A DNA stretch of 64,000 nucleotides, taken from assembly GCF_000253115.1 (NCBI RefSeq), contig NC_014145.1, forward strand, positions 558,001 through 622,000, in the 5' to 3' direction. Positions within the stretch are counted from its first letter, which is position 1, and each line of letters begins with the position of its first letter. Origin of the DNA: Thiomonas arsenitoxydans. GTDB lineage: Bacteria; Pseudomonadota; Gammaproteobacteria; Burkholderiales; Burkholderiaceae_C. Below, piece after piece: positions 1 to 64,000 of this stretch. Below the pieces are notes generated by a model. It had not been told where the DNA came from and searched no databases. It saw only the letters and a list, made by a program, of their open reading frames with translations. A program made the position numbers and the translations under genes.

Positions 1-643
1 CGAGGTCTGGCTGCTGCTGTCGGTCACCCGGGGGCGTTACCGCGACGACGACGCGCTGATCTTCGCCTTCAAGGACATCACCGAGGCCAAGGCGCGTGAA
101 AGCGAATTGCGCAATCTGGCCTACACCGACACGCTCACCGGCATTCCGAACCGCCGCTACTTTCTGGCCCGCGCCGCACTGGAGCTGCGCCGCGCGCAGC
201 GTGAGGGCAGCCCGTTCGTGGTGCTGGCGCTGGACATCGACCGGTTCAAACAGATCAACGACCGCTTCGGCCATCAGGTGGGCGACGCTGTCATTCGCTG
301 TTTTGCGCAGACCTGCATGCAGCAGTTGCGCGGGCCCGATCTGTGTGGACGGCTGGGGGGCGATGAGTTCGCCATTCTGCTGCCGCAGACCACGCGGCAG
401 GTCGCGTTCGATGTGGCGCAGCGCCTGCGGCTTTCCATTCAGGAAGCCAGCTGCCTGCCCTCGAGCGCGCCTGATGGCTTGACGCTGACCACCAGCATCG
501 GCATTGCCGAGTTCCTGCCGACTTCCACCCTGATGGACGCCGACGAATTGCTCGACCGCGCCGACCAGGCGCTCTACCGCGCCAAACAAGCCGGACGCAA
601 CCGGGTGGAAATCTGGACGGGTGAAGCCCCGGCGCCGGTGTGA
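1..643 (+). CDS. Diguanylate cyclase, C-terminal part (cut by window start)
   Basis: The reading frame is open from the first bases, so the gene starts outside the window. The first residues end a PAS-like sensor domain (FAFKDITEAKARESELRNLA), followed at once by the usual linker DTLTGIPNRR of a GGDEF domain. The active-site GGDEF is intact at about 356-370, and an RxxD inhibitory I-site (RGPD) lies five residues before it, so product inhibition by c-di-GMP is likely. The enzyme would join two GTP into c-di-GMP in response to whatever the missing N-terminal part senses. No EAL domain follows. It is convergent with rsmI, with only 26 bp between the stops. Confidence 0.9.
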   Translation, partial: EVWLLLSVTRGRYRDDDALIFAFKDITEAKARESELRNLAYTDTLTGIPNRRYFLARAALELRRAQREGSPFVVLALDIDRFKQINDRFGHQVGDAVIRCFAQTCMQQLRGPDLCGRLGGDEFAILLPQTTRQVAFDVAQRLRLSIQEASCLPSSAPDGLTLTTSIGIAEFLPTSTLMDADELLDRADQALYRAKQAGRNRVEIWTGEAPAPV

Positions 644-669
644 GGCGGGGCGCTCGATCAGCCCATTTA

Positions 670-1560
670 TCAGCCCTGTTTTTGATCGAGTAACCAGCGG
701 TACAGCGCATCGCGCTTCAGCCCGGTGAGGTCGGCCGCCACCGCCGCCGCGCGTGAGGCGGGCAACTCCTGCGCCAGCCGCTGCAGCAGGGCGATGGCTC
801 GGGTGTCGAGTTCCGCCACGGCCGCGCGCGGCTGCAGCAGCAGCACGAATTCGCCCTGCGCCCGCCGGGGATCGGCATCGAGCCAGTCGAGCGCGGCTTG
901 CGGCGTGCAGGGCAGCAGGGTTTCGAACTGTTTGCTCAACTCCTTGGCGAGGACGAGTTGCGCTTGCGCGTCCAGATCCAGCAAGGTGAGCAGGCAGTCG
1001 CGCAGCCGGTGCGGGGCTTCGAAAAACACCGTCACCCGCGAAGCCTGTAGCGCGGCCTGCAGAAAGGCGCGCAGCGCCACTGCCTTTTCGGGCGCGAATC
1101 CCGCGAAGCAATAACCCGAGTGCAGATCGAGGCCGCTGGCGCTGAGCGCCGTCGTCACCGCGCTGGCGCCCGGCAGGGGCATCACCCGCAGCCCGGCGGC
1201 ATGAGCGGCCGCGGCGATGCGGCTGCCCGGATCGCTGATGCCCGGCGTGCCCGCGTCGCTGACAAAAGCCACGCGCTCGCCCGCGGCCACCGCGGCGACG
1301 ATGTGCTGCGCGGCCTGCGCCTCGCGGTGCCGGTCGCAGCGCAGCGTGGGTTTGCGCAGCCCGTAGGCTTCGAGCAGACGCTGCGCCACCCGGGTGTCTT
1401 CGGCCGCGATGCGGTCGGCATGGTGCAGTACGGCCAGGGCGCGCAGGCTGATGTCGGCCAGGTTGCCGATGGGCGCGGACACCATGTAGAGCGCGGGCGG
1501 AAAATCCTGCTGGGCGCAGAATTCCAGTGCGGTTTGGAGGGGAGTGGACATGGCGGGCAT
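670..1560 (-). CDS. rsmI: 16S rRNA (cytidine(1402)-2'-O)-methyltransferase RsmI
   Basis: The 296-residue product has the tetrapyrrole-methylase fold typical of Rsm[12 protein letters not shown] near the N-terminus, [11 protein letters not shown], the SAM-binding [12 protein letters not shown] and the [17 protein letters not shown] segment, then FFEAPHRL. The length is normal for the family. RsmI methylates the ribose of C1402 in 16S rRNA using S-adenosylmethionine. It is divergent from yraN and the two 5' ends overlap by about 11 bp, so the promoters must lie inside each other's coding start. A second in-frame Met three codons in (MSTPLQ) is an alternative start. The rsmI/yraN/diaA/BON order mirrors the yraL-yraP region of Escherichia coli. 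Confidence 0.95.
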
Positions 1561-1933
1561 GTTGCAAATGTGGAAGCAGCGCGCGGCGCGCCGTCTGGGG
1601 CAGTCGGCAGAAGCGCGGGCCTGCGCCGAGTTGCAGGCCCGCGGCTTGCGGCTGGTCGAGCGTAATTATCGGGTGCGGGGCGGCGAGATCGACCTGATCA
1701 TGCGCGCGGCCGACGGCACGCTGGTCTTTGTCGAGGTGCGCGCCCGCAGCAACGCGGCGGCGTATGGCGGGGCGGCGGGCAGTGTCGATGCGCGCAAACG
1801 CCGCCGTATTGTGCTGGCCGCGCGTCACTATCTGGCGCGTCTGGTCGAGGAGCCGACATGCCGTTTCGATGTGGTTGCGCTGGAAGCGGGCAAGCTGGAG
1901 TGGCTGCCCGGCGCGTTTTCGGCGGAAGAGTGA
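1550..1933 (+). CDS. yraN: YraN family (UPF0102) nuclease-fold protein
   Basis: This 127-residue protein shows the UPF0102 core: [29 protein letters not shown] and VFVEVRAR. The last two resemble the D and E-x-K elements of a PD-(D/E)xK nuclease fold, here with R instead of K. The family is near-universal in bacteria, but its role is still unclear; a link to DNA processing is assumed from the fold. I place the start at ATG 1550 because the GGAGGGG Shine-Dalgarno at 1536-1542 lies too close to the upstream GTG at 1544. It is followed by the diaA/gmhA-like gene in the same direction. Confidence 0.9.
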
Positions 1934-2012
1934 CGACGCAGGCAGGACAACACGCAGGCCGCGCAGGCACTCGACCCCGACTAACATCGCCCTTTTGTCT
2001 CTCAGTCACATC

Positions 2013-2612
2013 ATGCTAGAGCAGCGTATCCAGCAGCATTTTTTCGACAGCGCCGATCTGAAGTACCAGGCGGCCGAGGCGCTGACCGGGCCGATCGCGC
2101 GCGCCGTCGATGTGCTGGCGACAGCGGTGTCGAACGGGCACAAGATTCTGATCTGCGGCAACGGCGGATCGGCCGCCGATAGTCAGCATCTGGCCGCGGA
2201 ACTGGTCGGCCGCTTCGAGCGCGAGCGCCCCGAGCTGGCCGCCATCGCCCTCACCACCGACACCTCCACCCTCACCGCCGTGGCGAACGATTACGGTTTC
2301 GACCATGTGTTCGCCAAGCAGGTGCGGGCGCTGGGTCTGCCCGGCGATGTGCTGGTGGCGTTCAGCACCAGCGGCAATTCGTCGAGCATCGTCGAAGCGG
2401 TGCGGGCCGCGCAGGCCAGAGAGATGAGCGTGCTGGCGCTGACCGGGCGCACCGGCGGCCGGGTGGCCGGCCTGCTGCGCGAAGCGGATGTGCATATCGC
2501 CGTGCCCAACGATCGTACCGCCCGCATCCAGGAGGTGCATCTGTTGACATTGCATTGCCTTTGCGATGGCTTAGACTGGGTGCTGATGGGTGAACCGGAG
2601 TCTTTGGCATGA
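2013..2612 (+). CDS. SIS-domain phosphoheptose isomerase / DiaA-like protein
   Basis: This 199-residue SIS-domain protein carries the GmhA/DiaA signature: KILICGNGGSAADSQHLAAELVGRF, TTDTSTLTAVANDYGF, VAFSTSGNSSSIVEAV, ALTGRTGG and a C-terminal RIQEVHLLTLHCLCD. GmhA converts sedoheptulose 7-phosphate to D-glycero-heptose 7-phosphate for LPS. DiaA is the paralogue that tetramerises and recruits DnaA to the origin. Its place between yraN and the BON lipoprotein is the DiaA position, but the sequence alone does not separate the two roles. The stop overlaps the next start (ATGA), which indicates coupled translation. Confidence 0.85.
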   Translation: MLEQRIQQHFFDSADLKYQAAEALTGPIARAVDVLATAVSNGHKILICGNGGSAADSQHLAAELVGRFERERPELAAIALTTDTSTLTAVANDYGFDHVFAKQVRALGLPGDVLVAFSTSGNSSSIVEAVRAAQAREMSVLALTGRTGGRVAGLLREADVHIAVPNDRTARIQEVHLLTLHCLCDGLDWVLMGEPESLA

Positions 2613-3328
2613 CACAGATGAACGTAGATATTTGTTCTAAATCGGCTTCCGCCGCTAGCGGCGTGCGTCGTTCGCGCGGTTTGTGGCGCGCGGCCAGTCT
2701 GCTGACCGTCGTGCTCGCGGCCACGCAGTTGCAGGGCTGCTTCGTGCTGGGCTTGGGCGCGGTGGGCACAACCGCCTATGTGGCAACCGACCGACGCACG
2801 GCGGGCTCCATCCTCGAAGACAACACCATCGAGCTCAAGGCGGACAACCGCATTTCTTCCGCCCTGGGCGCCGGTGTCAATGTGCGCGCCGTGAGCTACA
2901 ACCAGCAGGTGCTGCTGGTCGGCCAGGTGCCGAGCGAGGCCGATAAACAGAAGGCCGAACAAGTCGTCAAGGGCGTGCCCAATGTCAAGGCCGTGCTCAA
3001 CGAAATTGACATCGGGCCTGTGGCCGACCTCAACCGCAGCGCCACCGACACCCTCATCACCACCAAGGTGCGCGCCCGCCTGATCGACGCCCGCGATATT
3101 TTCGGCAATGCGTTCAAGGTGACTACGTCCAATAGCGTGGTCTACCTCATGGGCATCGTCACGCAGCGCGAGGCCGACCGCGCCGTGCAGATCGCACGCG
3201 ACACCACGGGCGTGTCGAAGGTCGTGACCATGTTCAACATCATCAGCGAACAGCAGTTGCAGGACATGCGCAACCCGCAAAAAGAAAACGCACCGCCGCC
3301 CGAGCCACGCGGCAATAATCCTGCCTAA
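2609..3328 (+). CDS. BON-domain outer-membrane lipoprotein (DolP/YraP-like)
   Basis: The 239-residue product has an N-terminal hydrophobic segment ending in a lipobox (LQGC, residues about 42-45), so it should be lipidated and exported. Two BON domains follow (about residues 70-140 and 148-220), with the usual pattern of short beta-alpha units ending in V..V.N.I. YraP/DolP supports outer-membrane integrity and binds anionic lipids at division sites. The C-terminal tail is short and proline-rich. It overlaps the preceding SIS gene by 4 bp and is the last gene of that cluster. The N-terminus is longer than usual before the signal; a later start is possible. Confidence 0.88.
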   Translation: MTQMNVDICSKSASAASGVRRSRGLWRAASLLTVVLAATQLQGCFVLGLGAVGTTAYVATDRRTAGSILEDNTIELKADNRISSALGAGVNVRAVSYNQQVLLVGQVPSEADKQKAEQVVKGVPNVKAVLNEIDIGPVADLNRSATDTLITTKVRARLIDARDIFGNAFKVTTSNSVVYLMGIVTQREADRAVQIARDTTGVSKVVTMFNIISEQQLQDMRNPQKENAPPPEPRGNNPA

Positions 3329-3364
3329 ATTTTTTCTACCTCTCTCTTAACCCAAGGACTGATT

Positions 3365-3895
3365 ATGAGTTTGCGCGACGTGCCTGCGGGCAAAAGCCTG
3401 CCTGACGACTTCAACGTAGTGATCGAAATTCCCGCGCACGCGCCGCCGGTGAAGTACGAGGTGGACAAGGCCAGCGGGACGCTGTTCGTCGATCGCTTCA
3501 TGTCCACCGCGATGCACTACCCGTGCAACTATGGCTACATTCCGCAGACCCTGTCGGAAGACGGTGACCCGGTGGACGTGCTCGTGGTCACCACCATTCC
3601 GCTGGTGCATGGCTGCGTGGTGCGTTGCCGCCCCATCGGCATGTTGAAAATGACCGACGAAGCCGGGGTGGACGCCAAGCTCATCGCCGTGCCGGTGGAA
3701 AAACTGCTGCCGCAGTACCGCCACATCCAGAAGCCCGAAGACCTGCCGCCCGAACTGCTCAAGCAGATCGAGCATTTTTTCAACCACTACAAAGACCTCG
3801 AAGCGGGCAAATGGGTGAAGACCGAAGGCTGGGCCGGGATTGATGCCGCGCGCGCCGAAATCACCGCCAGCGCCGCGCGCTACACGGCTAAATAA
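3365..3895 (+). CDS. ppa: Inorganic pyrophosphatase
   Basis: A family I pyrophosphatase of 176 residues, normal size. It has the metal-binding signature [10 protein letters not shown] (residues about 65-74), the [14 protein letters not shown] segment, [13 protein letters not shown] and the [24 protein letters not shown] helix. It hydrolyses pyrophosphate to phosphate in the cytoplasm and so pulls biosynthetic reactions forward. A good Shine-Dalgarno (AAGGA) precedes the ATG. It stands alone with its own terminator. Confidence 0.97.
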
Positions 3896-3912
3896 TCGTT
3901 GTCGGTAAAAGC

Positions 3913-3936
3913 AAAGGCCACTCTCGGGTGGCCTTT
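3913..3936. terminator. Bidirectional terminator between ppa and the convergent dehydrogenase
   Basis: A perfect 9-bp stem (AAAGGCCAC / GTGGCCTTT) with a six-base loop lies between two convergent genes. T-rich sequence follows on both strands, weaker on the plus side. Confidence 0.8.
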
Positions 3937-3957
3937 GTCGTTTGTGGACGGGCGGTT

Positions 3958-4863
3958 TCAGTCGTTCTTGTCACGCAGCCGCTTGAGCAGCGACGAGGTG
4001 TCGAGCCGCCCGCCGCCTGCCGCCTGCACATCGGCGTAGAACTGATCGACCAGGGCTAGGACCGGCAGCCGCGCGCCGTTGTGGCGGGCCTCTTGCAGAC
4101 ACAGACCGAAGTCTTTGCGCATCAGATCGACGGCAAAGCCGAAGTCGTAGCGGCCCTCGATCATGGTCGGGCCGCGGTTGTCCATCTGCCAGCTCTGCGC
4201 CGCACCTTTGCCGATCACCTGCAGCACCGTGGACAGATCCAGCCCGGCGTGCTCGCCAAAGGCGATGGCCTCGGCCAGGCTTTGCACCACGCCGGCGATG
4301 GCGATCTGGTTGACCATCTTGCAAAGCTGCCCGGCGCCGTTGTCGCCCAGCCGGGTGACGGCGCGGGCGAACGCGGCAATCACCGGCTGCGCCCGCTCGA
4401 ACGCTGGGGCCTCGCCGCCGCACATCACGGTGAGTGTGCCGTTCTGCGCACCGGCCTGCCCGCCCGAGACGGGGGCGTCGAGAAAAAATAGGCCGCGTTC
4501 GCGCGCCGCAAGGCCCAGCTCGCGGGCGACATCGGCCGAGGTCGTGGTGTGGTCGATGAACACCGCGCCGGGCTGCATGCCGGCGAAAGCGCCGTCCGGG
4601 CCGAGGGTCACGGCGCGCAGGTCGTCATCGTTGCCGACGCAGGAGAACACGAAGTCGGCCCCCGCCGCAGCTTCGCGCGGTGTCGCTGCTGAATGCCCGC
4701 CGTTGCGGCGCACCCAGTCGTGGGCCTTGCTCGCGGTGCGGTTGTAAACAGTCACGCGGTGCCCGACGCGGGCCAGATGCCCGGCCATCGGGTCGCCCAT
4801 GACGCCCAGGCCGAGAAAAGCGACGGTGTGAGTTGCAGAGTCAGGGAGGGTGGGAGTATTCAT
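3958..4863 (-). CDS. 3-hydroxyisobutyrate dehydrogenase-like NAD(P)-dependent beta-hydroxyacid dehydrogenase
   Basis: The 301-residue protein belongs to the 6-phosphogluconate-dehydrogenase-like family (GarR/GlxR/MmsB). It has the nucleotide motif FLGLGVMGDPMAGHLARVGH, the substrate motif DAPVSGGQAGAQNGTLTVMCGG and the catalytic-lysine region NGAGQLCKMVNQI. Substrate choice between tartronate semialdehyde and 3-hydroxyisobutyrate cannot be read from the sequence. The antiporter gene lies directly upstream (28 bp) in the same direction, so they may be cotranscribed. A paralogue occurs in the accessory part at 55.1-56.0 kb. Confidence 0.88.
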   Translation of the reverse strand: MNTPTLPDSATHTVAFLGLGVMGDPMAGHLARVGHRVTVYNRTASKAHDWVRRNGGHSAATPREAAAGADFVFSCVGNDDDLRAVTLGPDGAFAGMQPGAVFIDHTTTSADVARELGLAARERGLFFLDAPVSGGQAGAQNGTLTVMCGGEAPAFERAQPVIAAFARAVTRLGDNGAGQLCKMVNQIAIAGVVQSLAEAIAFGEHAGLDLSTVLQVIGKGAAQSWQMDNRGPTMIEGRYDFGFAVDLMRKDFGLCLQEARHNGARLPVLALVDQFYADVQAAGGGRLDTSSLLKRLRDKND

Positions 4864-4891
4864 AGGTTAGGAAAGCGTTTGGAAAAAAGGA

Positions 4892-6172
4892 TCACAGCAG
4901 CCAGAAGCAGCCCATCGCCACTGCGGTGGGCAGCAGGGCGGCGGCCAACAGGCCCAGCGGCTGAACCGCTCCTTCGTCAAAACAGCTGCGCAGCAGGGCG
5001 ATGCCAGCCGGATTGGGGGCGTTGGCGATGACCGTGAGGCCGCCGCCGCTGACCGCCCCCGCCACCAGCGCGTATTTGAATTCGGGGCTCAGGCCCTGCA
5101 CCAGCGAGCCGAGGTAGGTCAGCGCGGCGTTGTCGGTGATGGCCGTCAGCGCCGTGGCGCCGAAAAATACCGCGGTCGCATCCATGCGGGTGAGCAGCGG
5201 TTGCAGCCACCATTGCTGCAGGCCGCCCAGCACCACCAGCCCGCCCAGAAAGAAGCCCACCAGCATGCCTTCCTTGAGCATCAGGGTGTCTTGATAGCGC
5301 GCGTAGGCGGTGGCAAAACCGACGAAAAACAGCAGCAGGGGAATGAACACCGACGGGTGATGGGCGAACACCACGACGGCCACCAGAAACAACAGGTGGA
5401 TGCCGATGACGCTCAGCGGCGCGCGTTGTTGTGCGGGGTCGGGCGTATCCACCGCGGCCGGTCGCGCCAGGCCGGCCAGTTCTCGGCGGAACATCAGGGT
5501 GGCGCCCACGGCGTTGATGGCCACCGCGATGGCGGCTTTCCAGCCGAAATGGGTGAACATGAAACCCAGATCCCACTGCCAGGTCGAGGCCACCATGAGT
5601 ACCGGCGGCGCGGCGAAATGGGTGAGCGTGCCGCCGATGGATACGTTGACGAACAGCACCCCCAGGGTGAGGTATTTGAGCCGCAGCGACACTTCGGCGC
5701 GAAAAATGCGGTCGCGCAGCAACAGGGCGGCCAGGGTCATGGCTGCGGGTTCGGTGATGAACGAACCCAGCAGCGGCACGAGCACCAGCAGAAGCAGGTA
5801 AAACATGATCGCGCCCGGCAGGGGAAGGGCGCGTTCCAGCCCGTTGACGACGTCGCCCGCAGCCTGGAGGATGGGCCGGGTGCCTGCGATGACCATGATG
5901 GCGAAGACGAACAGCGGCTCGGTGAAATCGCGCGAGTCGATGTAGCCCACCGCTTCATGTTGCCCTAGCGTGGCGAACAAAAACACCATGAGCACCATGG
6001 CCCAGAAACCAAACACCACCTCGACCTCGCCGAGCAGATGCCACAGCCCGGCGTGCGCGGGCTGGCGGTGCGCCAGGCCCTCGAAGAATTTGGTGGAAAA
6101 GGTATGGATCACCGCAATGGCAAACAGGGCGGCGCCTACGTACTGGACATAAGCGGGGGTCGAGTCGGTCAT
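4892..6172 (-). CDS. Putative Na+/H+ antiporter, multi-pass membrane protein
   Basis: A 426-residue inner-membrane protein with about eleven hydrophobic segments. It matches the putative Na+/H+ antiporter family in which TEPAAMTLAALLLRDR and ITDNAALTYLGSLV are the conserved membrane loops; TDNAALTYLGS resembles the half-site motif of NhaD-type ion transporters. I start it at ATG 6172 (MTDSTPAYVQYVG); the open frame upstream of that has no membrane character and is not part of the protein. It is divergent from the DUF748 gene with about 114 bp between starts. The transported ion is inferred from family only. Confidence 0.8.
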   Translation of the reverse strand: MTDSTPAYVQYVGAALFAIAVIHTFSTKFFEGLAHRQPAHAGLWHLLGEVEVVFGFWAMVLMVFLFATLGQHEAVGYIDSRDFTEPLFVFAIMVIAGTRPILQAAGDVVNGLERALPLPGAIMFYLLLLVLVPLLGSFITEPAAMTLAALLLRDRIFRAEVSLRLKYLTLGVLFVNVSIGGTLTHFAAPPVLMVASTWQWDLGFMFTHFGWKAAIAVAINAVGATLMFRRELAGLARPAAVDTPDPAQQRAPLSVIGIHLLFLVAVVVFAHHPSVFIPLLLFFVGFATAYARYQDTLMLKEGMLVGFFLGGLVVLGGLQQWWLQPLLTRMDATAVFFGATALTAITDNAALTYLGSLVQGLSPEFKYALVAGAVSGGGLTVIANAPNPAGIALLRSCFDEGAVQPLGLLAAALLPTAVAMGCFWLL

Positions 6173-6286
6173 GGGTTCGGGTGGATTGGCGGCAGGCGCA
6201 ACAGACCCTGATGGTATCGGCCGAAGCGGCGGCGCGCCGCGGGGTGGAGCCATAATGCAGTGCATCCAATCTTTCGCGAGGTTTTG

Positions 6287-9200
6287 ATGTCTGCCACTGC
6301 TTCGTCCGTCTGGAGGCGACTGCGCCGCGTGCTGCTCAGCCTGCCGGTGCTCATTGTGGCGGGCCTGTTCGTGTTTTACGTGGCTTTTGGCTACCTTGCG
6401 GTCGGGCCGCTGGCCGAGCATTACATCCCCAAGCTGGCGCAGTCGCAGCTCGACAGCCGGGCCACGGTGGGCAAGGTGGCGTTCGACCCCCTGCACCTGA
6501 ATCTCACGGTGGACCAGCTGCAACTGAGCACGCCGCAAGGGGCGCCGCTGGCGGGGTTTGGCAAGCTGTTCGTCGATTTTGCCCCGGTCAGCCTGTTTCG
6601 CTGGGCGTGGACGTTTCGTCAAATCCGCATCGATCAGCCGCAGGTGAATGTGGCCATTGCCCAAGGCGGTGCGATGAACTGGGGCGCTCTGGTGCGCGCC
6701 CTGCAGCGCGGCCCCAAACCGGCCAAACCTTCCGACACCCTCCCGCGCGTGGTGATCGAGCAGTTGCAGATCGCAGGCGGCACGCTGCGCTACGCCGATG
6801 CCAACCGCCCCCATCCCTATGCCACGCAGTTGACGCCTTTGAACGTGCAGATCAACGATCTGTCCACTCTGCCCAAGGCGCGCGGGCAATACGCCATCAG
6901 TCTGGTGCTGCCCGAGCAGAAGGCCACGCTGCGCTGGAAGGGCTATGTGGGCGTCAATCCGCTGGTGTCCGGCGGGCAGGCGGAACTCACCGAGCTCGAC
7001 CTGGCGGCGGCGGCGCGGGCCGTGCCGAATCTATCGAGCACCTTGCAGATCACCTCGGGCACAGCGTCGATTCATGCGGCCTACAGCGCGGTGCAGGGGC
7101 AGCAAGGCTGGCTGTGGGCGATCAATGACCTCGGCGCGCAAATTCAGACCTTGGCCGCGCGGGCGGGCGCCGCCGCCGTGCAGTGGCAAAACCTGAAACT
7201 GGATCGGGCAAAAATCGACGGCGCCAAACGCACCGTGTCGATGCAGTCTTTGTCGCTGGACGGATTGAGCGCCGCCTCAGGCCGCGATCAGCTGCAGTTC
7301 CACACCGCGCAACTGCAAGGTGCACAGCTCGACTGGGGTCGGCAACACGCAGGTTTCGGGCCGCTGCGAGTGCAAGACATCAGCGGGCAGATCGGCCAGG
7401 CCGCACTGCAGGCGGGTAGCCTGCAGACGCAGCCGGGCACGGTCGATCTGGCCCAGCGCACCCTGCAACTGCCGCAAATCACCCTGCAGAACAGCCAGTT
7501 GCGCGCAGAGGCTGCGCAGGCAACTCCCTGGCTGTCGCTGCCCTTGCTTCAGGTCGATGCAATGCAGGCCGATTTGGCACAGCGCCGCGTGCAACTCGGC
7601 GCCATTCAGCTCGACGCGGCCCGAGTTCAGCTCAAGCGTCTGGCGAGCGGGCAGATCGATCTGCTGCAGGCCTTAGGCGCCTCCAAGGCGTCGAAGCCGA
7701 CCCGCCTGCCCGCCTCAGTGCCCACTTCAGTGTCGGCATCAGCCGCTCAGCCCGCTGTTCAGCCCGTCTCCGCCTGGACTCTGGAAGTGCAGCGCGTCGC
7801 CACCCGGGTGCAGGCGCTGGATTACACCGACCAGAGCTTCAAGGCGCCGCTGCAACTGCAGCTCAGCGACCTCAAGATGAACTCCGCGGCCAAGGTGGTG
7901 CTGCCTGCGGGCAGCCCGGCGCAGGTTCAGGCCAAAGACCTGCAACTGCAACTCGGCGCGATGCAGCTCGACAGCGCCCGCCAAGCGCTGGCGCGGTGGA
8001 AAAGCCTGCAACTCGGCACCAGCGAAATCAGTCTGCCCGCGTCCGGCGTGGCCCATATTCGCGCCGGGGCCCTGCAAGTGGACGGCTTCAATACCGAGGT
8101 GACTCTGGCGCAGAACGGCCTGAACTGGGCGCAGGCCTTTGTGCCCGCGTCCGCTACTCCCGCCTCCGCAGCGCCTCCACCCGCCAAGCCTGCCGCACAA
8201 AACCCGGCTGCCAAGCTGCCCGATCTGCAACTCAAAAGCCTTGCTCTGCGCGACTTCTCGGCTCAGGTCGAAGATCGCCAGACTTCCGCGCCCCTCCGTC
8301 TGGATGTGGTGCAGGGTCAGGCCAGCGCCCGCAACCTCAGTCTGGATTTGCGCAAACCCGTAGCGCTGCAAGTGCGCTTCGCGCTCAAGCAGGGCGGGCA
8401 GTTCAGCGCCCGCGGTCAAGTGGCCCCGCAGCCGCTGGCCGGCACGCTGCAGGTGCAACTTCAGCAGCTTGCGCTCACCCCCTACGGCAGTCTGCTGGCG
8501 CCTTATGTGCGGCTGCTGCTTACCAGCGGAACCGCCTCGGCCGACGGCACGGTGAAGCTGGGCAAGGGCCAGGGCAGCGTGCCGGAGGTGAGCTATGACG
8601 GCCGTGCGCAGATCGACAACCTCGCGCTGGTCGAGCCCGAAGGGCGCACGCCGTTTCTGGGCTGGCGCAAGCTGGCGGCCACCGGGCTGGGCGTCGATAG
8701 CGCGCCGCTGTCGGTCAGCATCAACGCGCTACAAGCGGTGGAGCCCTATGGGCGCATCGTCATCAACCCCGACCGTACGCTCAATGTGCAGGCCATCCTG
8801 CTCACGCGCAAACCCGCCCAGAGCCCGCCGCCTGCCGCTGCCGGCCATAGTGCAAACAAGCCCTTGCCGCTGGCGCTGCGCATCGACCGCACCGCCATCG
8901 AAAATGCCGATGTCGACTTCACCGATCAGTCCATCAAGCCCGACTTCCGGGTGCGCATGCAAAAGCTCTCCGGGGTGATCAACGGTCTGTCAGACGCGCC
9001 CGACAGCAGCGCCCAGATCGAACTCGACGGTCAGGTCAACGACTACGGCTCGGCCAAGGTGCGGGGGCAGTTGCAGCCCTTCCGCGCCACCCAGAACACC
9101 GACGTCACGCTGGATTTCCGCAACCTGAACATGGCCTCGGTTTCGCCCTACTCGGGCAAATTTGCCGGGCGCACCATCGAATCGGGGCGGCTCGATGCCA

Positions 9201-10237
9201 AGCTGCAGTACAAGATCGTCAAGGCGCAGATGCAGGGCAAAAACCAGTTCACCATCACCCGGCTCAAGCTGGGCCCGCATGTCGACAGCCCCGGCGCGAT
9301 GAACCTGCCGCTCGATCTGGCCATCGCCGTGCTGGAAAACAGCGACGGCGTGATCGACATCGACCTGCCGGTGCATGGCGACCTGAACAACCCCAAGTTC
9401 AGCTACGGCGGCATCATCTGGCAGGCCATTGTCAACGTGCTGACCAAGATCGTCACCGCGCCGTTCCGCGCGCTGGGCGCACTGTTCGGCGGCGGGGGCG
9501 AGCAAACGCCGCAGAACGTGGCTTTCGCCCCCGGCAGCGCAGTGCTGGCGCCGCCCGAGCGTGAAAAGCTGCTGCATATCGCCGAGGCGCTGCGCAAGCG
9601 GCCGCGGCTGCAATTGCAGGTGCCGCCCACGCTCGATGTCGCGCGCGATACCGCCGCGCTGCAGCAGGCCGCGGTGCGCCGTCAGGTGCTGCTCAAGCTG
9701 GGCGTGACCGTGCCGCCCGATGTCAGCCCGGGCCCGCTCGATCTGGGCAATGCCCGCACCCGCAATGCCATCACCGCGCTCTACCTCGACCAGCACCCGA
9801 CCAGCGCGCTCGATGCGCTGAAAAAATCGCTGCCCAAAACCGATCAGCCGGAGCAGGCTTTGCTGCACGCCATGCTGGCGCAGTTGGCCAAGGCGGTAGT
9901 GATTCCCCAGTCGGCTCTCGACGCGCTGGCGCAGGCGCGGGCCAAGGCCGTTGTCACGGCGCTGACCACCGGCCCCAAGGCCTTGCCTGCGATGCGGGTG
10001 CAGGCGGGGACTGCGATCAAGGCCGCAGAAGAGACGGCGGGCAAGATGGCGGGCAACGGCGACGAGAAAGACCAGGAAAAGGACGTGGTGCTCACGCTCG
10101 GTCTGGCTTCAGGTCAGGCGACTGCAAGCGCACCAGCCGGAGTGCCGACCGCTGCGCCGACCACATCGCCAACAACGGCACCACAAGCGCCCGCTGCTGT
10201 GTCTGCTGCTTCTGCCGCGGCCGCTCAGGGCAAGTAA
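6287..10237 (+). CDS. Giant DUF748 (AsmA-like) envelope protein
   Basis: This 1316-residue protein has one N-terminal membrane helix (about residues 13-38) and then a long periplasmic body of repeated beta-rich units with LQLQ-type periodicity. Typical DUF748 passages are VGKVAFDPLHLNLTVDQLQL, FVDFAPVSLFRWAWTFRQIRIDQPQVNV, IENADVDFTDQSIKPDFRVRMQKLSG and GVIDIDLPVHGDLNNPKFSYGGIIWQAIVNVLTKI. Such proteins are related to AsmA/TamB, which are thought to form bridges for phospholipid movement to the outer membrane. The C-terminal part has low-complexity Ala/Pro/Thr sequence. The start at 6287 is set by a weak Shine-Dalgarno and the membrane segment. It overlaps the convergent next gene by 13 bp. 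Confidence 0.9.
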   Translation: MSATASSVWRRLRRVLLSLPVLIVAGLFVFYVAFGYLAVGPLAEHYIPKLAQSQLDSRATVGKVAFDPLHLNLTVDQLQLSTPQGAPLAGFGKLFVDFAPVSLFRWAWTFRQIRIDQPQVNVAIAQGGAMNWGALVRALQRGPKPAKPSDTLPRVVIEQLQIAGGTLRYADANRPHPYATQLTPLNVQINDLSTLPKARGQYAISLVLPEQKATLRWKGYVGVNPLVSGGQAELTELDLAAAARAVPNLSSTLQITSGTASIHAAYSAVQGQQGWLWAINDLGAQIQTLAARAGAAAVQWQNLKLDRAKIDGAKRTVSMQSLSLDGLSAASGRDQLQFHTAQLQGAQLDWGRQHAGFGPLRVQDISGQIGQAALQAGSLQTQPGTVDLAQRTLQLPQITLQNSQLRAEAAQATPWLSLPLLQVDAMQADLAQRRVQLGAIQLDAARVQLKRLASGQIDLLQALGASKASKPTRLPASVPTSVSASAAQPAVQPVSAWTLEVQRVATRVQALDYTDQSFKAPLQLQLSDLKMNSAAKVVLPAGSPAQVQAKDLQLQLGAMQLDSARQALARWKSLQLGTSEISLPASGVAHIRAGALQVDGFNTEVTLAQNGLNWAQAFVPASATPASAAPPPAKPAAQNPAAKLPDLQLKSLALRDFSAQVEDRQTSAPLRLDVVQGQASARNLSLDLRKPVALQVRFALKQGGQFSARGQVAPQPLAGTLQVQLQQLALTPYGSLLAPYVRLLLTSGTASADGTVKLGKGQGSVPEVSYDGRAQIDNLALVEPEGRTPFLGWRKLAATGLGVDSAPLSVSINALQAVEPYGRIVINPDRTLNVQAILLTRKPAQSPPPAAAGHSANKPLPLALRIDRTAIENADVDFTDQSIKPDFRVRMQKLSGVINGLSDAPDSSAQIELDGQVNDYGSAKVRGQLQPFRATQNTDVTLDFRNLNMASVSPYSGKFAGRTIESGRLDAKLQYKIVKAQMQGKNQFTITRLKLGPHVDSPGAMNLPLDLAIAVLENSDGVIDIDLPVHGDLNNPKFSYGGIIWQAIVNVLTKIVTAPFRALGALFGGGGEQTPQNVAFAPGSAVLAPPEREKLLHIAEALRKRPRLQLQVPPTLDVARDTAALQQAAVRRQVLLKLGVTVPPDVSPGPLDLGNARTRNAITALYLDQHPTSALDALKKSLPKTDQPEQALLHAMLAQLAKAVVIPQSALDALAQARAKAVVTALTTGPKALPAMRVQAGTAIKAAEETAGKMAGNGDEKDQEKDVVLTLGLASGQATASAPAGVPTAAPTTSPTTAPQAPAAVSAASAAAAQGK

Positions 10238-11268
10238 GTCACTGGCCGCATGGCGAGAAAACGCTCCAGCGCGGGGGGGCGATAGTCGGGCAGGGTGGAG
10301 TGTCGGCTGAGGGTGGAGGTATGCACGCCCTCGTGACCCGCGGGGTTGGCCTGTCCCGGCTGGCGTTCGCGCTGGCCCAGCAGGCGGTAGAACAGCGTCA
10401 GGGTGTCGCCCATTTGCGCGGCGGGGTCGCCATGCGGGGGAAGCAGGGCCGGGTCGAGCACCAGACCGCAGCGTTGCGCCCGGTCGGCCATCCATAGCAG
10501 CGCACCGTCAGAAAGGCCGGTGAGCGTTTGCCCTCCGCCCACATCGCCATGCACGCCCGGAAACCAGGCCTGCTCCACCACCTGATCGGTGGCGTGGCTT
10601 TGCTTCTGCCAAAGCGTCGGCACGAAAGGCTTGCGGCGCTCGTCCAGCGCCAGTGCCTGATAGCCGTAGCGCACATGGCTGCTCAGCGCCACGTCGTGAA
10701 ACTCGTACAGAGGTTTGGTCCAGAAGCGCAGCGGGGTGACGGGTATGCCCAGGGCGCCCACCGTATCCCAGACGCCGATGAGTTCGATGGGCGCGTCCGG
10801 CCAGGCGTAGGCCTCGCGAAAGGCGACGGATTGCGGCGCGTTGGGGTGGCTGTCGGGCGAACGGTCGCGGTAGAGCGCGTAGGCCTCGCCCACGCGGCCG
10901 ACATGCTGCGGACGCAGGATGCCGCAATTGCGAATCAGCCCGCCCACGCTGCGCACCGTGTACGCGCCGCGGCTGTAACCGAATAGAAAGATCTGGTCGC
11001 CCGGGTGATAGTTCTGCACCAGAAACAGGTAAAGCTCGCGGATATTGGCCGAGATCCCCAGGCCAAACGCGCCCCCGGTGATTTTGTCCCACAGGCCGCC
11101 CTGTTCGCCCAGACCTTTTTGGTAGAACACCACCTGATCGATGCCATGACTGTCTTGCGGCGCGACGGCGACCGAGAGCTTGACCACATTGGTCGGCGTG
11201 GGCGCGTTACCGTCGTTCTGGTCGGGCTTGCTCCAGGTGCCGTCGGCGAACAGGGCGATGCGTTTCAT
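10225..11268 (-). CDS. DUF2235 alpha/beta-hydrolase-like protein
   Basis: A 347-residue protein opening with RIALFADGTWSKPD, the hallmark of DUF2235, with QVVFYQKGLGEQGG, the nucleophile-elbow motif FGYSRGAYTVRSVGGLIRNCG and WFPGVHGDVGGG. This family includes phospholipase effectors of type VI secretion as well as housekeeping proteins; no VgrG, PAAR or immunity gene is near, so an effector role is not supported here. I start at ATG 11268; a Met five codons upstream is less likely. It overlaps the convergent DUF748 gene by 13 bp. Confidence 0.85.
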   Translation of the reverse strand: MKRIALFADGTWSKPDQNDGNAPTPTNVVKLSVAVAPQDSHGIDQVVFYQKGLGEQGGLWDKITGGAFGLGISANIRELYLFLVQNYHPGDQIFLFGYSRGAYTVRSVGGLIRNCGILRPQHVGRVGEAYALYRDRSPDSHPNAPQSVAFREAYAWPDAPIELIGVWDTVGALGIPVTPLRFWTKPLYEFHDVALSSHVRYGYQALALDERRKPFVPTLWQKQSHATDQVVEQAWFPGVHGDVGGGQTLTGLSDGALLWMADRAQRCGLVLDPALLPPHGDPAAQMGDTLTLFYRLLGQRERQPGQANPAGHEGVHTSTLSRHSTLPDYRPPALERFLAMRPVTYLP

Positions 11269-11401
11269 GTGAGGAATCCGCAAAGGTGTTACGTTTTTTC
11301 ACGTTTGGACTTTGCGAATGATGGGGCGACCAGTGCGGCTTGCCCACCCCCAAACCCGGTGTCGCGCAGGGCTTCGATTCGGGGGGATAGACTGGCGCTG
11401 A

Positions 11402-12163
11402 ATGACCGCATTCGCTTCAGCCATGACCCATCGCCTTCCCATCGCCTCGGCAGAACAAACGCCCCCCGCACCAGAGACGCAGTCCGCAGTGGATGGCGCG
11501 ATTACTTCGCGCCGTTCCATCCGCCGCTTTCTGCCCACGCCGGTGCCGCGCACCACGCTCGAGGCCATCCTGCAAGTGGCCGCGCGCGCGCCGTCGGGCA
11601 CCAACACCCAGCCCTGGCAGGTGCATGTGCTCACGGGCGCGGCGCTCGCGCGGCTGTCCGCTCGCATCCTGGCGGCGTATGACGATCCGGCACAGGCCGC
11701 GCAGCACACCGAGGAATACGCCTACTATCCGCGCGAATGGCGTTCGCCCTACATCGACCGCCGCCGCAAGGTCGGCTGGGACTTGTACGGTCTGCTGGGC
11801 ATCGCCAAGGGCGACAAGCCCGCCATGCACGCCCAGCATGGTCGCAACTTCCGGTTTTTCGACGCGCCGGTCGGACTGATTTTCACCATCGACCGGGTGA
11901 TGGAGCAGGGCAGCTGGCTCGACTACGGCATGTTTTTGCAGAACATCATGGTGGCGGCGCGCGGTCGTGGCCTCGACACCTGCCCGCAGGCCGCGTTCAC
12001 CCAGTTTCACCGCCTCATCGAAGACGAATTGAAGCTCGACGCCTCAACGCAGCAAGTCGTCTGCGGCATGTCGCTGGGCTGGGCCGATCCTGCGGCCATC
12101 GAAAACACCCTGGTCACCGAGCGCGCGCCGGTGGCTGAATTCACCCGGTTCCACGACGCATGA
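11402..12163 (+). CDS. Nitroreductase-family FMN oxidoreductase
   Basis: The 253-residue product has the nitroreductase fold: an N-terminal helix with [22 protein letters not shown], the FMN-binding [44 protein letters not shown] and GMSLGWADP. These enzymes are homodimers that use NAD(P)H to reduce nitroaromatics, quinones or related compounds; the true substrate is unknown. An in-frame ATG at 11423 (MTHRLP) is an equally good start. It heads a tight operon: its stop overlaps the DUF1992 gene (ATGA), which in turn overlaps pncB. Confidence 0.88.
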
Positions 12164-12429
12164 ACGCGCTGGCCTTCATCGGCGAAACCCGCATTGCCCA
12201 AGCCGTGCAGGAGGGCAAGCTCGACAACCTGCCCGGCGCCGGACGCCCGCTCGATCTCACCGTGCGCGACGGCGCGCTCGAAGCCCAGGCGCGCCTCGGA
12301 CTCCAACTGCTCGACCGGGCGCGCCGCGTGCGCACCGATGCCGCGCAAGACCAGCGCGAACGCGCCGTGCTGCGCCTGCTTTGGGCCAAGGCGCTGTCAC
12401 GCCAGCGCCGCAACTCGTCCAACCCATGA
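12160..12429 (+). CDS. DUF1992 / DnaJ-homologue subfamily C member 28-like protein
   Basis: A small protein of 89 residues with the DUF1992 pattern: [26 protein letters not shown], followed by a helical stretch rich in Arg. This conserved domain occurs alone in bacteria and joined to a J-domain in DNAJC28 of eukaryotes; no firm function is known. Both ends overlap neighbours by 4 bp (nitroreductase upstream, pncB downstream), so it is translated as part of that operon. Confidence 0.82.
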
Positions 12430-13643
12430 TCATCGAATCGCTGCTTGACACCGACCTCTACAAGTTCACCATGATGCAGGTGGTGCTGCATCACTTTCCC
12501 GGCGCGCAGGTGGAGTACCGCTTCAAATGCCGCACGCCCGGGGTCGATCTGGTGTCGCGGCTGGGCGAGATCAACGACGAACTCGACGCCCTCTGCACCC
12601 TGCAATTCAAACCCGACGAACTCGACTACCTGCGCAGCCTGCGTTTCATCAAGAGCGATTTTGTCGATTTCCTTGCGCTGTTCCGCCTCAACCGCCAGCG
12701 CATCCGCGCCACGCCCGCTGCCGACCCGGCTGCACGCGAACGCGGCGAGATCGACATCGCCATTCAAGGCCCCTGGCTGCACACCATTCTGTTCGAAGTG
12801 CCGGTGCTAGCCATCGTCAGCGAGGTATACGCCCGCCACGCCCATGCCGATGCCGACCAGCACGCGGGCCTGGCGCGTCTTGCCGACAAGATTGCCCTGC
12901 TCCATACCCCGGAGCTGCAAGACTGCCGCATCGCCGACTACGGCACCCGCCGCCGCTACTCGCGGCGCTGGCAGGCCCAGGTGCTTGGGCGGCTGCATAG
13001 CGGCCTCGGCCCCCAGCTTGCGGGCACCAGCAATGTGCTGCTCGCCAAAGACATGGGCCTCACCCCGCTGGGCACTATGGCGCACGAATACCTGCAGGCC
13101 TGCCAGGCGCTGGGCCCGCGCCTGCGCGACACCCAGGTGTTCGCCTTCGAGATGTGGGCCAAGGAATACCGCGGCGACCTGGGCATCGCCCTGGCCGACG
13201 TGTATGGTCTGCAAGCCTTCCTGCGCGACTTCGATCTGTATTTCTGCAAACTGTTCGACGGCGCCCGGCACGACTCGGGCGATCCCTTCTCATGGGGCGA
13301 ACAGATGATTGCGCACTATGCCAAGCACCGCGTCGATCCCCGCACCAAGACCCTGGTGTTCAGCGACATGCTCACCATTCCCAAGGTCATCGCGCTTTAC
13401 CGGCAGTTTCACCAGCGCGTCGGCCTGGCCTTCGGCATCGGCACCAACCTCATGCACGACCTCGGCTTTGAAGCGCCGCAGATGGTGCTCAAAATGACCC
13501 GCTGCAACGGCCAGCCCGTTGCCAAGGTCAGCGACGCGCCGGGCAAGAATATGTGCGACGACCCGGCGTATCTGGCCTATCTACGTGAAGTCTTCCAGAT
13601 CCCCGCCGACCAACTGGTCGAGCATGATGGGGAAGACGGGTGA
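12426..13643 (+). CDS. pncB: Nicotinate phosphoribosyltransferase
   Basis: The 405-residue enzyme starts with [26 protein letters not shown], diagnostic for PncB, and contains [22 protein letters not shown] (with the histidine that is autophosphorylated) and [18 protein letters not shown] plus [14 protein letters not shown] for the phosphoribosyl site. It makes nicotinate mononucleotide from nicotinate and PRPP with ATP hydrolysis, the first step of NAD salvage. ATG 12426 overlaps the preceding stop. Length is normal. The coupling with a flavin nitroreductase, an NAD(P)H user, is suggestive but not proof of a shared pathway. Confidence 0.96.
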
Positions 13644-13676
13644 CTCCAGTTAAAGACTTCGCTTGGGTGCGGTGTT

Positions 13677-14045
13677 TTATTCGTCTGCGATAAAGCTGCC
13701 GATGGTCTGCGCAAGGTGCGGATTACTCTTGGTCAGAATCAATCCGTAGATCACCGACAGCGCCAAGACAGCGAGGGCGACGTAGGGGAAGAGGTTGAAT
13801 GGTTCCGGCTGTCCGGGCTCCACCAGTCCCCACAAGGGCATCAGCATCAGCAAGGTTCCCAGAATCGGCAGAATGAGATGTTTGGTCAACTGGAATTCCG
13901 CGCGGTGGTGTTTTCGCATGTAGACCGGCAAGGCGAGGTTGGTAATCAGGTAAGTGAGGATGATGGGAATCGTCCCCAGTGTGGCGGCATAGCCGAACAG
14001 ATCCACGGGTTTGATGTGCCTGCCGTAGACCGCAACAATCAACAC
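13677..14045 (-). pseudogene. C-terminal remnant of an APC-family amino acid permease
   Basis: Only about 122 residues remain, covering three to four membrane helices (GYAATLGTIPIILTYLITNLALPVYM, HLILPILGTLLMLMPLWGLV, FPYVALAVLALSVIYGLILT). The pattern matches the C-terminal end of APC superfamily amino acid permeases of about 450-500 residues. No initiation codon with a Shine-Dalgarno lies in front, and the sequence upstream (14046-14158) is not membrane-like. I read it as a truncated, probably dead gene left by an internal deletion. Confidence 0.65.
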
Positions 14046-14158
14046 GGCAATGGCGCATGGAAACCCGTCACATGACAGTCGGTCAGTATTGGTAACAAAC
14101 TGTCTGTTGGAGTTAACGACAGGGGCAATCGCGGGGTTGGCCTCCTAGAATCTCTCGC

Positions 14159-14818
14159 ATGAACACCGACTCCGCCCGCGCCGCGATCCTGGCGCAGATT
14201 CGTGCCCGTCAGGGGCGACCGGCAGCGCTGCATGACCTCGAGGCGGCCGATGCCGAGGTCGATATCGGCCGCCATGTGCGCGGGCCGCAGCCGACGATTG
14301 CCGACCGCATAGCGGGTTTAACCACGCAGGCGCTGGCGCTGCAGACCAGCGTGGCCCGGGTCGCCAGCGCGCAGGACGTACCGCTCGCGGTGGCGGCTTA
14401 TCTGCGCGAGCAGGCGTTGGGTGTGCAGGGCGTGGCCTGGGAAACTTTGGCCGATCTGCCTTGGGTCGACGCAGGCGTGACCCTGGAGTTCCGCCCGCCG
14501 CGCGATGAAGACAAGCTCGGCATCACTGGCTGCTTCTGCGCGGTGGCCGAGACGGGTTCGCTGGTGCTGGCGAGTTCGCCCGCCACCCCATCGTCCACCC
14601 ATCTGCTGCCGGAAACGCATATCGCCATCGTGCCGGCCAGCCGCATCGTTGCCACGCTGGAAGACGCCTACGCGCTGTTGCGCGCCGAACTGGGCGATCT
14701 GCCGCGCGCGCTTTCCACCGTGTCCGGCCCGTCGCGCACGGGTGATATCGAGCAAACCATCGTGCTCGGTGCGCATGGGCCGTACCGCGTGCATGTGGTG
14801 ATCGTCGATGCGGCGTGA
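14159..14818 (+). CDS. LUD-domain protein (LutC/YkgG family)
   Basis: A 219-residue protein of the LutC type: a helical N-terminal part (MNTDSARAAILAQIRARQGR), then GITGCFCAVAETGSLVLASSPATPSSTHLLPETHIAIVPASRIV and a C-terminal TVSGPSRTGDIEQTIVLGAHGPYRVHVVIV, the signature of the LUD domain. LutC works with LutA and LutB in L-lactate oxidation to pyruvate; neither partner is seen here. It overlaps the downstream antiporter gene by 11 bp, so the operon links it to ion transport and D-glycerate metabolism instead. Confidence 0.88.
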   Translation: MNTDSARAAILAQIRARQGRPAALHDLEAADAEVDIGRHVRGPQPTIADRIAGLTTQALALQTSVARVASAQDVPLAVAAYLREQALGVQGVAWETLADLPWVDAGVTLEFRPPRDEDKLGITGCFCAVAETGSLVLASSPATPSSTHLLPETHIAIVPASRIVATLEDAYALLRAELGDLPRALSTVSGPSRTGDIEQTIVLGAHGPYRVHVVIVDAA

Positions 14819-16226
14819 CGCCAGTGCTGCGGCCACGGTGCTGCTGAGCCTGCTGCCGGGTCTGGCATCGGCCGCCACCGTCCAGACCGTTCCTGATCCG
14901 GCGACGCTCAGCCTGTGGTGGGGGCTGCCCTTCGCGGCCATGCTGTTGTCCATCGCGCTCATGCCGCTGTTTGCCGCGGGAGTGTGGCATCACCATCAGG
15001 GCAAGATCGCTGCGGGCTGGGCTGCGCTGTTTCTCATCCCCTTTGCCCTCAGTTTCGGCGTGCACGTCACCTGGGAAGCTGCGCTGCACACCCTTTTGCA
15101 CGAGTACCTGCCCTTCGTCATTCTGCTCACCGCGCTCTATACCGTGAGCGGCGGCATTGCGGTGCGCGGCAATCTGCATGGCAGCCCGACGCAGAACACG
15201 CTGCTGCTGGCCATCGGCACGGTGCTGGCCAGCGTCATGGGCACCACCGGGGCGGCGATGCTGATGGTGCGTCCGGTCATCCGCGCCAACGATGGCCGTA
15301 GGCACAACGCGCATGTGCTGGTGTTTTTCATCTTTCTGGTGGCCAATGTCGGCGGTGCGCTCACCCCGCTGGGCGATCCGCCGCTATTTCTCGGCTTTCT
15401 CAAAGGCGTGGATTTTTTCTGGACGCTCAAGCACCTGCTGGTCCCCACGGCTTTGCTCTGCGCCCTGCTGTTGGCCGTGTTCTATGCGCTCGACCGCTGG
15501 TTCTGGAGCAAGGAGGCCGAGCGCCCGGCCATCGACCCCACGCCGGACAGCCCGCTGGGCATCATTGGCGCGTGGAATGTGCTGTGGCTGGTGGTCATCG
15601 TCATCGCGGTGCTGCACAGCGGCCTTTGGAAACCGGGCATCACCGTGACGATACTCGGCCAGAGTCTCGATCTGCAGAACCTCACGCGCGACGCAGCGCT
15701 CGTCCTCGTGGCGCTGTTGTCGCTGGCCACCACGCCATGGCAGGCGCGGCATGAAAACCAGTTCACCTGGGGGCCGATGATCGAGGTGGGCAAGCTGTTT
15801 CTCGGCATTTTTCTCACCATCATTCCGGTCATCGCCATCCTGCGGGCGGGCAGCGGCGGAGCGCTGGCCGGGCTGGTCTCGCTTACTTCCGATGCGCAGG
15901 GTCAGCCCATCGCGGCCGCGTACTTCTGGCTCACCGGGGCGCTGTCGTCCTTTCTCGACAACGCGCCGACCTATCTGGTGTTTTTCAATCTGGCGGGGGG
16001 CGACGCGGCGCAGCTCATGGCCCACGCCACCACCCTCATGGCGATTTCGGCCGGGGCGGTGTTCATGGGCGCGGTCACCTATATCGGCAACGCGCCCAAC
16101 TTCATGGTCAAAGCCATCGCCGAGCATCGCGGCGTGCGCATGCCCTCGTTCTTTGGCTATATAGGTTGGTCGCTGGCCGTTCTGATGCCGTGCTTTCTTC
16201 TCCTGACCGTGGTGTTTTTCCGATGA
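14808..16226 (+). CDS. Sodium:proton antiporter-like membrane protein (ArsB/NhaD superfamily)
   Basis: The 472-residue protein has a signal-like first helix and about eleven further hydrophobic segments. The key loops are LVANVGGALTPLGDPPLFLGFLKG and LSSFLDNAPTYLVFFNLAG, the paired N-containing half-sites of the ion transporter superfamily (NhaD, ArsB, citrate-Mg transporters). Family members annotated as sodium:proton antiporters share this layout. It overlaps the LUD gene before it by 11 bp and the dehydrogenase after it by 4 bp. The substrate, a cation or an organic acid, cannot be settled from sequence. Confidence 0.82.
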   Translation: MRRDASAAATVLLSLLPGLASAATVQTVPDPATLSLWWGLPFAAMLLSIALMPLFAAGVWHHHQGKIAAGWAALFLIPFALSFGVHVTWEAALHTLLHEYLPFVILLTALYTVSGGIAVRGNLHGSPTQNTLLLAIGTVLASVMGTTGAAMLMVRPVIRANDGRRHNAHVLVFFIFLVANVGGALTPLGDPPLFLGFLKGVDFFWTLKHLLVPTALLCALLLAVFYALDRWFWSKEAERPAIDPTPDSPLGIIGAWNVLWLVVIVIAVLHSGLWKPGITVTILGQSLDLQNLTRDAALVLVALLSLATTPWQARHENQFTWGPMIEVGKLFLGIFLTIIPVIAILRAGSGGALAGLVSLTSDAQGQPIAAAYFWLTGALSSFLDNAPTYLVFFNLAGGDAAQLMAHATTLMAISAGAVFMGAVTYIGNAPNFMVKAIAEHRGVRMPSFFGYIGWSLAVLMPCFLLLTVVFFR

Positions 16227-17206
16227 GCAATCTTGTTGCAGACGGCCCGCTGCGCGTGCTGGTGGCGCGCGCCGTGTTTCCCGACGTCATCGAGCCGCTG
16301 CGTGCCGTGGCCGAAGTCGAAACCACGCCCGACGACGCCATCGCCACGCCCGAGGCGCTGCGCCAGCGCCTGGCCGACAAGCACGGCGCCTTCATCACCG
16401 GCAGCGAGCGCATCGATGCGGCCTTGCTCGATGCCTGCCCGCAGCTCTTGGTCGTGAGCACCATGACCGTGGGCGTCGATCACATCGATCTGGCCGCTTG
16501 CGCCGAGCGCGGCGTGACCGTCACCCACGCGCCCGACGTGCTCACCGAGACCACCGCCGATTTCGGCTTCGCCCTGCTGCTGGCCGCGGCCCGGCAGGTG
16601 GGCGAGGCCGAGCGCTATCTGCGCGCGGGGCAGTGGAAAAAATGGAGCGTCGATCTGTTCGCCGGCGCGGATGTGCATGGCGCCACGCTGGGCATCGTCG
16701 GCATGGGTCGCATCGGCCAGGCCATTGCGCGGCGTGCAGCGCATGGTTTCAATATGCGCGTGCTCTATCACAATCGCAAACGGCTGGCCGCGCATCTCGA
16801 AGACGATCTGCGCGCCAGTTATCGCGAGCTGCCCGAGTTGCTGTGCGAAAGTCGGCATGTGCTGCTGGCGCTGCCCTACAGCCCCGCCGCCTATCACCTC
16901 ATTGGTGCGACCGAGCTGGCGCAGATGCAGCCCGGCGCCACGCTGGTCAACATCGCCCGCGGCGGCGTGGTGGACGAAACCGCGCTTGCCCACGCCCTGC
17001 ACAGCGGCCATCTGGGTGCCGCCGGGCTGGATGTGTTTGAGGGCGAGCCCGCCGTCAACCCCGCGCTGCTGGCCGCGCCGCGTCTGGTGCTCACGCCCCA
17101 CATCGCCAGCAGCAGCATTCCCACCCGCCGCGCCATGGCGCAACTCGCGGTGGACAACCTTGTCGCGGTGCTGCAAGGCCAACCGCCCATCACGCCCGTG
17201 GCCTGA
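16223..17206 (+). CDS. D-2-hydroxyacid dehydrogenase (glyoxylate/hydroxypyruvate reductase type)
   Basis: A 327-residue enzyme of the D-isomer-specific 2-hydroxyacid dehydrogenase family. Visible elements are the NAD(P) motif GIVGMGRIGQAIARRA, the catalytic Arg in LVNIARGGVVDE, the Glu in LDVFEGEP and the His in TPHIASSS. GhrB-like enzymes reduce glyoxylate and hydroxypyruvate or oxidise D-glycerate. The start ATG 16223 overlaps the antiporter stop; rmuC begins 3 bp after its stop, so a single transcript of four genes is likely. Confidence 0.9.
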   Translation: MSNLVADGPLRVLVARAVFPDVIEPLRAVAEVETTPDDAIATPEALRQRLADKHGAFITGSERIDAALLDACPQLLVVSTMTVGVDHIDLAACAERGVTVTHAPDVLTETTADFGFALLLAAARQVGEAERYLRAGQWKKWSVDLFAGADVHGATLGIVGMGRIGQAIARRAAHGFNMRVLYHNRKRLAAHLEDDLRASYRELPELLCESRHVLLALPYSPAAYHLIGATELAQMQPGATLVNIARGGVVDETALAHALHSGHLGAAGLDVFEGEPAVNPALLAAPRLVLTPHIASSSIPTRRAMAQLAVDNLVAVLQGQPPITPVA

Positions 17207-17209
17207 GCT

Positions 17210-18739
17210 ATGTCGATAGAAGTGATCTTGCTGGTTTTCGTCGGGCTGTTGTGGCTCGTGGTGCTCGGTCTGGGCTGGGCGCTGCTGTCGCGTCTGCGCG
17301 GTCTGGCCGAATTGCGCCGCGAGATTGGCGCTGAACTCGCGCCCCAGATGGAGCGCCTGGAGCGCGAACTGCGCGGCGCGGTGCAGGCCAGCGGCCAGAG
17401 CCTGCGCACCGAGCAGGCCGGGCAACTGGCGCAGTTCCAGCAGATGCTGCTCAACCAGCAGGGCGAGAGCACGCGCACGCAAAACGCCCAGCTCGATGCC
17501 GTTGCGCTCCAACTCCAAGGCCTGCAGAAAATTGTCAGCGACACCTTGCTAAAGCATGGCGCGCAACTCATGCACGCCAGCAAAGAGAACAGCGAAAGCC
17601 TGCAAGCGCAACTCACGAAGTATCTGGAAGCACTTCGTCAGACCACCGACCAGCGCCTGATCGAAGCGCGCCAGAGCGCCGAGCAGGGCCAGACCGCGAT
17701 GCGCGAAGCCACCGAGTTGCGCCTCACCGAGCTGCGCCAGTCCACCGACAAGAACCTGAACGAAATGCGCGGCACGGTGGAACTGCGCCTGCGCGAGCTG
17801 CAGGCCGACAACGAGAAAAAACTCGAACAGATGCGCGCCACCGTGGACGAAAAACTCCACGCCACCCTGGAGCAGCGGCTGGGCGAGAGCTTCAAGCAAG
17901 TCGCCGAGCGGCTGGAACTGGTGCACCGTGGCCTGGGCGAAATGCAGACCCTGGCGCAAGGCGTGGGCGATCTGCAGCGGGTGTTCACCAATGTGAAATC
18001 GCGCGGGGTGTTCGGCGAAATTCAACTGGCCGGCCTGATCGAGCAGGTGTTCACCCCCGAGCAATACGGCGTCAACGTGGAAACCGTACCCGGCAGCAAC
18101 GCCCGGGTGGAATACGCCATTCGCCTGCCGGGCAAGGGCGAAGGCCCGGTCTGGCTGCCGATCGACGCCAAGTTTCCGCGCGAAGACTATGAGCGCCTGC
18201 TCGACGCGCAGGAGCAGGCTGACAAACCCGCCGCCGAGGCCGCTTCTAAGGCGCTTGAACTGCGTCTGCGCGAGGAAGCCAAGACCATCCAGAGCAAATA
18301 CATTGCCGCGCCGCACACCAGCGACTTCGGCATTCTGTTCCTGCCCACCGAGGGTCTGTATGCCGAGGCGCTGCGCCGACCGGGCTTGGTGGAGGCGCTG
18401 CAGCGCGAGCACCGTGTGATGCTCGCCGGGCCCACTACCCTGCTGGCCCTGCTCAACAGCCTGCACATGGGTTTTCGTACTTTGGCGCTGGAACAACGCT
18501 CGACCGAGGTGTGGAAAGTGCTCGGTGCGGTGAAAACGGAATTCACAAAATTCGGCGACGTTCTTGCAAAAACGCGCAAGAAGCTCGACGAAGCGAGCAA
18601 TACCATCGGTGCGGCAGAAACTCGCACCCGCGCCATGACGCGCCAGCTCAAGCAGGTGGAAGCGCTGCCGGTCGATCAGACGCAAACCCTGCTGGGTTTG
18701 ACCGAAGTCGACACCGACGATCACGAAGACGCGGTATAA
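17210..18739 (+). CDS. rmuC: DNA recombination protein RmuC
   Basis: The 509-residue protein has an N-terminal membrane helix (about residues 3-24), a long coiled coil (about 30-235) and the RmuC domain with SRGVFGEIQLAGLIEQVF, ARVEYAIRLPGKG, WLPIDAKFPREDYERLLDAQEQAD, DFGILFLPTEGLYAEALRRPGL and GPTTLLALLNSLHMGFRTLALEQRS. The catalytic core resembles a PD-(D/E)xK nuclease. RmuC limits inversion at short inverted repeats and is also found in antiphage contexts; here it sits in an ordinary metabolic operon. A terminator follows. Confidence 0.95.
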   Translation: MSIEVILLVFVGLLWLVVLGLGWALLSRLRGLAELRREIGAELAPQMERLERELRGAVQASGQSLRTEQAGQLAQFQQMLLNQQGESTRTQNAQLDAVALQLQGLQKIVSDTLLKHGAQLMHASKENSESLQAQLTKYLEALRQTTDQRLIEARQSAEQGQTAMREATELRLTELRQSTDKNLNEMRGTVELRLRELQADNEKKLEQMRATVDEKLHATLEQRLGESFKQVAERLELVHRGLGEMQTLAQGVGDLQRVFTNVKSRGVFGEIQLAGLIEQVFTPEQYGVNVETVPGSNARVEYAIRLPGKGEGPVWLPIDAKFPREDYERLLDAQEQADKPAAEAASKALELRLREEAKTIQSKYIAAPHTSDFGILFLPTEGLYAEALRRPGLVEALQREHRVMLAGPTTLLALLNSLHMGFRTLALEQRSTEVWKVLGAVKTEFTKFGDVLAKTRKKLDEASNTIGAAETRTRAMTRQLKQVEALPVDQTQTLLGLTEVDTDDHEDAV

Positions 18740-18758
18740 ACCCAGCATCGATTTTTGC

Positions 18759-18794
18759 GCCGCAGGCATTCCGCCGTGCGGCCTTTCCGTTTTT
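18759..18794 (+). terminator. Terminator after rmuC
   Basis: GCCGCA at 18759 pairs with TGCGGC at 18777, with a small inner stem, followed by CTTTCCGTTTTTA. It separates rmuC from the ribonucleotide reductase gene that starts 11 bp later. Confidence 0.7.
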
Positions 18795-18805
18795 AGGCCC
18801 CCATC

Positions 18806-21241
18806 ATGCAAGCACAAGACATCAGTCTCGACGTTCTGGCGGAGAAATACGCCAAGGGCGATGAGCACACCATCGCAGACATTCACGCGCGCGTCGCCCG
18901 CGCCCTGGCGGTCGAAGAGGCCGACCCGGCCCGCAGCGAAGCGCTGTTCCGGCAGGCGCTGGCCGACGGCTTCGTGCCGGCCGGACGCATCATGTCGGCG
19001 GCGGGCACCGACATTCAGGCCACGCTGATCAACTGCTTCGTCCAACCCGTGGGCGATTCGGTGTCGGACGACAAGGAAGGCAAACCCAGCATTTACAAAG
19101 CGCTGGCGCAGGCCGCCGAAACCATGCGGCGCGGCGGCGGCGTGGGCTACGACTTTTCGCGCATCCGCCCGGTGGGTGCGCATGTCGGCGGCACCCACAG
19201 CCGCGCCAGCGGCCCGCTGTCGTTCATGCGGGTGTTCGACGCCTCGTGCGAAACGGTGGAATCGGCCGGCAGCCGCCGGGGCGCGCAGATGGGCGTGCTG
19301 CGCATCGACCATCCCGACATCGAAGCCTTCATCCACGCCAAAGACCAAGGCGCGTTCAAGAACTTCAATCTGTCGGTCGGCGTGAGCGCCGCGTTCATGC
19401 AGGCGATCGAAAACGACGCGCAGATCGATCTGGTGCACAAGGCCAGGCCGGGCGACGATCAGCTCGCCGAAGGCGCGCATCAACGGGCCGACGGCGAGTG
19501 GGTGTACCGTAGCGTGCGGGCGCGTGCGCTGTGGGATCAGATCATGCAGTCCACCTACGACCACGCCGAGCCGGGCATTCTGTTTCTCGACACCGCCAAC
19601 GCTGACAACAATCTGTATTACTGCGAAACCTTCGAGGCGACCAACCCTTGCGCCGAGGAGTTTCTGCCCGACTACGGCTGCTGCTGCCTGGGCTCGATCA
19701 ATCTCACCCGATTTGTGCGCGATCCGTTCACGCCGAAGGCGCGGTTCGACGCCGAGGGTTTTCAGGCCGTCACCCGCGTCGCGGTGCGCATGCTCGACAA
19801 CGTGCTCGACGTCACCTATTGGCCGCTGGTCGAGCAGCACAACGAGGCGCAAAACAAACGCCGCATCGGCCTGGGCTTTCTCGGCCTGGGCGACGCCTGC
19901 GTGATGCTCGGCCTGCGCTATGACAGCGACGACGCCCGCCGCTTCGCCGCCGACTTGGCCCGCACCCTGCGCGACGCGGCCTATGCCGCCTCGGTCGATC
20001 TCGCCAAGGAGAAGGGCGCCTTCCCGCTGTTCGACGCGACAAAATACCTCGACAGCGGCTTCGCCAAGCGTCTGCCCGAAGCCCTTCGCGCCGACATCGC
20101 CGCGCATGGCATCCGCAACTCGCACCTGCTCGCCGTGGCGCCCACCGGCACCATCAGCCTGGCGTTTGCCGACAACGCCAGCAACGGCATCGAGCCTGCG
20201 TTCTCGTGGGTCTATACCCGTAAGAAGCGCATGGCCGACAACACCACCCGCGAGTACGAAGTCGCCGACCACGCCTGGCGCCTGTACCGCAGCATGGGCC
20301 GCGACATGAGCGCCCTGCCGCCGGCCTTCGTCACCGCGCTGGAAATGTCCGCCACCGATCACATGAAAATGCTGCAGGTCGTGCAGCCCTTCATCGACAC
20401 CAGTATCAGCAAAACCGTCAACGTCCCGGCCGACTACCCCTACGACGACTTCAAAGACCTCTACCTGCAGGCCTGGAAAGCCGGGCTCAAAGGGCTGGCC
20501 ACTTACCGCCCCAACGCTGTGCTTGGCGCGGTGCTGCAGGCCACGCCCACGGCGGCCGCGCCTGCTGCCGCATCTGCCCAGACTGCCGACGACATCGATC
20601 CGCTCACCCGCCGCATCGAAGGCCGGCCTTCAGGCGACTTGCAGGCCGTCACCAGCAAGATCAGCTACATGACCTCGGAAGGACAGAAGACCGTCTATCT
20701 CTCCGTCTCCTTCGCCGAAGTGGAGGGCCGGGTGAACGGCGAGGCGGTGCGCATCGAGCGGCCCATCGAGTTCTTCATGCCCGCGGGTCAGCGCGACGAA
20801 GGTCAGCAATGGATCGCCTCCAATATGCGGCTGCTTTCCCTCGTCGCACGTTCGGGCGGCTCCATCGCCAAGAGTTTGCAGAACATGCGCGAAGTCGTTT
20901 GGGACAAAGGCCCGGTGCGCTGCGGCGAAGTCATCAAGTCCGACGGCAGCCGTGCGCCGCGCTTCCATCAGTCCGAAGTCGCCGCCATCGCCTACGCCCT
21001 GCAGGAACTGCTGCGCCGCCGCGGTTATCTCGACGCCTCCGGCCGAGAACAATCGCTGCTCTCGCTGGCGCAGCGCGCCCACGTTCCCGAAGCCCTGCGC
21101 ATCGACCTCGAATCGGCCGACGCATCGCCTGAGCTGCTGCCCGGCGGCCGCATCTGCCCCGAATGCGGCGGGCCGTTTCTACGGCGAGTGGACGGCTGCG
21201 ACCGCTGCGAAAATTGCGGATATATCGGCAGCTGCGGTTGA
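18806..21241 (+). CDS. nrdJ: Adenosylcobalamin-dependent ribonucleoside-diphosphate reductase (class II)
   Basis: The 811-residue enzyme has the RNR barrel motifs: PAGRIMSAAGT, LINCFVQPVGDS, MRRGGGVGYDFSRIRP, ATNPCAEEFLPDYGCCCLGSINL (active-site N, C and E) and APTGTISLAFADNASNGIEP. The C-terminus ends in a zinc-ribbon-like CPECGG...CDRCENCGY that fits the class II type with a reducing tail. It converts ribonucleotides to deoxyribonucleotides with an adenosylcobalamin radical, so it works with or without oxygen. No cobalamin riboswitch can fit in the 66-bp gap before it, most of which is the rmuC terminator; promoter sequence must therefore overlap that terminator. Confidence 0.95.
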   Translation: MQAQDISLDVLAEKYAKGDEHTIADIHARVARALAVEEADPARSEALFRQALADGFVPAGRIMSAAGTDIQATLINCFVQPVGDSVSDDKEGKPSIYKALAQAAETMRRGGGVGYDFSRIRPVGAHVGGTHSRASGPLSFMRVFDASCETVESAGSRRGAQMGVLRIDHPDIEAFIHAKDQGAFKNFNLSVGVSAAFMQAIENDAQIDLVHKARPGDDQLAEGAHQRADGEWVYRSVRARALWDQIMQSTYDHAEPGILFLDTANADNNLYYCETFEATNPCAEEFLPDYGCCCLGSINLTRFVRDPFTPKARFDAEGFQAVTRVAVRMLDNVLDVTYWPLVEQHNEAQNKRRIGLGFLGLGDACVMLGLRYDSDDARRFAADLARTLRDAAYAASVDLAKEKGAFPLFDATKYLDSGFAKRLPEALRADIAAHGIRNSHLLAVAPTGTISLAFADNASNGIEPAFSWVYTRKKRMADNTTREYEVADHAWRLYRSMGRDMSALPPAFVTALEMSATDHMKMLQVVQPFIDTSISKTVNVPADYPYDDFKDLYLQAWKAGLKGLATYRPNAVLGAVLQATPTAAAPAAASAQTADDIDPLTRRIEGRPSGDLQAVTSKISYMTSEGQKTVYLSVSFAEVEGRVNGEAVRIERPIEFFMPAGQRDEGQQWIASNMRLLSLVARSGGSIAKSLQNMREVVWDKGPVRCGEVIKSDGSRAPRFHQSEVAAIAYALQELLRRRGYLDASGREQSLLSLAQRAHVPEALRIDLESADASPELLPGGRICPECGGPFLRRVDGCDRCENCGYIGSCG

Positions 21242-21292
21242 GGCGCGAGTCAGGACGGCTGTACCTGTACTGCGTTCGGCCCGCGCTATCCG

Positions 21293-21550
21293 TCAACCTC
21301 GCGGCGGGATTTCGATTTTCACTTCCAGCACGTCCAGCGTGTCCTGGCGTTCGAGCTTGACCTGGATGTCGTTGCTGTCGATCTTGACGTATTTCGAGAT
21401 CACGTCGACCAGTTCGCGCTGTAGTGCGGGCAGCCAGTCGGCGGGGGCGCCGTTGCCGCCGCGTTCGTGCGCGAGGATGATTTGCAGCCGTTCTTTGGCG
21501 ACGGTGGCGGTTTTCTTTTTTTCGCCCAGAAAGAAAGAGAGGAATGACAT
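21293..21550 (-). CDS. minE: Cell division topological specificity factor MinE
   Basis: A short protein of 85 residues: [30 protein letters not shown] is the membrane-targeting and MinD-binding N-terminus, followed by the dimerisation part with [25 protein letters not shown]. It triggers MinD ATP hydrolysis and drives the pole-to-pole oscillation. It is the last gene of minCDE, 14 bp after minD. Confidence 0.97.
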
Positions 21551-21564
21551 GGTGCGCCCCTCCC

Positions 21565-22377
21565 TCAACCGCCGAACAGGCGCTTGAACAGGCCTGGTTT
21601 CTGATAATCGGTGAAGCGCATCGGCTTGTCTTCGCCGAGAAAGCGCGCCACCACGTCCTGATAGGCCTCGGCCACGTCGCTGCCGGTGAGGTGAATGGCC
21701 GGCGTGCCCTGGTTGGAGGCCTGCAGCACCGATTCGCTCTCGGGAATCACGCCGATGAGCTGGATGCGCAGAATGTCCTGGATGTCGGTGAGCGAGAGCA
21801 TCTCGCCGTCGCTGACGCGCTTGGGGTTGTAGCGGGTGATGAGCAGATGCTCGCGGATCGGCTCGCCGCCTTCGATGGCGCGCTTGGTTTTGCTCGACAG
21901 CATGCCCAGAATACGGTCGGAGTCGCGCACGGACGACACTTCCGGGTTGGTGACGATGAGGGCTTCGTCGGCGAAGTGCATGGCCATGAGCGCGCCACTT
22001 TCGATGCCGGCCGGCGAGTCGCAGACGATGTAGGTGAAGCCCATCTCGTCGAGCTCCTTGAGCACGTTTTCGACGCCTTCCATGGTGAGCGCGTCTTTGT
22101 CGCGGGTTTGCGAGGCGGGGAGGATGAACAGGTTGTCGCACTGCTTGTCCTTGATCAGCGCCTGGGTGAGCTTGGCCTCGCCCTGGATGACGTTGATGAG
22201 GTCGTACACCACGCGACGCTCGCAGCCCATGATGAGGTCGAGGTTGCGCAGGCCGACGTCGAAGTCGATAACGGCGGTTTTGTGGCCGCGCAGGGCCAGG
22301 CCGGAGGCGAAGCTGGCGCTGGTGGTGGTCTTGCCCACGCCGCCTTTGCCCGAAGTCACCACAATGATTTTCGCCAT
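21565..22377 (-). CDS. minD: Septum site-determining ATPase MinD
   Basis: The 270-residue ParA-type ATPase carries the deviant Walker [11 protein letters not shown] (residues 8-17), [27 protein letters not shown] and a C-terminal amphipathic helix ([14 protein letters not shown]) for membrane binding. ATP-bound dimers sit on the membrane and recruit MinC or MinE. The gene lies between minC (18 bp upstream) and minE. Confidence 0.98.
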
Positions 22378-22395
22378 GAGTTCTGTCCTTCTGAA

Positions 22396-23211
22396 TTATT
22401 TGAGTGCCAACGGTTCGATCAGCAATTGTTCTCCCTGCAGCCGCACGGTGGTCGGCTTGCCGCGCACTCCGGCGGGAAAGTCTTGTTCGGCGGTGCGGTA
22501 GATGCCGGCAATGGCGACCAGCTCCGGCTCGAAGCTGGTGCAGAAAATCCGCGCCGCGGTGTTGCCGCGCGCCCCGGCCAGCGCCCGGCCGCGCAGCGCG
22601 CCGTAGATATGCACATGCCCTTCGGCCATGACTTCGGCGCCGTGGCTGACCACGCCCTGGACGATGAGGTCGCCGGGGGAATAGATGCGCTGACCCGAGC
22701 GCAGCGGGCGGTCGATGAGCACCGTGAGCAGCGTTGCTGGGGCGGGTTCTTGGGCGGGTGTTGCGGCAGGGACGGAAGGCTGCGCCGCGGCTTGGGGTTC
22801 GGCGCCGGGCGCCGCATCGGCGGGTGTCGTTGCGGGTGCAGTGGCGGCTTCGATGGGTTCGGCGCTCTCGGCAGGTTTGCGCGGGTCTCGGGCGACGTCG
22901 CGGCTGTCGAGCAGGGGCAGATCGCTGGCCCCGGCCCAGGTTTGTTGCGCGGCTTGCGCCACCACGCCGAAGGGGCGCATTTTGAAGCGGCGAAGCAGCG
23001 CGGCGAGCTCGTCCAGCGGCAGGGTGGCGTCTTCGGCCAGGCGGCGCAGATCGATGGCTACGGCCTCGCCCGAGAAAAACTCGGGTGCGGCGTCGAAGCG
23101 CTGCTGCAGCGCTTCGGCCAGAGCGGCGAAGTCGGGCGTTTTCACCACCAGATGCACAGCGTCGATGGCGCCGCTGCGAAGTTCAAACAAGGTGGCTTTG
23201 GAACGGGACAT
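22396..23211 (-). CDS. minC: Septum site-determining protein MinC
   Basis: The 271-residue protein has the MinC_N domain ([24 protein letters not shown]) that inhibits FtsZ, a long Ala/Pro linker (about residues 125-165) and the beta-helical MinC_C domain ([44 protein letters not shown]) that binds MinD. The linker is longer and more Ala/Pro-rich than in E. coli, common in betaproteobacteria. ATG 23211 is chosen because the domain starts there; the frame upstream has no family similarity. Confidence 0.96.
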
Positions 23212-23305
23212 GGACAAACAGGACGACTGCGGGTGTGAGGAAAAAACGAATCCGACAATCGTAGTGGATCGGTGCGGGCGGCCGCAGGTGCGAGCCCGAA
23301 CTTTC

Positions 23306-23989
23306 TCAGGCGTCCTGCAGCGCACCGTTCACCAGCCGAAGCTGGCGCTGGCAGCGCGCGGCCACCGTGGCGTCGTGAGTGACGATGATGACGGCGTCGC
23401 CCTGCGCCAGCGCCACGTCGAGAAGCATGTCCAGCGCCACCGCCGAGGCTTCGCTGTCGAGATTGCCCGTGGGCTCGTCGGCAAGCACGAGCTGTGGCTG
23501 CGTGACCAGCGCGCGGGCAATGGCCACGCGCTGGCGTTCGCCGCCTGAGAGCTCGCCAGGGCGGTGCTGCAGCCGCGCGCCCAGGCCCATGCTCTGCAAC
23601 ATCTGCGCCGCGACGGCATGCGCAGCTTCAGCCGTTGTGCGGCGAATGCGCAGCGGCATGGCCACGTTGTCGAGCGCGCTGAATTCCATCAGAAGGTGGT
23701 GAAACTGGTACACGAAGCCGACATGCTGGTTGCGCCATGCCCCCTGTGCCTTGGGGCTCATCTGCGCCCAGTCGCTCCCGCAGACCTGCACACGGCCGCC
23801 ATCGGCCCGGTCGAGCCCGCCCAGCAGGTGCATGAGCGTGCTCTTGCCCGAACCCGAGGCGCCGATGATGGCCAGGGTCTGACCGCCGTCGAGGCGCAGG
23901 TTCACGTCCTTGAGCACATCGACGGCCTGCGGCCCTTCGGTGTAGCGCTTGCGCAGGTGTTCAGCCAGCAGGATGGGGGGGGTGGACAT
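23306..23989 (-). CDS. lolD: Lipoprotein-releasing ABC transporter ATP-binding protein LolD
   Basis: A 227-residue ABC ATPase of the LolD/MacB type with Walker [11 protein letters not shown]-loop [18 protein letters not shown], signature [15 protein letters not shown], Walker [13 protein letters not shown] and switch His in [18 protein letters not shown] is characteristic of LolD. With LolC/E it extracts lipoproteins from the inner membrane for delivery to LolA. The permease gene is not next to it on either side (universal stress gene upstream, minC downstream). Confidence 0.88.
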
Positions 23990-24047
23990 GGGCAACGGGG
24001 TCTAGACGTGAAGCCGTGCATTGCACCACAGGCCCGCGTGCGGTGGG

Positions 24048-24914
24048 TCAGCGCAGCAACAGAGTGGGTATGGTCGAGGCGCGCAGCAGGTCGGCGGTCT
24101 TGCTGCCCAGCAGCAGTTTGCGCACCGGTGAATGGGAGTAGGCGCCCATGATGAGCAAATCGATGTTCTGCTCTTTGAGCACGGCGGAAATCACGCTTTC
24201 TGGGTCGCCCGCCCGGGCGAGTGCCTGCGCCGTCATGCCGCGCGATTGCAGAGTTTGCCGCGCCCAGTCGAGCGCTTTTTCGGTTTGCGCTGAAGGGGTG
24301 CTGGCCATGCACACGGTGATGTCCAGCCCGGCAAGCAAGGGTTGCGCTCCGACCCATTCCACCGCACGGCGGGTCATGCTGCCGCCGTCGTAGGCAATGA
24401 GCACGCGCTGCGGTGGCGTGAACGCATCGGTCACGGTCAGGATGGGGATGTGCAGGGCGCGCACGATGGTTTCGACGTGACGGCCGATGTCGCGCCCCGA
24501 CCGCTCTGCCGATGCGCCGCGCCGCCCCAGAACCAGCAGGCCGATGGCGGGTGCCTGCTCGACCAGCGTCTGCGTGAGCTCGCCCAGGCGCTGACGAATA
24601 TCCACCTCGGCGGCTCCCGCATCGAGCGCGCGCTGGCGCAGCCGGGCGAGCAGTGTGCGGCCGCGCTCGCGTGCGCTCAACAGCGTCTGGCGTTCGCTCT
24701 CGGCCAGTTCCTGCAGCAGATCGTCCTGCGCGCCCAGGCCGATGGCGCCGCTGTGGTCGCTGCTGGAGGCTGCGGTTTCGGGATGGCGATCCAGCACATG
24801 AAGCAGGTCGAGCAGCGTGTCCATGCGTTGCGCCGCCCAGACGCCGTAGTCGGTGACGTAGTCGGCGAAGCGGGAATGATCCACGCAGGCCGTGACTTTG
24901 TTGTGGTCTGGCAT
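24048..24914 (-). CDS. Tandem UspA-domain universal stress protein
   Basis: The 288-residue protein holds two Usp folds. The second (about residues 150-288) ends with the ATP-binding pattern SVISAVLKEQNIDLLIMGAYSHSPVRKLLLGSKTADLLRASTIPTLLLR. The first (1-145) is more diverged but keeps GLLVLGRRGAS...DIGRHVETIVRALHIPILTV. The gene starts 10 bp after the SulP gene stop, and the two are most likely cotranscribed; Usp proteins often accompany SulP or carbonate systems. Confidence 0.9.
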   Translation of the reverse strand: MPDHNKVTACVDHSRFADYVTDYGVWAAQRMDTLLDLLHVLDRHPETAASSSDHSGAIGLGAQDDLLQELAESERQTLLSARERGRTLLARLRQRALDAGAAEVDIRQRLGELTQTLVEQAPAIGLLVLGRRGASAERSGRDIGRHVETIVRALHIPILTVTDAFTPPQRVLIAYDGGSMTRRAVEWVGAQPLLAGLDITVCMASTPSAQTEKALDWARQTLQSRGMTAQALARAGDPESVISAVLKEQNIDLLIMGAYSHSPVRKLLLGSKTADLLRASTIPTLLLR

Positions 24915-24924
24915 GGTCGGCTCC

Positions 24925-26403
24925 TCAATGGCTCATCAACAGATCTTCGGCGCCGTCCTCGTCGTGGACCGCGAACTTGTCTACCAGCGTGGCGCTGGCT
25001 TCGTTGAGCCCCGTGACCTCGACCTCGGTGGCTTCGCGACGGAATTTGAGGATCACCTTGTCCAGCGCGCTGATGGCCGTGATGTCCCAGAAATGCGCGC
25101 GGCTGACGTCGATGTGAACCTTGTCGATCACCTCCTTGAAGTCGAAGCGGGAGATGAAAGCGTCTGCCGAGGCGAAGAACACCTGCCCGGTCACGGTGTA
25201 GGTGCGGCTGCGGCCTTCGGCATCGGCCCGCGAGCTCACACGCAGGATGCTGCCGACCTTGTGGGCGAAAAAGAAACCCGACAGCAGCACGCCGGTCAGC
25301 ACGCCCAGCGCCAGATTGTCGGTGGCGACGACCACGGCCACGGTGGCCAGCATGACCACGCTCGAACTCTTGGGATGCTCGCGCAGATTGCGGATCGAAC
25401 CCCAGTTGAAGGTGCCGATGGACACCATGATCATCACCGCGACCAGCGCCGCCATGGGAATGCGCGCCACCCAATCGCCGAGGAACACCACCATGACCAG
25501 CAGCACGACGCCCGCCGTCAGCGTGGAAAGTCGCCCGCGGCCGCCCGACTTCACGTTGATGACCGACTGGCCGATCATGGCGCAACCCGCCATGCCGCCG
25601 AGAAAACCGGTGGCGATATTGGCCACGCCCTGGCCCACGCATTCACGGCGCTTGTTGCTGGAGGTGTCGGTGAAGTCGTCGATCAGCGTGGCGGTCATCA
25701 TCGATTCCAGCAGCCCGACCACGGCCATGGCCAGCGACACCGGAAAGATGATGCGCAGGGTCTCGAAATTCAGCGGCACATCGGGCATGAGAAACACGGG
25801 CAGGCTGTCCGGGAGCTGACCCTTGTCGCCCACGGTGGGCACATGGATGCCGAAAGCCGCAGTCACGATGGTCAGCACCACGATGGCCACCAGCGGCGAA
25901 GGCACCACGCGGGTGATTCTGGGCAACAGATAGATGATGGCCAGCCCGGCCGCTACCAGCGGATAGACGGCCCAGGGCACGCGGATCAGCTCGGGCAGTT
26001 GCGCCAGAAAAATGAGAATCGCCAGCGCGTTGGCAAAGCCCGTGATCACCGAACGCGAGACAAAGCGCATGAGCCTGTCAAAGCCCGCCCAGCCGATGAT
26101 CATCTGCAGCACGCCCGTCAGCAGCGTGGCGGCCAGCATGTACTGCAGCCCGTGTTCTTTCACCAGAGACACCATCACCAGCGCCATGGCGCCGGTGGCG
26201 GCGGAAATCATGCCGGGCCGCCCTCCAGCGAAGGCGATAACCGTGGCCATGCTGAAGGCTGCGTACAGTCCCACCTTGGGATCGACCCCGGCAATGATGG
26301 AAAAGGCAATGGCTTCGGGGATCAGCGCAAGCGCCACCACGACGCCCGAGAGCAGATCGTTGCGAATGTTGGACAGCCAGTCCTGTCGGAAGGTTTGCAT
26401 CAT
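24925..26403 (-). CDS. SulP-family anion transporter with STAS domain
   Basis: The 492-residue protein begins with [42 protein letters not shown], the SulP signature, followed by about twelve membrane segments and a C-terminal cytoplasmic STAS domain (about residues 400-480). SulP members move sulfate, bicarbonate or other anions, often with Na+. [30 protein letters not shown] is typical of the subgroup found beside carbonate or stress genes. ATG 26403 follows AAAGG at a good distance. An unusually structured leader (26404-26624) lies upstream. Confidence 0.9.
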
Positions 26404-26624
26404 CAGGGACACCTTTGTTGTCGTTGTACGGCAACGGCATGGCCTGCTTGATCAGGGCAATCCCGCGTGGCACTGCAGCGAAGCAGCTGGGGAAACCACC
26501 CTGCAGAACCGCAGGGGAATCATCGCTCGACACGCTGCAGCAAGGCGGCGGATGAGGGGAGTCGTTGCGACCCTCCGAGCGAAAACCAATGCGAATGTAG
26601 GGATACTCGCGACGCAGCGTGCGG
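26404..26624 (-). promoter_or_regulatory. Structured leader or promoter region of the SulP gene
   Basis: This 221-bp gap has no gene. On the minus strand several hairpins can form, including a perfect 6-bp stem with a six-base loop at 26499-26516 and a second CAGC/GCTG stem nearby. It contains the promoter of the SulP-usp operon and might be a regulatory leader RNA, but I cannot assign it to a known riboswitch class. Confidence 0.35.
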
Positions 26625-28456
26625 CTACTGCGGGGTGTACTCCGGCACCAGCGCGTGCAGCGCGGCTTTGATCTGCGCGGGTGAGTCTGCGCTGCTGGCG
26701 GCGATCCAGGCCTGCAACGCTGGCAGGTCGAGCGGGGCCAGCTCGGCTTGACGGGCGACCCGCAGTTTGGGGTGGGGCGTAGGCAGAGTGGTTTCGTCGT
26801 CGGCCAGCAATTCCTCAAATAGCTTTTCGCCGGGGCGCAAGCCGGTGAAGTGAATGGGAATTTCTTCCTCGGTTTTGTTCGACAGCCGGATCATCAGCCG
26901 CGCCAAATCGACGATCTTCACCGGCTCGCCCATGTCGAGCACGAAGATGTTGCCGCTTTCCCCCATCAGCCCCGCCTGCAGCACGAGCTGCGCGGCTTCG
27001 GGAATGGTCATGAAGTAGCGCACGATCTCCGGGTGGGTCACGGTGACAGGCCCGCCGGCGGCGATCTGCGCCGCAAAGCGCGGCACCACGCTGCCGCTCG
27101 ATCCCAGCACATTGCCGAAGCGCACCGCGCAGCAATGCGTTTCGGGGTGCTGCGCGGCGTGCGCCTGCAGCGCCAGCTCGGCCAGCCGCTTGCTCGCGCC
27201 CATCACATTGGTCGGGTTCACCGCCTTGTCGGTGGAGATGAGCACGAAGCGCTGCGCGCCGCTGGCCGTGGCCGCGCGTGCCGCGCCCAGCGTGCCCAGC
27301 ACATTGGTGCGCAGCGCCTCGATGGCGTTGTCGTCTTCCATCAGCGGCACATGCTTGTAGGCCGCGGCGTGCAGCACCACGGCGGGGCGGTGCCGCTTGA
27401 ACAGGTCGAGCAGCCGCTCGGGTTCGCGCACATTGGCGGTGTAATAGCGCACGGCCAGCTCGGGAAAGCGCGCCTTGAACTCCTGCTCCAGCGCATAGAT
27501 GGCGATTTCAGAGGAGTCGATGCACACCAGTTGCCGCACGCCGAAGCGCGCGATCTGGCGGCACAGCTCCGAGCCGATGCTGCCCCCCGCACCCGTGACC
27601 AGCGCCACCTGCCCGGCGAGCAGGCTGGAGAGGCCGCGCACGTCGAGCTGCACCGCGGCGCGCCCCAGCAGGTCGGCCAGCTCGACCTGGCGCGGCGCCT
27701 GACCACCGCCGCCGCTGACGCCGCTTTGCAGCCAGTCGTCGGCGCGCGGCAGGGTGAGCAGGGCGAGGTGCGCATCGCTGGCTTGCAGCAGCAGCTCGCG
27801 GCGCGCCGGGCTGCCGGGCTCGCTGGCGATCAGCGCGTGGCTGGCGCCTTGCGCCTGCGCCACCCGGGCCAGATCGTCCACGCTGCCGGCCACCCGCACG
27901 CCCTGCACGCTGCGGCCCACTTCGCCGCGGTTCGGGCTGATGAGGGCGGCCACCTGCCAGCCCTTGCTGGAGCGCAGGCTTTGCAGCGCGCGCGCGGCCT
28001 CGTCGAGCGTGCCCAGCACCAGCAGCGGCTTGCCTTGCGCGGTCGATCGGGTCAGCCGTCCTTCGGCCAGAATGCGCGCGCCCAGCCGCAGGCCAAGCAG
28101 CGCGGCGCCCGCGAACAGCGGATGCAGCAGCACGATGGAGCGCGGGAAATTGGGCAGGCGCAAGAGCAGCAGCACGGCCGCCAGCGCCAGCGCCGCCACG
28201 ATCATGGCCGAGGCCAGCCGCTTGAACTCGGGCACGCTGGTGTGCCGCCACGGCGTGCGGTAAACGCCCAGACCAGCCAGCGCCGCCACCCACACCACGG
28301 CGGCCAGCGGCGTGCTGATCCACAGAATCTGCGCCAGGTTGACCGGCGCGTCATTGCGCAGCAGGCTGAAGCGAAACAGGAAGGCGAGCAGCCAGGTGAG
28401 GGCGACGAGCAGGGCGTCGGCCGCCGCGGGCCGCCAGATCGCTCGGGTCGAAAACC

Positions 28457-28460
<4 letters not shown>
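26625..28460 (-). CDS. Membrane UDP-sugar 4,6-dehydratase (CapD/PglF/WbpM family)
   Basis: A 611-residue protein with four N-terminal membrane helices (about residues 10-110) and a cytoplasmic SDR domain. The NAD motif is [17 protein letters not shown]; the catalytic region reads [23 protein letters not shown], in which Met replaces the usual SDR Tyr as in PglF/WbpM. It should convert UDP-GlcNAc to the 4-keto-6-deoxy sugar, the first step toward bacillosamine, legionaminic acid or similar sugars. It is the last gene of a four-gene operon; the aminotransferase stop overlaps its start (ATGA). Confidence 0.93.
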
Positions 28461-29961
<1,501 letters not shown>

Positions 29962-29965
<4 letters not shown>

Positions 29966-30612
29966 GCCGAAACTCCTTGAAGGGGGCGGGCCGGCACACC
30001 GGCCCAGGACTCGCCGTCGGGCAGGTCTTGCAGCAACACCGCGCCCGCGCCCAGCGTAGCGCCCGCGCCCACGCGCAGATTGCGCAGCACCGTGCTGCCC
30101 GCGCCCACCAGGGCGGCTTCGCCCACCTGCACCGCGCCGCCGAGGCGCACTCCAGGGGCCACATGTGCCCAGGCGGCAATGCGGCAGTCGTGATCGACCA
30201 CCGCGCCGTGATTGACGATCACCCCGACGCCCAGCTCAGCCATAGGCGCAACGACGCACTGCGCCGTGATCAGGCAGCCCGGCTGCACGCGCGCCGAAGC
30301 CGCCACGCTGGCGCTGGGGTGCACGATGGTGGCCAGAGGCCCGATGGACGCCAGCCGCGCCGCCTCGCCGCGCCGTATGGCGTTGTGGCCGATGGCCACA
30401 TGCACCGCGCGCGGGCCAGGCAGGGCGCTGGCGTCCTCGATGGAGAGCACCGGCACGCCGGGCAGCAGTTCGCTGCCCCAGGTGGCCGCGTTACGGTCTG
30501 AGGCGACCACGCGTGCAAAGGCGCCGCTCAACAACGCCGCGTCGGCCGCCACGCGGCCGTGGCCGCCGGCGCCAAACACGATCAAGACAGGTTTCTCGGA
30601 GGATGGGGACAT
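29962..30612 (-). CDS. NeuD/PglD-family sugar O/N-acyltransferase
   Basis: A 216-residue protein with an N-terminal Rossmann-like part (VLIVFGAGGHGRVAADAALLSG), typical of NeuD/PglD, and a left-handed beta-helix of hexapeptide repeats (about residues 90-205). The His in VNHGAVVDHDCRIAAWAHVAPGVRLGG fits the catalytic base. It likely N-acetylates the 4-amino sugar made by the aminotransferase, giving a UDP-2,4-diacetamido sugar. Start and stop are tightly coupled to the neighbouring genes. Confidence 0.9.
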
Positions 30613-30619
30613 AGGGGTT

Positions 30620-31885
30620 TCAATAACGATTCACCTTGTGCAGCAGATCGCCAGACAGCGGCAGGGTGGCCAGCAGATGCGCGATGCGCGCGGCGCTGTG
30701 GCCGTCACCATAGACGTTTGCTTCCGGATGCGGCCAAGGCCCGAGCGCCAGCGCCTGCCGCACGGCGGCCTCGATGGCGCTGGCCTGCGGCGGCACGTCC
30801 ACCGTGTTGGCGTTGCGCTCGCGCAGGTTCTGGCGGCTGCCGACGTTGACCACCCGCGTGCCCAGACTGGCCGCCTCGATGATGCCCGACGACGAATTGC
30901 CCGCCAGCACCGCGGCGTGGTGCAGCGCGGCCAGATAGTCGGCGCGCGGCAGATGGGTGATGCGGTGAAACCCCGGCCACTGCTGCGCCCGCAGCAAGGC
31001 TTCGATGTGGCCCGAACCCGCGTCGGCATTGGGCGCCAGCCACACCACGCTGAAGGCCGACCCGGCACCCGCGGCCCGAAGACCGTCGAGCAGCGCCTGG
31101 GTCTGCGCGGCGGCGTCGTCCGCCTCTTGCACTACGGGGTGGAAAAGGACAAGGGCGTAAGGGCGCTCGGGCAGGCTCTCGCTCCCGGCCTCTCCCATAA
31201 GTGGGGGAGGAGCAAACCCTCTCACTGCAACATCAGTGCCCCCTCCCCACGCGTGGGGAGGGTTGGGGTGGGGAGTCTGTCGCTCCAGTGCCGCCTGCAA
31301 GGCATGCAGCGCAGCCTCTCGCGGAAGCTGCCGCGCATCCGACAGATCGTCCAGCCCCGGCGCGCCCACGACATGCACGCGCTGCGGGTTTTCGCCCATC
31401 GCGATGAGGCGCTCGCGCGACTGCGCCGTGGCGCAGAAATGCAGCGCCGCCAGCTTGCTGATGGCGTGGCGCACCGGTTCGTCCACCGTGCCCGAGCGCT
31501 CGCCGCCGTGCAGGTGAATGGACGGCACGCCCAGATGCAGCGCGGCAATCGCCCCCGCGAGCTTTTCGCCCCGGTCGCCCAGCAGCAGCAGCGCATCAGG
31601 ACGCTCGGCCTGCAGCACCTGCGCCAGCCCGGCGAGCGTCTGGCTGATCGCCCGCGCCATGCCCGCGCCATCGCGCGCGCCCACATCACTGGGAATGCGC
31701 GCCGCGATGCGCAGCCCGCTGGCCTCGATGTCGTCCACCGTGTGGCCGTAGTCGGGGTGCAGGTGCATGCCCGTGACCGCCACCGCCACCTCCAGCCCCG
31801 GATGCGCAGCGGCCACGTGCAAGGTCTGGCGCATCAGTCCGAAGTCGGCACGGGTGCCGGAGAGATAGAGAATGCGGCGGGGCAT
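30620..31885 (-). CDS. UDP-N-acetylglucosamine 2-epimerase, hydrolysing (NeuC/LegG family)
   Basis: The 421-residue protein starts MPRRILYLSGTRADFGLMRQTL, the NeuC/LegG signature, and has VLLLGDRGEKLAGAIAAL-type and HLHGGERSGTVDEPVRHAISKLA motifs and NSSSGIIEAASLGTRVVNVGSRQNLRER. It hydrolyses and epimerises a UDP-2-acetamido sugar to a free ManNAc-type sugar, the precursor of a nonulosonic acid. About 30-40 residues near the middle (TPHPNPPHAWGGG...PPLMGEAGSES) are foreign to the family and are encoded by a palindromic repeat inserted in frame. It is the first gene of the operon; no synthase (NeuB/LegI) is seen upstream. Confidence 0.92.
   Translation of the reverse strand: MPRRILYLSGTRADFGLMRQTLHVAAAHPGLEVAVAVTGMHLHPDYGHTVDDIEASGLRIAARIPSDVGARDGAGMARAISQTLAGLAQVLQAERPDALLLLGDRGEKLAGAIAALHLGVPSIHLHGGERSGTVDEPVRHAISKLAALHFCATAQSRERLIAMGENPQRVHVVGAPGLDDLSDARQLPREAALHALQAALERQTPHPNPPHAWGGGTDVAVRGFAPPPLMGEAGSESLPERPYALVLFHPVVQEADDAAAQTQALLDGLRAAGAGSAFSVVWLAPNADAGSGHIEALLRAQQWPGFHRITHLPRADYLAALHHAAVLAGNSSSGIIEAASLGTRVVNVGSRQNLRERNANTVDVPPQASAIEAAVRQALALGPWPHPEANVYGDGHSAARIAHLLATLPLSGDLLHKVNRY
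31180..31276. repeat. Palindromic repeat element inserted in frame in the epimerase gene
   Basis: Two hairpins lie side by side: one around 31190-31210 (CTCTCCC / GGGGGAG) and a perfect 22-bp palindrome at 31241-31262 (half-site CCCTCCCCACG). Its translation (PHPNPPHAWGGG) is the pattern produced by common dispersed palindromic repeats of proteobacteria, normally found between genes. Here the frame stays open through it. Confidence 0.7.
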
Positions 31886-32052
31886 AAGAGGCGAGGGGAA
31901 ATGGAGCGTGAGTCAGCCACGACGGGTGGCCAACGGGAAGATTTTTGCAGAGATTGCAGTGCGGCCACCCGGCGCATGGCGAAAAGGGTGGAATCGTGCG
32001 AAATCCACCGAGCGATGAAAACGCGGCAGCGCCGGGCAAGTGAGGCGCTGAA

Positions 32053-32345
32053 ATGATGTTCGTCCCGAACGAAAATTGACCCACCTTTGAAGGTTATGCC
32101 GACGCAAAATTGACCCGGGTGTTCCACCTACCCTGCTGCTTTTTCAGGCATGGGGGCAGGAGTGATCACCATGGACATGATTGGCAAGATTCAGCGGATG
32201 CATTTCCGCCAGAACAAATCCGCTCGAGGTGATTGCCCGCAGTACGGGGCTGTCGCGCAACACGGTGCGTACCTGGCTACGCCAGCCGGGCGATGTTGTG
32301 TCGCGGTACGCGGTCGTGCTCGGGGTGGCGTGCGACGGTGACACG
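32053..32345 (+). mobile_element. Degraded left end of an IS21-type element
   Basis: Two near-repeats, AAAATTGACCCACC and AAAATTGACCCGGG (32072-32120), look like the repeated terminal motifs of IS21-type ends and precede a decayed istA start. No right end, istB or target duplication is visible. The element is a fragment left between the sugar operon and the tRNA scar. Confidence 0.6.
32171..32345 (+). pseudogene. istA: IstA transposase N-terminal remnant, frameshifted
   Basis: Translation from ATG 32171 gives MDMIGKIQRMHFRQNKS; the family then continues in another frame as LEVIARSTGLSRNTVRTWLRQPGDV. Together these match the helix-turn-helix start of IS21 IstA (MIGKIRRMHFREGLSIREIARRTGLSRNTV type). 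A frameshift near 32220 and loss of all but about 55 codons show the gene is dead. Confidence 0.7.
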
Positions 32346-32376
32346 GTAGGCGGAACGATTGGAGATATCTGATATG

Positions 32377-32415
32377 ACGGGATTCCTGAGTCCTTAGAAA
32401 TGGATGGAATCCCGT
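32377..32415. repeat. 10-bp inverted repeat
   Basis: ACGGGATTCC at 32377 pairs exactly with GGAATCCCGT at 32406 with a 19-base loop. It lies in the gene-free stretch 32346-32663 between the IS remnant and the tRNA terminator. Its role is unknown. Confidence 0.5.
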
Positions 32416-32663
32416 GTAAGCATCAACGGCGTTGAAACAGGCCGCCCCGCAGTCACTGCCACTTGACTTTAGGTCGCCGATTCTTCGGCGCTCCAGCGCA
32501 GTCTTAGTGAACTCTACGCAGGCACACGAAACGCGACGCAAGGTGAATTGGCGCAAAAATGGAGCAAACTGTCGCTTTTTCTCAAAATAACGACATTTAC
32601 ACATTTTGCACACGCTCGGTGCGATACCTCGACTTCCCGCCCAGGAACTGTCTAAGTTCTTGA

Positions 32664-32708
32664 TTTCAAAAACAAAAACGGCCGCCATGTTGAAATCATG
32701 GCGGCCGT
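32664..32708 (-). terminator. Terminator of the tRNA-Pro gene
   Basis: A perfect 12-bp stem (ACGGCCGCCATG / CATGGCGGCCGT, 32678-32708) with a seven-base loop, followed on the minus strand by a T-rich run. It stands 17 bp past the tRNA 3' end, so it is the native terminator of that tRNA gene and marks this flank as original chromosome. Confidence 0.85.
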
Positions 32709-32724
32709 GTCAGCTTGAAGATTC

Positions 32725-32771
32725 TGGTCGGGGTGAGAGGATTCGAACCTCCGGCCTCTACGTCCCGAACG
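32725..32771 (-). other. attL-like site: 3' fragment of tRNA-Pro(CGG)
   Basis: On the minus strand this 47-bp piece reads from the anticodon loop (TTCGGGA, anticodon CGG) through the variable and T arms (GGTTCGAATCC) to the acceptor strand and CCA. The anticodon stem does not close and the 5' half is absent: sequence beyond 32772 is unrelated. A tRNA 3' half like this is the usual duplicate made when a tyrosine-recombinase element integrates at a tRNA gene. The intact tRNA should stand at the far (right) end of the element. Confidence 0.85.
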
Positions 32772-32998
32772 CGAACTATTCTCAAATGAGGCCTGGTTGC
32801 AAAAACAGGTGTCTAAACAAAATCAATATCTTACGAGCTTGCAAACGGAATATGCAAGCACTTGCGAGAACTTGCATTGCACTGAAATTGGCACAGATTT
32901 GCCACAGAATTTCTAAAGAGGGATTTTGAGCACGTAGTTGAATCGGTGAATAAACAGCCTTGCTAGACGCTGAGTGTTCATCCTCTTCTGCTCCTGCC

Positions 32999-33424
32999 AT
33001 GACTGCTCCAAAGGCTTCGTCCATCTCTCCATTTGTCGCCGTAACAAAAGAAGCTGCTGCAGCCGCACTGAGCTGCTCCCTACGCTGGATTGACAAGCTC
33101 ATCGAGGCAGGTGAGTTGCCTGTACCGACAAAAATCGGTCGCCGGGCATACTGGCACCCCGATGAGTTTTATGGGGCGCTCAGCGCCAAGCTGTTGCGAG
33201 AAACAAATGCTCCTCGATTCTCGGTCAACGAGGTCGACCATGCTGATACGCCGAGCCAACCGATTGAGCCGACAGTCGATGGTCGGCGAGCGAGAGCGGC
33301 CACCGCAACGAAGCTATCCGTTTCTGATGCGAAAGGCCCGCCGCATCGACGACGCTCGGCTTCCCCAGTGGACGCGATGCGTGCAAAGACGGCCGCCGTT
33401 CTTCGAGTCGTTGCGACGCCTTGA
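32999..33424 (+). CDS. Excisionase/AlpA-like DNA-binding protein
   Basis: The likely product of 141 residues has one recognisable part, VTKEAAAAALSCSLRWIDKLIEAGELPVPTKIGRRAYWHPDEFYGAL, which matches the MerR-like winged helix of excisionases and AlpA regulators. After residue about 70 the sequence becomes basic and of low complexity, with no family match. It is the first gene inside the tRNA scar, a usual place for such regulators. No clear Shine-Dalgarno supports the start at 32999; an upstream start (32960) is open too. The C-terminal end may be frameshifted. Confidence 0.5.
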   Translation: MTAPKASSISPFVAVTKEAAAAALSCSLRWIDKLIEAGELPVPTKIGRRAYWHPDEFYGALSAKLLRETNAPRFSVNEVDHADTPSQPIEPTVDGRRARAATATKLSVSDAKGPPHRRRSASPVDAMRAKTAAVLRVVATP

Positions 33425-33444
33425 GGGCGATGTAAAAAGAGAAC

Positions 33445-33473
33445 ATGAAAAAGCGGCCCCAAGTCGGGGCCGC
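33445..33473 (-). terminator. Terminator, minus strand
   Basis: GCGGCCCC at 33453 pairs with GGGGCCGC at 33466 (8-bp stem, AAGTC loop). On the minus strand CTTTTTC follows, so it ends transcription of the gene at 33541-34191. Confidence 0.8.
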
Positions 33474-33540
33474 CCAAGAATTACATCAGTCCCAACGCTG
33501 GGGCCCCATCACCCTCAGCGGTCGATTCCACCGCCGGCTC

Positions 33541-34191
33541 TCAGTGCAACACAGCACCCGCTGGCACCTGCAGCCGCCCAGCTTGTCTGACGTCAACATC
33601 ACTGTCGTGCGTCTTGGGCGGAGGCATGCACGCGACCGCCCACCGCTCCCCGACCTCGAAGCCCGGGACGAGGCTCTCCGGCGAGTCTTCAAGGCGCTTG
33701 AACAATGCGACCATCTCCAGCGTGCGCGTCACGAACTCACCCCCAAGCGGCGCTTCATCGACCCGCTTACGAATGGCTCCCCACTGCGCGCTTTCCGGGT
33801 CTCCGACGGGCGGCCCGGACGTCACGACGATGACTTGGGGCTTGTCGGCAATCGCGACGGCGATGTTCATTGAGCGCCGTGTTTCAACCGCTTCGAACAA
33901 CCAGGCCTTTGCGACCGTGTTCAGCATCGGCACGAGGCACACGACTTGCGTCGATGCGGCTTGCAGCGTGACGATTGCACACAGAAGACCATCACCATTG
34001 CCCGCAATGGCAAGGCCCTGACCCGTCGGCACGAGGCTGCTCTCAAACAGCCGCGCCACGCGGTCCGGTAGCTCGATAAACAGGGCGTGGCCGTCGTAAT
34101 GGGGCCTTTGCTTCAGCGTCGTCAGTTCGGCGGCGAACTGCGACGGGTCGAGCAGCAGCCCTAAGCCGATGGAATTTCTCTTCGTAGGCAT
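33541..34191 (-). CDS. Hypothetical protein of the island
   Basis: I do not recognise this 216-residue protein. The start is well supported: AGGAG stands seven bases before ATG 34191. The N-terminal half looks like a mixed alpha/beta fold (DGHALFIELPDRVARLFESSLV, LLCAIVTLQAASTQVVCLVPMLN), and the middle has VAIADKPQVIVVTSGPPVGDP. There is no signal peptide or membrane helix. It lies between two terminators, so it has its own transcript. Base composition is a little lower in GC than the core genome. Confidence 0.7.
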   Translation of the reverse strand: MPTKRNSIGLGLLLDPSQFAAELTTLKQRPHYDGHALFIELPDRVARLFESSLVPTGQGLAIAGNGDGLLCAIVTLQAASTQVVCLVPMLNTVAKAWLFEAVETRRSMNIAVAIADKPQVIVVTSGPPVGDPESAQWGAIRKRVDEAPLGGEFVTRTLEMVALFKRLEDSPESLVPGFEVGERWAVACMPPPKTHDSDVDVRQAGRLQVPAGAVLH

Positions 34192-34243
34192 TTTTTCTCC
34201 TGGGTTGGATGGCCTGCTCTCGTGTAGCGACCGGCGCCCAGAC

Positions 34244-34268
34244 AAAAAAAGCGGGCCCGCAGGCCCGC
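34244..34268 (-). terminator. Terminator, minus strand
   Basis: GCGGGCC/GGCCCGC stem (34251-34268) with a four-base loop followed on the minus strand by seven T. It ends the gene at 34287-34904. Confidence 0.85.
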
Positions 34269-34286
34269 GAACAAAAGAAGGAAAAA

Positions 34287-34904
34287 TCAAGACGCCATCA
34301 AGCTCCGGTCTTTCCCGGCTGCATGCGCTGCCATGGCTTCATGTTCGTCATGCTGGATGGCCGCACGCTGCAACCAGCGCAGGATGTCCGGCAGGAGCGG
34401 CAACTCGGCCAGTTCCATCGCCCGATTCTTGCCATAGACCATCACCAGGTAATGCCTGTACTCGTCGGTCAGGTCCGCGACGGAGTCCGGCACGAGCGCG
34501 CGCAGTTTCGGGTCCGTCAGCATCCGCGCAAATTCCCGTTCAATCGTGTCGGTCGGTGACTCGATGCGCGTGGCAAAGTCGCCGACCCGGATGTCGCCGG
34601 CGAGTAGCCGTGCGGTAATCGGAGGAATGGCCAGGTAGCGCGCGGCCTTCGTCATGAAGGCGCGGTCCCTGACCAGCCTGGAGGCATGACCGCGTTCGCA
34701 GCGTTCAAGCTCCTCCAGGCTGATGCCGAGGACGTGGGCCAAATGGTTGGCGTCATGCCGGCGCCGAGCCGCATCGTCGAGCACCCAGCCGATGAGCGGG
34801 CCGCCTGGGTGCTGGTAAAGCCGCAACACGCGTTCGGCCGGGGTCTCCGGGGCGACGTATGCGGACGCGTCGAGCGGTGGATGGAGTGCTGCCTTGTGTT
34901 CCAT
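34287..34904 (-). CDS. XRE-like regulator, minus-strand partner of a divergent pair
   Basis: This 205-residue protein has a helix-turn-helix-like middle part (HVLGISLEELERCERGHASRLVRDRAFMTKAARYLAIPPITARLLAGDI, about residues 58-107). The segment RAFMTKAARYLAIP....LLAGDIRVGDF is similar in layout to FARACAAYLRVP....MMAGRITQADL of the protein encoded divergently at 35132. The rest is helical (EYRHYLVMVYGKNRAMELAELPLLPDILRWLQRA). A regulator role is inferred from the motif and the divergent layout; the DNA target is unknown. Confidence 0.6.
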   Translation of the reverse strand: MEHKAALHPPLDASAYVAPETPAERVLRLYQHPGGPLIGWVLDDAARRRHDANHLAHVLGISLEELERCERGHASRLVRDRAFMTKAARYLAIPPITARLLAGDIRVGDFATRIESPTDTIEREFARMLTDPKLRALVPDSVADLTDEYRHYLVMVYGKNRAMELAELPLLPDILRWLQRAAIQHDEHEAMAAHAAGKDRSLMAS

Positions 34905-35131
34905 GGTGATGTCCTGTGTGCACGCAAATCCGTGCGCTTCCTATAGCGACCGTGGTTTCGCGGCATCACAGAGCGTATGGATGCGGAACCATCCACGCGC
35001 AACGTCAAGAGACTGGGCCAGCAGTAATCCGCGAGCTGGAGGCACCGACGCTTGGATGCTGGTGACTACACCTGAAAGGCCAGTCCTCTGGCGGTCGAAA
35101 TCGACCCTCCAGAACCCCTCAGGAGTCACAT

Positions 35132-35773
35132 GTGAAAGTCAAGCAAGCCAGGAAAACCAAGGACCTCACCACCTGCACAGAAGTCAATCCCGCCGAGCCC
35201 CAAGTAGCAGAACCCGCACCTCATAAGCCTCACGCTCCCTGGAGCGGTGAGGTCAGCGAGACATTCGCCGTCCGGCCCGGTGGCCTGCTGATTGCTGCTC
35301 TCGTGCAGTGCGCCGCAGAGCGAGGCCAGTCCTTTCCGGAGATGTGTCGTGAACTGGGCTACAGCTACCCGTACCTGAACCTGCTGATGAGCGGGGTCCG
35401 ACAGGTCAATCAGATTTCTGACGACTTCGCTCGGGCGTGCGCAGCCTATCTGCGCGTGCCTCGCATGAGTATTTTGATGATGGCTGGACGCATCACGCAA
35501 GCCGACCTGATGGAACCGGGGCTGTATGGCCCGCAGACCATTGAACCGGCGTTTCAAGTCCTGTCAAAGGACGCAGCCTGGGGACCGCTCGTGACCGGGG
35601 AACTCCGCGACGTTTCGATGGTGTCAAAGTACGCGCTGGTCAAGATGTACGAGAAGGCTGAAGGCAAGAAGCTGCTACCCGAAATGGACATCGCGGCGCT
35701 ACAAACCGAAGTGGTCGCGATGCAGGCTCACATCAGCACGATAAGGGCAGAGCTCGCGGCGAAGAAAGAATAG
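35132..35773 (+). CDS. XRE-like regulator, plus-strand partner of a divergent pair
   Basis: A 213-residue protein with a helix-turn-helix in RGQSFPEMCRELGYSYPYLNLLMSGVRQVNQISDDFARACAAYLRVPRMSILMMAGRI (about residues 70-125), followed by a C-terminal coiled coil (AALQTEVVAMQAHISTIRAELAAKKE). The N-terminal 45 residues are polar and Pro-rich. A 227-bp gap separates it from the divergent gene at 34904, which has a similar domain; the two may control the shared region. A strong terminator follows. GTG could not be preferred over ATG 35132 (CACATGTGAAAG), which is in a palindrome-like context. Confidence 0.65.
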   Translation: MKVKQARKTKDLTTCTEVNPAEPQVAEPAPHKPHAPWSGEVSETFAVRPGGLLIAALVQCAAERGQSFPEMCRELGYSYPYLNLLMSGVRQVNQISDDFARACAAYLRVPRMSILMMAGRITQADLMEPGLYGPQTIEPAFQVLSKDAAWGPLVTGELRDVSMVSKYALVKMYEKAEGKKLLPEMDIAALQTEVVAMQAHISTIRAELAAKKE

Positions 35774-35804
35774 AAACTGTCGCGCGGTCATTGAGCCCAT
35801 TCAC

Positions 35805-35828
35805 GCCCCCGTACTGCGGGGGCTTTTT
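35805..35828 (+). terminator. Terminator
   Basis: GCCCCCG/CGGGGGC stem at 35805-35823 followed by TTTTT. Confidence 0.9.
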
Positions 35829-35902
35829 GCATCCAATCCAGCGGCGGTGGTGCAGGTCGGCGGGGTGTACCGAGAAGCGCAGCGATGCGTGGCGGCCTTG
35901 CG

Positions 35903-36025
35903 TTACGGCCGGATGTGCGGCACGCTGCGCAGAGACCACGCATGGCGCAGCCAGGTTTTGCGGAGGTCGCGTGCCAGCACGCAGAGGGTCAGCGCGAGGG
36001 CCAGGATGGCAAGCCAATTCAACAT
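35903..36025 (-). CDS. 40-residue single-span membrane microprotein
   Basis: A short frame encodes MLNWLAILALALTLCVLARD as one hydrophobic helix followed by a basic tail (KTWLRHAW, RSVPHIRP). AGGA stands nine bases upstream of the ATG at 36025. Size and layout fit a small inner-membrane protein such as a toxin of a type I system or a regulator of a membrane complex. No antisense RNA gene is identified. It is the only candidate in the gap 35830-36128. Confidence 0.45.
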   Translation of the reverse strand: MLNWLAILALALTLCVLARDLRKTWLRHAWSLRSVPHIRP

Positions 36026-36128
36026 GTAGCAATGTCCTGGTGATGGTTGTCGGAACGGGTGGGGCTCTCGATTTGTCAGGGCATTATCAAATCAAACGTC
36101 CAGCGTGAACAGCCGCTGCCCCCATGGT

Positions 36129-36794
36129 CTAGCGTCCACGGCGCTTGACAAAGCCCTTTGCCTGTAGCGCGCGCAGCAGACTTGCTTCCCCTTCGCCCTG
36201 CGTAGCTTCCCAGAAATCGGCCCATAGCCGGTAGGTCTTTGTCGAGCGCACCTGTTCGTCCGGTGCCTTGCCATAGCGACCTGCGGCAACGGCTCGGGCG
36301 GCTTCTTGAACGGCCGCCAATGCCGACCGCAAGGGGTCATCGGTCCCTTTGGCATTGGTTGGCATCTGTATTGCCGTGCTGTCGGTCTTCACGCCAGAGA
36401 GCGCATCCTGCAAAGCCCCTAACCTGGTCGCAGACACTGGCATTCCGGCACTGCGCGCAGCGGCTTCACGCACCAGCCGCTGCGCTTCCTCCAGCCGCCA
36501 CCCAGGGTCGCGCTCCCTCACCTCATCCTCCAGCCGTTGCCGTTCCGCAGCTTCCCGCGCGGGCCCGCAAATCTTGGCATCAATGAAGGCGAGCTCGTCG
36601 TCTGACATCTGCTCGCGTAGTGCGGCGGGGATGGATTCGGTGGTCACCGGCAGGCTGCCTACATAGACCTGCCGCGAGTAGCCGTGCGTGTTGCCGGCAG
36701 AGCCCTTGGGCACCCAGACGGAGCGGTAGAGAAGGGCGCGGGCTCGGCGGTGTTTGATGTGCATGGCGACGGCTCTGGTGACAAGTGATGCCAT
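36129..36794 (-). CDS. Hypothetical island protein
   Basis: I do not recognise a named domain in this 221-residue protein. Its N-terminal part, MHIKHRRARALLYRSVWVPKGSAGNTHGYSRQVYVGSLP, looks like a nucleic-acid-associated or integron/ICE-type conserved leader; the middle (IDAKICGPAREAAERQRLEDEVRERDPGWRLEEAQRLVREAAARS) is a long charged helix; the C-terminus is basic (LQAKGFVKRRGR). The true start is unclear: Met 1 at 36794 or Met 11 at 36764; neither has a good Shine-Dalgarno. It is divergent from the gene at 36976. Confidence 0.6.
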   Translation of the reverse strand: MASLVTRAVAMHIKHRRARALLYRSVWVPKGSAGNTHGYSRQVYVGSLPVTTESIPAALREQMSDDELAFIDAKICGPAREAAERQRLEDEVRERDPGWRLEEAQRLVREAAARSAGMPVSATRLGALQDALSGVKTDSTAIQMPTNAKGTDDPLRSALAAVQEAARAVAAGRYGKAPDEQVRSTKTYRLWADFWEATQGEGEASLLRALQAKGFVKRRGR

Positions 36795-36943
36795 GTGTAG
36801 CCATCACCGTTCCACACGCCACCGTCGCAGGGTGACCCGGCGTATGGACCCAGCGGCACGAAGCCTGCCAACACGTCGGCACCGGGCCAATACCTCGTGG
36901 CATCGGCGTGGGTGCACCACGGAGATAAACGCGGTGCCTACAT

Positions 36944-36972
36944 GAAGTCCCAACTTCTCTGGACAGGACTTC
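36944..36972. promoter_or_regulatory. Operator-like inverted repeat
   Basis: GAAGTCC (36944) and GGACTTC (36966) form a 7-bp dyad with a 15-base gap ending three bases before ATG 36976. It overlaps the ribosome-binding region, so it could be an operator or a translation-blocking hairpin. Confidence 0.4.
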
Positions 36973-36975
36973 ACC

Positions 36976-37425
36976 ATGCCCGAGCTTCACACCGCCGCAG
37001 TCCCCAGCCGTCTCGTCACCCGTAACGAATTTGGGGCCCTTTGCCCCGAACGGACCCTATCCGCAGAGGAACGAACCTCCGTCGCCTCCTTGCTGGGCCG
37101 CGCCATCCAGGCCGACCTACTCCCCGAGTCGTACTGCACGCGCTCAAAAAAGGAAATCCAAAGCCGTAACCATCACATCTATGACGTCCTGCTCGACGAT
37201 GGACGGGTGACCGCTGTGGTTATCCTCACCCTTGATTTTTGGAAGCACCTGACCAAACTGCGCACCCGGATAGGCAAGGAGTACAACCTGCTAAAAGTCG
37301 GCGCGGATGGAGCGGTCGAGGTCATCGACATTGATGTGCGTACGTGCGCCAAGCGCGCGAAAAATGCCACGGCATGGGGCGCTTTACTCAAGGGGCAAGA
37401 CAAAGACACGTGGCCCCTAAAATAA
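36976..37425 (+). CDS. Hypothetical protein
   Basis: A 149-residue soluble protein that I do not recognise. Features: LCPERTLSAEERTSVASLLGRAIQADLLPESYC, a basic patch CTRSKKEIQSRNHHIYDVLLDDGRVTAVVILTLDFWKHLTKLRTRIGKEYNLLKV and a C-terminal RTCAKRAKNATAWGALLKGQDKDTWPLK. The fold is probably alpha+beta. It is monocistronic or leads into the GHKL ATPase gene 59 bp downstream; the gap shows no terminator. The operator-like dyad directly before its start suggests its own control. Confidence 0.6.
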   Translation: MPELHTAAVPSRLVTRNEFGALCPERTLSAEERTSVASLLGRAIQADLLPESYCTRSKKEIQSRNHHIYDVLLDDGRVTAVVILTLDFWKHLTKLRTRIGKEYNLLKVGADGAVEVIDIDVRTCAKRAKNATAWGALLKGQDKDTWPLK

Positions 37426-37484
37426 GACCTGTTGCCATATCACGCTAGTGACGCGTGTGCAAAAAGAGAAGGCTGACGCGACGC

Positions 37485-38408
37485 ATGATTTGGAAGATTC
37501 TTTTTCCCGTGGAGAGGGCCGTCCTCCTACCTCTTATCTTCAACGCAGAGACGATGCTTCCGTTTTTGGCCGAGGTCGTCGACGAGCAGCGTGACGCAAA
37601 GTGTTCAAAGGTCATTTTCGACTTCAGCAGGTTGACCTTCGTCGAACCGGTTGGTGTCGTTGTCTTATCAAATGTTATTGAGTATTTCAAAACGCTGGGT
37701 TGCAAGGTCAGCTTCAAGAACCATGCGACGGAGACTGCAGGAACGAAGTTCCTCGATGACTCCCTTTTCTTCGAGCGGTATCTTGGCAAGAGGATATTTG
37801 GTGGCTCCGTTCGCTCTACCACCATGCCGCTCAGGCTCATACATAGCGAACAGGCTCAGGCGTATTTGCTGAGCGACGTTATGCCGTGGGTTGGTCAGCG
37901 TGTGGGAATGAGGCCAGAGTCGCTCGATGGCGTTCGCGTTTCGCTCGAGGAGGTTCTTCACAACGTGCAAGACCACTCTGGGGTACGCATCGGGTGCACT
38001 TTCGCGCAGTACTTTCCGAAAAAAAATCAAATCCAGATAGCCATTTCCGACTTCGGTGCCGGAATTCCGCGCGTAGTACGAACGAGAGAGCCGAGCGCTA
38101 GTGACTCTGCGGCACTTCGCCTGGCATGCCAAGAGGGCTTCACAACGAAGAGCAATGTGCAGAACCGAGGGGCGGGTTTGCCCACTCTCATCAAGTACGT
38201 CACTCAGAACAATGGAGGCAATGTGCTCATTGTTTCCGCCCGTGGGAGCCTGTCCGCGGTTCCGAACCCTGCCGGCCCTCCCCCATATAAAATTACGGCA
38301 CGAGCCACAGGGGGGGGCTACCCGGGAACGTTGGTTCGAGTGACGCTTAGAACAGATACGCTAGAGCGGGTCGCATCGGACGCAGAAGTGGAGCCGTTCT
38401 CATGGTAG
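37485..38408 (+). CDS. STAS-like / GHKL (histidine-kinase-type) ATPase fusion
   Basis: The 307-residue protein joins two domains. Residues about 40-105 look STAS-like (SKVIFDFSRLTFVEPVGVVVLSNVIEYFKTLGCKVSF). Residues about 150-300 form a GHKL ATPase: N-box EEVLHNVQDHS (155-165), G1 box DFGAGIP (189-195) and G2 box NRGAGLPTL (227-235). There is no histidine-phosphorylation (HisKA) domain, so it resembles anti-sigma-factor kinases such as SpoIIAB or RsbW rather than a sensor kinase. GTG 37455 is an alternative start. The next gene starts within its last codons (7-bp overlap) and encodes a DUF4325 protein, so the two products probably act together. Confidence 0.8.
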   Translation: MIWKILFPVERAVLLPLIFNAETMLPFLAEVVDEQRDAKCSKVIFDFSRLTFVEPVGVVVLSNVIEYFKTLGCKVSFKNHATETAGTKFLDDSLFFERYLGKRIFGGSVRSTTMPLRLIHSEQAQAYLLSDVMPWVGQRVGMRPESLDGVRVSLEEVLHNVQDHSGVRIGCTFAQYFPKKNQIQIAISDFGAGIPRVVRTREPSASDSAALRLACQEGFTTKSNVQNRGAGLPTLIKYVTQNNGGNVLIVSARGSLSAVPNPAGPPPYKITARATGGGYPGTLVRVTLRTDTLERVASDAEVEPFSW

Positions 38409-38704
38409 TGAAGGTTATGGACCATGTGAGGACCGCATCCTCCTACGAGGATGGAGATGTCATCTTTCGTCTCATCCTTCCACCGGTAATGGAAGGACAG
38501 CGCGTTGAAGTCGATTTCACGGGCATTACGTCAGTGCCATCTGCGTTTGTAAATGCTGCATTTGTCCGCTTGCTGGAACAGGTTTCTCTGGAGCGGGCCC
38601 GGGAAGTGCTGACTTTCGTCCAGTCAACCCGGCAAATAAATGAGCTTATTCGAAGTCGCTTCGAATTTGTGGAGCAAGAAAAGAAGCGGTTGGCCGGGGT
38701 ATGA
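38402..38704 (+). CDS. STAS-like DUF4325 protein
   Basis: A 100-residue protein with the DUF4325 pattern: GQRVEVDFTGITSVPSAFVNAAFVRLLEQV, then a helix EREVLTF-type strand and VQSTRQINELIRSRFEFVEQEKKR. These STAS-like proteins are mostly found beside a GHKL ATPase, as here, and may be its partner in a way similar to anti-sigma antagonists. It overlaps the ATPase gene by 7 bp and its stop overlaps the following ATG (ATGA). Confidence 0.8.
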   Translation: MVVKVMDHVRTASSYEDGDVIFRLILPPVMEGQRVEVDFTGITSVPSAFVNAAFVRLLEQVSLERAREVLTFVQSTRQINELIRSRFEFVEQEKKRLAGV

Positions 38705-39000
38705 GTACCCCAGGCATGTCCACGGGCAAGAAGGTCGACTACCTGGTTGCTCTTCGTGTTGGGTGCGGATTCTCTAGCTGCGGTGGCACACCCATTGTAA
38801 GTACGGCGAGCCTGAAAGATTCATCGACGGCGCATGGTCAGCGAAGGTCCGCGCGCAACCTATTGGGTGAGGGCAGGCGCCGCCGCGCTAGGACGCTGTG
38901 TGGCCGGCTCCAATGGGCCGACGTCAATGGCGCGTTGAACCGCAGCAATCCACAGCGCATCGCTTGCCTCTTGGCCAAGTTGTTGCGAGTGGAATGTTGA
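38701..39000 (+). CDS. Weak reading frame after the DUF4325 gene
   Basis: The 99-residue frame starts with an ATGA overlap, which argues for translation, but its product has no recognisable domain, is rich in Arg/Ser/Cys (GEGRRRRARTLCGRLQWADVNGALNR) and may be a chance frame or the remnant of a broken gene. The convergent lipase gene ends 21 bp later. Confidence 0.25.
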   Translation: MSTPGMSTGKKVDYLVALRVGCGFSSCGGTPIVSTASLKDSSTAHGQRRSARNLLGEGRRRRARTLCGRLQWADVNGALNRSNPQRIACLLAKLLRVEC

Positions 39001-39021
39001 CAGCTATGGAACAGGACCGGC

Positions 39022-40176
39022 TCAAATGAAGCTAGCTCCCTGCGCGTCGAGTAAGGCGCTGTAATTTCCAAGATGATGCTGCCACAAGGAATCCGCGTTT
39101 TCTTCATCTGGTGCAGGCACTGCCTCAAGTGAGTACAGTTTTCCGCACTGCACATAGTTCAGGTACGGGGTAGCATTGTTCACGCTTGGGCCTTGAGCCA
39201 GGTAGCTGGTGTCGATGTTCTGACCGAGGTAACCTGCTGCAGCCTCTGCCCCATGCTTTACGACATCGGCGAGGCCGTCTCGCAGAGTGGCTACTGAGGA
39301 CTCCACGCACGCGGCTACCGTTTTCAGTATGGCGTTCTTCCGTGCGAGCCAACTGTCAATCGGGTTGTTGATGACCTCATCGGGAAGGTCCAGTGCCAAT
39401 GGAGTTTGCGGGACCCAGTCCCGCGAATTGTTGACGCAAATGGCCAAGCCGATGTTCCCGGCAGCTTGCGCAAAGTCGTGCCCATACTGCCAATTGCCTG
39501 GTTTTGGTTGCGCAAACACATAGGACTTGTAGTTGAACTCTTTAGTCTCCAGTGCGTGTGCTAGCGCGTCAGTTCCTCCGCTGCTATGCAGCAACAGCGA
39601 GTGCAACAGCGTCGCAATGGCCGCTCCTTGGCTATGACCGCAGATTAGTATGTTGCAACCCCGAGGGAGTTGCTGAAGCTTCTTCAGAATGCCAATGTCT
39701 TTGTGATACAGCAGAACCAGCGCACTCCATAAAAACCCCAAATGGACGCCCGATTTTTCGGAATTGCTTGGTTTCACCGTCGCGTACGACAGGTTGCCCA
39801 ACGGCGGACCGGCCGCAGTTAGGGGAAAGGATGCATTGCACTGCACGGTCGTTGCCAAGGCATCGTCCAGCATGCTGGAAACAGTCCCAACCGTGCCCCG
39901 GATGACGATTGCGTAGGAACCGGATGCGCCGGTGCTCGCACTATTGCGCCAACCGGCCCATGCATTGTTGAAGGGGCCAACACCATCTTGCGTTCCACCG
40001 AATCGCGATGGTTCGGGCGATGCAGGGTTCTGCGTCAGGCTCGCGAAATCGAGCGTCCACGACGTAGGAGGGGGCGGGAGAGGGGCGGGAGCAGGCAGTC
40101 CGTTCCCGTTGAGCTGCATGCACAGATTCAATGCATCGCGCGCTTCTTGAAACTGATAGCCGGAAGAAAATGCCAT
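39022..40176 (-). CDS. Class 3 lipase-like alpha/beta hydrolase
   Basis: A 384-residue protein of the lipase class 3 family. YAIVIRGTV (about 88-96) is the oxyanion strand, GHSQG (180-184) holds the nucleophile Ser182, FAQPKPGNWQYGHDFA and NNSRDWVPQTPL (likely Asp) follow, and a His in WQHHLGNY near the C-terminus completes a plausible triad. There is no signal peptide; the N-terminal PAPAPLPPPP stretch is a flexible linker. I start at ATG 40176, preceded by AAGGGG. It converges on the STAS/GHKL pair. Such lipases serve as phospholipase effectors in some defence and toxin systems; that is only an idea here. Confidence 0.75.
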   Translation of the reverse strand: MAFSSGYQFQEARDALNLCMQLNGNGLPAPAPLPPPPTSWTLDFASLTQNPASPEPSRFGGTQDGVGPFNNAWAGWRNSASTGASGSYAIVIRGTVGTVSSMLDDALATTVQCNASFPLTAAGPPLGNLSYATVKPSNSEKSGVHLGFLWSALVLLYHKDIGILKKLQQLPRGCNILICGHSQGAAIATLLHSLLLHSSGGTDALAHALETKEFNYKSYVFAQPKPGNWQYGHDFAQAAGNIGLAICVNNSRDWVPQTPLALDLPDEVINNPIDSWLARKNAILKTVAACVESSVATLRDGLADVVKHGAEAAAGYLGQNIDTSYLAQGPSVNNATPYLNYVQCGKLYSLEAVPAPDEENADSLWQHHLGNYSALLDAQGASFI

Positions 40177-40823
40177 AGCGTGACCCCTTGTCCAGTGCGC
40201 ATCGGCGCCCGCATTAACCGAACAATGTCGCGGAAATGGCTGCAACATGGTCCTTGACTAGTGGGCTTTTACAGCCACAAGTTATAGGAAAAGAGTACAT
40301 CTCTCGGCAAGGATTAACAAACCTAAGAGTGTTTCGGATTGTGTGGGGAGATGTGAACCGATGGAGCGCGCATCCAGCGGAATCCAAATCTCGGTGAGGA
40401 TGGTGTCCAGAGCATAAATTTTTGGTCAACCTATGCTTTTCTGCTATCCGCTGGGCCAGGAATTGCTTCACAAATCGGGGGACAAAAATCAGCTAACGGC
40501 ACATACTGCGCCGAGGAGTCTTCGTATTGCGCGACAGATTGCAGTTGCTGAAGCGCAGATGAATCGTGTCTGTCGACGGTAGTCAATGCCAATTGTTTGG
40601 CTTGGTCTGAAGTCTGAAGTCTGAAGTCATAGCGCGTGCCTTACCGGCCACAACGACCAACGAGGGGGTAAGTGCGACGAGCGGAAATGAACGGCAAATT
40701 TTCATGGGCTCCCAATAGAATTCCCGGCATGAACTGACCACCCACCGCGGGCGCCACGCCCGCCGACCTCAACTTGAAGCGCACGACACAGGGTTCGTGC
40801 GTCCGCAAAAAGTTGAGGTCAAC
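40177..40823. other. Gene-free stretch of about 650 bp
   Basis: I see no supportable gene. It must contain the lipase promoter. It is lower in GC than its surroundings in 40230-40640 and includes three tandem copies of GTCTGAA (40605-40625). Short minus-strand frames here encode no family-like protein. Confidence 0.5.
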
Positions 40824-41036
40824 ATGCAAAACCAGTACGAAGCCGCGCGCGAACTCCTCGCCGCCGGCGCCTTCATCGAGCAGGTCTCGGACGCTCCGCT
40901 CGCCTACCGCATCCGACTCGGTAGTGATTCGGCCCCGTTGCCGGCCGGGCTCTTCCAGCAGCTGCTTGCCCACAAGCAGATACGCCAGAGCTGCAGGGTG
41001 AGTGGGAGGATGCGGTACGTAATCGTCGAGGTGTGA
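40824..41036 (+). CDS. Small hypothetical protein
   Basis: The 70-residue product MQNQYEAARELLAAGAFIEQ... has two helices and a strand pattern (LAYRIRLGSDSAPLPAGLFQQLLAHKQIRQSC, RMRYVIVEV). GAGG stands seven bases before ATG 40824, and GC3 use fits a real gene. I do not recognise the family. It converges on the HNH remnant. Confidence 0.5.
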   Translation: MQNQYEAARELLAAGAFIEQVSDAPLAYRIRLGSDSAPLPAGLFQQLLAHKQIRQSCRVSGRMRYVIVEV

Positions 41037-41061
41037 GGGGAGGCGCTGAGGCCGAGAACGC

Positions 41062-41345
41062 TCACTCCATTGGCCGGTACACCTCAACCAGCGCTAGGTG
41101 GCGCTCCAGGTGCTCGCCCATGTACCGGCCAAATTTCCCCTCATCCTCAAGCCGTAGCTGACTGGCATTGAGGACGCGCCCACTCTTCTTTGTAGTTCAA
41201 GCTGCGTCACCTCTTGGCGAACACGCGGATGGATTGGGCGGAAGCCCTCGCGTGACGGGTCAAAGCTCAGCTGGTAGCCGTCGAAAAGCTTGTCGACGTG
41301 GGCAACGAGAAGCAATCCGTTCATTGGGTCGATAGCAATTGGCAC
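41062..41345 (-). pseudogene. Remnant of an HNH-type nuclease, frameshifted
   Basis: The minus-strand frame reads AIDPMNGLLLVAHVDKLFDGYQLSFDP, the DPxNGLLL..H.DKLFD pattern that forms the second half of a large HNH nuclease family. After QEVTQL the frame is lost, but two bases on it resumes as SGRVLNASQLRLEDEGKFGRYMGEHLERH and ends at 41062. The N-terminal part with the zinc and first His residues is absent; the upstream sequence is already the helicase gene. It is a decayed C-terminal fragment. Confidence 0.65.
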
Positions 41346-41436
41346 TTGTAGCAGAAACGGCTGCGGCGCAATGGCTAAAGTGGGACCTGCGCGCAGAAAA
41401 GGCGCCGTCTGACTGGCAACTTGAGTACGAGTCCGC

Positions 41437-43638
41437 TTAGCCCGGCGAAAGACCCCTTGCCCAAGTCAGCGCCTCATCGATGTCAAGCCGGAGGCTTGCA
41501 TACGTGTTGCGTAGCAGACTATCCGGAAGCGACCAATCCCACTTTTCACGCTGGAGATTCTTTGCGTCAGCCAGCAGATACTCAAGGGAAGGAGTGGCGC
41601 TCGCGCCAATTTCTAACAGGACGGCGGCAATCTCGTGCGCTGATTCGTGGTGTTTGGGGACCTCGATACCTGGACCGCCTGCTGTCGAGGCGACTCCCCG
41701 AGACTGCAGGAGGCAAGCTAGGGCTTCGTTTGCCGCGTCTCCGAGCCAAGTTAAAAGGACCAGTTCGGAGCCCTGGTCCACCAAGTAGGACTCAGCGAGG
41801 CCGCGTCTGGCATAGGTAGCTCTGGACTCGTCCAGGAAGCGCGCAGCTGCTGCGTCAAGATAGGCTGGAACCTCAGTCGATTCGAGCAATTGCCGCATTC
41901 GCTGGCGTACCCGAGTGTGCGTACGGCCGACCCCACCGGAAAAGAGCGGAGGTGTGCCGCCTCCTGCGCGTGTGACGAAAATGGATTTCTGTTCTTCGTC
42001 AATTTCCTCAACGCGCCAGGTTCTTCCAGCGAACAAGATGCGCTGCCCAATTGTCAGAGCTTGGGATACAGGCAAGGTGCCGAGCGTCTTGCTGCCGGCG
42101 ATGATGCGAAATTCCTCATCCGTCGCAAATGCAGCATAGAACGAGTAGTGGTTGACCATCTTCTCGCCAATACGCCCATGCAGTAGGAGGCCAGACGGGT
42201 CCTGCATGAGCAGCTCCTTCTTCCCGAGGTGCCTAACCAGCTCCACTAATTCACCCTTCGAGACACCGATGAAGGGCGATGCCGGGCCACACAAAAGGTG
42301 GTAAAGCTCTCCGATGGTCGCGCCTCCGTTCTGCGCAATGAAGGAGAGTATTTGCTGGACCAGTGTCGAAAGATGTGCGCCATTAGCTACCGGCGGCTCG
42401 AACCAACCTTCCCGCAGAAGCGAAATCATCGCTGTCATCTGAACGGTGTCGAGACGGAGTTCATCAGCGAGGGAAAGTCTGCCGCCCTGAGCGTTCTCTA
42501 CGCAGTATCCCCTGAGTACAGCTGGCTCGCCTTTGCGTCGCCCGGAGCGGCCTAACCGTTGCCTGAGGCTCGCAACGGACGGAGGAGGTCCAATCTGGGC
42601 CACACTCTTCACCGCGCCTATGTCGATGCCTAACTCCAATGTGTTGGTGCAGATGGCCGTCGCCGGGCGCTCTCTTTGTTTGAGCGCTGCCTCTGTTTCC
42701 GAGCGAATTTCCTTCGAGAGACTTCCGTGGTGCGGCCAGAACTCGTTCGGTACCTGCTGTTCCTGGCATAGCCCATTCAGCAAGTGCGTGTAGCGCTCAA
42801 CCTCGCGACGTGAGTTGGGAAAAATGAGGTTATTCGACCCACGAAGGCTCTTGAAGAGATGCGCTGCAATCTGGGCAGGCGTCACTGGCTCAGGCGCTTC
42901 ATCGTCGTCCCGCTGACGCACAACCAGCGGTTCTTCGTAGCCCTTCACCAGAACCTTCAGCTCTGCGGAGAATTCTTTGGACTCGACCAATGCAACCCCT
43001 GAGCCCGCCCCTGGGCGCAGGAATTCTGCAGCTAAGCTCATGTCCCCGAGCGTTGCCGACAGGCCAATTCGAGGAACCGACCGGCCAATAGCACGCTCCA
43101 CGCGATGCATCAGCGACTGAAGTTGCTTACCACGCTCTGAGCCAATGAATGCGTGGAGCTCGTCGACCACAAAAAAAGTGAGACTTCCGAAGACCGCGGC
43201 GATGGAAGTCCCGCGGTTGCACAGCAAAGCCTCCAACGATTCCGGCGTGATGAGCAAGACACCATGCCGCTTGGCCAGGAACCGCGTCTTGGTGGCTGCG
43301 GAGACATCACCGTGCCAGGGCCACACGGGGATTTCCAGCTGTTCACACAATTGGCTGAGGCGCCCAAACTGGTCGTTGATGAGCGCCTTGAGCGGGCTGA
43401 TATAGGCGATGAGCCCGGGAGGTGAAGATTGAAGCAAGTGCGTCAGTGCTGGCAGGAAGGCTGCCTCCGTCTTGCCACTTGCGGTGGCCGCCGCCACGAT
43501 GACGTCCCGGTCTGCGCGAACGATGAGCGGGATTGCCTTCTCCTGGGCGTATCGCAGTGACTCCCAGCCCTCTGCCCAGATGAAGCGTTGGATGCGCTCA
43601 TCCAACAAGTAAAACGCGCTGGACTCTTGCTGAGTCAT
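41437..43638 (-). CDS. Lhr-like DExH helicase (BrxHI-type)
   Basis: The 733-residue superfamily 2 helicase has motif I ATASGKTEA (51-59), Ia SPLKALINDQ, Ib TPESLEALL, motif II DELH (159-162), III SAT (194-196), IV-V NTLELGIDIG and motif VI QRLGRSGRR (359-367), then a winged-helix and Lhr-like C-terminal part. It resembles the DExH helicase BrxHI that accompanies BrxD in type 2 BREX. It would move on DNA using ATP. It is the last gene of a three-gene set, 109 bp after the BrxD-like gene; the gap has no clear terminator. Confidence 0.82.
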   Translation of the reverse strand: MTQQESSAFYLLDERIQRFIWAEGWESLRYAQEKAIPLIVRADRDVIVAAATASGKTEAAFLPALTHLLQSSPPGLIAYISPLKALINDQFGRLSQLCEQLEIPVWPWHGDVSAATKTRFLAKRHGVLLITPESLEALLCNRGTSIAAVFGSLTFFVVDELHAFIGSERGKQLQSLMHRVERAIGRSVPRIGLSATLGDMSLAAEFLRPGAGSGVALVESKEFSAELKVLVKGYEEPLVVRQRDDDEAPEPVTPAQIAAHLFKSLRGSNNLIFPNSRREVERYTHLLNGLCQEQQVPNEFWPHHGSLSKEIRSETEAALKQRERPATAICTNTLELGIDIGAVKSVAQIGPPPSVASLRQRLGRSGRRKGEPAVLRGYCVENAQGGRLSLADELRLDTVQMTAMISLLREGWFEPPVANGAHLSTLVQQILSFIAQNGGATIGELYHLLCGPASPFIGVSKGELVELVRHLGKKELLMQDPSGLLLHGRIGEKMVNHYSFYAAFATDEEFRIIAGSKTLGTLPVSQALTIGQRILFAGRTWRVEEIDEEQKSIFVTRAGGGTPPLFSGGVGRTHTRVRQRMRQLLESTEVPAYLDAAAARFLDESRATYARRGLAESYLVDQGSELVLLTWLGDAANEALACLLQSRGVASTAGGPGIEVPKHHESAHEIAAVLLEIGASATPSLEYLLADAKNLQREKWDWSLPDSLLRNTYASLRLDIDEALTWARGLSPG

Positions 43639-43747
43639 GGTTGTCTGCGCACGTGCGGCAAGGCCAAACTGACGGAGGGTGGCAGGAGCCTGTGGAGAGA
43701 CTCCGCGACTTGTCTTCCGGGTCTCATGGATAGCAAGAGGCTGGGCG

Positions 43748-45052
43748 TCACATTTTGAACGATGCGAACTCGTCGTCGTTGACTTCGACCGTTAGGTCTG
43801 CAGCTCCGCCTTTGTCCTCCACCACGTCGAGGCCACCGAGCAGTTCCTGCCAAGAGGTTCCCGGGTTCTGCTCAAGCACGGCCAAGAAGTCGATGAAGGC
43901 CTTGATGGTGGTTCGCGGCGTTCGAAAGTAGGCGTTGCCTATGCGCTTCGAACAGTGCTCCATGAAGCTGGAGATGCCCTGGTCCGGGATAAGGTGCTTC
44001 TCCACGTCGCCGAAAGCGTAGACGCTGCGAATTTTCTGGAGAAGCACGTAGAACTCTTCGGGGGCGATACTGGACAACCGGATGACCGGGCCGCTGAGGT
44101 CCACCAGGCCGTTGGTGGCAAAGCTGTTCTGGGCCAATCGACTCTGCAAAGCGGGGTAGCTGAACAGCCCGCGACGTGTGTCGAGCATGAACTCGGGTGT
44201 TCCGCCCAGCACGAAGCCGAGGCCCACAGCTGTGCCTTGTAGCGAGTCGTTCAAGATGCGCAGCACCTGCTCGTAATTCGCGTTGCGAGCTTGCACGTTC
44301 GCCAGTTTGTACAGATTGACCATCTCGTCGAGCCCGACCAGCAAGCCGGAAAAGCCTGCGAGCCGAACAAACCGGGCCATGAGCTTGAGCTGGTCGTATA
44401 CAGAAGCGTCGTCAACGTAGCTACGTACTCCAAGGGCTTCGCGGGCATCGGTCTTAGTGCTGAACTCGCCACGCAACCAGCGCACCGCATCCGATTTGAG
44501 CTGCTCATTGCCCTCGTCATGGCCTCTGCAGTAGGCTGCGATGACGTCCGCGAAGTCGTAGCCGTTGACCAGCTCAGTCAGTTGGTCAAGCTTCTGGCGC
44601 AGTACAGGTTCCGTGGGCTGCCCGGACGTTTTGGCCTCGGCCTTCGCGGTGGAGATGAATTTCTCCACGATGCTACTAAGTGCTCCGCCGTCGGGCTTGG
44701 TGCGCGTAGACAAGTTGCGCATCAACTCGGCATATAGCGACCGAACTTGACCACCGCCCGCATGCAACCTGCGGTCCGGGTTCAGGTCGGCCGTTGCAAC
44801 GACGAGTTTTTTCTCCATGGCAACCGAGCGAACCAGGTTCAAGAAAAACGTCTTTCCTGCGCCGTATTCGCCGATGACAAGGCGGAATGCGGAGCCCCCA
44901 TCGGCCACGCGCTCAATGTCCGCAACGAGGGTTTCAATCTCTCGCGCACGACCTACCTGAATAAGACGCTGCCCCACGCTGGGCACCACTCCGGCACGCA
45001 GCGATTGGAGGACGGCGTCTCGGTCCTTGGGGCGAATGATGGCGGTATTCAT
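43748..45052 (-). CDS. BrxD-family P-loop ATPase (DUF2791)
   Basis: The 434-residue protein matches the BrxD layout along its length: KDRDAVLQSLRAGVVPSVGQRLIQVGRAREIETL, Walker A GEYGAGKT (61-68), ATADLNPDRRLHAGGGQVRSLYAELMRNLST, Walker B LLVGLDE (237-243) followed by MVNLYKL, and FVLGGTPEFMLDTRRGLFSYPALQSRL. BrxD is the AAA-like ATPase of type 2 BREX; the family also occurs with TerB-domain proteins. The gene overlaps the TerB gene before it by 4 bp. No BREX methylase, PglZ or PglY/BrxC gene is present in the window. Confidence 0.87.
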   Translation of the reverse strand: MNTAIIRPKDRDAVLQSLRAGVVPSVGQRLIQVGRAREIETLVADIERVADGGSAFRLVIGEYGAGKTFFLNLVRSVAMEKKLVVATADLNPDRRLHAGGGQVRSLYAELMRNLSTRTKPDGGALSSIVEKFISTAKAEAKTSGQPTEPVLRQKLDQLTELVNGYDFADVIAAYCRGHDEGNEQLKSDAVRWLRGEFSTKTDAREALGVRSYVDDASVYDQLKLMARFVRLAGFSGLLVGLDEMVNLYKLANVQARNANYEQVLRILNDSLQGTAVGLGFVLGGTPEFMLDTRRGLFSYPALQSRLAQNSFATNGLVDLSGPVIRLSSIAPEEFYVLLQKIRSVYAFGDVEKHLIPDQGISSFMEHCSKRIGNAYFRTPRTTIKAFIDFLAVLEQNPGTSWQELLGGLDVVEDKGGAADLTVEVNDDEFASFKM

Positions 45053-47574
45053 GCTCGTATTTTTTCGAGGATTTCCGGGTTCACGATGACCGGGTCATCC
45101 CCTTCGGAGAACGGGATATCGTGAGCGTCAAATGCTGCGTCGTTGATGTGCTCAAGCGCGCCATCAAGCATGAGGTCGAGGTCGCCAGCGATGTCCAGAA
45201 GGTCTTCGCGACTCCACTCGCGTTGACTCACCAGCATGCGTGCGAAGGAGGAGTGCGCCTCATCCAGTCCAAGTAGCGTCGTGGATGTCGGCGCAGCGTC
45301 CGTGTCTTCCGGCTGCTCCCCCACCGGAGTCGTTGAGGCAGCGGCGGGTCCCTGTGCTTGCTCACTCTCCACAAAGATGTCTGCCAAGAGCGCCGACACA
45401 CGCTCCGTGTCCCTCTGGAGGGCGGCGATGCGCTCCGGGTCAAGCCGGAGTCCCGCATCATCTTTGGCAGGAGCAGGCGTGATTGTGAGGCGCTTGCCCG
45501 CTGCGGCTCCATGCACATCGGAGAACACCTTTTGGGGGTCGACACCCAGGGTCTTGTAAACCTTTTCCAAGGTCTTCAACTCCGCCGGGGAGACTTCGCC
45601 ATCCGGCCGTACCAGAGTCGCCATGAACGCCGCAATGGCCTCCTTGGCTGGAAGTTCAACGGCTTCGAACTTTTTCTTAAGTGCCGTCAGCGATGTAGGT
45701 GCTTGATGCAGCAGTCGTAGCAGAGCCAGCAATCGCGATGCCTGCCCAGGTGTTAGGTGTTGCCAGGAGCGGACTGCCTCGCGCAAGAATCCCGCCTTGG
45801 CGTTGCTTGTCTCGTTGTCCGAGCCCACCACGGTCGAGGCCAGTTGGAGGGTGAGAACTGCCACATGGAAGGAGCTGCCTCCGCGTATCGCTCCCGACTC
45901 AGCAGGCAGTTTGAATACAACCACAGGGTCTTCTGGCTTTGGGAGTTTGGCTTCCCCCAATACGTCAGGCTCAAAGCCGATACCGGAGGCCTCTAGAACG
46001 CGCGCCAGAGCAAGGGTCTTCTCCTTCGTGAAGATGGTTTTTGCATTCAAAGCGGCCAGCAAGGCACCGAAGGTCATCTCGGCAACGCCGTCGACCATGC
46101 GTGACTGAAGGTTCTGGATGACTTCTCGTACCGCCAAGGGCCAGAGCGGTTCCGGAAGTTGCAGCACTGCCTCTAGGGACTCCTTGAACGCGGGGTCCCT
46201 CCCAACTAATCGGCTGTACGACTCCAGTGGTTTGGTTGCCGCGTCAACGACCGCTTGAAGCTTCTTGGTCGGCCCCGTGAGTACGGTGATGTCTGGGATA
46301 TTGCCGAAAGTGAGTTTCGGCTCGTGAACCTCAGAGCTACCGCGGAAGCCCGAAGAAGCTGGGTGGTAGCTGAATTTCAGCTTGGTCCGATTGTGCGGTA
46401 ATTGGATGCCACGACCACACTGTGTCTCGTACTCTTGGTGGAACATTTTTTCGAATTCGTCTGCGCATCTCTGCGCTGGCGTGCGAAGGTAGACAGTCGG
46501 CGCCATCCGCGCCCAAGCGAGCGCGATATGGACTGGAACGGGCACGCCGTCGACCGCGGTCTGACCGAGCGCGAGTCGAAGGTAAAGCGGAAGCTCGTAG
46601 GCCTCGGCCAATGCGGGAACGGGCTTTTCGTACAGACGGGGCGGGTACTCAGCCAGCTCTACCCATTCCAGGAGCTGGTGCGCGTGATGCCGAAACGAAC
46701 CAGACGCAGCTCCATAGGCGCTCAGCAGTCCGCGCAGTTCGGCCGCTATGGCAGGTAGCTCGAACCGGGCCCGCTCGTCTACAGGCGCGTCGAGGAGAAC
46801 CCGCCGCTCCAGCCCGTAGAAGAAGAGGAAGACGAACCCTACGTCAGCGGCTGGGTCTCGACGTCCGCTAGCCAGCCAGGTGAGGTACGCGCGCCGAGCG
46901 TCGGGCGACACCTCGGCATAGCTTGGCCAATAGGTCGTCTGCCTTTCGGCATAGTTGCCGACTTTGGCAACCGGCTTAGATGGGTCGATGAGACACGGGT
47001 CATTGCGGCCATACGGCGTCGGCAGCGACGTGCCGACGTAGACCATGCCGTCCGGCAGGACCATCCCAGCGACGGCGACCGACTCACCCGGAGGTGTCCA
47101 GCGGGCCTGGCCAAAGCCCTTAGGAGGAGAGGGCACCCGAAAGGTTGGTGTTGCTTGTGGTTTTACTATCGGGCCGGAGATGGGGACGGGCACGTCGGGC
47201 GTTGAAGTCTTGGCGGCTATGGGCGTTTGAACCTGTTGAAGTGTCGGCTCGATTCGATGTGCCGAAAGTTGCTCCATGTGAGCCGTTCTAGGCGCTGCAA
47301 GATGTTCCGCGAGCACATCCTTTCCGACAGGGGCCTGGGTCATCGGCGACGGAACTGTGGATTGCCACACGTCGCGCTGGGCCGGCCGGGGCACGGACAC
47401 CGGTGAGGGAGATTTCTTGTATTTTGTGGCGAGTAGGTACAGAAGGAAGCCGACTGCCGCGACCACGCCGATGCCAATCCAGACCTCCTTGGGAATGGAC
47501 GTCAGAAGTACGAGCGCGCCAAAAAACAGAACCGCCGCCGCGCCGCCTGAGCTCGATTTTCTTCTTCTTGCCAC
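45049..47574 (-). CDS. Membrane-anchored TerB_N / TerB / TerB_C protein
   Basis: The 841-residue protein starts with a basic patch and two membrane helices (about residues 11-27 and 30-49), then a Pro-rich linker to about 165. A TerB_N domain follows (DPSKPVAKVGNYAERQTTYWPSYAEVSPDARRAYLTWLASGRRDP, about 200-330). Near the end lie a TerB-like helical unit (AIAAFMATLVRPDGEVSPAELKTLEKVYKTLGV, about 650-690) with the acidic metal-binding pattern D-G-x-V-x-x-x-E, and a TerB_C-like tail. These domains belong to the tellurite-resistance-linked Ter systems, thought to act at the membrane in stress and phage response. It heads the TerB-BrxD-helicase operon. Confidence 0.82.
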   Translation of the reverse strand: MARRRKSSSGGAAAVLFFGALVLLTSIPKEVWIGIGVVAAVGFLLYLLATKYKKSPSPVSVPRPAQRDVWQSTVPSPMTQAPVGKDVLAEHLAAPRTAHMEQLSAHRIEPTLQQVQTPIAAKTSTPDVPVPISGPIVKPQATPTFRVPSPPKGFGQARWTPPGESVAVAGMVLPDGMVYVGTSLPTPYGRNDPCLIDPSKPVAKVGNYAERQTTYWPSYAEVSPDARRAYLTWLASGRRDPAADVGFVFLFFYGLERRVLLDAPVDERARFELPAIAAELRGLLSAYGAASGSFRHHAHQLLEWVELAEYPPRLYEKPVPALAEAYELPLYLRLALGQTAVDGVPVPVHIALAWARMAPTVYLRTPAQRCADEFEKMFHQEYETQCGRGIQLPHNRTKLKFSYHPASSGFRGSSEVHEPKLTFGNIPDITVLTGPTKKLQAVVDAATKPLESYSRLVGRDPAFKESLEAVLQLPEPLWPLAVREVIQNLQSRMVDGVAEMTFGALLAALNAKTIFTKEKTLALARVLEASGIGFEPDVLGEAKLPKPEDPVVVFKLPAESGAIRGGSSFHVAVLTLQLASTVVGSDNETSNAKAGFLREAVRSWQHLTPGQASRLLALLRLLHQAPTSLTALKKKFEAVELPAKEAIAAFMATLVRPDGEVSPAELKTLEKVYKTLGVDPQKVFSDVHGAAAGKRLTITPAPAKDDAGLRLDPERIAALQRDTERVSALLADIFVESEQAQGPAAASTTPVGEQPEDTDAAPTSTTLLGLDEAHSSFARMLVSQREWSREDLLDIAGDLDLMLDGALEHINDAAFDAHDIPFSEGDDPVIVNPEILEKIRA

Positions 47575-47790
47575 CAGCCCTTCCCCTCAAGCACGTCCGC
47601 ACCTACCGGGCACTATGAGGGAGAATAGCGCGTGTGTGCTTAGGTAGTTCCCGAGCCTTCCTCTTCACTACGCGGGCAAACGTAACAAGAATTTGCGCCC
47701 AGGGTCAAATAGCCAGTTGCGATTGCGCGTTCACGTGAATCGGCGAAGAGCTTTGGCTTAAGCAGCGGTGTGGTCCGGAGGGGCACAGTG

Positions 47791-47854
47791 CTCAAGGAGC
47801 CGGTCGACCCGAAGCCGCGGCTCCCTGAAGCGTCCTGGCGCTCTACCACTTGAG
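47791..47854 (-). other. tRNA-like remnant
   Basis: On the minus strand CTCAAG...CTTGAG forms a terminal stem around 64 nt. The 5' part reads like a D-arm (CTCAAGTGGTAGAGCGC) and a TTCGGGTC stretch sits where a T-loop would be, but the anticodon stem and the T-stem do not pair properly. It may be the decayed end of a tRNA gene, for example an old integration scar, or a chance hairpin. Confidence 0.3.
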
Positions 47855-48154
47855 AAACCATCTAGAAGCTTCTGTCACGCATGCTGGACGGCAGTGCTGA
47901 GATGTCCTTCCGTGCAGTAGCAGCTTGGAACGTTTTCCGTTATAAAAGGTATCTAGGTCGGCAGACCAATCATGCTCACGCTAACCCCATGCCATTCACC
48001 AACCGGCTGCTGGCGGATGCTTCGGACGTCGTTGCTGCTTGGCACGAGCGCAGCACCCCGCCCACGCCCTCAGAGGCCGCTACTTAGCACTCTCCGCGCA
48101 TCGCCGGGATGCCAGCGGTGACACCGATGCAAGCAACATGCGTGCACGGTCCGT

Positions 48155-48171
48155 GGCATCACTGTGATGCC
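48155..48171. promoter_or_regulatory. Operator-like perfect palindrome
   Basis: GGCATCAC and GTGATGCC flank a single T, giving a 17-bp dyad typical of a dimeric repressor site. No gene start is within 300 bp. Confidence 0.4.
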
Positions 48172-48389
48172 CTCGCAGGGCAACCGGCGGCACCCTCACC
48201 ATCGACTAGCGCGCCATCACAAACCCCCACCCCGACGGCGCCATAGGCCATCACCTTGCCGAGCCCTCCGGCGGACGGTGCTGCGTCCAGCAGCGTGCAT
48301 TGCACGGAGAGTTGCTGAGAGTAAGGGTCACGCTACTCCCAGTCGATACGCGAACGAGGAGTCAGCTGCCGCGACCGGGCACGGCAAGG

Positions 48390-48698
48390 CGGTGCGAACC
48401 GCCGCCGTCCCAGCGCAGCCCCCTCCGATGGACTGAGCGGGCGCCGCCAGGCGCGCGGCTGCAAGCAGCTCGGGCCCCGGGCTTTCAATGACCGAACCCA
48501 GGGTGGCGCGCTCACCCAAGGGGTGGGAGCACGATTTTCCACGTGGAAAGTCACCTTCCCCGGGGGCACCTTCGATGGCACGGCTGCTTGAAAGACCGGG
48601 CCAGCTGCGAGGAGACGGCTGCTGGAAGAACAGTTGGTGCCGACGTCGATGGACATAGGGCCTCGATAGACGGTTAGGGACGGCGGCGGTTCGCACCG
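48390..48698. repeat. 22-bp perfect inverted repeat, arms 48390-48411 and 48677-48698
   Basis: The left arm reads CGGTGCGAACCGCC and on, and the right arm is its exact reverse complement. The 265-bp spacer holds the CACGTG palindrome. The arms could be ends of a small non-autonomous element or binding sites; no flanking target duplication is evident. Confidence 0.6.
48533..48552. promoter_or_regulatory. parS-like CACGTG palindrome
   Basis: A perfect 14-bp palindrome TTTCCACGTGGAAA (48536-48549) extends to 20 bp with one mismatched pair. The CACGTG centre and flanking TTTC/GAAA resemble chromosomal ParB sites (TGTTTCACGTGAAACA) but the match is incomplete. No parAB genes are in the window. 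Confidence 0.35.
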
Positions 48699-48988
48699 GC
48701 GAAGCCGGGCGGGGAGCACAGCGGCCTTGTCGGACGTCGCGACGAAAACATGAACGACGCGCGCCCTAGCGCGCGAGGCAGTCTGCGGGGATGACACCCA
48801 TTGCCCCCTGCCCGCAGGCGGCCGTGCGTGAACCCTCGCCCAACCAACATCAGCCCGACGGCGGCGTGGTGGGCTGGCTATTAGGCCCTGATGGCGCGGT
48901 CATCTCTACACGAGACATGCCGCTGCTGCCGTGACGAGACAAGCGCTGGACAGCGGCCCCGAAAACGACACACACGGAGCCCCCAGCC

Positions 48989-50263
48989 ATGCAAGCACGA
49001 ACGAAGACACGCCCAAACGCAACACGCGATGCCGGGCCAGTCGCCACAGGTTCACCCTCGCCCGCAACAGGTGGCGCCACCTCCGGCATCACCGTGAGCA
49101 CGCGAAACGGCGTAACGGCTGTAACGCGTAACGGCGTAACCAACGAGGCCAAACTCGGCGACACGCCGGTTACAGCGTTACACGGTTACGACGACCAACG
49201 CCCGCTCGCACCCTCTCGCGGTCTGACCACCAGGGCATCGAGCCTCCATCTGCGTGACGCCATTTTCGAACGGTCCCTTCGGCTCGCAAACAGATTTAGG
49301 GTCATCCGCACCATCGACGTCGCCGCCGCTTGCTTTCCCGAGCGCCCATTCAAAGCTTCCCTGACAGCAGCCCAACGGGCGGTCCGCGGCATGGTCAAGC
49401 GTGGCCTTCTGCGTCGTTACAGGACCGACCGATTCCAGACGGTCTACGGACTCACGCAGCCCGGCGTAGATTGGCTCGGCGACCATGGCCACGACGCCGC
49501 ATCTTCAGTGCGAAGGGTCAGCGATATGACCAATCCCGAACACCGATTGTGGGCCCAATTTCTTGTGGTTTGCAGCTGGGCGCGAGGCCTCCGTGCGGTC
49601 ACAGAATCCGAGCTCCTGCATGACCTCAATGCCAATGCCAAAGCTGGCACGCGCAATGGGAGCAGCAAGGCCGTCCAAGGTTACATCACCGTGAGCGTCC
49701 ATCGCCGCGGCGCCTCTGTCCGCAAGCACCTGCGCCCAGATGCCGTCGCGTTCGATGTGGAGGGGCGAGGCGTCACCTGGTTCGAGGTTGACCGCAGCAA
49801 GCGTGGCTCAGACCGCGCGGCCGACTTGGCTGCTCTGGTCGGAGCAATTGGCAACAAAACGGCCGACGGTCGCGTTCTCCGCCGCGTTGTCGTCATGTGC
49901 AAAACCGAGCGCATTGAGCGGGATGCCCTGCGCATCGTCGAGCAGCTCGCGGCTGCTTGCAATCAGCTCGTGCTGACCGAAGGGCGTAGGCACATCCGGC
50001 GGCAGAGTGATGGCGTCTATGAAGTGATGGCGGCAATCCCGGTCAAGCGTCAGGACGGTCGAACCGCGCTGATAGACGAGCAAGTTGGGCATGTCATCGT
50101 GCAGATGCTGCCAATCTGGCTGCCGAAGGTGCGGATTGACGCGAGCAATCGATGGAGCACCGATGGTTGGTTCAGCGACAACTGCCTCCCGTACAGGCGG
50201 CCAGGAAACCTCAGCCTATGGCCGATGCCCGGGTCGCCGCTCGTCACGGTGGACGATGAGTGA
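48989..50263 (+). CDS. Replic_Relax-family replication/mobilisation protein
   Basis: The 424-residue protein has an N-terminal low-complexity part (1-85), a winged-helix segment (about 95-165: NRFRVIRTIDVAAACFPERPF...MVKRGLLRRYRTDRFQTVYGLTQPGVDWL) and a nuclease-like core with HLRPDAVAFDVEGRGVTWFEVDRSK (Asp251, Glu266, Asp268). This D-E-x-D layout and the wHTH match the replication-relaxation (Replic_Relax) family of plasmids and integrative elements. It lies just after the palindrome-rich stretch, and its first 200 bp contain the GTAAC/GTTAC cluster. Shine-Dalgarno GGAG precedes ATG 48989. The SSB gene follows, with a short overlap in an upstream frame. Confidence 0.7.
   Translation: MQARTKTRPNATRDAGPVATGSPSPATGGATSGITVSTRNGVTAVTRNGVTNEAKLGDTPVTALHGYDDQRPLAPSRGLTTRASSLHLRDAIFERSLRLANRFRVIRTIDVAAACFPERPFKASLTAAQRAVRGMVKRGLLRRYRTDRFQTVYGLTQPGVDWLGDHGHDAASSVRRVSDMTNPEHRLWAQFLVVCSWARGLRAVTESELLHDLNANAKAGTRNGSSKAVQGYITVSVHRRGASVRKHLRPDAVAFDVEGRGVTWFEVDRSKRGSDRAADLAALVGAIGNKTADGRVLRRVVVMCKTERIERDALRIVEQLAAACNQLVLTEGRRHIRRQSDGVYEVMAAIPVKRQDGRTALIDEQVGHVIVQMLPIWLPKVRIDASNRWSTDGWFSDNCLPYRRPGNLSLWPMPGSPLVTVDDE
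49112..49189. repeat. GTAAC/GTTAC cluster with about 8-bp spacing
   Basis: GTAAC occurs at 49112, 49121, 49128 and 49136, then its complement GTTAC at 49169, 49177 and 49185 (exact 8-bp steps). Four copies face one way and three the other around a centre near 49150. The repeats lie inside the coding start of the Replic_Relax gene (translated as TRNGVT repeats). The layout resembles iterons or a multimeric protein-binding site. Confidence 0.65.
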
Positions 50264-50319
50264 CCCGTCGCTACACGAAGGGATGGCGCCATGCCATCTC
50301 CATTCGAATAGGACAAAAC

Positions 50320-50649
50320 ATGCAAGTTTTTGGAAACGTCGCGACCGCGCCGGAGCGAAAGGTCAGCAAATCCACTGGGCGGGGACATTTTGAGTTTCGC
50401 TTGGCAGAGAGCCAGCGCGGTGTCGATACCGAACCGACCTGGTACACGGTGCGCGTGATGAAGGACCACAACCCCAAGCTCGACAAGGGCGCGTTTGTCA
50501 AAGTCACTGGAAAGCTGAAAACCGACTTCTACCTTTCACGCGAAGGCAAACCGACCGGCACCCTGTTGATTCTGGCATTCGAGGCGACCAAGCTGGCCAA
50601 ACCCGCCGCGCAGGCCACCGAGCCTGCGCGGCAAGAACAAGAAGACTGA
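50320..50649 (+). CDS. ssb: Single-stranded DNA-binding protein of the island
   Basis: A 109-residue OB-fold protein: MQVFGNVATAPERKVSKSTGRGHFEFRLAESQR, WYTVRVMKDHNPKLDKGAFVKVTGKLKTDFYLSREGKPTGTLLILAFEATKLA. It is shorter than chromosomal SSB and the C-terminal tail ends in QEQED rather than the usual DDDIPF tip. I start at ATG 50320, six bases after AGGA. A strong terminator follows. It likely serves replication or transfer of the element together with its neighbours. Confidence 0.85.
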   Translation: MQVFGNVATAPERKVSKSTGRGHFEFRLAESQRGVDTEPTWYTVRVMKDHNPKLDKGAFVKVTGKLKTDFYLSREGKPTGTLLILAFEATKLAKPAAQATEPARQEQED

Positions 50650-50670
50650 CTGGTCTTCGTTGATTCCAGC

Positions 50671-50694
50671 GCCCCCGACACCGGGGGCTTTTTT
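50671..50694 (+). terminator. Terminator after ssb
   Basis: GCCCCCG/CGGGGGC stem (50671-50688) followed by six T. Confidence 0.9.
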
Positions 50695-50900
50695 CTTGGT
50701 TTTATGGAAAAACCTTCCACGGCTGACCCTCCATAGCTCCCATCGCCGGCTTGGCGCGTGTCGAAGACCTGCCGATGACTGCAGGTGGATAAATGCACTG
50801 CCTAGACGTGCCAGCTGATGCCAAAAACAGGCGTCAGTCGGCGTGAGAGTCCGCAGTCGGTCGGCGTCTCTGCCCATAAACGACCGGCTGGAGTTTCACC

Positions 50901-51116
50901 ATGGAAGCACAAAAATTGCTCGACCTGGACGAGCTCGCGCAGATGCTGCGACGCAGCCCCGAGACCATCAAAAAAGACCTTCGCCGCAACCCAGACGCCG
51001 TGCCGCCGCGATTGATGCTGCCGCATACGCGCCTGCTGCGGTGGCGCGCTGTGGATGTCGATGCCTGGCTTGGGCAATACGTGCAGCCGGCCATGCCTCG
51101 CGGGAGGCTGCAATGA
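50901..51116 (+). CDS. AlpA-like helix-turn-helix protein
   Basis: The 71-residue protein MEAQKLLDLDELAQMLRRSPETIKKDLRRNPDAVPPRLMLPHTRLLRWRAVDVDAWL is an excisionase/AlpA-type winged helix. P4-like elements use such proteins to control integrase or replication genes. Its stop overlaps the start of the helicase gene (ATGA), so both are made together. Confidence 0.82.
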   Translation: MEAQKLLDLDELAQMLRRSPETIKKDLRRNPDAVPPRLMLPHTRLLRWRAVDVDAWLGQYVQPAMPRGRLQ

Positions 51117-52393
51117 CGCGCCGCGCATTCCAGCCCCATCTCTACGCCAGCCACGCCGTCGCGACCGGTGGCATCGCCTCGGACTCCAACCTTCTCTATC
51201 AGTGGACGGGCACTCACTGGTCCCCTATCGATGAAGAAGCGGCTGAACGCGATGCGTACGCGTGGCTCGTCGCGCAAGACCCTGCTTGGGCGAGTGCCGA
51301 GAACGCCCGTAAGGCAGTTCGTGCTGCGAGTCTTTTTTCCCCACGCCTGCCCAAGCTCACGGATGCGGTCGTCGTGCCGACCCAGTCCGGCTACGTGCAT
51401 CTTGACGGAGCAGAGCTCGTTCTAAAGCCCGCCGACCCGAGCCTGGGGCTGACGCATTGTCTCGATTGCCCTTATGCGCCTGAGGGCGTGATGCCAGCCC
51501 ACTTCGCAGCCTTTGTCCAAAGGGTATTGCCGGACCCCAGCGTACGGGCACGCGTGCAGGAGTACATCGGCTACACACTTCTTGCGGATGCGCGTTACCA
51601 GCGGGCACAGTTTTGGCTCGGCGAAGGCGCCAATGGCAAGGGGGTTCTCGCAAATGTGGTCCAAGCCCTCCACGGCCACATCGCGGCAATGGCGCTGGAC
51701 CAGTTGGCCGGCTTTCATCTGTCGGTCCTCGTTGGTGCAAGCCTGGTCTATGTCGACGAGGTGCCTCGCAAACCGATTGACGAGCAGCGGCTCAAATCCA
51801 TGATTGCCGGGGAGCGCATACCCGTGGACCGCAAGTACCGCGAACCACTCAGCATCCATGTGCGCGGAAAGTGGCTTGTTCTCGGTAACCACCTCCCGGC
51901 CATATCCGACCACAGCAGCGGCTTTTGGCGGCGTTGGGACGTGGTGCCGTTTTCGGTCACGATTCCGGAGCGCGAGCGTGACCCGCTCCTCGCGCAGACC
52001 ATCGTCCGCGAAGAACTGTCCGGCGTGCTGCGCTGGGCTCTCGATGGACTGGTGCGGCTACAAACCCGTGGAGGCTTTGACCCTGTCATGCCGGCGGCAA
52101 TGCAGGCGATGCTGCAAGAAGCCAAAGCGGACACGAATTCCGTCGTGGCGTGGGTTGAAGACCTCGGCGTGAAACTACAGCTGGCGTGTGATGTCCCGAA
52201 GGAGCGTGTGTTCGAACACTATCGCAACTGGTGCGCGGTCAATGCCATGCACGAGGTGAGCGTCGTCCAATTCTGGAAGCGGGTGCGCGAGCATTTTCGG
52301 GAATTGACCGAGGCGCGCATACGGACGGGGCCTGGCCAGCGGCGGGTCTGCAATGTGAAGCTCTCGGCATCGACGACAGACCTGGATATCTGA
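51113..52393 (+). CDS. P4/D5-type replication helicase (superfamily 3)
   Basis: A 426-residue protein with the D5_N/P4 C-terminal layout: YIGYTLLADARYQRAQFWLGEGANGKGVLANVV with Walker A (170-177), Walker B LVYVDE (211-216), FKSMIAGERIPVDRKYREPLSIHVRGKWLVLGNHLP and DHSSGFWRRWDVVPF with the arginine finger. The N-terminal primase part found in full P4 alpha proteins is absent. It is the replicative helicase of satellite phages, plasmids and integrative elements. ATG 51113 overlaps the AlpA-like gene; the frame upstream of that has no similarity. A terminator lies 26 bp after the stop. Confidence 0.88.
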   Translation: MTRRAFQPHLYASHAVATGGIASDSNLLYQWTGTHWSPIDEEAAERDAYAWLVAQDPAWASAENARKAVRAASLFSPRLPKLTDAVVVPTQSGYVHLDGAELVLKPADPSLGLTHCLDCPYAPEGVMPAHFAAFVQRVLPDPSVRARVQEYIGYTLLADARYQRAQFWLGEGANGKGVLANVVQALHGHIAAMALDQLAGFHLSVLVGASLVYVDEVPRKPIDEQRLKSMIAGERIPVDRKYREPLSIHVRGKWLVLGNHLPAISDHSSGFWRRWDVVPFSVTIPERERDPLLAQTIVREELSGVLRWALDGLVRLQTRGGFDPVMPAAMQAMLQEAKADTNSVVAWVEDLGVKLQLACDVPKERVFEHYRNWCAVNAMHEVSVVQFWKRVREHFRELTEARIRTGPGQRRVCNVKLSASTTDLDI

Positions 52394-52418
52394 ACTGAAG
52401 GGCTGCATCAAGGGCGCG

Positions 52419-52449
52419 GGGCGCGAGTGCATTGGTCTCGCGCCCTTTT
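52419..52449 (+). terminator. Terminator after the helicase gene
   Basis: GGGCGCGAG and CTCGCGCCC pair over a nine-base loop, followed by TTTT. Confidence 0.85.
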
Positions 52450-53039
52450 GCGTTGGCTCTGCCCGAGGAATGGCCGTGCCGAGTGTGCCAGGCGAAAATC
52501 CCAAAGACTTTGGGTTGTGTGACTCCTATTTCCTTTTTCCTTATCTTTCGCGAAAGTTTGGATTCTGACCCGTCACACTCGGCACAGAAGCAGCATTCAT
52601 CCATCAAAACAATCACCTACAACATGCGCCGGGTGCGCCTTTGACCCGGCAACAGCCAGCACAGCCAAGGCAGCCACTTGGCGCATGACCCTGGCCCGAG
52701 TCGGGGCCAGGCAGGGCGACCACCACGAACCGCCGGTGGCAGGCCTCGAATACGCATGGGACAGGGGCAACCGGCTCTGCGTCCCACCGCCACACTGGCC
52801 GACCAGAGTTGGCCAGTGCATGAAGCAAGACAATCTATCCAGGAAGGAAAGGGTCCAGGGTCGACGCGGCTCTCCAAGGATGCGTTCCGGCGCGGTGGGT
52901 CTGGCAAACCAAGCTGAAGGACGCATGCGCGCCCGCAACGTCCCGCTGGTGGCTGGGTGCTTGCGCTGTGATTTCGACTTCTGTCGATGACGCTTGACTT
53001 GCTGACGCCTGAATCAGTCCATGAGAGATGCCACCCATG
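52450..53039. other. Gene-free stretch of about 590 bp
   Basis: Apart from the terminator before it I see no supportable gene, RNA or repeat family here. The last 100 bp should hold the promoter of the nucleotidyltransferase gene. Confidence 0.45.
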
Positions 53040-53068
53040 TTTCAGTAAACTATTTGAAATTACTGAAA
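53040..53068. promoter_or_regulatory. Operator-like 9-bp inverted repeat
   Basis: TTTCAGTAA (53040) and TTACTGAAA (53060) are exact complements with an 11-base spacer, 13 bp upstream of the nucleotidyltransferase ATG. This AT-rich site in GC-rich DNA could be an autoregulatory operator. Confidence 0.55.
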
Positions 53069-53081
53069 TTCGCGCAACGCC

Positions 53082-54143
53082 ATGCATGCCTTTGCCCTGT
53101 ACCGGGTGCACGAACAGGCCTACAGCACGCTGTTTGCCAGTCTGGCTCAATCGGCTGCCACGCAGGAGCAGGTTCTCTTGGGCGCGCCCGGCACCATCAT
53201 CGAGCACAAACGGGGCGCACACGTCTATTTCGCGCGGCAGTTCATGAGTCCGGAAGGCAAGCGGTGCGAAGAAACCCTAGGGGGCACCGCCAGGGACCCT
53301 GACGTGCTGCAGCGTGTACAAACCATGCGCCAACGCATGGAGCGCAGCCACGGCCTCATCGCGCGCATTCGCGAGCTTGGGCGGCTGGGCTTTCAACTCG
53401 CCGACAACAAAACGTGCGCCACGGTTGGTGTCTTGTACAACCATGGTCTGTTTGCCGCCGGTGCTGTTCTCGTGGGCTCACATGCCTATGCCGTGCTGCT
53501 GAACATGCTGGGCATTCAGGCCGTGGCGTACCGCACCGAAGACGTCGACATCGCTCGCGGGCACCCCTTGGCCTTGGCCGGCGTACCCGACGATGGCCTC
53601 TTGGGCATGTTGCGACAGACTGGTATTGCGTTTGTGGAGGTTCCCGGCCTGCATCCGGCTGAACCCGCAACATCGTTCACCCAAATCGGTCCCTCTCGCT
53701 TCCATGTGGACCTGTTGGTCCCGGCCAGAACGCAGGACATTGCCATCGTCCCGGTACCCGAGTTGCGCGCGCATGCCACGGCGCTGCCCTATCTGGGCTA
53801 CCTGCTTGAAAACACCCAGATGAGCGTGCTGCTGGCCCGGCACGGCGCAGTTCCGGTCCGCATTCCTGACGCCGCACGCTTTGCCCTGCATAAGCTGGTT
53901 GTCGGGCGGCTGCGTCCTGCTGCGATGCACGCCAAGGCCAGCAAGGACCTCCAGCAAGCGGCCACCTTGTTGGCCATGCTTGCCGAGCAGCGCCCGGGGG
54001 ACATCGAGGACGCCTGCCAGGCCTTGCCAAGTGCCGCGCGCGCGAAGGCTCGAGGTGCCTTGTCTTTTGTGAAGAGCCTTTTGCAAAACGCGCACCCTGC
54101 GGCCATTGAGGCGTTGCAAGCTGGCCTGAGTGCCAAGGCCTGA
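53082..54143 (+). CDS. NTP_transf_8 (GSU2403-type) nucleotidyltransferase-fold protein
   Basis: The 353-residue protein has a helical N-terminal half and a nucleotidyltransferase core around VLVGSHAYAVLLNMLGIQAVAYRTEDVDIARG (about residues 128-160), with G-S followed by D-x-D. It fits the GSU2403 / NTP_transf_8 family. RFHVDLLVPARTQD is likely the third metal strand. Members resemble toxin-type transferases such as MenT and AbiEii, but the family is not well characterised. No antitoxin gene is adjacent. The operator-like repeat directly upstream hints at self-control. Confidence 0.75.
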   Translation: MHAFALYRVHEQAYSTLFASLAQSAATQEQVLLGAPGTIIEHKRGAHVYFARQFMSPEGKRCEETLGGTARDPDVLQRVQTMRQRMERSHGLIARIRELGRLGFQLADNKTCATVGVLYNHGLFAAGAVLVGSHAYAVLLNMLGIQAVAYRTEDVDIARGHPLALAGVPDDGLLGMLRQTGIAFVEVPGLHPAEPATSFTQIGPSRFHVDLLVPARTQDIAIVPVPELRAHATALPYLGYLLENTQMSVLLARHGAVPVRIPDAARFALHKLVVGRLRPAAMHAKASKDLQQAATLLAMLAEQRPGDIEDACQALPSAARAKARGALSFVKSLLQNAHPAAIEALQAGLSAKA

Positions 54144-54449
54144 GACCTTGTGGCGACGATTTTGCAGGCTTCGGGGCCGGCGATTTCAATCGTGGAAGCG
54201 CATGGCTTTGTCGTTACGTCGTTACGCGGTTACAGCGTGACGCCGCCGCATCAACATCGGCTCGCGCTTTGCCCGGGGCCGCCCATTGCATCTCCAATCC
54301 GACGACGCCTCTGACCTCCGCATATTGCCGAATCGCGGACTTCTTCCGTCCCCCCGCCACTTTCGCCGCTAAGCTAGCCACACGAAGGTGGCGGCAAAGC
54401 AAGGCAAAGCCGCCAGCCGCACCAAGCGCGGCTCAACCAGGGGGAGCTG
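54144..54449. other. Intergenic stretch with GTTAC repeats and a hairpin
   Basis: No gene is seen in these 306 bp. GTTAC occurs three times in exact 8-bp steps at 54213, 54221 and 54229. A 12-bp stem with one mismatch (CCGCCACTTTCG / CGAAGGTGGCGG) spans 54354-54394 shortly before the PH-domain gene. Confidence 0.5.
54213..54233. repeat. Three GTTAC motifs with 8-bp period
   Basis: GTTACGTC, GTTACGCG and GTTACAGC follow one another without a gap. The same motif and period occur at 49.1 kb and 63.4 kb. Confidence 0.6.
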
Positions 54450-54896
54450 ATGAGCTACATCGACCGCAATCTGCTGACCAACGAGCAAATCCTGCACCGC
54501 GGCTACCTCAGCCGCATCGTGTTCGTCTCACCGTCCCTGCTTCTCCTCCTCGGGCTCGCCGTCCTCGCGCTCGACGGTGATGTCGCGGTCATTGGCGTCA
54601 TCCTCCTGCTCGCAGGCGTGGCTGGTTTGCTCGGCGCCTTCATTCGTTACAAGACGTCCGAATTCGCAGTCACGAACAAGCGCGTCATCATGAAGGTAGG
54701 GCTCATCCGCAGGACCTCTGTGGAGATTGTGCTCAGCAAAATTGAGAGCATCACCGTCGACCAGGGGATTGCCGGGCGAATTTTCAACTTCGGCTCGATT
54801 GCTGTGGTCGGAACCGGCGGAACCCACGACCCGTTCCATCGCATCGCCGCGCCGCTGCAGTTTCGGCGGGCGGTGCAAGAGCAGTTGGCGGGGTAG
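54450..54896 (+). CDS. Bacterial PH-domain membrane protein (bPH_2/YdbT-like)
   Basis: A 148-residue protein: a polar start MSYIDRNLLTNEQILHRGYLSRIVF, two membrane helices (about residues 27-45 and 47-66) and a PH-like domain YKTSEFAVTNKRVIMKVGLIRRTSVEIVLSKIESITVDQGIAGRIFNFGSIAVVGTGG. This layout is standard for bacterial PH-domain proteins, which may organise membrane lipids. AGGGGGAG precedes the ATG. It stands alone, between a nucleotidyltransferase and an oxidoreductase gene on the other strand. Such proteins often occur singly in core genomes; this copy lies in the accessory part. Confidence 0.88.
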   Translation: MSYIDRNLLTNEQILHRGYLSRIVFVSPSLLLLLGLAVLALDGDVAVIGVILLLAGVAGLLGAFIRYKTSEFAVTNKRVIMKVGLIRRTSVEIVLSKIESITVDQGIAGRIFNFGSIAVVGTGGTHDPFHRIAAPLQFRRAVQEQLAG

Positions 54897-55127
54897 AGCA
54901 CCGCCACACGTATTGCTTCCATCCGGCAAACGAATCGAAACACGCCCAAGCCTAGACGCAACCATGCGTCGCGCAGAAACTGCGCGAGGAGCTTGCGAAT
55001 GTGTCATCGGAGCCCTCCTCGATGCCGGCTGCCGACCTATCCCGCCGCAGCCGGCATCTACGAGAACCTGCAGTACTCATGGGTGGGTCGGTGTCGGGCC
55101 AAACTATGCATGCCACCGCATCGCCGC

Positions 55128-56021
55128 TCAGGCACGTTTGCCCGCGTCTTCAGCGCTGACCATCTCGATGGCTGTCCAGTCGAGTTGCCCGCGCCCCTTG
55201 GCGAGACTGGTCAGCAGGCGGGCATGGAGCAAGTCGGCCAAGGGCATCGGCACCGTGGCGCTCTCGGCCGCATCGCGGACCAGGCGCACATCCTTCATGC
55301 CCAGCTCCAGCTTGAATCCCGCCGGCTCGTAAGTCTGGGCTGCCAGGATGCGGCCGTAGTTCTGATAGATGGGGCAGTTGAATATCGTCTGTCCCAGGAA
55401 ACCGGCCAGGGCCTGCCGGTCGATTCCGCTCTTCTCGGCCAAGGTGAGCGCCTCGGCCATCGCCTCCACGGCGGACAGAATCAGAAAATTGCCCGACAGC
55501 TTCACGACATTGGCAGCGCCCGGCTCCTCACCAAAGTCGTGAATGGCCTGGCCCATGGCCTCGAGCAGTGGCTTGGCACGTGCCTTGGCCTCGGCCGTGC
55601 CGGACTGGCAAATCCACAGCTTCTGCGCAGCGGCCGCTTCTGGGCGACCGAAGACAGGTGCGCTGAGCCACAGGCTGCCCCGCTTGGCATGCTCGGCAGC
55701 CAGATGGCGGGACGTTTCCGGCGAGACGGTGCTCATCGAGATATGCAGACCGCCAGCGCCCAGCCGGTCGGCAACACCCGAGCCGCCAAGGGTGACGTCC
55801 AGCAGTGCAGCGTCGTTGGCCAGCATGGTGATGACCACGCCGCCAGGGGTCACCGCCGCTGCGACCGAGTCGGCCACCTTGGCGCCTGCCGCGGCCAGCG
55901 GCGCGGCGCGCTCGCGGGAGCGGTTGTAGACCGTCAGCGCGACGCCGCTGCGCAGCACGCTCGAGGCCATGGGTTCCCCCATGGCGCCCAGACCGATGAA
56001 AGTGACCGATGAGTCTTGCAT
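55128..56021 (-). CDS. NAD(P)-dependent beta-hydroxyacid dehydrogenase, second copy
   Basis: The 297-residue enzyme belongs to the same family as the one at 3958-4863. Motifs: FIGLGAMGEPMASSVLRSG, STVSPETSRHLAAEHAKRG, APVFGRPEAAAAQKLWICQSG and GAANVVKLSGNFLILSAVEA. The catalytic lysine is in VVKLSGN. Compared with the first copy the substrate loop has GRPEAAAAQ instead of GGQAGAQNG, so it likely uses another substrate. AAGGAA precedes ATG 56021. It is divergent from hsdM and not functionally linked to the restriction genes in any obvious way. Confidence 0.85.
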   Translation of the reverse strand: MQDSSVTFIGLGAMGEPMASSVLRSGVALTVYNRSRERAAPLAAAGAKVADSVAAAVTPGGVVITMLANDAALLDVTLGGSGVADRLGAGGLHISMSTVSPETSRHLAAEHAKRGSLWLSAPVFGRPEAAAAQKLWICQSGTAEAKARAKPLLEAMGQAIHDFGEEPGAANVVKLSGNFLILSAVEAMAEALTLAEKSGIDRQALAGFLGQTIFNCPIYQNYGRILAAQTYEPAGFKLELGMKDVRLVRDAAESATVPMPLADLLHARLLTSLAKGRGQLDWTAIEMVSAEDAGKRA

Positions 56022-56394
56022 CGTGGATTCCTTGTTGGTGAGTGAGAAGGGCCCAGGACTAGGCCCCTGGCATGCCCAACCGGGAATTCTCCGTTGGATG
56101 CCGACTTTGTGCTGTCGCGGCGGGGCAGGCTTCTTTGCCAGGCCATCGGCAGCCTTGGTGCGGCCTGGTATCGGATGCATCCGCGTCACGCCATGACTAT
56201 CGCAAAATCGAGAATGCCCCCGTGTTGCGCCGTTACAGGACTCTGTACGCTTGGTCACATTTCCTCCAGTTACATCTCTGCCACTGCCCGTAAACTGGGA
56301 TTCCAATCAAGTTGTATGCCAGCCTCGCCGACATCGCGCAAGCGCTGGCGGAGTACGGCAAAACAAGTACAAGGACAAGGCGTCTGTACCCTGC
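56022..56394. other. Divergent promoter region before hsdM
   Basis: These 373 bp separate the dehydrogenase and hsdM genes and should hold both promoters. I see no clear -35/-10 pair, no repeat and no short gene. Confidence 0.4.
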
Positions 56395-57949
<1,555 letters not shown>

Positions 57950-57960
<11 letters not shown>

Positions 57961-59236
57961 GTGGGTGCCGCGACCTCTCTCCGAAGTGGCTCGCGAAATC
58001 ACAGTGGGATTTGTGGGGACGATGGCAGACCAGTACGTCGCCGAGGGAGTGCCGTTCTTGCGGTCGTTGAATGTTCGTCCATTCGAGATTGACCTTGGTG
58101 ATGTGAAGTACATCTCGCGTGACTTCCACGACCGCCTGCGGAAGTCGGCGCTACGTCCTGGTGATGTGGTCATCGTGCGGACCGGCAAGCCAGGGACGTG
58201 TGCCGTCGTTTCAGATGCTCTGCCTGAAGCGAATTGCTCTGACGTCGTCATAGTTCGCTGCGGAGAAGAGTTGAACCCGCACTTCTTGTCCTACTGGGTA
58301 AACGCCATGGCGGCTTCGCACGTCACTGCCCATACGGTTGGCGCTGTTCAGCAGCACTTCAACGTGGCGTCGGCGAAGCTGCTGCGCCTGCCCGTTCCGC
58401 CGCTGTCTGTTCAAGATGAAGTGCTCGCTCCGTTGCTAGCTATTGACCGTCGCATCGACCTCCTGCGCCAAACCAACGCCACGCTTGAAGCCATCGCCCA
58501 GGCGCTGTTCAAGAGCTGGTTCATCGACTTCGACCCCGTGCGCGCCAAGGCCGAGGGGCGCGAGCCCGAAGGCATGGATGCAGCAACGGCGGCGTTGTTT
58601 CCAAGTGAGTTCGAGGAGTCGGCGCTGGGGGAGATTCCGAAAGGGTGGGGGGTTCGCTCGCTTGACTCGTTCGCGAACTACCTCAACGGGTTGGCCATGC
58701 AGAAGTTCCCGCCGGAGAGTGATGAAGAGTACCTGCCAGTAATCAAGATTGCACAGCTTCGTGCAGGCAACACCAGTGGCGCTGACAGGGCTAGCTCGCG
58801 GCTTAAACCCGATTACATTGTGCGTGATGGTGATGTCCTCTTCTCATGGTCTGGTTCGCTTGAAGTGGAGCTATGGTGCGGCGGAAATGGCGCCCTGAAT
58901 CAACATCTGTTCAAAGTAACGTCCAGCAAGGTGCCAAAGTGGTTCTACTACTTGGCAACGAAACAATTCCTGCCCACATTTCGTGAGATTGCCGCCCACA
59001 AGGCGACTACGATGGGGCATATCCAGCGGGTGCACTTGATGGAGGCGAGCGTGGCCATGCCAGCACCTGAAGTCTTGGACGCTCTTTCGCCGCTGATGAG
59101 GTCCATTCTGGAACGACGAGTGATTGGCGCGCTACATGCGCGGGAGTTGGCTGCCGTCCGCGACGCCCTCTTGCCACGCCTAATTTCAGGCAAACTTCGC
59201 CTGCCCGAGGCCGAGGAAGCCTTCGCAACTTCTTGA
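57950..59236 (+). CDS. hsdS: Type I restriction-modification specificity subunit HsdS
   Basis: A 428-residue protein with two target recognition domains (about residues 1-155 and 225-370) and the two conserved helices between and after them ([93 protein letters not shown]). Each recognition domain reads one half of a bipartite site. ATG 57950 with GGAGG upstream is preferred over a TTG six bases before. The recognition domains have lower GC than hsdM, common for these swappable parts. Confidence 0.95.
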
Positions 59237-59254
59237 CCTCTAACAGGGCTCACA

Positions 59255-60298
59255 ATGGCACTTTGGCTCGTTCGCGCTGGCAAGTATGGGGAACATGAAA
59301 CTCGGTTTCTCGATGACAACCGCATCTATCTGACTTGGGATGCATTTACGGAGACCGACCTATCGGTCGCGAAGGACTACGAAGGCGTCAAGGCCCTCAT
59401 GTCACAGCGTTATCCAAGCGAGCCATCGCGCCGCTTGGGAAACTGGTCAGGGCAAGTGTGGGCCTTTCTCCTCGCCATGAAGGTCGGAGATTGGGTGGTA
59501 GTGCCAAGTAAGACGTCACCCACGATTGCGATTGGGGAAGTCGTCGGGCCATATGCGTTCGACCCCAAAGCGGAGCCGATGTACCGTCACTCCCGTGCCA
59601 TCAAATGGCTAAACAAGGCCGTCCTTCGCAGTGCATTTGGCCAAGACCTTCTGTATTCGATGGGTGCATTCCTGACGGTCTGCGAAATCAAGCGCAACGA
59701 CGCGGAGGCGCGCGTACGCAAAATGGCGGCCAATGGATGGCGGGATGTGTTCGTGAATACGACGGCATCCGTTCCAAGCAACGGGGGTGCCGAAAGTCAG
59801 GCTGACGCGGTAGACGTGGACCTCGAAGAGCTTGCGCGCGATGCCATTGGCAAACTCATCATCCAGAGATTTAAGGGCCATGGGATGGCGAGGCTTGTCG
59901 AAGCCATCCTAAAAGCCCAAGGTTTTGCCACGTACCTCAGCCCCGAGGGGCCAGACAAGGGAATCGACATCCTGGCAGCCGGTGGCGCTTTCGGATTCGA
60001 GCGTCCCCGCATCTGCGTGCAAGTCAAATCGGGCGACACGCCGGCGGACCGACCCGAGTTCACCCAACTTATTGGGGCAATGCAGAGTGTGAAGGCCGAG
60101 CAGGGTCTCTTTGTCTCGTGGGCGGGGTTCAAGCCGACTGTGCTTAAGGAAGTCCCGACCCATTTCTTCTCGGTGCGTGTCTGGAACGAGAAGGACCTCG
60201 TTGAGCAGGTACTGGCGAATTACGACAAACTTGACCAGGATGTCCGTGCAGAACTTCCACTCAAGCGAGTCTGGATGATTGCCTCTTCGGAGGAGTGA
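59255..60298 (+). CDS. Mrr-type restriction endonuclease within the type I locus
   Basis: A 347-residue protein. The N-terminal part (1-165: MALWLVRAGKYGEHETRFLDDNRIYLTW...VWAFLLAMKVGDWVVVPSKTSPTIAIGEVVGPY) is the EVE-like/Mrr N-terminal domain that often reads modified bases. The C-terminal part is an Mrr catalytic domain: RLVEAILKAQGFATYLSPEGPDKGID...VQVKSG with Asp238, Gln256 and Lys258 of the PD-(D/E)xK site. Type IV enzymes of this kind cut modified foreign DNA. It lies 18 bp after hsdS and 42 bp before hsdR, so it is part of the operon, which could give complementary protection. Confidence 0.88.
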   Translation: MALWLVRAGKYGEHETRFLDDNRIYLTWDAFTETDLSVAKDYEGVKALMSQRYPSEPSRRLGNWSGQVWAFLLAMKVGDWVVVPSKTSPTIAIGEVVGPYAFDPKAEPMYRHSRAIKWLNKAVLRSAFGQDLLYSMGAFLTVCEIKRNDAEARVRKMAANGWRDVFVNTTASVPSNGGAESQADAVDVDLEELARDAIGKLIIQRFKGHGMARLVEAILKAQGFATYLSPEGPDKGIDILAAGGAFGFERPRICVQVKSGDTPADRPEFTQLIGAMQSVKAEQGLFVSWAGFKPTVLKEVPTHFFSVRVWNEKDLVEQVLANYDKLDQDVRAELPLKRVWMIASSEE

Positions 60299-60340
60299 GC
60301 CGAGCATAGCCAGCGAACAATTGAACACAAAGCCCAAGCC

Positions 60341-63300
60341 ATGACGAGCGCAGTCCTTGAAGACCACCTCGAACAAGCCACGCTTCAGTGGCTCTCCGCG
60401 CTCGGCTGGCAAACCGCGCATGGCCCTGACATCTCACCGCCCGACGCCAGGACCGCTGGCACCGAGCGCGACACCTACCGCCAGGTCTGCCTACCCCATC
60501 GCCTTGCGGCCACGATTCAGCGCCTGAATCCCAACATCCCGACGAGCGCACGGGACGCGGCTCTGCGCCTAGTCCTCAACCCCAACACCCCCGGCCTCGT
60601 CGCCGCCAACCGCCAGTTCCACCGCTGGCTGGTCGAAGGTGTCCCGGTCGAGTACCAGAGGGACGGCGAAACCCGCGGCGACCGCGTCCGGCTCATCGAC
60701 TTCAGCGACGTTGGCCGAAACGACTGGCTGGCCGTCAACCAGTTCACCGTGCAAGGCCCCAAGCACACCCGCCGCCCCGACCTCGTGCTGTTCCTCAACG
60801 GCCTGCCCCTGGTGGTGCTGGAACTCAAGAACCCCGGCGACGAGAACGCCGACATCTGGGGCGCCTTCAACCAGCTCCAGGCCTACAAAGACGACATTCC
60901 CGACCTGTTCATCGACAACGAGCTGCTGGTCATCACCGACGGCATCTCCGCCCGCATGGGCTCGCTCACCGCCGACCGGGAACGCTTCATGGCCTGGCGC
61001 ACCATCGACGGCCACACCACCGACCCGCTCGGGTCCATGCGCGAACTGGAAACCCTGGTCCAAGGTGCCTTCGACCGCCAGACCCTGCTCGACTATCTGC
61101 AGCACTTCATCCTGTTCGAGGACGATGGGGGGCTGGTCAAGAAGGTCGCCGGCTACCACCAGTTCCATGCCGTGCGCGCCGTGGTCGACAGCGTGCTCAA
61201 GGCCAGCGCCCCTGGCGGCTCGCGCAAGGGCGGGGTGGTGTGGCACACCCAGGGGGCTGGCAAGAGCATCGAGATGACCTGCCTGGCCGGCATGCTCATC
61301 GGGCACCCGGAGCTCCAGAACCCCACGGTCTTGATGGTCACCGACCGCAACGACCTGGACAACCAACTGTTCGGCGTGTTCGCCGGCGCCACCGAGCTGC
61401 TGCACGAAACCCCGGTGCAGGCCGCCACCCGCCCCAAGCTGCGCGAGCTGCTGGGCAACCGCCCCAGCGGCGGCATCGTCTTCACCACCATCCAGAAGTT
61501 CGCACCTGGCGAGGACGAAGACAGCTTCCCGGTGCTGTCCGAGCGCAGCAACATCATCGTCATCTGCGACGAAGCCCACCGCAGCCAGTACGGCTTTGCC
61601 GCCAAGCTGCCCGGACAGGACGATGCCACCCGTCGCTACCGCCAGACCGCGGCCGCGCCGCTGAGCGCGCAGGATGCCGGCGCGATTGGGGCCACCACGG
61701 CCTTGGTCACAGCGGCCCCGGCCTCCAGCGTGCGCTACGGCTACGCCCAGTACCTGCGCGACGCGTTGCCCAACGCCACCTTCGTCGCCTTCACCGGCAC
61801 CCCCGTGTCGCTGGAGGACCGCGACACCCGCGCCGTGTTCGGCGACTACGTCCACATCTACGACGTCGAGCAGGCGGTCAAGGACGGCGCCACGGTGCCC
61901 ATCTATTACGAGTCGCGCCTGGCGAAGCTCGAACTCGCGGAGGAGGACACCACCTGGCTTGATGATGACGTCGACCAATTGACCGAGGACGATGAGGACG
62001 ACGCCAGCAAGACCAGCAAGCTGCGCCGCTGGGCCGCGCTGGAAAAACTCGTTGGCGCACCGCCCCGGATTCAGAAGGTGGCCGCCGACATCGTCGAACA
62101 CTTCGAAAACCGCCTTGCCGCCCTGGACGGTAAGGCCATGGTCGTCGGCATGAGCCGCGAGATTTGCGTCCATCTCTACGACGCTCTCGTCGCCCTGCGG
62201 CCGGAATGGCACGACCCCGACCCCGACAAAGGCGCCATCAAAATCATCATGACCGGCTCGGCCTCGGACAAGCCGATGCTCAAGCCGCACATCTACACCA
62301 AAGAGGTCAAGAAGCGCCTGGAGCGGCGCTACAAGGACCCTGCCGACCCGTTCAAGCTGGTCATCGTGCGCGACATGTGGCTGACCGGCTTCGATGCGCC
62401 CTGTCTGCACACGATGTATATCGACAAGCCCATGCGTGGCCACAACCTGATGCAGGCCATCGCCCGGGTCAACCGGGTGTTCAAGGACAAGCCCGGCGGT
62501 CTGGTCGTCGACTACATCGGCATTGCCAACGAGCTCAAGGCCGCCCTGAAGGACTACACCCTGGCCCACGGCAAGGGGCGGCCGACCATCGACACCCACG
62601 AGGCCCTGCGCTTGCTGCTGGAGAAGATGGAGGTGCTCCACGGCATCCTGCACGGCTGCGACTACGCGGACTTCCGCACCCAAGCCTGGCAACTGCTGCC
62701 CAAGGTGGCCAACCATATCCTGGGCCAGGATGACGGCAAGAAGCGCTTCGCCGACGCCGTCCTGTCCGCCACCAAGGCGTTCGCGCTGTGCTGCACGCTT
62801 GACGAGGCTCTTGAACACCGGGACGAACTGGCCTTCCTGCAGGCCACCAAGGCTGCCCTGACCAAGCACACCACACAGGACAAGAAGCTCAGCGACGAGC
62901 AGAAAGAACACGCGCTGCGGCAGATTCTGAGCAAGGCCGTGGTCAGCGCCGAGGTCGTCGACATCTTCCAGGCGGCCGGGTTGAACAAACCGGATATCGG
63001 CATTCTGTCCGAGGAGTTCCTCGACGACGTGCGGCACATGAAGGAGCGCAATCTGGCGGTGGAGCTGCTGGAGCGCCTGCTCAAGGATGACATCAAGACC
63101 CGATTCAAGACCAATGTGGTCAAGGCGGCCAAGTACAGCGAATTGCTTCAGGAAAGCCTCAAGCGCTACCGCAACCGCGCCATCGAGACGGCCCAGGTCA
63201 TCGAGGAACTGATTGCGATGGCCAAGCAGTTCCAGCAGGAGGCCATCAGGGGCGCCGCGCTGGGGCTGAGTCCCGAGGAGCGGGCGTTCTACGACGCGCT

Positions 63301-63550
63301 GGCCGCCAATGAGTCGGCGGTCAGAGAACTGGGCGACGAGACGCTGAAGAAGATTGCGGTCGAGCTGACGCTGAAACTGCGTAACTCTGTAACCGTCGAT
63401 TGGTCCGTGCGCGACGCGGTGCGGGCAAGCATTCGGGTGATGGTCAAGACGCTGTTACGGCGTTACAAGTATCCGCCGGACAAGCAGGAGGAGGCAACCG
63501 AGACGGTGCTCAAGCAGGCGGAGATGCTGTCGGCGGAATGGGTAGGGTGA
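60341..63550 (+). CDS. hsdR: Type I restriction endonuclease subunit HsdR
   Basis: The 1069-residue motor subunit has the nuclease domain with [21 protein letters not shown] (Asp near 147, ELK 161-163), Walker A QGAGKS (304-309), DEAH (410-413), [10 protein letters not shown], and [22 protein letters not shown] as motif VI. The C-terminal helical part anchors it to HsdM/HsdS. It translocates DNA with ATP and cuts unmethylated DNA away from the site. Length and motifs are complete, so the locus appears functional. Near its 3' end it contains a GTAAC pair and a GTTAC pair, each with 8-bp spacing (63381-63466). Confidence 0.96.
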
Positions 63551-63630
63551 GCAAAGTGGCACAACAGCGTCGCGGAGCTTCCGTTCGCAATTGGTCTATC
63601 AGAGCATCACGATTCAGTGCGTCAATAAGA

Positions 63631-63668
63631 GAGCCGATGGCCAGCAGTCGATTGCTGGCCATCGGCTC
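63631..63668. terminator. Perfect 16-bp hairpin after hsdR
   Basis: GAGCCGATGGCCAGCA at 63631 and its exact complement at 63653 enclose the loop GTCGAT. It lies between the convergent hsdR and the gene at 63702. There is no clear T-run on either strand, so a terminator role is likely from position only. Confidence 0.55.
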
Positions 63669-63701
63669 AAGTGTGAGCAGGTCTTGCCCGTGAAAGAGCG
63701 T

Positions 63702-63989
63702 TTAATCCAACTCGTAGTTTGCCCTGATTTCTAGACGCAAATCTTCAGCATCAAAATCTTGTGACCAATTATTGCCGTCGTCGTCTTCCTGCATCACATC
63801 TTGATAACTGTCGATGTGTCGCTGAAATGTCTCTTCATCTCGCGTACAAGCATCAATTTCAGAGCGGGACATATTGCGCCTCAAATTATCTTTGATGCCG
63901 TCTGCAAGTCCGGAATAGTCGTCTGCAATTTCGACATCGCCAGCGTCATAAATTTGCGGCTCGCCTGCTTCCTCCGCTTCACGATTCAT
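63702..63989 (-). CDS. Acidic hypothetical protein (possibly cut by window end)
   Basis: The 95-residue product is very acidic and polar (AGDVEIADDYSGLADGIKDNLRRNMSRSEIDACTRDEETFQRHIDSYQDVMQEDDDGNNWSQDFDAEDLRLEIRANYELD). I do not recognise it. The acidity resembles DNA-mimic or antirestriction proteins, but this is only an idea. The frame stays open to the window edge, so the true start may be further upstream. GC is clearly lower than the neighbouring hsdR, a sign of separate transfer. Confidence 0.55.
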   Translation of the reverse strand: MNREAEEAGEPQIYDAGDVEIADDYSGLADGIKDNLRRNMSRSEIDACTRDEETFQRHIDSYQDVMQEDDDGNNWSQDFDAEDLRLEIRANYELD

Positions 63990-64000
63990 TGCGCGTACCG

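Follow-up and report, generated by a model that had tools for sequence, protein, structure and literature searches.

The 64,000-nucleotide stretch of Thiomonas arsenitoxydans DNA analysed here (contig NC_014145.1, positions 558,001 to 622,000; in the following called the window) contains three neighbouring minus-strand genes, for which a first-pass annotation from the letters alone had proposed a stand-alone defence or DNA-processing module with a membrane TerB protein in the place of the BREX core. This raises the question whether the trio is a new system, a remnant of BREX or something already known. All three genes are intact (ORF check), and the 4-bp overlap that had been noted joins sngA and sngB (Table 1). 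Pfam searches recovered the TerB_N, TerB and TerB_C regions described for the 841-residue protein (217.4, 33.4 and 122.8 bits, respectively), where the TerB_C tail may be a winged helix. SngB matches BrxC_BrxD with 507.5 bits over residues 6-406 and has intact Walker A (GEYGAGKT) and Walker B (LLVGLDE) motifs, while SngC matches DEAD (102.1 bits) and Helicase_C (55.4 bits) and keeps the helicase motifs DELH, SAT and QRLGRSGR. No nuclease family was found in SngA, SngB or SngC in the Pfam search of the trio.

Table 1. Features of the Shango locus and its island (window coordinates)
Feature	Position	Strand	Description
Integrative island, ~41 kb; window part	32722..64000		extends to ~73707 window-extended; 99.98% match to G044
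Left att repeat, 47 bp	32725..32771		copy of tRNA-Pro(CGG) 3' end; repeat comparison
sngC	41437..43638	(-)	SF2 DExH helicase related to BrxHI, 733 aa; PADLOC SngC 902.3 bits
sngB	43748..45052	(-)	BrxC/BrxD-family AAA+ ATPase, 434 aa; PADLOC SngB 592.4 bits
sngA/sngB 4-bp stop/start overlap (ATGA)	45049..45052	(-)	ORF coordinates
sngA	45049..47574	(-)	TerB_N/TerB/TerB_C protein, 841 aa, GTG start, predicted membrane anchor; PADLOC SngA 336.7 bits
TerB_C domain, SngA residues 701-840	45055..45474	(-)	
TerB domain, SngA residues 577-682	45529..45846	(-)	
TerB_N domain, SngA residues 161-367	46474..47094	(-)	Pfam
Predicted two-helix membrane hairpin, sngA codons 11-52	47419..47544	(-)	hydropathy, AlphaFold2 helices, positive outer flanks

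When the trio was compared with the PADLOC models, every gene was named: SngA with 336.7 bits (1.1e-100), SngB with 592.4 bits (1.5e-178) and SngC with 902.3 bits (7.7e-272). The genes are adjacent on one strand in the order A-B-C, the arrangement by which Shango is recognised, and we regard it as practically certain that sngA-sngB-sngC is a complete Shango operon. The proposal of a stand-alone defence module was right, but the module is the known Shango; as PADLOC names each gene of the trio, a new unnamed system is ruled out. Shango is already described, and the trio itself is ordinary, one further Shango copy.

The BREX names given to the ATPase and the helicase hold as family relationships, but not as identities. 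BrxD is the second-best PADLOC match of SngB (159.4 bits, against 592 for the SngB model), and SngB reaches 156.6 bits with the NCBI BrxD equivalog model, short of its cut-off of 350. SngC is likewise related to BrxHI (393.4 bits), but scores far better as SngC (902 versus 393), and each of its 24 NCBIfam matches stays under its cut-off, the top one being a ligase-associated DNA-damage helicase (210.2 versus 850). The earlier impression of a BrxHI protein is explained by a published helicase tree, which in the excerpt of PMC12278908 puts SngC together with BrxHI, DruE and DpdJ. According to the excerpt of PMC12839542, BrxD-BrxHI of type 2 BREX is a linked pair of a related AAA+ ATPase and SF2 helicase; in contrast, SngB is below the BrxD equivalog cut-off, has a TerB partner instead and is found in a genome without PglZ. 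The reported lack of pglZ indeed extends beyond the window, since a genome-wide search gave no PglZ match in the own genome. In a sample of 50 of the 80 SngB loci described below, PglZ was present in 4 and absent in 46 of the other Shango genomes, counted per genome at whatever distance from Shango, so BREX core genes do not regularly accompany such trios as far as PglZ is concerned. One of the four positive genomes is that of L017, which has a rearranged sngA. With PglZ absent here and found in only 4 of 50 other Shango genomes, the BREX core is therefore not being replaced, and nothing supports the TerB protein as its substitute; a sensor role for SngA is putative. The N6-methylase encoded in the window is assigned by its scores to type I HsdM.

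Shango in E. coli is reportedly the subject of work by Millman in 2022. In P. aeruginosa PA14 the system consists of three genes for a TerB-like protein, an ATPase and a DEAD/DEAH helicase, and causes a modest 10-100-fold drop in plating of many but not all phages as well as protection of liquid cultures; an E. coli copy is cited there as likewise anti-phage (excerpts of PMC10250203). The trio shares the TerB protein, the ATPase and the DEAD/DEAH helicase with both, and judged by PADLOC profiles and the published gene descriptions it shows no difference in kind from them. TerB domains also occur in the defence context of Bunzi and Dionysus, a likeness drawn by name (excerpts of PMC10952713 and PMC12926258). 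The closest named loci among the matches listed belong to Pseudorhodoferax and Hydrogenophaga, with SngB 85% identical.

Recurrence of the trio was analysed by an SngB scan of genome contigs, in which the best 80 of at least 545 confirmed relatives were examined. These 80 loci are not all independent, because near-copies are included, and some copies are truncated at contig ends. SngA lies directly upstream and SngC directly downstream of SngB in 79/80 loci each, the exceptions being L017 (sngA rearranged) and L020 (contig end). Of the 77 loci scored among these best 80 (without L017, L078 and L081), 76 retain the ATGA overlap of sngA and sngB. The linkage of the trio is not chance. Second SngA-type matches were seen beside the main trio in L078 (6360-11290, also SngB-type) and L012 (up to 17223), which are possible tandem copies. 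The same trio with its 4-bp overlap is present on annotated plasmids of Methylibium, Arthrobacter and the archaeon Natrinema. Counted by SngA alone, relatives occur in 678 of 72,556 plasmid records, including 450 from Klebsiella and 144 from Salmonella; the 50,697 phage records yielded a single match, short and weak. Within the 13 genomes of the genus SngB was found in the own genome only, and SngA matches were obtained in 6 of 200 family genomes, the own included, with scores above 200 bits in three.

The operon is located on an island whose right att copy lies inside the tRNA-Pro(CGG) gene at window-extended 73631-73677. Compared with G044, a genome of a different genus in the same family, the island is 99.98% identical over 32722-70296 and 100% identical over 72752-73709. 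Past the right island end the two chromosomes match only in patches with ~66-91% identity, and in the stretch compared no match is seen to the left of 32722. A ~2.45-kb insertion within the integrase is present here and absent from G044; its three ORFs presumably represent an IS66-type transposase set, which they resemble. A recent transfer of the island between genera is the natural reading, and with high confidence, taking identity and mobile setting together, the locus is a complete Shango anti-phage operon on an integrative island in tRNA-Pro. With its 41 kb, its tRNA-Pro ends and its near identity in two genera, the island is a clear case of Shango mobility. It also carries a type I restriction-modification set at 56251-63550 (+), with HsdM of 569 aa, HsdS of 430 aa and HsdR of 1069 aa, and between HsdS and HsdR an Mrr-type nuclease gene (59255-60298, +), the PADLOC candidate PDC-S02.

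The two membrane helices described for SngA were recovered by prediction with two approaches. Hydropathy gives hydrophobic segments at residues 11-27 and 33-49. In the AlphaFold2 model residues 11-25 and 29-52 form helices, and after ~100 low-confidence residues comes a confident body (mean pLDDT 80.1). The linker (residues 53-150) contains 18% proline. The hairpin is positively charged on both outer flanks, which predicts a cytoplasmic location of both ends. In the wider survey segments were called from hydropathy alone (window 17, mean of at least 1.7). Leaving aside L011, L017, L056, L068, L070 and L081, 74 of the best 80 loci could be counted, and predicted segments precede TerB_N in 60 of them, two segments in 52. 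Among 120 SngA homologues, the best of 1207 obtained by scoring 8000 candidates, 118 have such segments; 114 have two, with 1-5 residues between them. The TerB_N start motif was not found in 15 of the 74 loci and 9 of the 120 homologues, for which residue 160 was used in its place. An anchor specific to this window is ruled out by the 60 loci. The remaining 14/74 loci without a predicted segment require at least seven gain or loss events on a quick tree, although start errors or frameshifts may account for some, because the first ATG/GTG/TTG of the frame was taken as the start of SngA. As predictions, the membrane helices of SngA are thus real and common. Longer forms of the protein exist as well: P0112 (1125 aa) has a long N-terminal addition carrying PF14020, and the L031 frame (1380 aa) also has a long N-terminal addition.

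The mechanism of Shango is listed as unknown in the excerpt of a 2026 review (PMC12926258). Titles and abstract openings of the literature on Shango and membrane or transmembrane gave no membrane anchor among the matches listed, and the word "transmembrane" has 0 occurrences in PMC10250203. If functional, the anchor would offer a foothold on the mechanism of Shango, and as a likely membrane anchor it deserves testing.

SngA would be held at the inner membrane by its hairpin and a disordered linker of ~100 residues, with the TerB body in the cytoplasm. SngB, a candidate ORC/Cdc6-type AAA+ protein, would assemble on phage DNA that is entering or replicating, or close to it, and, controlled by the membrane-held SngA, load or activate the SngC helicase, which would unwind or strip the phage DNA, so that replication is blocked or the DNA exposed to host nucleases. 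Such a scheme, a membrane-tethered TerB hub cooperating with an ORC/Cdc6-like ATPase as helicase loader on phage DNA, can be accepted tentatively as the mechanism as a whole. More doubtful is its extension to most Shangos as membrane-tethered helicase loaders, in which the hairpin TerB protein would bring the ORC/Cdc6-like loader and the SF2 helicase to the inner membrane as the entry site of phage DNA, for unwinding before replication, and the hairpin would be a separable module with several gains and losses.

The same hairpin might instead be the effector of an abortive system that depolarises the membrane once SngB and SngC sense phage DNA. The close spacing of the hydrophobic pair in 114 of the best 120 of 1207 homologues and the lack of a nuclease family in the trio fit this idea, but the short helix pair with its proline-lysine turn resembles an anchor and 14 of the 74 loci counted lack a predicted segment, and we consider it unlikely. 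Very improbable is a DNA-repair or metal-stress (Ter-type) module with no role in phage defence: the TerB family name derives from tellurite resistance and the best NCBIfam relative of SngC is a DNA-damage helicase, below cut-off, yet the same kind of trio reduces phage plating 10-100-fold in PA14 (excerpts of PMC10250203), and the island also bears the type I restriction-modification genes. A type 2 BREX locus, broken or reduced, that kept BrxD and BrxHI next to an unrelated TerB gene is hardly credible and was rejected. By PADLOC and Pfam, SngB and SngC are genuinely related to these proteins, but their Shango scores are far higher, the BrxD cut-off is failed, SngA is linked in 79 of the best 80 loci and PglZ is missing from the own genome and 46/50 Shango genomes.

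A further Shango gene was sought by comparing 23 island proteins with the 80 loci (the best of at least 545). With 22 of them unmatched, and a WYL-domain regulator (L098 1735-2679, equal to window-extended 65735-66679) matched in just 3/80, a further component among the island neighbours was rejected; the tested island genes common to other examined Shango loci are the trio only, plus this regulator in the three. In one of these, L012, the WYL relative lies directly upstream of sngA. At 37455-38704 (+) a HATPase/STAS protein with weak Pfam matches is encoded (phrog_3364, 140 bits, function unknown); its gene overlaps a DUF4325 STAS-like gene, and before it lies a gene for 149 aa with no Pfam match. 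These genes are an uncharacterised module beside Shango. Two proteins encoded at 50260-52393 (+) suggest that the island carries replication genes of its own: one is SSB-like (27.5 bits, cut-off 26), the other is a DUF5906 protein and matches phage primase families with up to 210.5 bits. Just outside the island, a stretch of ~38 bases at ~31237-31275 is matched many times across several genomes of the genus and looks like a dispersed repeat family.
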